IMG/VR virus record: IMGVR_UViG_3300020442_000271
Span: 1 to 31,903 of that record
Source: a virus
Strand: one strand, 5' to 3'
Length of the DNA stretch: 31,903 nt
In this document: positions 1 to 31,903 of the stretch, in pieces
Layout: each line of letters starts with the position of its first letter
Numbering within the stretch: position 1 is the first letter of the stretch
Position numbers and translations under genes: made by a program
Notes under the pieces: generated by a model
The model's input: the letters and a program-made list of their open reading frames with translations, nothing else
What the model was told of the DNA's origin: nothing
The model's database searches: none

Positions 1-705
1 GATAGGTACGTACTCAGTACCACCTTTCTCATAATCTCTTTCAGCTTGTTTCCATAACCTATAAAATTCTCCTTTAGCGCCGTTGGCCGTCGATTCCAAT
101 ATAACTTCGGTACCCTCAGCTTGAGATATACCTTGGAAAAGTCCGGCAAGAATTTTCTCGTCAAAAGTCCAAAAGGCCACCTCACTAAGATGGGCAATCG
201 TAGGGGTAGTTCCTCGACCTGCTTCAGGACTACCCGCCGTATATAGTCTATATCCCGCATTGTTATGCTCAAATTTAATCTCCTTTGCGTTTGAAGCTAG
301 CAGCTTAGGTCTAAACTCATCTGCCATACGGTCAAACAAGTTTTTACTCATAGCAAACAAAGCATCAGAAGTAGCACTATCATGAGCCATAACTACTGAT
401 CGGGCATTAGGGGTAAAAAAGCTTTTCCAAGCTGTACGTGCAGTACAGAATGTAGATATGCCTTGTTGTCTAGCTTTTAGTATTAAAGCTCTAACCCTGC
501 CCTTTTCCTTCAACTGCTGCTCTAATGCTTCATTTACTTTTTGCTGAGCTTCGTTAAATATAAATGGCACAAATCCTTTACTAGCATCTTTAGTAATTAT
601 TTTGATTTGTTGGTTTGCAAACTGTTCAAAGTTTGTCTGATATTGAGTTAAGAGCTTTCTCTTCGTCGCTTCCTTAACAAGTTCGAGTTTTCTTCTATTA
701 TCCAT
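1..705 (-). CDS. terL: Large terminase subunit, N-terminal ATPase part (cut by window edge)
   Basis: Reading leftward from the ATG at 703-705, the frame is open for 235 codons to the window edge, so the C-terminal nuclease half is missing. The large terminase is the ATP-driven motor that packages DNA into the prohead. Visible motifs are a deviant Walker A (KARQQGIST, about residues 78-85), a Walker B-like stretch (AHLSEVAFW, 171-179) and the coupling motif ESTANG (204-209) followed by FYRLW. These match phage terminases of the RQxGxST class. The start overlaps the stop of a tiny upstream membrane ORF by 8 nt. Gene direction is opposite to the replication genes, as for the other late genes in this window. 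No small terminase subunit is seen here. The family call is firm. Confidence 0.93.
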   Translation of the reverse strand, partial: MDNRRKLELVKEATKRKLLTQYQTNFEQFANQQIKIITKDASKGFVPFIFNEAQQKVNEALEQQLKEKGRVRALILKARQQGISTFCTARTAWKSFFTPNARSVVMAHDSATSDALFAMSKNLFDRMADEFRPKLLASNAKEIKFEHNNAGYRLYTAGSPEAGRGTTPTIAHLSEVAFWTFDEKILAGLFQGISQAEGTEVILESTANGAKGEFYRLWKQAERDYEKGGTEYVPI

Positions 706-857
706 AATGAACCCCAATAGCTAGCAAGACTACTATTCCTATTACTCCTAGTACTATCAGGTCTTGTTTGTTTTGTTTCTTGTTCATTATTATTCCTTTT
801 TATCCAATCACTAACACTCACTCCTACATCATCGCAGGGATCATTGTAGAGAATCAT
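648..857 (-). CDS. Small ORF (69 aa) with strong ribosome site, first gene of the terminase operon, uncertain
   Basis: The ATG at 855-857 follows a near-perfect Shine-Dalgarno (CCAGGAGGT, ending a few nt before the start), so ribosomes very likely initiate here. The first 26 residues (MILYNDPCDDVGVSVSDWIK...) look like ordinary protein. From about residue 27 the frame runs antiparallel in quality to the 29-aa membrane ORF and then into terL, and the product becomes rich in Ser, Arg and Asn, as expected of an overprinted frame. Either a real 69-aa protein overlaps its neighbours by 58 nt, or the initiation site mainly serves to bring ribosomes to the following genes. No family recognised. Confidence 0.4.
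   Translation of the reverse strand: MILYNDPCDDVGVSVSDWIKRNNNEQETKQTRPDSTRSNRNSSLASYWGSLWIIEENSNLLRKRRRESS
698..787 (-). CDS. Tiny single-span membrane protein (29 aa) just upstream of terL
   Basis: The ORF encodes MNKKQNKQ, then a hydrophobic segment of about 18 residues (LIVLGVIGIVVLLAIGV), then HYG. A charged N-terminus followed by one transmembrane helix is what a small holin-like or accessory lysis protein would show, but 29 residues are too few to assign a function. A plausible ribosome site (AAGGA) lies about 7 nt before the ATG. Its stop overlaps the terL start by 8 nt, which suggests translational coupling. In T7, lysis genes lie just upstream of the large terminase gene, so the position fits a lysis role; this is inference only. 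It lies inside the longer ORF 648-857 in another frame. Confidence 0.5.
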   Translation of the reverse strand: MNKKQNKQDLIVLGVIGIVVLLAIGVHYG

Positions 858-866
858 TATACCTCC

Positions 867-883
867 TGGTTAAAATTTAACCA
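867..883. promoter_or_regulatory. Perfect 17-bp palindrome upstream of the minus-strand operon
   Basis: TGGTTAAA-A-TTTAACCA is a perfect inverted repeat with 8-nt arms about one base. It begins one base beyond the minus-strand Shine-Dalgarno sequence of the 857 start, so it lies in the leader or promoter of the terminase operon. It could be an operator, or a leader hairpin affecting the ribosome site. It does not share the ATWC loop of the plus-strand hairpin family. No regulator gene can be linked to it. Confidence 0.4.
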
Positions 884-1030
884 ATTGTTATCTCTAATAG
901 GAGGCACTTCCTTAAGAGAGACTTAGGAAAAATTTATTATATATATATATACTACATATATATTCCACGCCCCCCTTTCTTCATTATCTATTCTCTTATA
1001 TTTTATTCGTTCCTCATTATTATATTTTTA

Positions 1031-1060
1031 AAAATTGTATACACAATTTTCCCTTAATAT
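1031..1060 (+). promoter_or_regulatory. Early hairpin element A (copy inside the G-depleted tract)
   Basis: Arms AAAATTGT and ACAATTTT (1031-1038 and 1043-1050) pair perfectly about the loop ATAC, and are followed by CCCTTAATAT. This matches the architecture of the copies at 1721, 2253, 2581 and 8805: 8-bp stem, ATWC loop, then (A)CCTTAATAT. It lies 137 nt before the ATG of the G-avoiding ORF, unlike the other copies, which lie within about 40 nt of a gene start. Role inferred: promoter for a phage RNA polymerase, or leader RNA hairpin. Confidence 0.6.
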
Positions 1061-1186
1061 ATATATATTTTTATACATTTATAATCATATCAAAAAATCC
1101 CTATATTAATATATATATATTACCTTTCTTTTAACATCAACAAATAAAATATATTACATCTAATAAATTAATATATATACAATCAA

Positions 1187-1534
1187 ATGAGTACATATCA
1201 TTATAATCCTAATAATCCAATTTATAATTCTCAACAATTATTAAATTTATATCATTTCTTTAACCATCCACAAAATAACCAATTATTAATTAATAAAACA
1301 TTTTCTTTAAATTACACATTAATTAATACTAAAACTAACGTTATTCATACTCAATTTCATAAACATATTAATTCTTTTCTTAATATACAACCTACACCTA
1401 ATAATCCAAATAACGTTAATCAAACTATTAATCAATCACTACCTTTAAATCAACCACAAAATAATTTAAATACTCCACCTCAAACACCAGAATCACCTTT
1501 AACTACTCCTGATTCTAATACTTCTACATTTTAA
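1187..1534 (+). CDS. G-avoiding ORF for an Asn/Gln/Pro/Thr-rich protein (115 aa), unknown function
   Basis: The ORF has just six G bases, none at a synonymous third position. Its product therefore lacks Ala, Gly, Arg, Cys and Trp, and 25 of 115 residues are Asn. Two observations argue that it is translated. First, it stays open although TAA should be common at this composition. Second, of its 72 C bases only six are in third codon positions, the three-base pattern expected of coding DNA in an AT-rich genome. Against it, there is no Shine-Dalgarno, which a G-free leader cannot have, so initiation would be leaderless-like or by AT-rich context. The C-terminal third is Pro/Asn/Thr-rich and probably disordered. 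An intrinsic terminator follows 13 nt after the stop. No family recognised. Confidence 0.55.
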   Translation: MSTYHYNPNNPIYNSQQLLNLYHFFNHPQNNQLLINKTFSLNYTLINTKTNVIHTQFHKHINSFLNIQPTPNNPNNVNQTINQSLPLNQPQNNLNTPPQTPESPLTTPDSNTSTF

Positions 1535-1546
1535 ATTATTTCCTCA

Positions 1547-1597
1547 AAGAGTGCATTATACTAATCCTATAGTGCACTCTTACTTTATTTTTTTATC
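1547..1597 (+). terminator. Intrinsic terminator after the G-avoiding ORF
   Basis: Two 14-nt arms (AAGAGTGCATTATA at 1547-1560 and TATAGTGCACTCTT at 1568-1581) pair fully, with one G-T wobble, about a 7-nt loop. A T-rich run (CTTTATTTTTTTATC) follows directly. This is a classic Rho-independent terminator for plus-strand transcription. There is no T run on the other side, so it should not stop minus-strand transcripts. It isolates the G-poor unit from the downstream early operon. Confidence 0.85.
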
Positions 1598-1625
1598 TTC
1601 GACCGTATTGCTTTAAGAGAACCGA

Positions 1626-1718
1626 GCTGTAAAAAACCGACGACCGGGGACCGGGGCCGTCTTGGGATGGGCATTGGGTGATCCGTGTGGCCACCGAGGC
1701 GTCCATAATGCCACCGCC
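1626..1718. other. GC-rich structured noncoding island
   Basis: This stretch is strikingly GC-rich between AT-rich flanks and has no convincing ORF. It contains a tandem 7-bp repeat ACCGGGG (1643-1649 and 1650-1656) framed by GACG (1639-1642) and CGTC (1658-1661). A long-range stem pairs GGCATT (1670-1675) with AATGCC (1707-1712), and enclosed GGTG (1677-1680) can pair with CACC (1692-1695). This looks like a folded RNA leader or a protein-binding site. It lies between the terminator and the hairpin element in front of the first early gene. It matches no riboswitch I recognise. A packaging or terminus site is an alternative. Confidence 0.45.
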
Positions 1719-1720
1719 AT

Positions 1721-1756
1721 AAAATTATATTCATAATTTTCCTTCAATATAAACCA
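1721..1756 (+). promoter_or_regulatory. Early hairpin element B
   Basis: Arms AAAATTAT (1721-1728) and ATAATTTT (1733-1740) flank the loop ATTC, followed by CCTTCAATATAAACCA and then the GAAAGG ribosome site of the gene at 1773. The 3' flank is nearly the same as in element C at 2253. Conserved loop and flank with a palindromic stem support a functional promoter or leader element. Confidence 0.7.
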
Positions 1757-1772
1757 ACGAAAGGTAAACGTA

Positions 1773-2162
1773 ATGTATAAGATGAAAGAAACGCTAGACG
1801 GCACTGGCTATGCCATCGCTGAACAGCTTGTTAGAACCCTGATGTTTAATGAGGATAAGGTGTTACGTACTGTAAACGAAATATCCGATGTTATAAACAA
1901 AGTGTATAGTCCTCAAACCTCGCCTAGTGGTGTAGAGACCTTTGTAACATACCATTATAAAGAATGGTTAAACCATTTTGTAATGATGCATGGTATGATT
2001 GGCGATAAAGAACGCCAGAGATTAACCTGGGGTCATGAAGAGCATTTTACTGAAGAAGACTTCCGTGAGATGTGTCCTGATTATTGGAGTGTTGCACGTG
2101 CCTATGAGGACTTTGAAGAGTACCAAGAGTTCCGTGATGCACGTAATGGACGTAATGTATAG
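1773..2162 (+). CDS. Early protein of unknown function (129 aa), acidic C-terminal half
   Basis: This is the first gene of the rightward arm, directly behind a hairpin element, so it is probably made very early in infection. The ATG at 1773 has a ribosome site AAAGG with 8-nt spacing; a second ATG at 1782 is less well placed. The N-terminal half is amphipathic helical (...YAIAEQLVRTLMFNEDK...). The C-terminal half is rich in Glu, Asp and aromatic residues (EEHFTEEDF, YEDFEEYQEF). T7-like phages often place host-takeover proteins here, including acidic DNA mimics such as Ocr, and position and charge would fit such a role. There is no sequence similarity I can name, so function is open. Confidence 0.8.
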   Translation: MYKMKETLDGTGYAIAEQLVRTLMFNEDKVLRTVNEISDVINKVYSPQTSPSGVETFVTYHYKEWLNHFVMMHGMIGDKERQRLTWGHEEHFTEEDFREMCPDYWSVARAYEDFEEYQEFRDARNGRNV

Positions 2163-2181
2163 AGTCGTTGGTGTGGTCCAT

Positions 2182-2208
2182 CCTGTCCCCTATTAGAGAG
2201 GGGGCAGG
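2182..2208 (+). terminator. Strong hairpin after the first early gene, possible terminator or processing site
   Basis: CCTGTCCCCT (2182-2191) pairs with AGGGGGCAGG (2199-2208) over 10 bp with one G-T wobble and a 7-nt loop. The sequence after it (GCGGGCTTT) has only a short T run, so it may be a weak or factor-assisted terminator, or an RNA stabiliser or processing site. It lies 20 nt after the stop at 2162 and before the next hairpin element. Confidence 0.5.
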
Positions 2209-2228
2209 GCGGGCTTTAAACACCTATA

Positions 2229-2250
2229 TACCGTATAAAGATACCGTATA
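2229..2250. repeat. Direct repeat TACCGTATA with 13-bp period
   Basis: TACCGTATA occurs at 2229-2237 and again at 2242-2250, starts 13 bp apart. The pair ends two bases before the arms of hairpin element C. Tandem sites just upstream of a promoter-like element could bind a regulator or be part of the promoter, but no other copy was noticed. Confidence 0.45.
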
Positions 2251-2252
2251 GA

Positions 2253-2288
2253 AAAATTATATACATAATTTTACCTTAATATAAACCA
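2253..2288 (+). promoter_or_regulatory. Early hairpin element C
   Basis: Arms AAAATTAT (2253-2260) and ATAATTTT (2265-2272) flank the loop ATAC, followed by ACCTTAATATAAACCA and then GAAAG ahead of the ATG at 2304. It shares stem and 3' flank with element B, and loop and ACCTTAATA with the whole family. Confidence 0.7.
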
Positions 2289-2303
2289 TAGAAAGATATT
2301 GCC

Positions 2304-2453
2304 ATGTTTAAGTTCTTTGATTTAATGTTAGCGATACTAGACGTCGTTAACGCTTTGCTTATAGCAGTTTCTCTGCTTATGCTTGTGATCTTCTTACCGT
2401 CTATCTTAGAAGTCATAGTTCCCTTCATTCAAACCGTTATGAGGCCAATATGA
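2304..2453 (+). CDS. Small hydrophobic membrane protein (49 aa)
   Basis: The product MFKFFDLMLAILDVVN... continues with a long hydrophobic stretch (LLIAVSLLMLVIFLPSILEVIVPFI) able to span the membrane once or, with a turn at Pro, form a hairpin. The ATG follows the GAAAG site of hairpin element C. The stop overlaps the next start (ATGA), so the two are translationally coupled. Too short for a family call. As an early membrane protein it could act on the host envelope or block superinfection; both are guesses. Confidence 0.7.
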   Translation: MFKFFDLMLAILDVVNALLIAVSLLMLVIFLPSILEVIVPFIQTVMRPI

Positions 2454-2581
2454 AACATGAAGAAATATTTGACTACGTACTTGCCGTGTATAATGTAGCA
2501 TTAGGAGTAGATGAGATTATAGATATAGTCTCTAATGACCTTAATGTAGACCATTATGTAACCAACAAGTACACCTCATAG
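2450..2581 (+). CDS. Small acidic protein (43 aa), unknown
   Basis: The product starts MKHEEIFDYVLAVYNVALG and ends VDHYVTNKYTS. It is acidic and probably helical. The start overlaps the preceding stop (ATGA), and the stop TAG overlaps the first base of hairpin element D, so it closes the small early cluster ahead of the ssDNA-binding protein gene. No known family recognised. Coding status rests on tight coupling and sensible composition. Confidence 0.65.
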   Translation: MKHEEIFDYVLAVYNVALGVDEIIDIVSNDLNVDHYVTNKYTS

Positions 2582-2610
2582 GCGCGATATTCATCGCGCT
2601 ACCTTAATAA
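2581..2610 (+). promoter_or_regulatory. Early hairpin element D (GC-rich stem)
   Basis: GGCGCGAT (2581-2588) pairs with ATCGCGCT (2593-2600), with a G-T wobble at the base, about the loop ATTC, followed by ACCTTAATAA. The stem sequence is unrelated to elements A-C but has equal length, loop and 3' flank, so structure is conserved rather than sequence. The ssDNA-binding protein start lies 24 nt further on. Confidence 0.72.
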
Positions 2611-2633
2611 CTTTAACCTAAAGGAGAAATATA

Positions 2634-3125
2634 GTGAGTACATATCCTCGTTCTATAATCGTAAAAGATCTTACAGCTAAGTTTTGTCGTATCTCTGGTA
2701 CTGACGCACCTGTTAACCCATTTGGTAGTAAGCAGTGGGAAATGGTGATACAAACCTCTGACCCGGCTAAAGTCCAAGAGCTTAAAGATTATGGTCTTAA
2801 TGTAAAGCAAGATAAAGATGATCCTGCTACGTTTAATGTAAACCTTAAGCGTAAAGGCATTAAGGCCGATGGTAATCCTAACGCACCAGTTAAGATTGTC
2901 GATACAAAGCTGCAACCAATGGATGGCAATAACATAGGTAATGGTACCAAAGTTAATGTCAACTTGTGGCAGTATGAGTATGAAGCACCTGGTAGAAAAG
3001 GTGTTGCCACCTCATTGACTGCAGTGCAGGTAGTTGAGCTTAAAGAGTATACACCAACAGCGGGCTTTGAGGCCATTGAGTCTGTTGATGCTGCCGATGT
3101 AAGCAAAGAAGCACCTGTATTCTGA
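2634..3125 (+). CDS. ssb: Probable ssDNA-binding protein (gp2.5-like role)
   Basis: 163 aa starting at GTG with a good ribosome site (AAAGGAG, 9 nt before). The beta-rich sequence, with WEMVIQTSDPAKVQEL near residues 36-50 and the basic NVNLKRKGIKADG region, resembles phage OB-fold ssDNA-binding proteins. The end (ESVDAADVSKEAPVF) is acidic with a terminal Phe, as in T7 gp2.5, where the acidic tail contacts polymerase and helicase. Gene position early in the replication arm and its own hairpin element fit high expression. Family assignment is by overall character, so moderate. If a virion RNA polymerase is at work, an SSB may also help expose hairpin promoters, as host SSB does for N4. Confidence 0.68.
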   Translation: MSTYPRSIIVKDLTAKFCRISGTDAPVNPFGSKQWEMVIQTSDPAKVQELKDYGLNVKQDKDDPATFNVNLKRKGIKADGNPNAPVKIVDTKLQPMDGNNIGNGTKVNVNLWQYEYEAPGRKGVATSLTAVQVVELKEYTPTAGFEAIESVDAADVSKEAPVF

Positions 3126-3133
3126 TGCACCTC

Positions 3134-3161
3134 GAGTCTCGCGCCGTAAGGCGCGGGGCTC
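3134..3161 (+). terminator. 12-bp hairpin with GTAA tetraloop after the ssb gene
   Basis: GAGTCTCGCGCC (3134-3145) pairs along its full length with GGCGCGGGGCTC (3150-3161), two positions being G-T wobbles, closed by GTAA, a GNRA-class tetraloop. Only a weak T-rich stretch (AAGTTATTCTT) follows. It begins 8 nt after the ssb stop. It may attenuate transcription, so that more ssb mRNA is made than downstream mRNA, or protect the mRNA 3' end. Confidence 0.6.
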
Positions 3162-3183
3162 AAGTTATTCTTGGAGTAAACCG

Positions 3184-3255
3184 ATGTCATTATCATTTTA
3201 TATAGTGTTAGCCATAGCTATTGGCGGACTTATAATCTTAGAAGAAAGGTCGTAA
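3184..3255 (+). CDS. Tiny membrane peptide (23 aa)
   Basis: MSLSFYIVLAIAIGGLIILEERS is one predicted transmembrane helix with a short charged tail. A ribosome site (TTGGAG) lies 7 nt before the ATG. The stop overlaps the next start (TAATG). Function unknown; the tandem arrangement with a second peptide of the same type suggests a pair that may act together in the membrane. Confidence 0.55.
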   Translation: MSLSFYIVLAIAIGGLIILEERS

Positions 3256-3320
3256 TGTTAACAATAATAACCGTACTAGTATTTGCATTTATCGTATGGA
3301 TAGGTGCCCGTCTATATTAA
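3255..3320 (+). CDS. Tiny membrane peptide (21 aa)
   Basis: MLTIITVLVFAFIVWIGARLY is almost entirely one hydrophobic helix ending in an Arg-containing tail. The start overlaps the stop of the preceding 23-aa membrane peptide, so the two are probably coupled. The next gene has its own ribosome site (TAAGGAG) that overlaps this stop. Too short for family assignment; coding status is inferred from coupling and composition. Confidence 0.5.
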   Translation: MLTIITVLVFAFIVWIGARLY

Positions 3321-3330
3321 GGAGAATCTA

Positions 3331-3588
3331 ATGACAGTAGCAAAAGACTTTATGACAATTGATGAACTAATAGTAAACAGCCCACCGCATTACAAGCAGG
3401 GCGATGTTGAGTGTATTGAGGCTATAAAAGCAGCAACCGGCGACGGGTACCAGGGCTATCTGCAAGGTAACATCATGAAGTATATATGGCGTTATCGAGC
3501 TAAAGGTCAAGCGATAAATGACCTTAAAAAAGCAGAGTGGTATCTTAAAGAACTAATTGTTGATGAACAGAAGAGACAAGCCCAATGA
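3331..3588 (+). CDS. DUF3310 protein (T7 gp1.7 family)
   Basis: 85 aa. The ATG at 3331 is chosen over an upstream in-frame ATG at 3304 because AAGGAG lies 6 nt before it. The segment HYKQGDVECIEAIKA through NIMKYIWRYRAKG and DLKKAEWYLKEL is the hallmark of DUF3310. In T7, gp1.7 of this family acts as a nucleotide kinase on dTMP and dGMP and affects sensitivity to dideoxynucleotides. The DUF3310 core makes up nearly the whole protein here, so it is a minimal version. It belongs to the nucleotide-metabolism part of the early arm. Activity is inferred from the family. Confidence 0.85.
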   Translation: MTVAKDFMTIDELIVNSPPHYKQGDVECIEAIKAATGDGYQGYLQGNIMKYIWRYRAKGQAINDLKKAEWYLKELIVDEQKRQAQ

Positions 3589-3824
3589 TATATGCAACAA
3601 TAATCATGTGTCATTTAGCCATAAAAGGTCCTGAGTGCTTACTGTTATCAGACAACCGAGGACCGTATACCGCAATAGAGCATTGCATATCTCGCATGAA
3701 TCAAATGCATGAAGATGCTCTAAAGGTATTGCCTAAATATAAATTAGCAGAAACCAATTGTATATCAGAAAGGGGAGGTAAGTATGGAAGTAAAAGATTC
3801 CCAAGCTCAACGCATTCCGTATAA
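3585..3824 (+). CDS. Hypothetical protein (79 aa)
   Basis: The start overlaps the preceding stop (ATGA). The N-terminus (MIYATIIMCHLAIKGPECLLL) is mildly hydrophobic with Cys residues, and a second Cys lies in EHCISRM. The last 13 codons overlap the start of the next gene in another frame, so its C-terminus (GGKYGSKRFPSSTHSV) is probably little constrained. No family recognised. A small secreted or cytosolic accessory protein is possible. Confidence 0.6.
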   Translation: MIYATIIMCHLAIKGPECLLLSDNRGPYTAIEHCISRMNQMHEDALKVLPKYKLAETNCISERGGKYGSKRFPSSTHSV

Positions 3825-3978
3825 AGCTATGTCATACCCAGTAGATGAGTTCGGTAGATTAGGTGGGTTGTTTAGCCTAGTTGATTTACCTGTAGCCAAG
3901 TATGTAAAGTACCAAGACCTGAGTGAAGAAGACCAAAAGAAAGTAATTGAATCACCAATGTGGAGGGATCATGCCTAG
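3784..3978 (+). CDS. Hypothetical protein (64 aa)
   Basis: A strong ribosome site (GGGGAGG, spacing about 5) precedes the ATG, inside the end of the previous gene. The product MEVKDSQAQRIPYKAMSYPVD... ends with an acidic helix (DLSEEDQKKVIESPMW). The stop region overlaps the next start by 8 nt. No known family recognised. Strong initiation signal and coupling support a real gene. Confidence 0.7.
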   Translation: MEVKDSQAQRIPYKAMSYPVDEFGRLGGLFSLVDLPVAKYVKYQDLSEEDQKKVIESPMWRDHA

Positions 3979-4183
3979 AAACCTTACCAAAACCTATAAG
4001 AAAGAATGTTTTAAGTTCCTTGATAGCCTCAGAGAAAGTGGCGAGATGAATATGTTTGGAGCTTGTACGTATCTAGTAGATGATTTTAACCTTGATAAGA
4101 AAGATGCAGTATCCTGCCTACAAGAATGGATGAATAATAAACGAGAAGAAAAACTGCAAGAAGACTTTGAATTAGCTAATTAG
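3971..4183 (+). CDS. Hypothetical protein (70 aa), probably small helical
   Basis: The ATG at 3971 is preferred over an in-frame ATG at 3947 because GGAGGG lies 4 nt before it. The product MPRNLTKTYKKECFKFLDSL... is helical, with a middle segment (ACTYLVDDFNLDKKDAVSCLQEWM) that resembles a small winged- or helix-turn-helix-like fold. A DNA-binding role is therefore possible but not demonstrable. It ends 12 nt before the next start, whose ribosome site (TAGGAG) overlaps this stop. Confidence 0.7.
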   Translation: MPRNLTKTYKKECFKFLDSLRESGEMNMFGACTYLVDDFNLDKKDAVSCLQEWMNNKREEKLQEDFELAN

Positions 4184-4195
4184 GAGAATAGCAAC

Positions 4196-4513
4196 ATGAA
4201 AAAAGCAACAACAGCAATACATAGAGTAACCAAAGAAAGATTCCCAATGAGCGGTTATAAGTTTACTGTAACAAACCGAAATGATCCTGCTATTGTAGAG
4301 TTAAAGAGAAACGTAAAGCTTATGAACAGTGAAAGGGGTTGGGGAACCAAAATGAGAGTAAGACTAATGGGTCGTGGTCCAAGAACTATGTGGGCTAGAT
4401 TAGAAGGTAGACATCCAAGAGCTTATGATTGTTACCTACCATTAGATAAAGCCACTCATTATGATGTATATGTAAATGATGTACCAAGCTATTACGCTAA
4501 CAAAGGTGTATAA
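4196..4513 (+). CDS. Basic hypothetical protein (105 aa)
   Basis: A clear ribosome site (TAGGAG) lies 9 nt before the ATG. The product is strongly basic, with the cluster MRVRLMGRGPRTMWARLEGRHPR near residues 52-74, followed by a Tyr-rich end. Such charge suggests nucleic-acid or ribosome binding, though no motif is recognised. The stop overlaps the next ATG (TAATG). Confidence 0.72.
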   Translation: MKKATTAIHRVTKERFPMSGYKFTVTNRNDPAIVELKRNVKLMNSERGWGTKMRVRLMGRGPRTMWARLEGRHPRAYDCYLPLDKATHYDVYVNDVPSYYANKGV

Positions 4514-4608
4514 TGATTGAGCTTATATTATATAGTTTCGCAGGTGGTGCAGCATTAGCATACATCATATGGTATTTAGCAAACGCATTAGCTAGATACT
4601 ACGAATAG
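4513..4608 (+). CDS. Small single-span membrane protein (31 aa)
   Basis: MIELILYSFAGGAALAYIIWYLANALARYYE has one hydrophobic helix of about 20 residues with a GG-containing core and a polar Arg-Tyr-Glu tail. The start overlaps the upstream stop (TAATG). It is the last gene before the tRNA region. One of several tiny membrane proteins in the early arm; role unknown. Confidence 0.6.
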   Translation: MIELILYSFAGGAALAYIIWYLANALARYYE

Positions 4609-4750
4609 AACAAAGAATACTCGCCCAGTAATTGACAGGTGTAATCGGCTGTCATCACGCCTTCTTAGCACAAGAGGACATAACGTATAATGTGACACAA
4701 GTAGTAAGATACTTTAGGGTTTATCTGGTGTGGCGACCAGACGAGTTTAC
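4609..4750 (+). other. Gene-free leader ahead of tRNA-Trp with hairpins
   Basis: These 142 nt hold no ORF. Visible structures are GACAG...CTGTC with a 10-nt loop (around 4634-4653) and TCTGGT-GTGGCG-ACCAGA (4724-4741), which ends 9 nt before the tRNA. A TATAAT at 4686-4691 could be a host-type -10 box, with only a weak -35 (TTCTTA at 4662). An isolated TTGACA at 4632 has no matching -10. The stretch could hold a promoter for the tRNA, a processing signal, or a small RNA. Confidence 0.4.
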
Positions 4751-4824
4751 AAGAGTTTAGTGTAATGGTAACACGCTAAGTTCCAACCTTAGAAATGTGG
4801 GTTCGATTCCTACAACTCTTGCCA
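4751..4824 (+). tRNA. trnW: tRNA-Trp (anticodon CCA), CCA end encoded
   Basis: A full cloverleaf can be drawn. Acceptor arms AAGAGTT (4751-4757) and AACTCTT (4814-4820) pair perfectly. The D stem is GTGT/ACAC with loop AATGGTA. The anticodon stem CTAAG/CTTAG encloses loop TTCCAAC, giving anticodon CCA at 4783-4785, which reads UGG. The T stem GTGGG/CCTAC has one G-T pair and loop TTCGATT. Discriminator G4821 is followed by an encoded CCA. It is the only tRNA seen. It may support translation of Trp-rich phage proteins, or compensate for damage to host tRNA. Confidence 0.93.
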
Positions 4825-4840
4825 AATAATGGAGAATGTT

Positions 4841-5086
4841 ATGAGTGTAGACAATACAACGACACAAGAAAATGATAAGCATGTATTTGTTAAACCTGAC
4901 GGCGGAGAGATCCACTGCTATGGTAGCGTAGAATGGGATAGTAATTTCCAATTATGCTGTGATGATGAGGAGTTCGATGGAGTGGCAGTAGATATTGACG
5001 GCGAAAAGTATAATACATGGGATAAAGTTTGTCAATATGTAATTGAAAACTACCGTGCAGATATAGAGGAGATCACGGCAGTATGA
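4841..5086 (+). CDS. Acidic hypothetical protein (81 aa)
   Basis: The ATG at 4841 is chosen because GGAG lies 6 nt upstream; an in-frame ATG at 4829 overlaps that site and has none of its own. The product is acidic (CCDDEEFDG, DIDGEKYNTWD) with a Cys pair and an expected beta-rich first half. It ends with an amphipathic helix (VCQYVIENYRADIEEI). The stop overlaps the next start (ATGA). It lies just behind the tRNA gene, with 16 nt between. No family recognised. Confidence 0.72.
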   Translation: MSVDNTTTQENDKHVFVKPDGGEIHCYGSVEWDSNFQLCCDDEEFDGVAVDIDGEKYNTWDKVCQYVIENYRADIEEITAV

Positions 5087-5307
5087 CAAACCCAACTATA
5101 AAAATACATGACCGTATTATGCAGACCGTAGTAGAGTTAACAGAAGAAGAACATGATCCATTTGCGGTGGCGGGCTGTTTGCTCGCCATTGCTATCTTTG
5201 TATACCGATCTGAAAAAATGGAATGGAACACGATTAGTAACCTGTTATCTGAATGCGTTAAACAAAGTGTTATATCCGAAGGCATAGTAAAGGAGACCTT
5301 ACATTGA
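5083..5307 (+). CDS. Hypothetical protein (74 aa) with a hydrophobic central helix
   Basis: The product begins MTNPTIKIHDRIMQTVVEL and has a central HDPFAVAGCLLAIAIFVYRS segment that could be a buried helix or a short membrane span, followed by an amphipathic helix (WNTISNLLSECVKQSV). It overlaps both neighbours by 4 nt: ATGA at the start and TTGA at the end. No family recognised. Coupled to the DUF1599-like gene, so it may work in the same nucleotide-related process. Confidence 0.7.
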   Translation: MTNPTIKIHDRIMQTVVELTEEEHDPFAVAGCLLAIAIFVYRSEKMEWNTISNLLSECVKQSVISEGIVKETLH

Positions 5308-5588
5308 AGAAAGAAACCTATTTATACGATGCAATAAAAGTACTAGAAGAATGTACAGAGTTAATGATTAAGAAAGGTAAAGACTATCAAGGTGGTTCCG
5401 TATGTGATGATGACTATTACCCACATGGGTGGAAGTCATTTGATAGTATGTTAACAACTAAGATACTACGATTTAGATCTGTTATGGAACAACAAGGCGA
5501 TGTAAACTATGATACAGCCGATGATTGTCTTAGAGATCTAATTAATTATGCAGCACGTTGTGTTGTATGGCTTAACAGGAATAAATGA
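5304..5588 (+). CDS. DUF1599/Nmad1-like protein (nucleotide-modification associated)
   Basis: 94 aa from a TTG start, with AAGGAG 8 nt upstream and an overlap with the previous stop (TTGA). The pattern KKGKDYQGG, then a long gap, then MLTTKILRFRSVM, then DCLRDLINYAARCVVWL resembles DUF1599, also described as a nucleotide modification associated domain. That family is found in phages next to enzymes that alter DNA bases. Its stop overlaps the start of the thymidylate-synthase-like gene, so the pair is almost certainly co-translated. The match is by pattern only, hence moderate confidence. It could instead be a divergent MazG-type all-alpha protein. Confidence 0.6.
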   Translation: MKKETYLYDAIKVLEECTELMIKKGKDYQGGSVCDDDYYPHGWKSFDSMLTTKILRFRSVMEQQGDVNYDTADDCLRDLINYAARCVVWLNRNK

Positions 5589-6289
5589 TGACTAACACAG
5601 TAAAAGATATACGCACAACATTTATTGATATGTATCGAGACAAAGAGATACAGCCTGATGGTAATCTTGAAATCATAGGTGCTAGCTTTTTAGCAACTGA
5701 ACCGACAATATTTGGTAAACCGAATCGTGAATATCAAGAAGCTGAGGTCAGATGGTATGATACACTCAGCTTAAATCTTAAGGAGTTAGAGAAAGAATAT
5801 GGAAAAGTACCAGTCATTTGGAAAGAGCATGCGGCGAATAGTAAAGGCGACATTAATTCTAATTATGGCTATCTCGTGTATAGCGCTCTTAACGGAACTC
5901 AATATGAATATGTACTTCAAGAGCTAAAGCAAAACCCAAATTCACGTAGAGCTACAATGGTGTATACTAATCCTAGTATGCACACCCAATACAGAGAGCA
6001 CGGTAAGAACGATTTTGTTTGTACTAATGCAGTAACATATTACATCAAAAATAAATTAATACATGCTGTAGTACAGATGAGATCTAATGATGCTGTGTTT
6101 GGCTACATAAATGATTTGTTTTGGCAACGCACCGTCTTGCGTAGACTGTGTAAAGATCTTGGATACGAAGAAGGTCAGATAGTATGGCAAGCTCAGAGCT
6201 TACATGTGTACCCAAGACATTTTCATTTGATTGATGATTATCATTACTCAGTACCAGTTGATTACGAAATGGGAGCATACGATGACTAA
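5585..6289 (+). CDS. Thymidylate synthase / dCMP hydroxymethylase family enzyme
   Basis: 234 aa. Landmarks of the family fall at almost exactly the E. coli ThyA numbers when counted from the ATG at 5585: paired Arg 121-122, catalytic Cys146 (FVCTN), Arg166-Ser167 and Asp169 (MRSND), and His207-x-Tyr209 (SLHVYP). The residue equivalent to Asn177, which in thymidylate synthase contacts the uracil ring, is Asp177 here (INDLFW). Asp at this place is characteristic of dCMP-using relatives, and the Asn-to-Asp change converts thymidylate synthase to a dCMP methylase. The likely product is therefore 5-hydroxymethyl- or methyl-dCMP, though dUMP use cannot be excluded. It is translationally coupled to the DUF1599-like gene upstream. 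Confidence 0.85.
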   Translation: MMTNTVKDIRTTFIDMYRDKEIQPDGNLEIIGASFLATEPTIFGKPNREYQEAEVRWYDTLSLNLKELEKEYGKVPVIWKEHAANSKGDINSNYGYLVYSALNGTQYEYVLQELKQNPNSRRATMVYTNPSMHTQYREHGKNDFVCTNAVTYYIKNKLIHAVVQMRSNDAVFGYINDLFWQRTVLRRLCKDLGYEEGQIVWQAQSLHVYPRHFHLIDDYHYSVPVDYEMGAYDD

Positions 6290-6728
6290 TAACTTATTAA
6301 AGTTTCCAGCTATAAGAATGGCTTTTAAACAAACGACCGATGCGTTAGATAACCTAGCTCAAGAAGCAACTAAATGTAGTAGCCATGAGGTAGCTGAAGC
6401 TTACAGAACTGCATTTAGTTTAGTACGTGAAGGTATAAAGCAAGCTGAAAACTTAGGTGAATCTAAACTACAAAAACAAATTGCAGATGCAATGGAGGAA
6501 GTATTAACTGAAAGACATATACTACTAAAAGAACAAGCTGAAAAAACTAGAAACCTAGTTGATAGAAGATACGATGCAGCATGTACTGATCTTGCAACCG
6601 ATCTAATAAATAAATTAAAAGAGCTTAAGGTTTCTAAAGAAACTTTAAATGATAATGTAACCGAATTATATGAAGCTGCTGCTTACCATGTAAGTAAGTA
6701 TTATGAAGAGAAAGGTATTGATGCATGA
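6282..6728 (+). CDS. Helical hypothetical protein (148 aa)
   Basis: The ATG at 6282 is preferred to an in-frame ATG at 6231 because it has GGGAG at a 6-nt distance and gives the usual short overlap (8 nt) with the previous stop. The sequence is almost all alpha-helical with heptad-like stretches (AEAYRTAFSLVREGIKQAEN, LQKQIADAMEEVLTERHILL), so a coiled-coil or helical bundle is expected. No enzyme motif is visible. Its place behind the base-synthesis gene may be incidental. Stop overlaps next start (ATGA). Confidence 0.72.
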   Translation: MTNNLLKFPAIRMAFKQTTDALDNLAQEATKCSSHEVAEAYRTAFSLVREGIKQAENLGESKLQKQIADAMEEVLTERHILLKEQAEKTRNLVDRRYDAACTDLATDLINKLKELKVSKETLNDNVTELYEAAAYHVSKYYEEKGIDA

Positions 6729-6946
6729 GTGATGATGTAAAAGAACAAGCATTAAAGCAAGCACAAGAAGCGTATGGATTGTTTATTTGGTTTATTAAAT
6801 GGTTTAGTTACATAATGATATTTTTAATTATCTTAATGTTTATGAACAACTGGTTTGATGATGGTACAGGCAGCATGTTTATGCCAGATGAAATATATGA
6901 AGACCAGTACGATCCACAAGGACTAAACAAAAGGAAGGGAATATGA
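6725..6946 (+). CDS. Single-span membrane protein (73 aa)
   Basis: A polar N-terminus (MSDDVKEQALKQAQEAYG) is followed by an aromatic, strongly hydrophobic segment (LFIWFIKWFSYIMIFLIILM, about residues 19-38) and an acidic tail (MPDEIYEDQYDPQG). This gives one membrane helix and a charged outer or inner domain. It overlaps both neighbours by 4 nt and begins a run of three membrane proteins up to 7258. Lysis, superinfection exclusion or membrane takeover are possible roles; none is proven. Confidence 0.7.
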   Translation: MSDDVKEQALKQAQEAYGLFIWFIKWFSYIMIFLIILMFMNNWFDDGTGSMFMPDEIYEDQYDPQGLNKRKGI

Positions 6947-7170
6947 AACCATATCATAATGAAGGATTTGGTTGGGCTTTCTTCTGGGTGGTAATGCTAA
7001 TGTTAGTGTTACCACTTGCAGGCCTAATGACTATAGACGATACATGGGATAGACTAGTAACAAAGTATACAGACCCATGGAAGTCTGACTGTTGGGAAAC
7101 CGCTAAACACGAGAGAGTTTGTCGAGATAATAATCAATGTAAATGGTTTAGGAATTTTTGTCATGACTGA
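6943..7170 (+). CDS. Membrane-anchored Cys-rich small protein (75 aa)
   Basis: An N-terminal membrane segment (WAFFWVVMLMLVLPLAGLM, about residues 11-29) carries a C-terminal polar domain with four Cys within 24 residues (DCWETAKHERVC...QCKWFRNFC). Paired Cys outside the cytoplasm usually form disulfides, so the domain probably faces the periplasm; metal binding is the alternative. The ATGA overlap links it to the previous membrane protein gene. No family recognised. Such proteins are candidates for superinfection exclusion or lysis control. Confidence 0.7.
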   Translation: MKPYHNEGFGWAFFWVVMLMLVLPLAGLMTIDDTWDRLVTKYTDPWKSDCWETAKHERVCRDNNQCKWFRNFCHD

Positions 7171-7258
7171 AGGAAAAGCATTGTTACTTACTATGGCAAT
7201 TTGCATAGTAGGAACCTTAATATTAAACGCAATAGTATATGGAGTTATAAATGGCTAA
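7163..7258 (+). CDS. Small single-span membrane protein (31 aa)
   Basis: MTEGKALLLTMAICIVGTLI continues with LNAIVYGVING, giving one transmembrane helix. It overlaps the upstream gene by 8 nt and the downstream methyltransferase gene by 8 nt. It fills what would otherwise be an 80-nt gap in a tightly packed operon, which supports its reality. Function unknown. Confidence 0.6.
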   Translation: MTEGKALLLTMAICIVGTLILNAIVYGVING

Positions 7259-8090
7259 CGCAAGAGGAAAAGAAATAGATAATACGCATTTAAGTATAGA
7301 CCAAGCAGAAGCTAGAGGCTTTATACATAGAGATTATATAGCTCACTGCTTACGATGGACTAAGATAGCTAAGGATCTAAACCTTGGTGGTAAGTATAAA
7401 GAAGCCGACATAATAGATGTAGGCTGTGGTAAAGATATGCCGTTAGCTAGAATGCTAATGACAAATCGTATGGCACCAAGAAGCTATGTAGGTATTGAGT
7501 ATAATAAAATGGAAATGCCACATATGTTTGATAACACTACATTTCAGCCACATCTAATAGACAATGTAGACTTTACACAAACCGACATAATGGAAGATAG
7601 TTTTAATGTTAGTGTTTGTCTTGAAGTGCTTGAGCATGTTGAACCGACAAAGGCAATAGCGATTTTAGATAAGCTAGCTGATGTAGTAGTGCAAGGTGGC
7701 ACATGTTACTTTTCAACACCATGTTATGATGAAAAGGTAGGAGCAGCTAAGAACCACGTAAATGAAATGACTTATCGAGCATTTGGTGCTTTGTTAGAAG
7801 CAAGAGGCTTTCAAATAATAGATCATTATGGTACGTTTGCTTCACAAAAAGACTACAAGCATGAGCTTGACGGTAACACAAAGTACCTGTATACAAAGCT
7901 TAGCGAGTACTACGATACAAACTACCTTGCAACTATCTTTGCACCGTTATATCCTAGTATGTCAAGAAACGTATTATGGAAATGTATTAATACACAAAGC
8001 AAAGACTTTAATAAAAGATTTCCGCCTATTAAAGAGATAGGTGGTAGATTAGGATCTTCTGAAAAAGCCGATGACTTAAGATATGCGTGA
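7251..8090 (+). CDS. Class I SAM-dependent methyltransferase (279 aa)
   Basis: The SAM-binding glycine motif (IIDVGCGKD, residues 54-62) is followed by the acidic ribose-binding residue (YVGIEYN, Glu83) and by CLEVLEHVEP, typical of Methyltransf_23-type proteins. The second half (GFQIIDHYG...) is family-like but gives no substrate. There is no DPPY- or PC-type catalytic motif as in DNA adenine or cytosine methylases, so a small molecule, tRNA or hypermodified base is more likely than direct DNA methylation. The start has GGAG at 7 nt. Its stop overlaps the next gene start. It could belong with the nearby base-synthesis genes. Confidence 0.82.
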   Translation: MANARGKEIDNTHLSIDQAEARGFIHRDYIAHCLRWTKIAKDLNLGGKYKEADIIDVGCGKDMPLARMLMTNRMAPRSYVGIEYNKMEMPHMFDNTTFQPHLIDNVDFTQTDIMEDSFNVSVCLEVLEHVEPTKAIAILDKLADVVVQGGTCYFSTPCYDEKVGAAKNHVNEMTYRAFGALLEARGFQIIDHYGTFASQKDYKHELDGNTKYLYTKLSEYYDTNYLATIFAPLYPSMSRNVLWKCINTQSKDFNKRFPPIKEIGGRLGSSEKADDLRYA

Positions 8091-8631
8091 GCCAGAAAGA
8101 TACTATGACTGGATGCTATGGAAATTAAAACAGGAGAAAGATATGAATGCTAAATGGTCTAAAGTAAGTAGCGATACTGACTGGCCTAAAAATATTAGAG
8201 ACATGCACCTCAAATTCGGGGTGCATGATTGGGTTAAAAGAAAACTACAAGAAAAAGATTACTATTCTTTACACGAGTTTCTACAATTTCGTTTAAGGTT
8301 CCTTGATGAAGAACTGCATGAGACTAAAGAAGCAGTAAAGTACCGACATGCAGATGATATTGTAGACGGCTTGATAGACTTGTGCGTAATCGCGATAGGT
8401 ACGCTAGACATACTACAAGTTGATGCGCACACTGCTTGGCACAGAGTACATAGGTCTAATATGAGTAAAAAGGTAGGTCAAAAAGAATCAAGACCTAATA
8501 CTTTAGGTTTACCCGACATGATTAAGCCGGAAGACTGGGTTGAACCTGATCATACAAACAACACCGGCATTACTCACTATTTCTTAAGAAAGGATTACGT
8601 CGATGACGAACCAGACTATGAGCAAAAGTAG
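8083..8631 (+). CDS. MazG-like nucleotide pyrophosphohydrolase (182 aa)
   Basis: The core FLDEELHETKEAVKYRHADD followed by IVDGLIDLCVIAIGTLDILQ has the acidic helix pairs (EExxE and DxxxD) of the all-alpha NTP pyrophosphohydrolase superfamily, and AWHRVHRSNMSKK is a typical phage MazG-like end. These enzymes hydrolyse noncanonical or excess (d)NTPs, and some act in alarmone control. The start at 8083 overlaps the methyltransferase stop but has a poor ribosome site. An in-frame ATG at 8143 has AGGAG at 6 nt and would give 162 aa, so both starts are possible. Confidence 0.75.
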   Translation: MREPERYYDWMLWKLKQEKDMNAKWSKVSSDTDWPKNIRDMHLKFGVHDWVKRKLQEKDYYSLHEFLQFRLRFLDEELHETKEAVKYRHADDIVDGLIDLCVIAIGTLDILQVDAHTAWHRVHRSNMSKKVGQKESRPNTLGLPDMIKPEDWVEPDHTNNTGITHYFLRKDYVDDEPDYEQK

Positions 8632-8797
8632 TTTAATTAATCATATCAATAGCTTAAAAATGGAAGTTAAACTACTTACCGACATACAGAAAGTGAGAGC
8701 AAGTGAGAAAAAGCTTGATGCAATTTTAGTTTTCGATACAACTATCGCACTCTTAAATAAACGTATAGAGAAGTATACAGATGAATTAAATAAATAA
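8603..8797 (+). CDS. Small coiled-coil-like protein (64 aa)
   Basis: A fully helical small protein (SLINHINSLKMEVKLLTDIQ..., ending IALLNKRIEKYTDELNK) with heptad-like spacing of Leu and Ile, suggesting a coiled-coil dimer. The start overlaps the end of the MazG-like gene by 29 nt, with AAAGGA 9 nt upstream; an internal ATG at 8618 is an alternative. It lies directly before hairpin element E. Function unknown. Confidence 0.65.
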   Translation: MTNQTMSKSSLINHINSLKMEVKLLTDIQKVRASEKKLDAILVFDTTIALLNKRIEKYTDELNK

Positions 8798-8804
8798 CCT
8801 AAGG

Positions 8805-8847
8805 AGCGCGGTATACACCGCGCTACCTAAATATAATCAATGAAAGG
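8805..8847 (+). promoter_or_regulatory. Early hairpin element E, leader of the DNA polymerase gene
   Basis: AGCGCGGT (8805-8812) and ACCGCGCT (8817-8824) form a perfect 8-bp stem about the loop ATAC, followed by ACCTAAATATAATCA and the AAAGG ribosome site of the polymerase. Stem sequence differs from all other copies while length, loop and flank agree. It separates the upstream cluster from the replication core, so it probably starts a second transcription unit or stabilises its mRNA. Confidence 0.72.
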
Positions 8848-8854
8848 ATTATTA

Positions 8855-10696
8855 ATGCAATTAGTATTTGACATAGAAACTGATGGGTTTTTAGAAGACA
8901 TGACTAAATGCCACGTATTAGTATGCCAAGATGTTGTAACAAAAAAGCTATACACATTTACAGATATTAAAAATGGTTTAGATTTTATGAGCAACGCAGT
9001 TGCACTAATCGGTCATAACATTATTGGTTTTGACTTAATGGCGTTAGAAAAACTTTACGGTTGGAAACCGTCTCCTAAAACCAGATTAGTAGACACATGG
9101 ATTATGAGCCAAACATTACAGTTTAACCGATCTCATAAGCATGGTTTAGCGGGCTGGGGTAGTTATCTTGGCTACAAAAAGATGGATAACAGTGAATGGG
9201 CTGCTGATGGATTTAAGACATACGATCCTCGCATGATAGATTACTGTATAAATGACGTAAAACTAAATACAAAAGTTTACGAAGTATTACTAGCTGAACT
9301 ACAAAAAGCTATAGAAATCAATGACTTAATCAAGAAAGGCTTGAGAGTCGAACATGATGTAGCTGAGTTCGAAGCTGTAGTACGTAAAACTGGCTGGCTA
9401 TTTGACTTGGAGAAAGCTCAAGAAAACTTAAGACTTATGACAAGACACATGAATAAAATTGAGTCTATCATTGAGCCGAAGCTAGGTACAACTAAAGTAT
9501 TTATAGATAAAGCACCTAAAACTGCTAAGTATACTAAGAAAGGATTGTATACAGCTACTACAGCTAGAATATTATCTGAATACTTAGGTAACAAAGTAAT
9601 AGGTGAAGATGCGTTATCTAATAATCCACCAATACAACCTGGTCAAGAGTTTCAAAGAAGTAAAATAGAAAAAGTAACATTGAGTAACATGGAACTAGTT
9701 AAGCAATGGCTACTAACTATTGGCTGGAAACCAGATGACTGGAATGTAAAGAGAGGACATACAGGTAATTGGATACGTACAGGACCTAAGCTTACATCAA
9801 CTTCACTAGCAAAGCTAGGTAGACAAGGTAAGCTAATTGATAGGTACTATACTATTAAGAACCGTAAAGCAACCATTGAGTCTTGGTTAGAAAGGATTCA
9901 GAAAGATGACACAGGAAACTATCGTCTTCATGGTAGGATGTTTACTATTGGTACTCCTAGCTTTAGATGCCGTCACGAAGTTATCGTTAACTTACCAGCA
10001 GTGGATGCAGAGTATGGTAGAATGCTTAGGGAACTATTTATTGCTGAGCCAGGTTATAGGGTTGTCGGTGCGGATAGTGCTGGGAATCAGCTCCGTGGTT
10101 TATGCCATTACGTGGGAGATAAATCCTACACAGACTTGGTGGTCAATGGGGATCAACATACACGCAATGCTGATGTTCTTGGTTGTAGTAGGAGCGTGGC
10201 TAAGTCTTTTCTCTACGCTATTCTATTTGGTGCAGGTGATGCAAAGCTTGGGCAAACTCTTACGGGAGTAAGCAGTGCGCCTAAAGGTAAAGAAGCTAGA
10301 CAAAAGTTCATGGCTAACTTACCTGGGTTTGAGCAGCTAGTTAACAAACTACGTGGAGTATTTAACCAGTATGGTTGTATACCAGGACTAGATGGTCGTA
10401 AGATCTTTGCTAGATCTGATTACCAAGTACTTAATTATCTATTACAAACTACTGAAGGTATTACTTGTAAAGCAGCTTTAAGTTATGCTATGAATAAAAT
10501 TAAAGAGGAAAAGCTTGATGCTTATCCTGCTATATTCTATCATGACGAGCAAGCATGGATTGCAAGTGATAAAGATTCTAAACGTGTAGGTGAAATACTA
10601 CAAGAGTCTTTTCGTGAAGCACCTAAATGGTTTGGTGTTGAATGTATGGACGGTGGTGATTATGTAATAGGCAACTCATATGCGGAGGTACACTGA
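8855..10696 (+). CDS. T7-like family A DNA polymerase with 3'-5' exonuclease
   Basis: 613 aa. ATG at 8855 chosen because AAAGGA lies 6 nt before it; an in-frame ATG at 8840 overlaps that site. Exonuclease motifs: FDIETDG (Asp6, Glu8), HNIIGFD (Asp60), YCINDV (Asp134). Polymerase motif A is GADSAGNQLR (Asp407), motif B RSVAKSFLYAILFG (Arg446, Lys450, Tyr454), motif C YHDEQ (His563, Asp564, Glu565), all matching T7 gp5 order. Tyr454 corresponds to T7 Tyr526. Two unusual changes: the steric-gate Glu (T7 Glu480) is Gln412, and T7 Tyr530 is Phe458. A segment at about 10020-10275 is GC-richer than its surroundings with different codon choice. The size is smaller than T7 gp5 (704 aa). Confidence 0.95.
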   Translation: MQLVFDIETDGFLEDMTKCHVLVCQDVVTKKLYTFTDIKNGLDFMSNAVALIGHNIIGFDLMALEKLYGWKPSPKTRLVDTWIMSQTLQFNRSHKHGLAGWGSYLGYKKMDNSEWAADGFKTYDPRMIDYCINDVKLNTKVYEVLLAELQKAIEINDLIKKGLRVEHDVAEFEAVVRKTGWLFDLEKAQENLRLMTRHMNKIESIIEPKLGTTKVFIDKAPKTAKYTKKGLYTATTARILSEYLGNKVIGEDALSNNPPIQPGQEFQRSKIEKVTLSNMELVKQWLLTIGWKPDDWNVKRGHTGNWIRTGPKLTSTSLAKLGRQGKLIDRYYTIKNRKATIESWLERIQKDDTGNYRLHGRMFTIGTPSFRCRHEVIVNLPAVDAEYGRMLRELFIAEPGYRVVGADSAGNQLRGLCHYVGDKSYTDLVVNGDQHTRNADVLGCSRSVAKSFLYAILFGAGDAKLGQTLTGVSSAPKGKEARQKFMANLPGFEQLVNKLRGVFNQYGCIPGLDGRKIFARSDYQVLNYLLQTTEGITCKAALSYAMNKIKEEKLDAYPAIFYHDEQAWIASDKDSKRVGEILQESFREAPKWFGVECMDGGDYVIGNSYAEVH

Positions 10697-11121
10697 TGAC
10701 ATGGGTAGAAGTATATTATAACTTACATAATAAGACCTTTTCAGTAAGACACGCAGGTAGAGTATGGTTTCATACTAATGTACTAACATTACATAACTGT
10801 AAGTTTGCAGTACAACCTGCTGGTCGAGCAAAGGTTCTTAAAGAAAAGAGAAAAAACGTACACGCTTTTATAAGAGGATTCTTTGTTAGAGGTGATGATC
10901 ATACTAACCATAGAATGCTTCATAAGTCACAAGCAATGTACAACCCGTATAAAACTTCTACATTTGTAGACGTAGATACGGGCGAACCAGTATATGAAGC
11001 TGATACAGTTTACTTAAATAACTGTTGGCCAAGACCGGAGATTTATTATGAGAGTTCCAAAGGTTCCAGTAAAAATAAAGCTTCCGTTAATAAACCCAGT
11101 AGCAAGAGCATTGCTGCGTGA
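10696..11121 (+). CDS. Conserved-looking hypothetical replication-arm protein (141 aa)
   Basis: The start overlaps the polymerase stop (TGATG). The first part (MTWVEVYYNLHNKTFSVRHAG through FAVQPAGRAKVLKEKRKNVHAFIRG) is compact, beta-then-helix and basic, and resembles short proteins I have seen beside T7-like DNA polymerase genes, though I cannot name a family. The tail (KGSSKNKASVNKPSSKSIAA) is low complexity and is read in another frame as the next small gene, so it is probably disordered. Nucleic-acid binding is possible from the charge. Not assigned. Confidence 0.75.
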   Translation: MTWVEVYYNLHNKTFSVRHAGRVWFHTNVLTLHNCKFAVQPAGRAKVLKEKRKNVHAFIRGFFVRGDDHTNHRMLHKSQAMYNPYKTSTFVDVDTGEPVYEADTVYLNNCWPRPEIYYESSKGSSKNKASVNKPSSKSIAA

Positions 11122-11197
11122 AAGGAAAGCTAAACAGGTTATACCTGATAAGAAAAAATATAATCGTAAACGTGATAAATATAAGGACATTACATGA
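11048..11197 (+). CDS. Small very basic protein (49 aa) overlapping its upstream neighbour
   Basis: Product MRVPKVPVKIKLPLINPVAR followed by a Lys/Arg-rich tail (RERKAKQ, KKKYNRKRDKYKD). GGAG lies 7 nt before the ATG. The first 74 nt lie inside the end of the 10696 gene in another frame, and the stop overlaps the exonuclease start (ATGA). About one third of residues are Lys or Arg, so it probably binds nucleic acid or a negatively charged partner. Too short for a family call, but initiation signal and coupling are convincing. Confidence 0.7.
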   Translation: MRVPKVPVKIKLPLINPVARALLRERKAKQVIPDKKKYNRKRDKYKDIT

Positions 11198-12009
11198 AAT
11201 TATTTATTGATGCCGATAGTATTATGTTTAAAGCTGCTTGTACTCAAGACACTAAACATGATACAAGAGTAGTAACACGTAAGATAATCGAAGATTCTAT
11301 TGCCGATTGTTTTGCTGATGAAGTTTATATTGCCGTTAAAGGTAAAGATAACTTCAGATATAACATTTACCCTGACTACAAATCTTCTCGTAAAGATAAG
11401 CTAGAAGATAAACTAAAAGAACGTCTTAATGACGCTCATGCTTATCTACTTAAGGACTGGTCTGCTGTACAATCAGATGGTATGGAAGCAGACGATGTAG
11501 TTTCAATCTGGTCTTATGAGGCTAGAGAAGCTGAAGATGATTTTATAATCGGGCATATTGATAAAGACATAAATCAAGTGCCTGGTAACCACTACAACTA
11601 TAACTCTAAACAGATCTACTTTGTAGATGATGATGAGGCAGACATGAACTTCTGTACTCAATTACTTATAGGTGATAACGGTGACGATATACCTAAAGTA
11701 AAAAGAGGTTATGGTATTAAGACAGCACAAAAAGCTCTTGCTGGTACTACATATGATAATCGTATGGATACAGTAGTAGACGTATGGAAACAACTATATG
11801 GTACAGGATGGGAGAAGCAGCTTAATATGGTTGGTAATTTGATTTACATGAAACGTACATGGGATCTTGAGGAGTGGAATTATGAAGATCGTTATACCAG
11901 GAAAGCCAATGTCGGCAAACAGAATGGAAGGGATACGAGCGATAAGAACCAAAGACGGCAGGAACTTCACGCAGACGTATCCAACCAAGGAGTACAAGGA
12001 GTTTCTTGA
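11194..12009 (+). CDS. 5'-3' exonuclease / flap endonuclease (T7 gp6-like role)
   Basis: 271 aa with the acidic metal-binding positions of FEN-type nucleases: FIDADS (Asp6, Asp8), GMEADDVV (Glu98, Asp100, Asp101), IDKDINQ (Asp123, Asp125) and IGDNGDDIPKVKRGYG (Asp161, Asp164, Asp165, start of the helix-hairpin region). It should remove RNA primers and degrade host DNA for nucleotides. The last 43 codons overlap the RusA gene in another frame, and that tail (Gln/Asn/Arg-rich) is not typical of the family, so the functional enzyme probably ends near residue 230. Confidence 0.88.
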   Translation: MKLFIDADSIMFKAACTQDTKHDTRVVTRKIIEDSIADCFADEVYIAVKGKDNFRYNIYPDYKSSRKDKLEDKLKERLNDAHAYLLKDWSAVQSDGMEADDVVSIWSYEAREAEDDFIIGHIDKDINQVPGNHYNYNSKQIYFVDDDEADMNFCTQLLIGDNGDDIPKVKRGYGIKTAQKALAGTTYDNRMDTVVDVWKQLYGTGWEKQLNMVGNLIYMKRTWDLEEWNYEDRYTRKANVGKQNGRDTSDKNQRRQELHADVSNQGVQGVS

Positions 12010-12262
12010 ACGATTTAAAGAAGCTACTGAGGATCAAAGTTGGCAGTTCGAAAGGGCTGCCGACATTAAAATAGTATTTAACGCTTTCTTTAGTAACAGA
12101 GCGTCAGACCTAGACAACATATTAAAACCGTCTTTAGATGCTTTACAAAAAGTATTTGAGTGGAACGACCGATATTGTTATGAAATAGAAGCACATAAAC
12201 ACCTCGTAAAAAGAGGCGAGGAGAAACTGGAGATTGATATTGAACAAATCTGTAGACAATAA
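11882..12262 (+). CDS. RusA-type Holliday junction resolvase (126 aa)
   Basis: The ATG at 11882 follows GAGGAG at 8 nt and is preferred to an in-frame ATG at 11867. The start MKIVIPGKPMSANRM is the RusA family opening, and the catalytic region SDLDNILKPSLDAL (Asp76, Asp78, Lys82, Asp86) followed by WNDRYCYEI (Asp96) carries the expected acidic and Lys residues. It resolves branched replication and recombination intermediates and so replaces T7 endonuclease I. It overlaps the exonuclease gene by 128 nt and the primase-helicase start by about 20 nt. Confidence 0.9.
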   Translation: MKIVIPGKPMSANRMEGIRAIRTKDGRNFTQTYPTKEYKEFLERFKEATEDQSWQFERAADIKIVFNAFFSNRASDLDNILKPSLDALQKVFEWNDRYCYEIEAHKHLVKRGEEKLEIDIEQICRQ

Positions 12263-13865
12263 GCGCTATCCTTGCGAAGATTGTGGAAGCTCTGATGGTG
12301 TAATGCTAGACACTAGCGATGACCATACATATTGCTTCGCATGTGGGACGTATCGTAATGAAGATACTAAAGTATATACTAAGATTAAAGGAGTAACGAG
12401 TAATGAACAACCCAATGCCAATACAAATAATAATGGACAACCTGACATCACCGATATTGATAAGTATCCTAGTCTTGGTATTACTAGCCGAAGTATTTCG
12501 TCGCATGTGACTGAATACTTTGGAGTAAAAACCCATCAATACGATGATAAGCCAGCACATTTCTATCCATATGGAGATGACTGCTACAAAGTACGCATAC
12601 TACCTAAAGAGTTTAGAATGATAGGTAAAGCTAAAAAGCTTTTCGGTCAAGATAAATTTACTGGTGGTAGAATGCTAGTAATTACTGAAGGCGAACTAGA
12701 TGCACTAACAGTAGCACAAGCTTGTTTAGATTTTAACAAGAGAATATATCCTGTTGTATCTATACCGTCTGCTAACCAGCTACAAATATTATTACAACAA
12801 CGTGAATGGATCAGACGCTTTGATTCTGTTATAATATGGTTTGATAATGATGATGCTGGTTCAAAAGCTATACATGAAGCCAGTAAAATTATTGGCTTTG
12901 ATAAAGTTAAAATAGTTTCATCAGATCAAAAAGATGCTAGTGATTTATACATGAAGTATGGTGCAAAAGAAGTTACTAATGTAATATGGAATGCACAAAA
13001 GTATAATCCAGCCGGCATACTTAGTGGTGAAGTTATATGGGATAAGTTTATAGAACGCCAGAATACTGAGTCTATACCATACCCGTCTTGTCTAAATGGC
13101 CTTAACGATAAACTAAAAGGCATGCGTCAAGGTGAGATAACACTATTTACTAGTGGTACAGGCTCAGGTAAATCTACAGTTATCAAAGAAATTATTTGGC
13201 ATTTACTACGTACAACTCAAGAAGACCGCATTGGTCTAATATCTCTTGAAGAAAGCGTAGGTGATACAGCTGAAAAGTTTATTGGTATGACTATTAATAA
13301 ACGTATTGGTGATGTGCCAACAACAGAAGAGGAACTACGTACTGGTTTCAATCTAGTATTTAAAGACGAAAGACTTATACTACTAGACCATCAAGGTTCT
13401 GTTGATGATAGCTCTTTGATAGACAAGATAGAGTACATGGCTCTTATGGGATGTAAGTATTTATTCCTAGATCATATTACTATTGCAGTATCAGAAGGTA
13501 GTGAAGGACTATCAGGCAATGAAGCAGTAGACAAAGTTATGAGTGACTTACTAAAGGTAGTAAAGAAGCATAACGTATGGCTAGGTATTGTAAGCCACTT
13601 ACGTAAATCAGGTGGTGGTGCATTCGAAGAAGGCAACATGGCTTCTATTGACGACATCAAAGGTAGTGGTAGTATCAAACAAATATCATTTGATATTATT
13701 GCTTTTTCAAGAAACCTAGTAGCAGCTAATCCTGCTGACAGAAACAAGATTGAGTTCTCAGTTCTTAAATCTAGGTACACAGGTCTAACCGGTCCAGCAG
13801 GTATCAGTAAATACAATCAAGTAACTGGTAGGTTAGAGAAAGGAGATGGCTTTGAAATTATCTAA
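12240..13865 (+). CDS. Bifunctional primase-helicase (T7 gp4-like)
   Basis: 541 aa from a TTG at 12240 with GGAG at 7 nt; a TTG at 12234 is an alternative. Domain order: zinc-binding domain (CEDC at 12-15 and CFAC at 32-35), TOPRIM primase core (ITEGELDAL with Glu150; WFDNDDAGS with Asp202 and Asp204), then RecA-like helicase with Walker A TSGTGSGKST (Lys311) and Walker B YLFLDHI. Length is close to T7 gp4 (566 aa). It unwinds the fork as a hexamer and makes lagging-strand primers for the DNA polymerase. The start is overprinted on the RusA end and its stop on the deaminase start. Confidence 0.95.
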   Translation: MNKSVDNKRYPCEDCGSSDGVMLDTSDDHTYCFACGTYRNEDTKVYTKIKGVTSNEQPNANTNNNGQPDITDIDKYPSLGITSRSISSHVTEYFGVKTHQYDDKPAHFYPYGDDCYKVRILPKEFRMIGKAKKLFGQDKFTGGRMLVITEGELDALTVAQACLDFNKRIYPVVSIPSANQLQILLQQREWIRRFDSVIIWFDNDDAGSKAIHEASKIIGFDKVKIVSSDQKDASDLYMKYGAKEVTNVIWNAQKYNPAGILSGEVIWDKFIERQNTESIPYPSCLNGLNDKLKGMRQGEITLFTSGTGSGKSTVIKEIIWHLLRTTQEDRIGLISLEESVGDTAEKFIGMTINKRIGDVPTTEEELRTGFNLVFKDERLILLDHQGSVDDSSLIDKIEYMALMGCKYLFLDHITIAVSEGSEGLSGNEAVDKVMSDLLKVVKKHNVWLGIVSHLRKSGGGAFEEGNMASIDDIKGSGSIKQISFDIIAFSRNLVAANPADRNKIEFSVLKSRYTGLTGPAGISKYNQVTGRLEKGDGFEII

Positions 13866-14298
13866 GGACGATGCGATGTACATGAACATTGCTAGAGTAG
13901 TAGCCCTTAGATCTCGTGACGAACAATTCAAAGTAGGTGCAGTAATAGCTAAGGGTAATAAGATCCTTAGCTACGGCTGGAATGGTACACCTCACGGTAT
14001 GGATAACAATACACGAGATGCTAATGGTAAAACTAAATGGGAATTAGTACATGCAGAAACAAATGCAATAACTAAGTTAGCAGCTTCAACTTCGTCTTCT
14101 GAAGGTGCTACATTATATTTAACACATTCACCCTGTAAAGACTGCACTAAACTTATATTACAAGCAGGTATAAAGCGAATGATATATGCTGAGATGTATA
14201 AATCTAATAAGAATGGTAAACGAGTACCTGAGTTAGAAGCATTAAAGTTTTTGTTAGATAACGGTGTGGAGGTGCATGAATGCGAAACATTGAAATAA
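13852..14298 (+). CDS. dCMP deaminase (148 aa)
   Basis: Zinc site HAE (His67, Glu69) and PCKDC (Cys95, Cys98) identify a deoxycytidylate deaminase, which converts dCMP to dUMP for dTMP synthesis. The start MKLSKDDAMYMNIARVVALRS is typical when read from the TTG at 13852, for which AAGGAG lies 6 nt upstream. An ATG at 13846 would add two residues but sits directly on the ribosome site. The presence of a deaminase beside a thymidylate-synthase-like enzyme with Asp177 means dCMP could be routed two ways. It overlaps the helicase end by 14 nt and the GIY-YIG gene start by 19 nt. Confidence 0.92.
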   Translation: MKLSKDDAMYMNIARVVALRSRDEQFKVGAVIAKGNKILSYGWNGTPHGMDNNTRDANGKTKWELVHAETNAITKLAASTSSSEGATLYLTHSPCKDCTKLILQAGIKRMIYAEMYKSNKNGKRVPELEALKFLLDNGVEVHECETLK

Positions 14299-14711
14299 GA
14301 GAGAATACTAATGAAGTTATTAGGTATCCTGAAGATATGTATTGTGTTTACTTTCATCAAGACCCAGAGACTGATGAGGTAATTTACGTAGGTAAAGGTA
14401 CATTACATCGAGCTTATCAAATTACAAACCGTAGTTATGACCATCACGTATGGTTACTAGATAAGCTTGATAACTACAAGATACAAGATATTGTTAAGAT
14501 AAAAGGCGGTCAAATGACCGACAAAGAAGCTACTATTGTAGAAGCTCATGAAATAAAATGTTGCCTAAGAAAGGGATCTGACTTACTTAATGTAGCTCAG
14601 AATCCTTTTCGCAAAACAAGGAGAATGAATGCAGAATATAATAGATTATCTGGAGCAGAAGATACTAAGCACACCTCAAAGGTGGGCAGTGAAGCTAGTA
14701 CTCGAGCATGA
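14280..14711 (+). CDS. GIY-YIG-type nuclease-like protein (143 aa)
   Basis: The catalytic module can be traced: YCVYFHQDPETDEVIYVGKG gives the two Tyr elements (residues 21-25 and 36-38), Arg44 follows (TLHRA), then a Glu (VEAHEI) and a final LLN. This is the GIY-YIG order. GGAGG lies 7 nt before the ATG. The remaining tail (SGAEDTKHTSKVGSEASTRA) is overprinted by the RNA polymerase start and is probably unconstrained. It lacks an added DNA-binding domain of large homing endonucleases and there is no visible intron, so it may be a stand-alone nuclease for host DNA degradation or gene exclusion. Confidence 0.7.
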   Translation: MRNIEIRENTNEVIRYPEDMYCVYFHQDPETDEVIYVGKGTLHRAYQITNRSYDHHVWLLDKLDNYKIQDIVKIKGGQMTDKEATIVEAHEIKCCLRKGSDLLNVAQNPFRKTRRMNAEYNRLSGAEDTKHTSKVGSEASTRA

Positions 14712-16992
14712 GTTACAGCCTAAACAACTAGTATATGATGCATTAACTATATTACAATATCACTTTAGAAAAACATCTACGTCTGAGTCAGCTACGTGTA
14801 AACTTACTGCAGCTTCAGTTGCAATAGGTAAAAACGTACTACTCAGGCAAGGTGTAGAGCTAGGATTTAGAGCCGACGTAACAGTCGGCGACCTAGTTCT
14901 AGAAGGTTTCTATGAATGTGGTTACATAAAAATATTTAGAGCTCCTACCGAAGCGCAAATCGAGTGGGAGAAAAACCCGGTAGGTAAAAAGCCATTTAGC
15001 CGGGCACCGTATATGATTGAAACATCAGATAAGTGGTTACAAATAGGATCATTACCGTCTGATGTAGTCAACGACTTAATACAAAATACATCATTTACTA
15101 AAATTAATCGTGTCCATCATTTGTTTCAGGAAAACGGACATCCTGTTATTAAGCATTGGGGATATGATAAGGACCAAGATTTCAAGGATCTGTTAGATCA
15201 ACCATTTGTTAATGCAATAAACAAGCTGCAACGAACAGCATGGACTATTGATAACGACATCTTGGAAGCAGTAAAGAAAAACAAACGTAAGTTTGTAACT
15301 GAAAACCTAAAGGTATCAGATGAGACCGGTAAGAACTACCGTTACTGCATTTTTGGTAACAACGATGAGTTACAAGGCAAAGACTTATACTGGAATAATA
15401 CCGTCTTTAAACCAGAGTTAGGCAATAAGTCTTTGGAAAAGAAATATTACAGCGAGTTACGACGTTTAACTAACAAGCTACGTAATAAGCCTAACAAAAA
15501 GCTATTGGAAAAAGCTCAGGCTAAGTATGATGAAGCTGCTACTCACTGGAATGCTAAGTTAGTATTACTTAAAAACCGTAGTAAGTTTGATGCATACAAC
15601 ATGACTATACAAAAAGCCGAAGCATTAAAGGATAAAGTCTTCTTTCAGTATGTAGATGCAGACTATCGTGGCAGGCTATACTACCGTGAGTCATATCTAA
15701 ACTATCAAGGTAAAGATATGGAGCGTGGTCTACTCAAATTTGCTAATGCAAAACCGATGACTGAAGAAGGTTTATATTACTTTGCTGTACATACGGCTTG
15801 TACGTACAACCAATCTTATACTATCGATAACATACCTGACTGGTGTGAAGCTGATTACAAGTCACATCTCGAAGATGAAGGACTTACAGACATATCAGTC
15901 GACAAAATGACTATCGATGATAGGGTAAAATGGGTAATTCATAATGAAGATTTCATTAGAAATACCTGGAATAACCGTACTATACACGATAAAGCAGAAA
16001 AAGGCGTAAGCTTTCTTGCTTGTTGTAAAGCGTGGTGTGGTTTATGGGATCAAAAAGAGGAAAATGGTGTATATCACTTAAGCCTACCTATTCCTATTGA
16101 TGGTTCTAATAATGGTTGGCAACACCTTGCTGCTATATCTAAGGATAAAAAGGCAGGTGAGCTAGTAGGTTTAGTAAAAACTGATATACCCAAGGACTTT
16201 TATGTGCAAACAGCTAAAGCATTGATATCTCGCGTGCCTGAGTGGTTCGCGCAGAGAGACATGCCTATGAAACACATAAGGAAAGGTATATCGAAACGCG
16301 GAGCGATGACTAGAGCGTACTCTGCGGGCCACCTAGCCATAGCTTTGAACATGTATGCTGACTGTTATGCTGAAGGATACCATAGTAAGTACAATATTAC
16401 TATGAGCGACTGTACCGACTTGTCATATAACTTGATAAAAGCTATAGATGAGGTGTGTCCAGGTCCGCTTGAGACTATGAGTTACCTACAGTCAATAGCA
16501 AATCACATAATATCTGACTTGAAAGAGCCAGTTGTCGAATGGACTACGCCTTCCGGCTTCCCAGTACGTTATGAAAACTACGTAATGGAAGACGTAAAGT
16601 GGAAAAGCTGGATCTCTGATATGAGGATACAACACGTAGGCAAAGAACATAGGCTAGTGTATGGTAAAAAGATACCTAGTCCTGGTGGCTTTGCATCAGG
16701 TATAAGCCCTAACTTCATACATAGTATGGATGCGGCTCATATGGCACTCATTATCCATTATTGGGACGGTGACTTTGCCGCGATTCATGATTCATTTTCT
16801 ACTCACGCTTGTGATGTAGCTAGCTTATTAAGTTTAACTAAAGAAGTGTTCATTAAAATGTACAATCATAAGGATTTCTACAAGGATATAGCTGAAATGC
16901 TATTGCTAGAACCTGAAAACTTTAATTATAACTATAAACTAGGGGAATTAGATGTAGAAGCTATACAAGATAGCGACTACTTCTTTTCGTAA
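14629..16992 (+). CDS. T7-like single-subunit RNA polymerase (787 aa)
   Basis: Motifs in order: DADYRGRLYY (Arg347 and Arg349 region, equal to the T7 GR motif), motif A PIPIDGSNNGWQHL (Asp491), motif B KGISKRGAMTRAYS (Lys556, Tyr564), promoter-specificity loop region around DMRIQHVGKEHRLVYGKK (665-681), SPNFIHSMDAAHM, motif C AAIHDSFST (His720, Asp721), and an aromatic C-terminus (DYFFS) like the T7 foot. T7 Gly640 is Ser565. The N-terminal domain is about 100 residues shorter than in T7 (883 aa). The start has AAGGAG at 5 nt. It should transcribe phage middle or late genes. It stands at the end of the replication arm, unlike T7, where it is an early first-end gene. Confidence 0.95.
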   Translation: MQNIIDYLEQKILSTPQRWAVKLVLEHELQPKQLVYDALTILQYHFRKTSTSESATCKLTAASVAIGKNVLLRQGVELGFRADVTVGDLVLEGFYECGYIKIFRAPTEAQIEWEKNPVGKKPFSRAPYMIETSDKWLQIGSLPSDVVNDLIQNTSFTKINRVHHLFQENGHPVIKHWGYDKDQDFKDLLDQPFVNAINKLQRTAWTIDNDILEAVKKNKRKFVTENLKVSDETGKNYRYCIFGNNDELQGKDLYWNNTVFKPELGNKSLEKKYYSELRRLTNKLRNKPNKKLLEKAQAKYDEAATHWNAKLVLLKNRSKFDAYNMTIQKAEALKDKVFFQYVDADYRGRLYYRESYLNYQGKDMERGLLKFANAKPMTEEGLYYFAVHTACTYNQSYTIDNIPDWCEADYKSHLEDEGLTDISVDKMTIDDRVKWVIHNEDFIRNTWNNRTIHDKAEKGVSFLACCKAWCGLWDQKEENGVYHLSLPIPIDGSNNGWQHLAAISKDKKAGELVGLVKTDIPKDFYVQTAKALISRVPEWFAQRDMPMKHIRKGISKRGAMTRAYSAGHLAIALNMYADCYAEGYHSKYNITMSDCTDLSYNLIKAIDEVCPGPLETMSYLQSIANHIISDLKEPVVEWTTPSGFPVRYENYVMEDVKWKSWISDMRIQHVGKEHRLVYGKKIPSPGGFASGISPNFIHSMDAAHMALIIHYWDGDFAAIHDSFSTHACDVASLLSLTKEVFIKMYNHKDFYKDIAEMLLLEPENFNYNYKLGELDVEAIQDSDYFFS

Positions 16993-16994
16993 TC

Positions 16995-17177
16995 ATGAAG
17001 TTCACTGAAAAATCAGATGGTGTAATCGGTATAAACGAGGAAGATATAGCCTTGATATACAAGTACGGCATAATCTTTTTAGATGGAACAGAAATACAAT
17101 GTTCACAAACTAAAATAAAAAGATACATGCAAGACAACGATCTACACCATCTATATTGCCACGATATATGTGGCTAA
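16995..17177 (+). CDS. Small hypothetical protein (60 aa), last gene of the rightward arm
   Basis: The product MKFTEKSDGVIGINEEDIAL continues to IYKYGIIFLDGTEIQCSQTK and ends with two Cys and His (LYCHDICG). It follows the RNA polymerase stop by 2 nt but lacks a clear Shine-Dalgarno, so it relies on reinitiation. Its stop TAA (17175-17177) overlaps the stop TAG (17174-17176) of the opposing virion gene. No family recognised. Confidence 0.6.
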   Translation: MKFTEKSDGVIGINEEDIALIYKYGIIFLDGTEIQCSQTKIKRYMQDNDLHHLYCHDICG

Positions 17178-20100
17178 CCTATATCAATCTGGAATATGGC
17201 AGAACCTCTAGCCGCTTTTAACAAGGCCGCTTTGCGTTCTGCTGTATTCTTAACTTCCTCCACATTTCTTCGTTCAATATCTAAACCTTTAGGACCTATT
17301 ATAGTATCAAACATTTTTAATATATCACTAGCTTTATGTTTAGATTTTAAAACTGTAATACCGTCGTTAACCTCTGTAAACTTTATGCTTTTTTGTAGCT
17401 CTTTCATTATGTTTTCAGCAGCTGCTAAAGCATCAAAGCGCTTACTCTTTTCGTATGCAGCAACAGATTTACCTTTAGTATCTCTACCCTTTAGCACAAT
17501 AGGCTTATCAGGTAACTTCATTGTATCATTTAAAAAAGCTACTAATGGAGATACGCCTTCTACTGGATCAGCCGATAAACCGTTGGCAGGTACTGAAGTA
17601 AGAAACGGAAACATTCTGTAACCAGTGTTTTCAGTTTCTATTTCTTGATCTCCTAATCTTTTTAATTTATTTCTAAATTTACTTATAGTTTTAGGCGACC
17701 ATTCTCCCATAATACTGTCTACATAAGAATAATTTTCTATAACGTTAAACCAGTTCTTGTTTGCTTCTGCTCTAACTTTTTCTAAACCGTCTAAACTTGT
17801 AACAACAGCATCCATAATAGGTAGCATGTATGTTCTACCGTTACCTAGTGCATTAAATGAATCTGTAAACATGGCATTCATCCATGCACCGTCTATACCT
17901 TGTATAACAGAAGGAATTATTTGTGATCTAGCATAGCCACCTGGTGTCGCGCCTGATGGACCTTCTCTTTCAGCACTACCTTCAGCTATACTTTCGTATA
18001 AAGGAATAGGAGAACCAACAGATTTTCCTGTTTTAGGATCTTCTATTACACCACCAGTAGCTACATCAGACATATACGTTTGTCTACCACCTATATAGTT
18101 AGGTATTCCTATAGCATTCTTAACTTCTATTACGTCATTAGTTAAAGCTGATATACCAGCATTAGCTCTTAAAAGCTGACCGACTTGAATAACTGCTGGG
18201 TCAAGCTCGTGCATAATAGAATCTGCTAGCACATTGTGCAAAAACGTAGCAGCCACATCTTCTGGTGTCTGATTCTTAAAGCCTTTCTTTTCTAAAGCTT
18301 TCTTAACTTCTGGTTTGTTAATTATTTTTTGTATTTCTCTAGCCATAGGTCCAGTACTTATTGTATCTTTAACTTGACCAACAAGATTCTTCATTAGCTG
18401 ACCATAAGCCAAAGTCATAGGTGGCTTCTTAAGAAACTCAGGATCTTTAGTAGCAAGCATCAACATATCAAACAGCTCTGTTGTTACAATATCGTCTCTA
18501 AGAAAGTTAGCAGCATGAATATCACCGTTTTGCCTCATGTATTCTGCCATTGCTTGTCTTATATCGCCAGCTATCTGATCTTCGGTACGACCTTCTTGCG
18601 CATATTTAGGATTTAATTTAGCTACATCACTAACTGTAAATGTATCTATATTTTTAAGAGCATCAGGTCGTCTTAATACACCTGTACGATAAGCAGCAGA
18701 TATAATACCTAGTACCATTAGGTTACTTGCAGGACCATGCGTAATACCATCTACCTCTGCGTTCATATGGCTAGTAAAAGATGTAGCGTCATTATTCTTT
18801 TCTATTCTATCGTATCTATATAACTCGTGTGCTGCTTCAACAAGCCGTAACGCTTCTAAATCATCTTTAACAGCATGATTCATAAGTCTATTAGATATAT
18901 TTAGTTTAGGCGTATTCATTAAGGCAGGATTTACTCTAACCGCTGGGACTGATTGCTGGCCAGCATCAAACTGTCGGGTAAAGTTAGCTACAGTATCAGG
19001 ACTACCTTGTATGTTCTGGCTTTGTACATCTACATTTGCTAATTTTATATCTTTAAGTAAGTCAGTAAACTGCTTATCTTGCTCAGGTGACATCAAGCTT
19101 TCAGCAATATCTCGACCTTCTTGTATCACTTGTTTAAAAATACCATGATCAGGTTGAGCCCACTCTCTATCGAACATAGCTATTCTAGTTTCAGGCAATG
19201 CTCTTTTAGCTTCTGAGCTCATAAAGTGTACAGTCATAACTTCTTTAAATGCTCTAGTTGCTGGTGTGCTTTGACCCGGTGTTACAGTAGAAGGCCTTGC
19301 ACCACTAGTTACAAACCTAATTAACGGCTTAAGTTGTGGGTTAAACCTTGTTTGTGTAGCATGCATACGGCTTTGTAGTTCTTGTACAGCAAACGTAAGA
19401 TGATTTGATTTATTACTATATTTACCCATAGTATTTAAATCTTCTATAAATCTTATAACCTGCTTTTGAAACTCATACTTAGGATTATATTCTTCAGCAC
19501 CTTCTTCTTGATTTCTTACTTTACGTGCTTTTTCACCTACAAATGTAGCAGCTTTTTCTGGTCCAGTTCTAAAAAAGTTTCCTATCTTAGGTATATTTTG
19601 ACCAGCCTTTAATCCGGTTAATAACTCTAAACCCATTTGAGTAACAATCTTTCTTTTAAGAGGATCTACTACGTGTTCTATTCTACTCATATTAGCTTTA
19701 GCTAACTCAATTTTTTCCATTTTTCTGTTTACTAGAAACGTAGTCTTTTGCTTTCTCATTCTTCTCGACTCGCCTAAACCAGTCGTCGTACCTGCAAGAA
19801 CACTTTCAGGAGCGTTTAGTGGTGGTATCTCATATGCTGCAAACGCGTCAGGTGCTGAGTCAGCAGCTTCTCTTAGTGTTGATTTACCTAATGGTGTAAG
19901 CTGATACCCTACTGCAGTTATTCCTGTTGAAGGATCCACTGTTCCTAAGTTTACTTTTTTATACAGATTAGGATTTAGTTCAGCATATAGTTGTTTAGCA
20001 AAACCACCTATTACTTCAAGATCGTTAGACGTTACATTGTTTTCACTAAACTGATCAGTAGGAAGACCCATCATTTTATTTTGTTCACGCTTCCAGTTTC

Positions 20101-21121
20101 TATATATTTCTCTACCTAGCTGTAAATTACCTGCTGCTCGTCTTATTGTACCATCAGATTCTACATCTACACCTTCTTTTTCTTGCATTAGTTGAGACAT
20201 GTAGCCTTCATCTCTTGTACTAGCAAATACATCACCATCTTCTGCTTTGCTTTCAGGACTTTCATTTGCAGAATACTGATTATTAAATATAAATCTTTCA
20301 GTAACAAGCCCCATTATTCTAGCAAAAGATGGATCTATTACAGTTCTTAATCTTCCATCGTCTGGTATTTTCATACCTGCAGATTGTAAAGCTTTTGGGT
20401 TTTGCACTGTACCAGCATTAAACCCATCAGGATCTAACAATATTGTATTGATACCAAATCTACCTAAACCCCCTGCTCCTTCTGTAATTCTATCTTTAAA
20501 TGCAGGATCTTGTCCTTCTATAGCTCTGCTTAAAGCATCAGCAGTAGGAAATGCGCCTAATCCTTCAACGTTTTGAAACATTTCCTGTGTAACAGTAGGT
20601 GTAAAACTGCTACCTCTTACTCTGGCTTTATCACTTGTGCCTAAATAAGCTTTTGCAAAGTCATCAGCTCTTTCTACAGCCTTTCCGTATGCATCTCCTT
20701 TAGAAGCTTTAGAGTAATCACCATTAAATATTCTATCTTGTTTTCTAACTATCTCAGGATAAAGCTCTGATAATGCAGGTATCCTTTCTATTTCTGCTTG
20801 CTTTCTAGCTTGATCTTCTGCTAAGAAAGACTGAAACCTAGCTTTCTCTATATTAGCTTGTTCTCTTGCTCTTTGAGGATCTCTATCAGGAAAAGTTCCA
20901 GGAAGTGTACCTGCGCCTCTAGGCATTTGACCTATTTGAGATAGCTGAGCAATGTTAGATGTTTCAGCAGGTTGCATTCTCATAGAAGGTAACTCAGAAT
21001 CGTCTACTAATTTTTCAACTGCGGTCTTAGCAGCCTGAGCTTCCTGTAATTTAGCTGCACTAGCTACATCTTCTTTTACTTGCTCTTGTAATCCTGTTAC
21101 GGGATTTATTCTTAATGCCAT
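17174..21121 (-). CDS. Candidate virion-packaged single-subunit RNA polymerase (N4 vRNAP-like), 1315 aa
   Basis: At first sight an internal virion protein, but single-subunit RNA polymerase motifs appear in order: LQSRMHATQTRFNPQ (Arg585; T7 GRVYAVSMFNPQ), motif A EVDGITHGPAS (Asp791), motif B FLKKPPMTLAYGQ (Lys898, Tyr906; T7 KRSVMTLAYG), IIPSVIQGIDGAWM (T7 IAPNFVHSQDGSHL), and motif C-like LPIMDAVVTS (Asp1104; T7 LIHDSFGT). Motif A to B spacing, 107 residues, is close to N4 vRNAP (about 110). N4 vRNAP is 3500 aa but its catalytic core is about 1100, so this would be a compact version. In N4 it is injected with DNA and starts early transcription. Ribosome site GGAG. Last gene of the late arm. 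The alternative is an ejection protein with decayed polymerase motifs. Confidence 0.75.
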   Translation of the reverse strand: MALRINPVTGLQEQVKEDVASAAKLQEAQAAKTAVEKLVDDSELPSMRMQPAETSNIAQLSQIGQMPRGAGTLPGTFPDRDPQRAREQANIEKARFQSFLAEDQARKQAEIERIPALSELYPEIVRKQDRIFNGDYSKASKGDAYGKAVERADDFAKAYLGTSDKARVRGSSFTPTVTQEMFQNVEGLGAFPTADALSRAIEGQDPAFKDRITEGAGGLGRFGINTILLDPDGFNAGTVQNPKALQSAGMKIPDDGRLRTVIDPSFARIMGLVTERFIFNNQYSANESPESKAEDGDVFASTRDEGYMSQLMQEKEGVDVESDGTIRRAAGNLQLGREIYRNWKREQNKMMGLPTDQFSENNVTSNDLEVIGGFAKQLYAELNPNLYKKVNLGTVDPSTGITAVGYQLTPLGKSTLREAADSAPDAFAAYEIPPLNAPESVLAGTTTGLGESRRMRKQKTTFLVNRKMEKIELAKANMSRIEHVVDPLKRKIVTQMGLELLTGLKAGQNIPKIGNFFRTGPEKAATFVGEKARKVRNQEEGAEEYNPKYEFQKQVIRFIEDLNTMGKYSNKSNHLTFAVQELQSRMHATQTRFNPQLKPLIRFVTSGARPSTVTPGQSTPATRAFKEVMTVHFMSSEAKRALPETRIAMFDREWAQPDHGIFKQVIQEGRDIAESLMSPEQDKQFTDLLKDIKLANVDVQSQNIQGSPDTVANFTRQFDAGQQSVPAVRVNPALMNTPKLNISNRLMNHAVKDDLEALRLVEAAHELYRYDRIEKNNDATSFTSHMNAEVDGITHGPASNLMVLGIISAAYRTGVLRRPDALKNIDTFTVSDVAKLNPKYAQEGRTEDQIAGDIRQAMAEYMRQNGDIHAANFLRDDIVTTELFDMLMLATKDPEFLKKPPMTLAYGQLMKNLVGQVKDTISTGPMAREIQKIINKPEVKKALEKKGFKNQTPEDVAATFLHNVLADSIMHELDPAVIQVGQLLRANAGISALTNDVIEVKNAIGIPNYIGGRQTYMSDVATGGVIEDPKTGKSVGSPIPLYESIAEGSAEREGPSGATPGGYARSQIIPSVIQGIDGAWMNAMFTDSFNALGNGRTYMLPIMDAVVTSLDGLEKVRAEANKNWFNVIENYSYVDSIMGEWSPKTISKFRNKLKRLGDQEIETENTGYRMFPFLTSVPANGLSADPVEGVSPLVAFLNDTMKLPDKPIVLKGRDTKGKSVAAYEKSKRFDALAAAENIMKELQKSIKFTEVNDGITVLKSKHKASDILKMFDTIIGPKGLDIERRNVEEVKNTAERKAALLKAARGSAIFQIDIG

Positions 21122-21122
21122 A

Positions 21123-24100
21123 TTATTCTCCGAAATTCCATTCAGGTAAAACTTTATATTGTTGTTGTAGTGCTTGTGTTAAAGGACTAATCTTAACTAA
21201 CTGCTCAGCAGGTTTATCACCGGTTGCAACGTCAAAACTTAGGTCTGCTATTCTAACGGCTTTACTTATTCCTGCAGATTCGTCAGCTAGTGTACCAAAG
21301 AACCATCCAACGTTTGTCTGGTATCTCTTATCATACATAGGAAATACAAAGTCAATGACTCTTTCTCCTGTACCTAATAATCCACTAGCACCTACTCCTC
21401 TTCTAAAGTATTCCATACCCTTAAAATAAGGCGTAGTTTCCCCGTACTTTAGTAAATCTTTTAAGTGTTGTGATACAAAACCTAGTACAATCATTGTAGA
21501 TAGCGTAGCAAATACACTATATCTCATACCAGGCGTACCTCTTTTTACAGCTTGAGCATACATTTTAGGTATATGGTTAGCTGTAAACGTAGCTATGAAG
21601 CCTTGAAACTGTGTAAACAACGCAAACCTAGGATCTTGAAAGATTAATGGTCTGTTTGCAGACTGTGGTAGAGCTATAGCATCATTAACAAAATTAAAAA
21701 AGCCTTCTCTGTTTTGCTCTTTCCAGTAATTTCTATCAGCTTCAGATATTCTTACACCATTTGCGTCATCTTGGTGGTACTTAATCATAAACTCTACGTC
21801 ATAGCCTAAGTTTCTTAATCGCTCTTCTGCTGCAACAGATTCATTTGTTCTTACTCCTGCAGTTCTATTAGCAACTACAACAGATAAATGATCAGAAACA
21901 TAGTCAGCTGCAATACCGGCTCGTGTAGCTCTTACTGCATTAGTCCATTGTTGTAGCAAAATACCTTTAAAGAACATATCAAGTATTCTTTGGTGCCATC
22001 TACCAGTTTCACTAACACCTGTAGTATGAGCAGCACCAACTTCAAAGTCAAAAAACCCTAAGTCTTTAGCTACAGCATGACCACCTTCACTACGCATGTG
22101 TGGTGTTACTTGATTTGTTACTGTACCATACGCTCTATTTGCAGTATTTTTTATTTCGTCTACAAAAGTTTTTGCTAGCGAGTTTATACTACCAGTTTTA
22201 CCAAATATCTGATTTGCACTTAAACCAGCAGTAGTCATAGCTAACTCAGGTAAATTAGATATTGTAGATAAAGGCAAAGATGTAATGGTTGTAGCAAATA
22301 TAGTATTTTTCTGTGCCCACTGCAATATAGGTGGTATGTTTATTCTTTTGTAGTTACCAGACTCAGAGTCGAAGTAGTTCTTCATATCAAAAGCTAGCTT
22401 GTTTACTCTTGCTTCTGCCTTTTCAGTAGTCCAGTTTCCTGACTCTATAAGTTCTTCTTGTATCTTATTTAGTCTAGCATTTATTTTTTCATTTTTACTA
22501 CCTACAAACTCTTCTAATACTGTATATCTTACAGCCGATTTAGCTGCATTAGATACATTAGTAAACAAATCGTTTTCCATAAACTTATCAAAAGCAGGAT
22601 TGTCCGCTAAATCTAACGTTCTTTGTTTATGTGATTGAGGTTTAAATGTAAACTTAGATGTGACAGAAAAACCTCCTTCAGGTATAAAATCTGACGGAAG
22701 ATCTACGCCATCTTGTATAAGTATAGAATCTGTAATAGCTTTTGCTTGAGCAGCGTTAACTCTAGTAGTATTTACTAGTGCCGCTTCAAAACCTTTACGA
22801 TCTCTTTCAATAGCTAACTTATCTAATGTCTTTTTTCTAGATAAGTAGTTTGCTATTCTACCTAGCTGAGGACTATGTTTTGATTGCATTCTATGCAACT
22901 CATCACCAAGCGTTTCTAGTTTATTATATAATGCTCTAAACGCATTAGCTTGTGGTCTTAATGCTTCAGGTAAATCTGTATCCCAGTTTATAGCTCTACC
23001 TTCTGCATCAGCTGCAGCTTTTGCATTTCTAAATGCATCATAATATATTTTACTAAACTCTTGTCTTGAGCTACGACGATCTGTTCTACCAAACAGCGCT
23101 AGTATTTCGTCAACAGTACCAAACGTATTTCTTAATTTAGTAATTTCATGGTGCTTTCTATTTTCATAGCTAGAACCTGTGTAAGATCTTTCTAAGTTAC
23201 CTTGTAAACTTTCAGCAAGTTGTCTAGCTGTAAATGAATCATCTTGTATTCCTGCACCATTATCAAACGCAGATCTAGTTTGTCCTCTCCAAAACCTAGG
23301 TAACGCTCTCCACCAGTCTTTTAAAACTGCAGGAGCAGTTCTATGTTCTTGCGATTCTTGAAATTTTTCAGCACGATCGTTTATATCTGTACCACGCAAC
23401 GATTCTATTCTTCTTATAACTGCTGCTCTATCTCTTTGTGGTACACGACCGGCAGCTAACATTTCTTGAAGCGAATCTAGCTCTATTTGTTGTCGTTGTG
23501 TAGTTAATCGTAACTGCTCATTTACTTCTTGTATGTTATATTGTCGATTATTGTTGTTTCTAATATCTTGCTCAGCTTTCATACCTTGCTTCGATATTTG
23601 TCTACCAGTATCAGGACTTAATCCATAACCTACATCTAACCATGCACCATAATCCCATACTCCACCAGGCACACTAAATGATACACCCAATGTAGTACCT
23701 GCAATAGTAGCATCAGTTAACCTATCTACAAATTGTTCTGCATCCCAGTCTCTAAAGCCATTAGCAGTATGAGCTGCTGTATAACCAATAGCTTCTTGTA
23801 GTGCTTCAGTACCACCTTCACCTGCACCCCCTACAGCTATTCGCTTAACCATATTCCTTGCTACATTTCTAGCTGTAATCTGTTTCTTTGCAAACTCTGC
23901 TGCGTCATCCATAAGCTTTGCAGTTTCTTTACGACCTAAAGTAAGTATTAAGTTTTTAGCAGCTGTTTCAGATGTAATTTCTGTACCAAATCTTCTTATA
24001 TTTTCAGCTTGTCTGTCAGGATCTATAAGAGTATTTATAACTTCTTTTCTACCTTTTTCGCTAAGTAAAGCTTGTTTACTTAAAAACTTGAGACCTAATC

Positions 24101-25172
24101 TATCTAATACAGCCTGAGATACACCCCCTGTTACAGCCAACAAAGCATTTTTGTTTTCGCCTTCTTGATCGTTCCATATAGTACCTGTATACAAAGCTAC
24201 AGGAGATAACACAGCACCTGTGGCTGCAACACCTACAGCACTAGCTCCTACATAAGGAGCAGCAACTGCACCTGATATTGTAGCTGCCATGTAAGGTAAA
24301 GATATAGCAGCATTGTTAGCAACATATTGTAAAAACCCTTCTTTACCAAAAAATCCGTCAATATCTTTATATGTTGTAACTATTTCTGGTGTTCGAGATA
24401 ACTTTTCTCTTGCTCTAAAAATACCAGCTTCACCTATATTCTTAAGCCAATCCCAACCAGTAGTCTCTCCTATAAGCTCGGCAGCACCATACATTCCTTC
24501 TATAGCGCCTGTAAGACCTACATCCCATGCTGTAGAAAAAGGACTAGTAGCTTTGTTTTCAAAATCTCTTGACGTATCTCTAAACATTACGTTGCCAGGC
24601 GCAAAGTACTGACCACCATAAGCTAGCTGAGTTTCATTTATAGCTAAACGCTTTAATCTTTCTTCAAACCTAGTTTCATCGTATATAGCTTCTCCTACTG
24701 CGTTACGCGCAACACTATAGGCATCATCCATACCCCCGGTGCCTAGCATTAAACCAGTCTTATACGCATCTATAGCATCATTAGAACTATACTTTGTAGG
24801 TTTTAGTATGTTTGCTCTTAGTACAGTCTCTTCCCAGCTCTGACCTTTGTCGTTTTTTAGATCAACTATTTCTCTACCGAACCTATCTTTTTGCCCGGTC
24901 TTAACTACATTAGTAAAGCCTTGTTTCTTAGCAAGAGATTGCAACGCAGCGTTAGCTCTTTCAGATCCTGCAGTACCTGTCTTAACACCAGTAGTAAGAT
25001 ACTTAGTAGTTTCAGGTGCATCAATACCTTTTAGTCTGTATCTTACAGGGCTACCATCATCATTTACTTCTGTAGTAGATGCGATAGTATCGGAGTCTAC
25101 AAACCTATGGCTATCGCCAAGCTTGTTTCCTACGATTTCGTCTCTAATAGAACTTAAAACATCATCTACCAT
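21123..25172 (-). CDS. Large ejected virion protein with N-terminal staphylococcal-nuclease-like domain (1349 aa)
   Basis: Residues about 22-125 match the SNase fold: FVDSDTI (Asp26, Asp28, Thr29), YRLKGIDAPETT (Arg46, Asp51, Glu54), KDRFGREI (Arg100). These equal SNase Asp19/Asp21, Arg35, Asp40, Glu43 and Arg87, so the active site looks intact. The rest is an internal-virion-protein-like body with a glycine-rich hydrophobic stretch (about 282-330), suited to membrane insertion, a long helical middle, and a hydrophobic C-terminal region (STMIVLGFVSQHLKD). In T7, proteins at this place form the trans-envelope channel. Here a nuclease seems to travel with it. It could cut host DNA on entry, or trim the DNA end. 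The 1-nt gap to the next gene indicates coupling. Confidence 0.8.
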   Translation of the reverse strand: MVDDVLSSIRDEIVGNKLGDSHRFVDSDTIASTTEVNDDGSPVRYRLKGIDAPETTKYLTTGVKTGTAGSERANAALQSLAKKQGFTNVVKTGQKDRFGREIVDLKNDKGQSWEETVLRANILKPTKYSSNDAIDAYKTGLMLGTGGMDDAYSVARNAVGEAIYDETRFEERLKRLAINETQLAYGGQYFAPGNVMFRDTSRDFENKATSPFSTAWDVGLTGAIEGMYGAAELIGETTGWDWLKNIGEAGIFRAREKLSRTPEIVTTYKDIDGFFGKEGFLQYVANNAAISLPYMAATISGAVAAPYVGASAVGVAATGAVLSPVALYTGTIWNDQEGENKNALLAVTGGVSQAVLDRLGLKFLSKQALLSEKGRKEVINTLIDPDRQAENIRRFGTEITSETAAKNLILTLGRKETAKLMDDAAEFAKKQITARNVARNMVKRIAVGGAGEGGTEALQEAIGYTAAHTANGFRDWDAEQFVDRLTDATIAGTTLGVSFSVPGGVWDYGAWLDVGYGLSPDTGRQISKQGMKAEQDIRNNNNRQYNIQEVNEQLRLTTQRQQIELDSLQEMLAAGRVPQRDRAAVIRRIESLRGTDINDRAEKFQESQEHRTAPAVLKDWWRALPRFWRGQTRSAFDNGAGIQDDSFTARQLAESLQGNLERSYTGSSYENRKHHEITKLRNTFGTVDEILALFGRTDRRSSRQEFSKIYYDAFRNAKAAADAEGRAINWDTDLPEALRPQANAFRALYNKLETLGDELHRMQSKHSPQLGRIANYLSRKKTLDKLAIERDRKGFEAALVNTTRVNAAQAKAITDSILIQDGVDLPSDFIPEGGFSVTSKFTFKPQSHKQRTLDLADNPAFDKFMENDLFTNVSNAAKSAVRYTVLEEFVGSKNEKINARLNKIQEELIESGNWTTEKAEARVNKLAFDMKNYFDSESGNYKRINIPPILQWAQKNTIFATTITSLPLSTISNLPELAMTTAGLSANQIFGKTGSINSLAKTFVDEIKNTANRAYGTVTNQVTPHMRSEGGHAVAKDLGFFDFEVGAAHTTGVSETGRWHQRILDMFFKGILLQQWTNAVRATRAGIAADYVSDHLSVVVANRTAGVRTNESVAAEERLRNLGYDVEFMIKYHQDDANGVRISEADRNYWKEQNREGFFNFVNDAIALPQSANRPLIFQDPRFALFTQFQGFIATFTANHIPKMYAQAVKRGTPGMRYSVFATLSTMIVLGFVSQHLKDLLKYGETTPYFKGMEYFRRGVGASGLLGTGERVIDFVFPMYDKRYQTNVGWFFGTLADESAGISKAVRIADLSFDVATGDKPAEQLVKISPLTQALQQQYKVLPEWNFGE

Positions 25173-25182
25173 TATGTTATCC

Positions 25183-28035
25183 TTACTTCATATTTTTCTG
25201 TGTATACTCTTTTACATACACAAAGAAGCCATTCTCTACTTTACGCCCTTTTACTTTTTGTGCTTTACGTTCAAACTGCTCTTTTTCTTTAGGATCTAAG
25301 GCATCATATCTAGGTTTAAGCTTTTTAACAAGAAAAGAAAATAGTTCTCCATCACTAGTTCCTTTTACGCTTTCTCCTAAATTTCTTCTAATCATAACAC
25401 CTACGTTTTGACGCAACTCTTCCATCCTTTTTGTAGAAACCATTGGACCCTTATCAGCCTCTTTTTCTGCTTTAGTAAAAGGCTCAACACGGAACATTTC
25501 TTTGTTTTCTACTAGCGATTGTTCCATATAAACGTCATTAATGTAGCCAAGTAAACTAGTAACTTTAGCTTTGCCAGCTCTTTCTGGGTCATTAAGCATA
25601 GCTTTGTATGCCATAGGTATTGCAGCTGCAAATCTAGTTATATCTAAACCTTCTTCAAGAGCATAGTTTATTAAAACATCTGCTTCAGTATTAGGATTTA
25701 TATTAGAAACATAGTTTATTGTACCATCTTTATTTTTACCTATTCTTCCAAATTGATTTCTTAAACTTTTTAAAGCTTCTTCTATTTCTTTAGAGTACTT
25801 TGAAACTGCTTCTTTACTTTCGTCACTACCTCTAAAGAATATAGGATCTTCTTGATAGTTTCTTAAATTAAGTTGATTACCTTTTGCATCTACATACACA
25901 GGATACGTTACACCACCTATTGTTTTATTAAACTTTTGTCCTATTACCTCTATAACTTTACCTTGTTTGTTTTTAGTATAAAGCTTTTTAAAGTCTTGTG
26001 TAGGTATAAGTGTCTGTTTAGGTACTAAATCACTAACGTTTCCGCTTTCAAGAAATACTTGTAACGATTTACCTGTGTAATCTCGTTTAGCTTCTGCAGT
26101 AGTTACAAACTTTCTTCTTGAATCTTCTTTTGCGTCAACTCTAGTTAAGTAATTTCTAAGAGCAAAATTTAAACTACCATTATGGCCATATCCCATTACT
26201 CTAGATCCTAAGTACATTACAGCCATACGCTTAAGTTCTTTTGCGTCAAACAAACTTCCTAACAATCCTTTTAGAAAGCCCTCTACCTTACTCTTTTCTT
26301 GATTAGAAGCTTTACCACCAGTTTCTTCTACTTGTTTAGTGTCTTTTTCTTCTGGCTTTTTATCATTATCTGTTTTGTTTACTACTTCTTGTGCAATATT
26401 ATCTTTATCTGCATCAGGATCGGTTGTATCTTTTTTATCGACAGCTCCTAAATTAGGCTCACCTTTATTTATAGTACCTCTAAATGTTTCTGTTTCGCCT
26501 TTAGGTACAGTAGATACTCCTTGTGGAGCTGCATCTGTACGTTCAGGCGGGAAAAACATAGGAGCATCAACGTCTTTACCCTGCTCTAAAGCTTTAGATA
26601 TAATTTTAGGAATGTATCTTTCTTTACCAATGTCAGTATCAAAAGACTGCTCTACTACTTCTCTAAAACTTTTACCTGGAGCATCAACTTTAGGTATATA
26701 CTTATCAATATCACCACTAAAGTTTAGCAAGTCTCGTTCAGTTGGCATAGCTTTTGCTTTAGGAAGCTTAGTATCTACGGCAGCTTTAACTGCAGCTTCA
26801 GCATCTTCCTGTAAAGCTCGTCGGTTTAGCATATCGTTTGTTATGCTAGGTACATAAGGTGCAGCATCAGGTATACCTTTATTAATGTTAATCATATTTT
26901 GTGCATCTTGTACAGACTTAGGCTGTGCAATTACTTGATCACTACCAGGAACAGGTATGCCAACAAACTCATTAGCAAAGCTTGCACCAGCATCTCTAAA
27001 CATTTTCCTTCTTTCTGCCCCTCTATCCATATTTCTTAGTACACCACGCTCTCCTAAGTACTCTCCTGCCATAGCTTCAGCTATTTCATTTAAATCAGTA
27101 GTAACATTTTTAGTGTTAGGAGTTATGTTTACTGTAGGAGATGGCTGTAAGTTACCCATAAGCTGCGCTATTCTACCAGAACTTGGCCCTGCAATCGGCT
27201 CCATAGAGGCCATGTCTTTTGGCGGCATAGTAACATTCACGGGTGGTACAAACTTCGCGTCAGCGGACACCTGTGCGCCACTAGATGTAGCATTTGGAAC
27301 TACTTTTTGTGCAGTTACACCAGGTATTTTATTTTTCTTTATGTTTTGCAAAGAAGCCATAACTTTTCCAGGATACTGTTGTGCCTCTGGTATGTAGTTT
27401 TTAACACCCTTTTTTACTTTATTTACAGTTCCTACTCCAGCGTTATAAGCTCTTAAAACATCTACCTTAGTAAAGTCAGGATTTGCTTTTTGAATACCTT
27501 CAAGGTATTTTTTAGCCCAGTTTCTAGAAAACTCTGGATCTTTAGCTAACTCTTCTGTAATTATAGGAGTTCCAAACCCCGCTTTTCCTAAAGTTTTACT
27601 GCCTTCCATCGCACCAAAGTTTTCTGGCATAATCTGATATGGACCTATAGCCCCCTTAGGTGATACCATATCTTCAGGTTTTAAGTTACCAGTTTCTACA
27701 AATCGTAAAGCATCAAGCAAATCGTCTGTAATCCAGCTAGTATCAGCTACTAACTCGCCTTCTTGTGCATACATAGTTTTCTTTTGATCTTGTTTCTTAC
27801 GACCTATATCGTTTATCTTCTTTATCATAGGTCCAAACATTTCTGTAGCTTCTTTGTTTACTACAAACTCACCGGGTGTAAGCCAAGCTGGCACAGTATC
27901 TGTACCTTTAGGTTCGCCTGGATGGTCATACATAGGGATTGATTGCATAGCAGGTACATTAGCTTGCGGTATATCAAATTCAAAAGACATCATATTCCCA
28001 TGTCGGTCTTTTCTTGTAAACTTTTTAAGCTGCAT
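25183..28035 (-). CDS. Ejected virion protein with lytic transglycosylase domain (950 aa)
   Basis: An SLT-type domain lies near residues 105-230: RFVETGN with catalytic Glu114, GPYQIMP (131-137), LRAYNAG (195-200) and the closing IPEAQQYPGKV. It opens the peptidoglycan for DNA entry, like the N-terminal domain of T7 gp16. Before it is the motif GTDTVPAWLTPGEFVVNKEA (44-63), common in virion proteins of marine phages. A long charged linker (Asp, Lys, Glu-rich, about 555-620) leads to a helical C-terminal half. The start overlaps the previous stop (TAATG). Role is well supported; position next to the SNase protein and polymerase candidate suggests that all three are ejected together. Confidence 0.88.
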   Translation of the reverse strand: MQLKKFTRKDRHGNMMSFEFDIPQANVPAMQSIPMYDHPGEPKGTDTVPAWLTPGEFVVNKEATEMFGPMIKKINDIGRKKQDQKKTMYAQEGELVADTSWITDDLLDALRFVETGNLKPEDMVSPKGAIGPYQIMPENFGAMEGSKTLGKAGFGTPIITEELAKDPEFSRNWAKKYLEGIQKANPDFTKVDVLRAYNAGVGTVNKVKKGVKNYIPEAQQYPGKVMASLQNIKKNKIPGVTAQKVVPNATSSGAQVSADAKFVPPVNVTMPPKDMASMEPIAGPSSGRIAQLMGNLQPSPTVNITPNTKNVTTDLNEIAEAMAGEYLGERGVLRNMDRGAERRKMFRDAGASFANEFVGIPVPGSDQVIAQPKSVQDAQNMININKGIPDAAPYVPSITNDMLNRRALQEDAEAAVKAAVDTKLPKAKAMPTERDLLNFSGDIDKYIPKVDAPGKSFREVVEQSFDTDIGKERYIPKIISKALEQGKDVDAPMFFPPERTDAAPQGVSTVPKGETETFRGTINKGEPNLGAVDKKDTTDPDADKDNIAQEVVNKTDNDKKPEEKDTKQVEETGGKASNQEKSKVEGFLKGLLGSLFDAKELKRMAVMYLGSRVMGYGHNGSLNFALRNYLTRVDAKEDSRRKFVTTAEAKRDYTGKSLQVFLESGNVSDLVPKQTLIPTQDFKKLYTKNKQGKVIEVIGQKFNKTIGGVTYPVYVDAKGNQLNLRNYQEDPIFFRGSDESKEAVSKYSKEIEEALKSLRNQFGRIGKNKDGTINYVSNINPNTEADVLINYALEEGLDITRFAAAIPMAYKAMLNDPERAGKAKVTSLLGYINDVYMEQSLVENKEMFRVEPFTKAEKEADKGPMVSTKRMEELRQNVGVMIRRNLGESVKGTSDGELFSFLVKKLKPRYDALDPKEKEQFERKAQKVKGRKVENGFFVYVKEYTQKNMK

Positions 28036-28730
28036 TATTGTTTTCCTCCACCTGAAAAAGCTCCACCTTCATCAAACACACTTTGTGTAGGTTGACTGTA
28101 ATCAGGTATACTATTCATAGCTTTCGTACCCTCATCAACAGGTCCTACAAACGTGCCATCTGGTGTAAAGCCAGTATAAGCAGTAGTAAACGCATCCATG
28201 TCACCACCTGTTTCAAAGGCTAGTTTTTGTGTGTTTAGTCTATTAGCTTCTATATCTTGTAATTGTTGACCTGTCATGCCAGGCTTTATACCCAACATAA
28301 GTTTTTCTTGTGTATCAGAATAACCAGGAGCTAGCTGGCTTAATGGATATGTATATTTTCCTGAGGTCTCAAACTGTCCTGTACCAGGATTGTATACAAA
28401 ATTTTCAGTATCACTTAAATAATTTTCTATATCTTGATCTGTTAATGACTCTGTTGTAAAGTAGCTAGGTTGTGATGCAATTACGTTTTGAAAGTTAGGA
28501 TCAACTCCTTCATACAGGAGAGGACTAACTGGTTCTGTTATAGGCTGGTAGTTCATAGGTACATTAGCCATAAAGTTACTATCACTAGTACTATCACCAC
28601 CTGTTGTAGGAATTATAGCGTCTGCAGCTGGTATAACACCTCTTTCAAACGTAGGTACGTCAAAATAGCTTTCATCAAATACAGTATTAGAACCACCACC
28701 AGCACTACTACCTCTAAAACCTACTGCCAT
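28035..28730 (-). CDS. Probable virion protein (231 aa), unknown
   Basis: Low-complexity start rich in Gly and Ser (AVGFRGSSAGGGSN), Pro/Thr-rich middle with many aromatic residues (NYQPITEPVSPLLYEG, KYTYPLSQLAPGYSDTQEK), and a glycine-rich end (FDEGGAFSGGGKQ). It lies in the late operon between proven ejection-type proteins and is coupled to both. No catalytic motif. An internal or tail-associated structural protein is the likely role. Confidence 0.75.
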   Translation of the reverse strand: MAVGFRGSSAGGGSNTVFDESYFDVPTFERGVIPAADAIIPTTGGDSTSDSNFMANVPMNYQPITEPVSPLLYEGVDPNFQNVIASQPSYFTTESLTDQDIENYLSDTENFVYNPGTGQFETSGKYTYPLSQLAPGYSDTQEKLMLGIKPGMTGQQLQDIEANRLNTQKLAFETGGDMDAFTTAYTGFTPDGTFVGPVDEGTKAMNSIPDYSQPTQSVFDEGGAFSGGGKQ

Positions 28731-28731
28731 A

Positions 28732-29445
28732 TCAACGTCCTCCGCTGAATCTGTTAAACATGTTCTTTATACCAGTCATCATGTTTCTGTTACCATCTTT
28801 AGAAAACTCGTATTCTAAAGTTAGGCTGCCGCCTCCTTTATTTATATCAGGTTTTAAACTATAACCTTCGCCTAAAGGCATTTTACCTGTTTTTATAAAC
28901 TTTTTGAGCATATCGTCTTCATCAACCTTCATAGCTGACATGCCCATGTTTTCTAATCCTGAAAAGTCTGGGTTAGATTCATACAAAGGTTTATAGCTTG
29001 GCATTACAAAGTCGCCTTTTTGATAGCGTTTAGCAAGCTCAGGATCTATTTTTTGCTGTACTGCTTCAGGTAGTTTAGAAAACCCTTTGTATTTTTTAGG
29101 TACTGTATCAGTTACTTCTCCACCAGGTGCTAAAGCTAATGGTCCTGCATACCCACCTCTTGCAAAGAATAATTGCTTTATAAATGGCACTAGCATCTCA
29201 CCCATAACTTCACCACCAATTGCGCCTATAGGACCACCTACAGTAGCACCAGCAGTAGCAAGCGCTTTCTTTGCGCCTTCTGCTCCTATACGATTTAATG
29301 CCATATCTATAGCTTTGTTTTCAGCTAAATCAACAGCAATACCTAAAGGAGATGGCTTCATCGGTAGCATCTGTGTTGCACCCATAGCATACACAGGTAG
29401 TTCGTCTTCTTCTTTCATTCTCATAGGTTGCGCAAGATTTATCAT
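28732..29445 (-). CDS. Probable virion protein with glycine-zipper segment (237 aa)
   Basis: A stretch near residues 60-95 (KKALATAGATVGGPIGAIGG, then EVMGEMLVPFIKQLFFARGG) is a glycine-zipper-like amphipathic segment suitable for membrane insertion, as in small ejected proteins such as T7 gp14. The motif LAPGGEVTDTVPKKY near residue 107 is a degenerate form of the DTVPAWLTPGEF motif in the transglycosylase protein. Start overlaps the upstream stop (ATGA). The role is inferred from context and the segment. Confidence 0.72.
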   Translation of the reverse strand: MINLAQPMRMKEEDELPVYAMGATQMLPMKPSPLGIAVDLAENKAIDMALNRIGAEGAKKALATAGATVGGPIGAIGGEVMGEMLVPFIKQLFFARGGYAGPLALAPGGEVTDTVPKKYKGFSKLPEAVQQKIDPELAKRYQKGDFVMPSYKPLYESNPDFSGLENMGMSAMKVDEDDMLKKFIKTGKMPLGEGYSLKPDINKGGGSLTLEYEFSKDGNRNMMTGIKNMFNRFSGGR

Positions 29446-29993
29446 TTTCCGCCTCCTGTTTGTGTAGTAGTGGTTTGTTGTGGAGCATTCTTAAACAACC
29501 CAAATACTCTTTCAGCACTTAAGTCAGGGGCATCAAGTAATTGTTGCTTGTATTGTTGTCTCACACCTCCTACTTGACCTAATAAATCAGCGCCTAGCGT
29601 AGCAGTTTGTTGTCTGTCTTTTGCAAACTCTAACGATCTGTCGGCTAATGCTTGATTTATAGCAGCCTGAGATCTAGCAGAACCTAGCATACCACCAGTA
29701 GATGCTTGTCCCATACTACTACCTAGTATACCTTTTAAGTCTGCTTCTCTAGCTGCAGCAGTATCAAAAATACCCGTACCTGCCATCATATCTTGAGCAT
29801 ACGCTTCAGAAGCTGCCAATGCATCCTTTTGGCCTTGTGTCATTTCAGCTATCATAGACTCAGGACCTGCCTCAACTCTTTGCTCGTATCTAGCAGCTGC
29901 GTCAGCTAATACTGGTTTGATATACGGAAGAAACTCGTCGGCTATACCAGACGTAGCTACTTGTGAAACGTCTCCTCCTCCTCCACTTCCCAT
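29442..29993 (-). CDS. Probable internal virion protein (183 aa)
   Basis: Opening MGSGGGGDVSQVATSGIADEF is followed by an Ala-rich helical body (YIKPVLADAAARYEQRVEAG, AINQALADRSLEFAKDRQQT) and a Gly/Gln/Thr tail. Proteins of this kind, small, Ala- and Gln-rich, lie at the gp14 position of many podoviruses and are ejected first. A ribosome site (TAGGAG) overlaps the stop of the preceding gene. No enzymatic motif. Assignment is by character and order. Confidence 0.72.
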   Translation of the reverse strand: MGSGGGGDVSQVATSGIADEFLPYIKPVLADAAARYEQRVEAGPESMIAEMTQGQKDALAASEAYAQDMMAGTGIFDTAAAREADLKGILGSSMGQASTGGMLGSARSQAAINQALADRSLEFAKDRQQTATLGADLLGQVGGVRQQYKQQLLDAPDLSAERVFGLFKNAPQQTTTTQTGGGK

Positions 29994-29994
29994 G

Positions 29995-30465
29995 TTATTC
30001 TCCTATTTTTCCTCTAACAGAAATATATAAATTACCATTAAAACGTTTTTCTAAAAATTTACCATAACGTAAAGCATCGTCGTATGGTTGTACTGAGTCT
30101 GCTCGCCAGTACTTACCACCATGTTCTTTAGTATGGTCTATCATATGAGTAAATAACTCATGTACTACTTTACCATTTAATCTATAGTTTTTATCTACAA
30201 TACAATCATTAACATCCATAACTGCTTTATTGTTATAGTAGTTTATGTATGTTGATGCAGCTAAAAACCCTTTTAAATCGTTATCATAATATCCTAGTAC
30301 TAAAGCATTAGGATCTTTTTTACTTTGTTTATCTACTAAATTACAAAAGAACCTTATCCAGGTATTTTGGTTACGCTCAATACCTTTATAGTCATTTTGT
30401 TCATTAGATTTATTCATTAATAATATGGCTTCCAAAACATCATTTTGGCCTATAGCTCTTATCAT
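29995..30465 (-). CDS. GNAT-like acetyltransferase (156 aa) in the structural operon
   Basis: The pattern NALVLGYYDNDLKGFLAAST (beta strand pair with a bulge), then CIVDKNYRLNGKVVHELFTHMIDHTKEHGGKYWRADSV, then ALRYGKFLEKRFNGNLYISVRG is that of the GNAT fold, with the RLNGK segment in place of the usual Q/RxxGxG/A acetyl-CoA loop. Similar small acetyltransferase-like genes occur among virion genes of marine podoviruses. Target unknown; it could modify a capsid or tail protein or a host protein. ATGA overlap with the upstream 55-aa gene. Confidence 0.65.
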   Translation of the reverse strand: MIRAIGQNDVLEAILLMNKSNEQNDYKGIERNQNTWIRFFCNLVDKQSKKDPNALVLGYYDNDLKGFLAASTYINYYNNKAVMDVNDCIVDKNYRLNGKVVHELFTHMIDHTKEHGGKYWRADSVQPYDDALRYGKFLEKRFNGNLYISVRGKIGE

Positions 30466-30629
30466 TTTTCGTCTATCCTTTCCTTAAGGTCTGCAAGACT
30501 ACTGGCAGCTCTAATGTCTGCCAATAGCTTTAAATGTTCTTCTTGCCTTTCGTTAAGTGCTCTAATTAACTCTAATAATGTAAAGTCTAAGTTAGCATCT
30601 CCTGTGCTAGGAGGATTACTAATACTCAT
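30462..30629 (-). CDS. Small helical protein (55 aa), unknown
   Basis: MSISNPPSTGDANLDFTLLE is followed by a charged amphipathic helix (RALNERQEEHLKLLADIRAA) and ends LADLKERIDEK. GGGAGG lies about 8 nt before the ATG. It overlaps both neighbours (TAATG at the start, ATGA at the end). It is likely a coiled-coil accessory virion or scaffold-like protein, but no family is recognised. It is the only gene-sized candidate in the gap between the acetyltransferase and the beta-rich structural gene. Confidence 0.7.
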   Translation of the reverse strand: MSISNPPSTGDANLDFTLLELIRALNERQEEHLKLLADIRAASSLADLKERIDEK

Positions 30630-31903
30630 TAGCGCTTACCTCCCTTCTTAACATCTAGTTGTAAACCAGATACGTTCCAAGCTTTGTTATTAGCAGCTGT
30701 GTTAGCATTTGCTGCTTGTGCATCATCGATTCTATAATTAATTAATCGACCAAACACTCGCATATCTGATTTGTAATTACTAGCAACACCAAAATCGTTA
30801 ACAACAAGCTTATTAGCTTTAGCGTTACTTTGAGTATTGTCTTCTGCGACAGTTAAGTATGATAGCTGACCTGGGTTGTTAGTAGCTCTAGCTCTTATAC
30901 GTAATGTAGCTCTTACGGGCTCACCACCTACAGCTTCAATACTACCACCATCAGCCCATAGTGCCATACTGTTTACTTGCTCAGTATCAAATGTAGGACT
31001 AATAGATAGCTCTATTCTTTCAAAGTAAGATACATAATTAGTGCCAGCAAAAGTAAATCCTAAATCTGCAACGCGTATCCTATTAGTAATATCACCATTA
31101 GAAGCAGTTTCAGATTGTAAAAGTATAGGATATATTTTAGTGGCATTTATTTTAGTTGACTCCCATGGTCTTATAATATCAAAAGTTGTACTTATACTTG
31201 TACCACTTGTACTAAACGTAGGAGCAGAATCAGAAACAGCAGTACCTTCTGCAGCATTAGTAAGATTTGTAGTTGTTGGTGCTACTCTACTAGCTATTAC
31301 TTCTGTTACTGGTGCAAACGCAGTAATAAAGTTAGCAGTAGAACTAAACTGACTAGGAGCAATAACTATATTTGTAGGGCTACTCGAACTATCAGGCGTT
31401 AAAGATAGTAACGCGTTGTTAGTTAGTGCAGTTAATATGTCTAATAAAGCTTGTTGCATATTTTGAACAGCACCATTAGGCTTAGCAAGCTCTGTACTGT
31501 TTTGTGTAGCATCAGTATTATAATAAGCGGCTAAGTAAGCTGAGTTAGTAGTATGGCTTGTTTGTCCATATGTACTATCATTAGCAGCTGGAGTAAAAGA
31601 AGGATCTAAGAGTCGTCCAGGCCCTTCACCATAATGCTTATCAAATAGCACGCTACTGCCGCTAGCAGTATTTGCACTAAGAGTAACGCGGGTCCCTCTA
31701 GCATAGGCAATATCTACCCCTTCTGTTGTGGCTATATCACTACCTGTAGAATTAGTTATTAGTCCAGTTAGTAATGTACCTGTTCTTGAAGCACCTTCAG
31801 TAACAGTATATGCAAAGTTACCAGATATAGCTTTCCTACTTGTAGCTAAAAATGTTAATACAGCATTGTTTCTTGTAACTGTAAAGTGTGTAGTATCTGT
31901 ATG
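30629..31903 (-). CDS. Structural protein, beta-rich (partial; start lies beyond the right edge)
   Basis: The frame is open from the right edge to the stop at 30629, giving at least 424 residues. The GTG at 31649-31651 is internal and not the start. The sequence is rich in Thr, Ser, Asn, Ala and Gly with alternating beta pattern (TVTRNNAVLTFLATS, SSPTNIVIAPSQFSSTANF, EPVRATLRIRARATNN), typical of tail, fibre or capsid-decoration proteins. The repeated short beta segments near the edge (FAYTVTEGASRTGTLLTG) suggest an extended or Ig-like N-terminal region. The end (LQLDVKKGGKR) is basic. Exact role unknown; next to ejection-protein genes, a tail or adhesin component is likely. Confidence 0.75.
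   Translation of the reverse strand, partial: HTDTTHFTVTRNNAVLTFLATSRKAISGNFAYTVTEGASRTGTLLTGLITNSTGSDIATTEGVDIAYARGTRVTLSANTASGSSVLFDKHYGEGPGRLLDPSFTPAANDSTYGQTSHTTNSAYLAAYYNTDATQNSTELAKPNGAVQNMQQALLDILTALTNNALLSLTPDSSSSPTNIVIAPSQFSSTANFITAFAPVTEVIASRVAPTTTNLTNAAEGTAVSDSAPTFSTSGTSISTTFDIIRPWESTKINATKIYPILLQSETASNGDITNRIRVADLGFTFAGTNYVSYFERIELSISPTFDTEQVNSMALWADGGSIEAVGGEPVRATLRIRARATNNPGQLSYLTVAEDNTQSNAKANKLVVNDFGVASNYKSDMRVFGRLINYRIDDAQAANANTAANNKAWNVSGLQLDVKKGGKR

Follow-up and report, generated by a model that had tools for sequence, protein, structure and literature searches.

Hairpins and genes of the window

The window is the whole stretch of DNA that was analysed, 31,903 nucleotides of the virus record IMGVR_UViG_3300020442_000271. 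It has five hairpins, at 1031, 1721, 2253, 2581 and 8805, all on the plus strand, with perfect or near-perfect stems of 8 bp and loops of either ATAC or ATTC. All five are matched by the covariance model for this loop type (see below). The first (1031-1050, AAAATTGT-ATAC-ACAATTTT, then CCCTTAATATATATA; 44.1 bits) lies 137 nt 5' of an open reading frame (1187-1534) and ahead of a guanine-free unit, and is directly abutted by an (A)CCTTAATATA-like 3' box (1051-1065, plus strand). The second (1721-1740, AAAATTAT-ATTC-ATAATTTT, then CCTTCAATATAAACC) and the third (2253-2272, AAAATTAT-ATAC-ATAATTTT, then ACCTTAATATAAACC) lie 32 nt and 31 nt 5' of the open reading frames starting at 1773 and 2304, respectively. 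The fourth (2581-2600, GGCGCGAT-ATTC-ATCGCGCT, then ACCTTAATAAC) has seven Watson-Crick pairs (2582-2599) and an outer G.T, and the end of the 7-bp stem is 34 nt away from the gene of a gp2.5-like SSB (2634-3125). The fifth (8805-8824, AGCGCGGT-ATAC-ACCGCGCT, then ACCTAAATATAATC) is found 30 nt 5' of the DNA polymerase gene, the start of which was read as 8855. The 3' boxes of elements two to five (1741-1755, 2273-2287, 2601-2615 and 8825-8839, all plus strand) each follow directly on their own hairpin. Thus, four of the five hairpins have a start codon 30-34 nt downstream.

No other inverted repeat of the window combines a loop of 4 nt with a perfectly paired stem of 7 bp or more. Shuffles that preserve local composition (n=100) had on average 0.02 hairpins with an ATAC or ATTC loop and never more than one, versus five observed; the loop was picked after being seen in the window, and an independent repeat of the excess comes from related genomes, with 8 versus 0.04 expected in G004, 6 versus 0.06 in G008 and 4 versus 0.02 in G005. 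In the same search, the minus strand of the window had no ATAC or ATTC hairpin with a perfectly paired stem of this length. The original prediction, made from the letters of the window, had described five plus-strand hairpins with these loops and a 3' box; all five coordinates proved correct and so did the strand.

The window encodes two candidate RNA polymerases. An ordinary T7-like RNA polymerase (14629-16992, plus strand; 787 amino acids, 12 cysteines) is recognised by PF00940 (4.4e-54) and phrog_414 (6e-103), and its gene is present and intact. The second candidate (17174-21121, minus strand; 1315 amino acids, no cysteine) is encoded by the last gene of the virion cassette. The original prediction had named the second of these genes as similar to virion RNA polymerases (vRNAPs), and did not mention the T7-like one. 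Two further giant cysteine-free proteins, both probable ejection proteins, are encoded next to the vRNAP-like gene: a virion structural protein of phrog_6958 (21123-25172, minus strand; no cysteine in 11 genomes) and a protein with a transglycosylase (SLT) domain (25183-28035, minus strand; PF01464, 8.4e-7; no cysteine in 9 genomes). An Rfam search of the region matched tRNA only, and predicted sigma-70 promoters were uninformative (29 versus 33.6 expected). In the late regions of the related genomes G000 and G001, 13-mers are repeated three times at most, and promoters of the T7-like polymerase could therefore not be identified there.

The cysteine-free protein at 17174-21121 resembles N4 virion RNA polymerase

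Direct searches of Pfam, PHROG and PDB sequences with the 1315-amino-acid protein returned nothing and so gave its identity as a vRNAP no support; the family alignment did. The T7-family motifs (T/DxxGR, A, B and C) are kept in 12 homologues, with D681, K783, Y791 and D990 (numbering of the G009 homologue, 1179 amino acids) invariant. On the minus strand of the window, these are a T/DxxGR-like region (LQSRMHATQTRFNPQ...; 19316-19384, coordinates derived from the alignment), motif A with the invariant catalytic Asp (EVDGITHGPAS, 18725-18757), motif B with invariant Lys and Tyr, 8 apart as in T7 and N4 (KKPPMTLAYG, 18401-18430), the start of the motif C region (IDGAWM, 17879-17896; N4 consensus GDGxMM) and motif C itself (LPIMDA, 17807-17824), with its invariant catalytic Asp and with the His replaced, as in IFDG of N4. 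A conserved GSAxR..GG[WY] stretch (17933-17980, minus strand) is found just before motif C, at the place of the T7 specificity loop; its last position is Tyr in the two ATHC genomes only (loop families are described below) and Trp in the other ten.

Further evidence comes from homology and structure searches. Five of the 13 family members match phrog_2206 'virion RNA polymerase' (best 3.3e-8). In a tblastn search of 50,697 phage records (E<=10), the matches listed (25 of 32) were all in N4-like genomes and, where annotated, mostly to virion RNA polymerase. Foldseek was run with AF2 models of two proteins, a homologue and the window protein itself, and the first match was N4 mini-vRNAP in both cases (E 1.9e-13 and 2.6e-13), with T7 and mitochondrial RNA polymerases close behind; the two models have moderate confidence (pLDDT 71 and 67) and low TM-scores (0.35-0.45). 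Alignment to three N4-like vRNAPs with hhalign gave a weak signal (E 0.0055, probability 6.6%; negative control 0.25), a profile hmmsearch against PDB chains gave noise only, and a pattern search of IMG/VR with the window's vRNAP found no relative. The family members are 1172-1681 amino acids long and free of cysteine in 12 of 13 genomes (one cysteine in the remaining one). The prediction of a vRNAP-like polymerase is thus borne out by motifs, phrog_2206 and Foldseek: sequence and models support the assignment of the 17174-21121 product as a vRNAP-type single-subunit polymerase. The position of its gene in the virion cassette and the lack of cysteine suggest that it is packaged.

Hairpins of related genomes covary and fall into loop families

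Whether structure rather than sequence is selected, as the original prediction had it, can hardly be judged from the window: covariation there rests on two stem classes only, AAAATTRT and RGCGCGRT. The claim becomes strong once the relatives are added, as these have hairpins at homologous places with compensated stems. A clean test used 19 distinct sites upstream of the DNA polymerase gene, which were set by their place relative to this gene and not by pairing: 14 have a hairpin, versus 0.51 expected, and a hairpin of at least 7 bp is absent from the remaining five. Each genome, with up to eight hairpins, uses mainly one loop family, either ATHC (the window and others) or AYWAR (ATAAA, ACAAG); stem sequences vary and the loop is constant across the copies. 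Stem pairs are changed on both sides at 7 of 8 positions in the ATHC set and at 8 of 8 in the AYWAR set, with covariation scores of 0.95 (0.32 shuffled) and 1.17 (0.30 shuffled), respectively, counts that are partly circular because the members of both alignments were chosen by pairing. The covariance-model search proposed along with the original prediction separated the two families: at E < 0.01, the ATHC model matches ATHC genomes only and the AYWAR model matches AYWAR genomes and a single ATTC site (L084, E = 0.005). The matches of both models are on the early strand.

Read on the template strand, the ATHC loop is GNAT, in which neither G nor A varies among 16 distinct copies, and the AYWAR loops are Y-T-W-R-T. 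The sister lineage L125 has six hairpins with 3-nt loops (GTT/TTC; 6 versus 0.17 expected) and none of these on its minus strand. A sister clade at 53% has no clear set with 4- or 5-nt loops among stems of at least 7 bp; weaker 6-bp hairpins are present in this clade.

Stems that covary around a conserved loop are also typical of RNA-protein recognition, and the hairpins could act in the leader RNA, as translation or stability elements with an RNA-binding protein reading the lineage-specific loop. The distance of 30-34 nt to the start codon of four window hairpins would suit such elements, but in the relatives this spacing is variable and reaches 119 nt and more. The Rfam result also speaks against leader elements, as do the AT-rich box directly 3' of the hairpins and the fact that no co-switching RNA-binding protein was recognised among the genes of the window. 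The transcript-strand loops AUNC and AYWAR match no known stable RNA loop, while GNA and YTWR, the template-strand reading, are known compact DNA loops. We regard a function in leader RNA as very improbable.

Loop code and virion-type polymerase change together

Closely related genomes with different loops differ in their vRNAP and hardly in their T7-like polymerase. Between the window and G001/G009, which have different loop codes, the T7-like polymerases are 99/98% identical (10-12 residues differ) and the vRNAPs 46%. Between G005 and G008, identity is 99% for the T7-like polymerase (11 residues differ), 100% for the DNA polymerase and 46% for the vRNAP, and the loops at the same sites are ATAAA versus ATTC, with all hairpins switched. 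G001 and G004 have the same loop family at 88% identity of the T7-like polymerase and 66% of the vRNAP. As the T7-like polymerase stays nearly constant where the vRNAP diverges with the loop, the code tracks the vRNAP and not the T7-like polymerase. Hairpins in genomes that lack a vRNAP-like gene, which would have argued against such a link, were not seen: all eight hairpin-bearing contigs that reach the gene position (G000, G001, G004-G009) carry the gene.

The alternative that the hairpins are promoters of the T7-like polymerase (14629-16992), a hairpin user by chance, is highly unlikely. Its gene is intact, hairpin promoters are possible for T7-family polymerases (N4 vRNAP is one) and the specificity of T7 and T3 can be changed by single substitutions; yet the 10-12 residues that differ across loop codes compare with 12% within one loop family (G001 versus G004). 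Moreover, hairpins with the code are found only 5' of early genes on the plus strand, among them the operon of the T7-like polymerase itself, and are absent from the late strand of the window. Judged by these comparisons, the loop code is thus probably not read by the T7-like polymerase.

Differences that go with the code extend beyond the vRNAP to the entire virion module (17174-29993) and to the first early gene, which is of a 115-amino-acid type in ATHC genomes and of a 122-142-amino-acid type in AYWAR genomes. This would also suit operators or replication signals that act as duplex DNA and are bound by some other factor from the exchanged modules, and the hairpins are near-palindromic. It is the loop that is fixed here and the stem that is free, though a palindromic operator is contacted least at its loop; the steady placement on one strand 5' of genes, with at most eight copies per genome, and the presence of an N4-kind polymerase in the same genomes better fit promoters, and operators or replication signals are extremely unlikely. 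Intrinsic terminators were rejected for the window, where no T-run follows the hairpins and the list of terminators does not contain them as such; some hairpins of G008 and G005 are followed by T-runs, so that a terminator role is possible there.

The code is not tied to overall vRNAP similarity, as the window and G008 both have the ATHC code at only 34% vRNAP identity. In a post hoc comparison of columns that are otherwise uniform, these two vRNAPs have five unique residues in common, more than any other pair. Candidate specificity columns are W522L, N878A and W950Y (G009 numbering).

Comparison with N4 and other phages

Phage N4 (Schitoviridae) has the same arrangement: its vRNAP gp50 is likewise a divergent T7-family single-subunit polymerase that ends the virion cassette, and its early promoters P1-P3 are hairpins 5' of early genes in which the stem sequence is free and the loop is fixed. 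Both vRNAPs lack cysteine and N4 mini-vRNAP is the best structural match of the family's models, but identity is only about 12%, and N4 vRNAP has 3500 amino acids versus 1172-1681 here; with its N-terminal and large C-terminal domains it reaches about 3500, a size that the window protein (1315) falls well short of. Hairpins of N4 have a stem of 5-7 bp and a 3-nt loop, compared to 7-9 bp or more and 4-5 nt here, which agrees with the variant code that had been predicted from the 4-nt loop and the longer stem; among the sets studied here, 3-nt loops as in N4 occur only in L125. The N4 P1 hairpin is GTTGC-GAA-GCAAC (PMC12633501) and its loop has a sheared G:A pair (PMC4496689). N4 and the ATHC genomes both have GNA loops when the template strand is read, which the original prediction did not mention, and the AYWAR relatives differ. 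N4 has a central purine at -11, while the central loop base is not limited to a purine here: it is T on the template strand at 1031, 2253 and 8805 (ATAC), so that three of the five window loops lack a central purine. Unlike in N4, the loop code differs between close relatives. N4 transcription starts 11 nt from the centre of the loop and requires gyrase and SSB; of these two, an SSB (gp2.5-like) is encoded in the window, as given above. T7, T3 and SP6 promoters are also a lineage-specific code read by a single-subunit polymerase, but they are double-stranded with no hairpin, and here the T7-like polymerase is nearly constant while the code changes.

The second phage polymerase made early is the heterodimeric RNAPII in N4 and a single T7-like chain of 787 amino acids here. 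Schitoviridae have genomes of about 70 kb, whereas the longest relatives of the window have 56-60 kb and a gene order like that of Roseobacter phage CRP-7 (MK613349), the closest and only cultured relative. CRP-7 has a T7-like polymerase with 33% identity and three giant cysteine-free proteins at the same place; it is too distant a relative, with a gp33 that has 15-19% alignment identity and no clear residues of motifs A and B, and no hairpin set was found in the genome. The CRP-7 paper mentions the RNA polymerase (gp30) and no promoters (PMC6918029). Outside Schitoviridae, large cysteine-free virion proteins have been proposed as vRNAPs in StenR_269 and Zobellviridae, based on size, helix content and lack of cysteine, in a text without hairpins (PMC10747016).

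A possible N4-type early transcription system with a changing loop code

Taken together, the hairpins are most likely promoters of early transcription for an N4-type single-subunit polymerase that is packaged and is encoded at 17174-21121, a reading supported by the genome comparison. From sequence we infer packaging, promoter activity, template-strand recognition and the order of transcription as follows. Once ejected, the cysteine-free vRNAP would recognise hairpins that extrude from the template strand, with shape, loop and perhaps also the foot as cues. It would transcribe the early plus-strand operons, including the genes of the SSB, the DNA polymerase and the T7-like polymerase, and the latter would then take over later transcription. 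Transcription probably starts at the hairpin's 3' foot or directly behind it. Stem sequence would be free provided that pairing is kept, with the loop as the identity code: G-N-A-T on the template strand in the window, the GNA triloop of N4 with a T added, and Y-T-W-R-T in the sister lineages. Loop code and vRNAP diverge together.

The best reading is that an N4-type system of vRNAP and hairpin promoters exists outside Schitoviridae, in which the vRNAP is short, the stems are longer and the loop code evolves. It is likely that, in this marine phage lineage, the short packaged polymerase and the hairpin promoters across the genome switch loop code together (GNA+T versus YTWR+T, template strand) between phages with DNA polymerase and second RNA polymerase otherwise 96-100% identical, and that a unit nearly free of guanine is transcribed from the first promoter in ATHC lineages.

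In the literature searched, N4 and its relatives are the only phages for which hairpin promoters with a packaged single-subunit polymerase are established. If the reading is true, the strategy extends to another, common marine phage group with an enzyme one third to half the size. Loop-coded hairpin sets together with a cysteine-free giant virion protein would offer a search rule for vRNAPs missed by domain databases, and small polymerase-promoter pairs of this kind may be orthogonal and of use in the laboratory. The natural code switches in near-identical backgrounds would provide pairs in which hairpin recognition by a polymerase can be read out, and recognition of hairpin shape and loop would be testable by swaps of enzymes and hairpins.

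Hairpin elements and their genomic setting

The phage, known here from a 31.9-kb virus record, is akin to Roseobacter phage CRP-7 (58.1 kb). The plus strand of the window carries the early and replication genes, including a gp2.5-like SSB (2634-3125), an exonuclease, a primase-helicase, a dCMP deaminase, the DNA polymerase (8855-10696) and a T7-like RNA polymerase (RNAP; 14629-16992); the virion genes, ending with three giant proteins, are on the minus strand. The early region also contains a tRNA-Trp (CCA) at 4751-4824.

The original prediction had placed five candidate promoter hairpins on the plus strand, at 1031, 1721, 2253, 2581 and 8805, and all five were found there: no other inverted repeat in the window combines a 4-nt loop with a perfect stem of 7 bp or more. 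In all five, the loop is ATAC or ATTC with a T-A closing pair; 100 local dinucleotide shuffles predict a mean of 0.02 hairpins with these loops, and the same search found none on the minus strand. Single-stranded DNA folding returned the expected hairpin for each element (plus-strand z-scores -2.3 to -5.8).

The plus strand of the first transcription unit (1051-1534) is almost devoid of guanine (0% in 1051-1186, 1.7% in the ORF 1187-1534). The related locus L172 has 1047 nt without any G (767-1813), with hairpins inside and a frame that by eye resembles the window's 115-aa protein; loci L166 (in 498-1256) and L167 (within 2315-3356) have 759-nt coding runs without G, and there G is mostly confined to the ribosome-binding site and to the start codon. 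The first transcription unit of the ATAAA-code genomes G001, G004 and L161 has about 30% G. Close to where the late genes begin on the minus strand, a palindrome (TGGTTAA-AAT-TTAACCA, 867-883) is kept in G001, G004, L166 and L167 with the flank ATTGTTATCTCTA and is a candidate late promoter or operator.

Loop families in related genomes

With the T7-like RNAP, 37 IMG/VR loci were retrieved, and the long ones were examined entirely or almost entirely. Close relatives have hairpins at homologous sites, with a loop family particular to each genome: ATHC in the window, L141-146, G008, L171/172 and L076/L084, AYWAR (ATAAA, ATTAA, ACAAG, ACTAG) in G001, G004, G005, G009 and G011, AGAA in G006 and ATAA in G007. 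Covariance models of ATHC and AYWAR split the genomes almost completely at E < 0.01; the sole exception is an ATTC site of L084 (E = 0.005 with the AYWAR model). Stem sequences vary widely, but pairing is kept. Upstream of the DNA polymerase, a site chosen independently of pairing, 14 of 19 distinct sequences have a hairpin with 7 bp or more, against 0.51 predicted by shuffles. Within 5-nt loops, positions 2 and 5 covary (20 distinct copies: T..A 16, C..G 4, mixed 0), and G001 has both kinds in one genome.

Other loops were seen in further loci. L125 (212-8055), of a sister lineage with a 48% identical DNA polymerase, has six hairpins on the plus strand whose loops (GTT/TTC) are 3 nt long, a length nearer to that of N4, followed by TCCTATAAC-like boxes. 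In L163 and L170, the stems are long and AT-rich (taaatttt...), the loops resemble TTGGC/TTTG/TTAG and AT-rich boxes come after them, possibly another loop code.

The product of 17174-21121 is a probable N4-type virion RNA polymerase

The 1315-aa product of 17174-21121 (minus strand) has no direct domain match. When it is aligned with 12 relatives, T7-family RNAP motifs become visible: RM....RFNPQ (in T7 GRVYAVSMFNPQ), motif A ExDGxTHGP (N4: EADGVTNGP), motif B KKPPMTLxYG (N4: KNPLTITIYG; sister clade: K[LV]PIMTSIYG) and motif C IDGAWM...LPIMDA (N4: GDGxMM...IFDG). Homologues match phrog_2206 'virion RNA polymerase' (best 3.3e-8) and also phrog_414; giant proteins of a sister clade weakly match PF00940 and phrog_414. 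A permissive tblastn with the window protein against 50,697 phage records matched 32; among the matches listed, all are N4-like phages and the annotated ones mostly hit a gene named virion RNA polymerase. AlphaFold2 models were built for one homologue (pLDDT 70.8) and for the window protein from residue 130 to 1315 (pLDDT 66.9); both have N4 mini-vRNAP as best PDB match (E = 1.9e-13 and 2.6e-13, respectively). TM-scores are low for both; thus, on these models, the fold family is secure while structural details are not. Motifs, phrog_2206 matches of homologues and top PDB matches all uphold the predicted virion RNA polymerase (vRNAP). Like N4 vRNAP, the protein has no cysteine, a feature suggested to ease passage through tail and periplasm (PMC3715699).

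The loop code changes with the vRNAP and not with the T7-like RNAP

The window and G001/G009 are near-identical in the T7-like RNAP (99/98%) and DNA polymerase (96%), but their vRNAPs are only 46% identical, and their loops are ATHC and AYWAR, respectively. Likewise, G005 and G008 (T7-like RNAP 99%, DNA polymerase 100%, primase 96%, vRNAP 46% identical) carry ATAAA versus ATTC/ATCC loops at identical sites, including one directly upstream of the identical DNA polymerase. Conversely, the T7-like RNAPs of G001 and G004 are 12% different, their vRNAPs are 66% identical and the two genomes share a loop family. Sequence comparison thus argues that the loop code is read by the vRNAP, or by something exchanged with it, and not by the T7-like RNAP. 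Two caveats apply: the code change is accompanied by changes in the entire virion module and in the first early gene, and ATHC is common to the window and G008 at a vRNAP identity of just 34%. These two vRNAPs have five residues in common that are unique at otherwise uniform columns, the top of 66 pairs, among them Tyr for Trp in a conserved stretch before motif C; picked post hoc, they are a lead to code specificity.

Between the window and G001, the late virion module (17174-29993) is 32-73% identical and its neighbours 97-99%, as if the module had been swapped as one block. In L073 (10432-10457) and L200, a perfect 10-11 bp hairpin, AAAGGGTACC-AATTAA-GGTACCCTTT, sits between the convergent T7-like RNAP and vRNAP genes and is probably a two-way terminator.

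Comparison with the N4 system

Read on the template strand, ATHC becomes GNAT and AYWAR becomes YTWRT; both end in T, and compact DNA loops of sequence TTTA and CTTG are known. The loops of L125 become AAC/GAA, and T[AT]CG of L166/L167 becomes CGNA. In N4, the recognised hairpin is on the template strand and its GNA loop has a sheared G:A pair (PMC4496689; PMC12633501); the ATHC template loop equals this GNA with an extra T. Judged from loop sequences, template-strand DNA hairpins fit better than RNA leaders. By N4's ruler, transcription would start at or immediately past the 3' foot of the hairpin, which would leave four of the five genes with leaders some 30 nt long.

In other podophages, vRNAPs have been guessed from size (PMC10747016); neither the CRP-7 paper (PMC6918029) nor the other literature searched describes the hairpin/vRNAP system of the window. 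Polymerase size, the lengths of loop and stem, the central-purine rule and the second RNAP set the phage apart from N4, and it is therefore not a member of the Schitoviridae. Its polymerase is nevertheless best filed among the N4-type vRNAPs, and the system appears to work like that of N4.

Follow-up and report, generated by a model that had tools for sequence, protein, structure and literature searches.

The thymidylate-synthase-family enzyme encoded at positions 5585–6289 of an uncultured virus raises the question of which nucleotide it makes. The window, that is, the whole stretch of DNA analyzed here, is a 31.9-kb linear IMG/VR record (IMGVR_UViG_3300020442_000271) and represents a genome fragment. 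It encodes a T7-type RNA polymerase, a family A DNA polymerase and a primase-helicase, and its structural genes are convergent. When 17 kb of the window was compared with phage records by megablast, no match was found, indicating that no close isolate of this virus exists among the records searched. Among isolates, Roseobacter phage CRP-7 has the closest RNA polymerase; it has the same types of RNA polymerase, DNA polymerase and primase-helicase as well as convergent structural genes. However, the RNA and DNA polymerases of the two are just 33% and 36% identical, respectively, and CRP-7 is devoid of a thymidylate-synthase family gene and gives no match to the Nmad1, MazG, deaminase or methyltransferase of the window. 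The gene order of the window is also found in a 56-kb relative, G001 (L020). In this relative, a ribonucleotide reductase-like ORF, judged by eye, lies amid the structural genes (L020:2921–4657), and the structural region of CRP-7 likewise holds annotated ribonucleotide reductase pieces. The window also has a tRNA-Trp (CCA) gene at 4751–4824. The features relevant to the question, together with the DNA polymerase gene for context, are as follows.

5304..5588, + strand: Nmad1/DUF1599-like small helical protein, 94 aa (PF07659, E 0.0019, below cut-off)
5585..6289, + strand: predicted T4 gp42-type dCMP hydroxymethylase of the thymidylate synthase family, 234 aa, ATG start
7251..8090, + strand: phage-specific class I SAM methyltransferase, candidate tailoring enzyme (PF13489, E 1e-10; AlphaFold pLDDT 91)
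8083..8631, + strand: MazG/PRA-PH-type nucleotide pyrophosphohydrolase, candidate dCTP-depleting enzyme (PF01503, E 4e-7; phrog_671, E 1e-22)
8840..10696, + strand: family A DNA polymerase (PF00476, E 4e-16)
13846..14298, + strand: dCMP deaminase (PF00383, E 6.5e-25; PF14437, E 5e-18)
14280..14711, + strand: possible GIY-YIG (LEM-3-like) nuclease (PF22945, E 0.011, below cut-off)

The DNA polymerase gene is adjoined by an ORF (10696–11121) with a strong match (E 1e-33) to PF25735, the family of gene 82 of mycobacteriophage L5.

Residues and relationships of the enzyme

The assignment of the ORF to the thymidylate synthase family in a preliminary description holds, but its match to Pfam PF00303 (E 1e-14) is far weaker than that to T4 deoxycytidylate hydroxymethylase in the PDB (1b49; phmmer E 3.3e-59). 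The product also belongs to PHROG 160 (E 5e-42), and is 48.8% identical to T4 gp42 and 22% to E. coli ThyA. Its best score against the curated NCBIfam thymidylate synthase models is 53.5 bits, below the cut-off of 174.55. Similarity to this enzyme at E 1e-5 is found in about 2.5% of phage records (1,278/50,697).

As described earlier, and in agreement with our alignment, the enzyme has Cys146, Arg166, Asp169, His207 and Tyr209 in E. coli numbering, with Asp at position 177; all six are invariant across the gp42-type alignment. Equivalents of the catalytic Cys148 and of Glu60 of T4 are both kept. In the ternary structure of the T4 enzyme, Asp145, located three residues before the catalytic Cys, together with Ser94 and Tyr96 forms a hydroxymethylation signature, Asp179 is the cytosine determinant, and the missing C-terminal tail of thymidylate synthases is a further feature of the enzyme (PMC6400193). 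The window enzyme has Asp143, again three residues before the Cys, Ser92 and Tyr94 at the corresponding positions. It stops 25 residues past Tyr209, while E. coli ThyA extends 55 residues further than this Tyr, and Trp83 and Leu143 of thymidylate synthases are not retained. Each of the 80 recovered gp42-type viral loci has Asp177, and the signature residues are likewise invariant among them; equivalents of T4 Asp145, Cys148 and Asp179 are invariant in 69/69 hydroxymethylases linked to the methyltransferase, a set overlapping with the former. The enzyme thus shares with T4 gp42 (PDB 1b49, 1b5e, 6a9b) the catalytic, cytosine-recognizing and water-activating residues and the lack of the tail. It differs in that Arg59 and Arg177, which contact the folate tail in gp42, are replaced, and in a one-residue insertion near T4 Val85; moreover, the gene resides in a T7-like marine virus, not in T4.

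In a maximum-likelihood tree of 54 rows, the clade that holds the enzyme (15 rows, support 95/84) also contains T4 gp42 and sequences from Serratia phage PS2 and Micrococcus phage Kurnik, and E. coli ThyA and T4 Td fall outside it. This tree, which the preliminary description had proposed, and Asp177 itself both support its suggestion of specificity for dCMP. Judged from its sequence, the enzyme is a homologue of T4 gp42 and not just a ThyA in which a single residue has changed, and 5585–6289 can be assigned with high confidence to a dCMP hydroxymethylase of this family. The simple ThyA reading of the ORF was rejected on the residues and the tree.

A different enzyme is found in Pelagibacter phage Kolga. 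Its thymidylate-synthase homologue, gp35 (L070:9473–10258), has Asp177, but Leu at the position of T4 Asp145, Trp at Trp83 and a long C-terminus, and has the look of a dCMP methylase producing 5-methylcytosine, not of a hydroxymethylase. What stands at 145 is alignment-dependent; by eye, the catalytic Cys is the one followed by His.

Gene neighborhood and the modified base

The preliminary description does not mention the linked Nmad1-like, MazG, deaminase and methyltransferase genes, the first three of which form a conserved setting. In the window, the Nmad1-like gene overlaps the start of the hydroxymethylase gene by 4 bases; of the 57 gp42-type loci with enough upstream sequence, 50 have such a gene no more than 2.6 kb upstream. 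In the T4-like Serratia phage PS2, a homologue immediately precedes gp42, and in Kolga the Nmad1-like gene adjoins the thymidylate-synthase homologue. The protein scores 18.9 bits against DUF1599 (Nucleotide modification associated domain 1), for which the Pfam gathering score is 25, and its structural model (pLDDT 85) has no significant fold match, with PRA-PH, AF_0060 and DCTPP1 appearing as weak rows (E 2–5) that do not count as evidence. MazG, whose gene overlaps that of the methyltransferase, is present in 41/44 gp42-type loci, and the dCMP deaminase gene is located within 1.3 kb downstream in 47/72. In the MetaGPA study, PF00303, PF01503, PF00383 and PF14437 co-occur on cytosine-modified contigs, and Asp177 is discriminating (PMC8670742). 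All four domains are found in the window. Contigs of that study with thymidylate synthase and carbamoyltransferase (5cmdC; PMC8670742) share with the window an Asp177 enzyme accompanied by PRA-PH and dCMP/MafB19 deaminase domains; however, no carbamoyltransferase was found in the window or its relatives, a methyltransferase taking its place. ThyX was not found in the relatives either. The possible GIY-YIG nuclease gene is kept in the clade loci covering the region. In T4, DNA with unmodified cytosine is cut by endonuclease II, which is also of the GIY-YIG type, and by this likeness the candidate could degrade host DNA.

Stenotrophomonas phage AXL3 provides a cultured counterpart. Its operon (gp27–gp31) brings together the methyltransferase, MazG, a hydroxymethylase and dCMP deaminase like the window, although AXL3 also has a kinase gene and, reportedly, a separate ThyX-type gene, and its hydroxymethylase belongs to another subfamily. 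The AXL3 authors read this operon as one for dTMP synthesis (PMC7504290). Only 2 of 37 restriction enzymes, TasI and Tru1I, both with A/T-only sites, cut AXL3 DNA, and all 35 enzymes tested with G/C in their sites are resisted (PMC7504290). For comparison, T4gt DNA with 5-hydroxymethylcytosine (5hmC) and glucosylated T4 DNA resist 81.9% and 94.3% of enzymes, respectively (PMC7653180). Because the enzyme panels differ, the higher resistance of AXL3 may, but need not, point to a modification that goes further than 5hmC itself.

Three other outcomes can be weighed against this background. If the methylene intermediate were reduced, a dCMP methylase would result and 5-methylcytosine would fill the genome as in phage Xp12, a known case of such a genome (PMC7653180). 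According to work cited in PMC8670742, dCMP methylation is obtained by the Asn-to-Asp change at Asn177 of E. coli ThyA and Asn229 of L. casei. The preliminary description had left methylase and hydroxymethylase open; its proposal of dCMP use stands, and hydroxymethylation is now favored because all the published marks of it, the Asp143, Ser92 and Tyr94 signature and the missing tail, are present in the window enzyme, with neither Trp83 nor Leu143 kept, so that a methylase appears quite improbable. Alternatively, the enzyme could be a thymidylate synthase that turns dUMP into dTMP, with dUMP provided by the dCMP deaminase encoded in the window, in keeping with the name that databases frequently give to such proteins. 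Asp177 in place of Asn, the position in the gp42 clade and the lack of the tail make this alternative extremely improbable.

Since the deaminase gene belongs to the cassette, it might also turn hydroxymethyl-dCMP (hmdCMP) into hmdUMP, by which thymine, not cytosine, would be replaced. T4 carries a dCMP deaminase of its own and yet keeps hydroxymethylcytosine. Furthermore, AXL3, with an operon of this type, has DNA that the A/T-only enzymes still cut, and this argues against modified thymine and fits Asp177. This third outcome is accordingly regarded as very improbable, and hydroxymethylation of dCMP leading to a modified cytosine remains the preferred reading.

Candidate tailoring enzymes

The methyltransferase is the most distinctive neighbor. 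It is found in four distinct annotated phages (five records), and MazG, hydroxymethylase and dCMP deaminase genes accompany it in 4/4, although AXL3 and PW916 are close relatives and the four therefore count as about three independent cases. As a baseline, the roughly 2.5% of phage records given above contain anything similar to the window's hydroxymethylase. Among viral contigs, 69 of the best 80 of 107 methyltransferase loci have a thymidylate-synthase-family gene nearby, and in 69/69 this gene encodes an Asp177 hydroxymethylase; the loci are partly non-independent. In the remaining 11, the contig is short or breaks off close to where the hydroxymethylase would lie, and the absence of the enzyme there is therefore uninformative. 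Between the window and locus L090, the methyltransferase is 62% identical while the hydroxymethylase is 17% identical, indicating that one methyltransferase goes with two non-orthologous hydroxymethylase subfamilies. A scan of 84,980 cellular genomes yielded one clear homologue, which is 44% identical and sits on a 4.2-kb contig from a metagenome bin; 20 further matches were weak and partial.

What the methyltransferase acts on is less clear from its fold. The O-methyltransferases ChlM, CmoM and UbiG are among its best structural matches, but the list is tied (Z 16–19) and does not identify the substrate. The enzyme may act elsewhere, on tRNA or a host metabolite, and be merely co-transcribed with a hydroxymethylase that makes hmdCMP. 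This would agree with the tRNA and small-molecule methyltransferases among the tied neighbors, with the PHROG label of the family (tRNA methyltransferase), and with the fact that the methyltransferase is missing from most gp42-type loci. Such a role is a real possibility, but a minority one in our judgment: the 69/69 linkage extends to both Asp177 hydroxymethylase subfamilies, all four annotated phages follow it, the family is almost absent from cellular genomes, and the methyltransferase never co-occurs in the clade with TAGT, a glycosyltransferase described below. A tailoring role is thus somewhat favored from the linkage. As a more specific guess from linkage and fold, which is tentative and rather unlikely to be right in its details, the enzyme might O-methylate the 5-hydroxymethyl group, either on the nucleotide or once it is in DNA, giving 5-methoxymethylcytosine in window-type viruses and AXL3-like phages. 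No description of this compound as a phage base was found in the literature searched, nor was any paper on this methyltransferase found in a search that had most subscription papers outside its reach.

Sister viruses offer a further view. Members of the RNA-polymerase clade in which the region is complete have the methyltransferase, a TAGT glycosyltransferase (PF20691) adjoining the hydroxymethylase, or neither, and never both: 5 of 11 loci have the methyltransferase, 4 TAGT and 2 neither. This exclusivity corresponds to about p = 0.045 by hand calculation if the loci are independent, but they are related, so the support is weak. TAGT resembles annotated hydroxymethylcytosine glucosyltransferases of T4-like phages. 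The pattern, from few and related loci, suggests that the methyltransferase and TAGT may be alternatives for tailoring the same 5hmC base. In two TAGT-carrying relatives, a pyrimidine dimer DNA glycosylase gene (PF03013, E 1e-5) comes straight after the hydroxymethylase gene (L049:2180–2674 and L052:2477–2980).

Proposed pathway and its meaning

The best overall explanation, which we consider quite probable, combines a gp42-type hydroxymethylase, dCTP depletion, replacement of cytosine and probable tailoring. By homology with T4, Cys146 would attack C6 of dCMP with methylene-tetrahydrofolate as the donor, Asp177 would recognize and protonate the cytosine, and Asp143 (T4 Asp145) would activate a water molecule that adds to the methylene intermediate to form 5-hydroxymethyl-dCMP. 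MazG, perhaps also the Nmad1-like protein, would deplete or tune dCTP. The conversion of hmdCMP to the triphosphate would be carried out by a host or unrecognized kinase. T4 has a dNMP kinase (DNMK), whereas neither thymidylate kinase nor T4-type dNMP kinases were found in the window clade, and this absence is the main gap in the proposed pathway; the replaced folate-tail contacts Arg59 and Arg177 and the fragmentary state of the window also weigh against it. The phage polymerase would then put the hydroxymethylated nucleotide in the place of cytosine, so that cytosine in virion DNA is likely replaced by 5hmC. The linked methyltransferase would probably tailor the base further, on the nucleotide or in DNA, and the outcome would be shielding of virion DNA from host nucleases.

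On this reading, small T7-like viruses of the ocean would replace cytosine in the manner of T4. Furthermore, gp42-type enzymes in a conserved setting of Nmad1-like, MazG and deaminase genes are common among environmental viral contigs. In the cultured phages AXL3 and PW916, the operon has been read as one for dTMP synthesis, though AXL3 DNA is known to be restriction-resistant. The phage-specific methyltransferase family is flagged here as a candidate tailoring enzyme. Probably, this virus builds its DNA with disguised cytosines, and it may add to them a decoration new to the literature.
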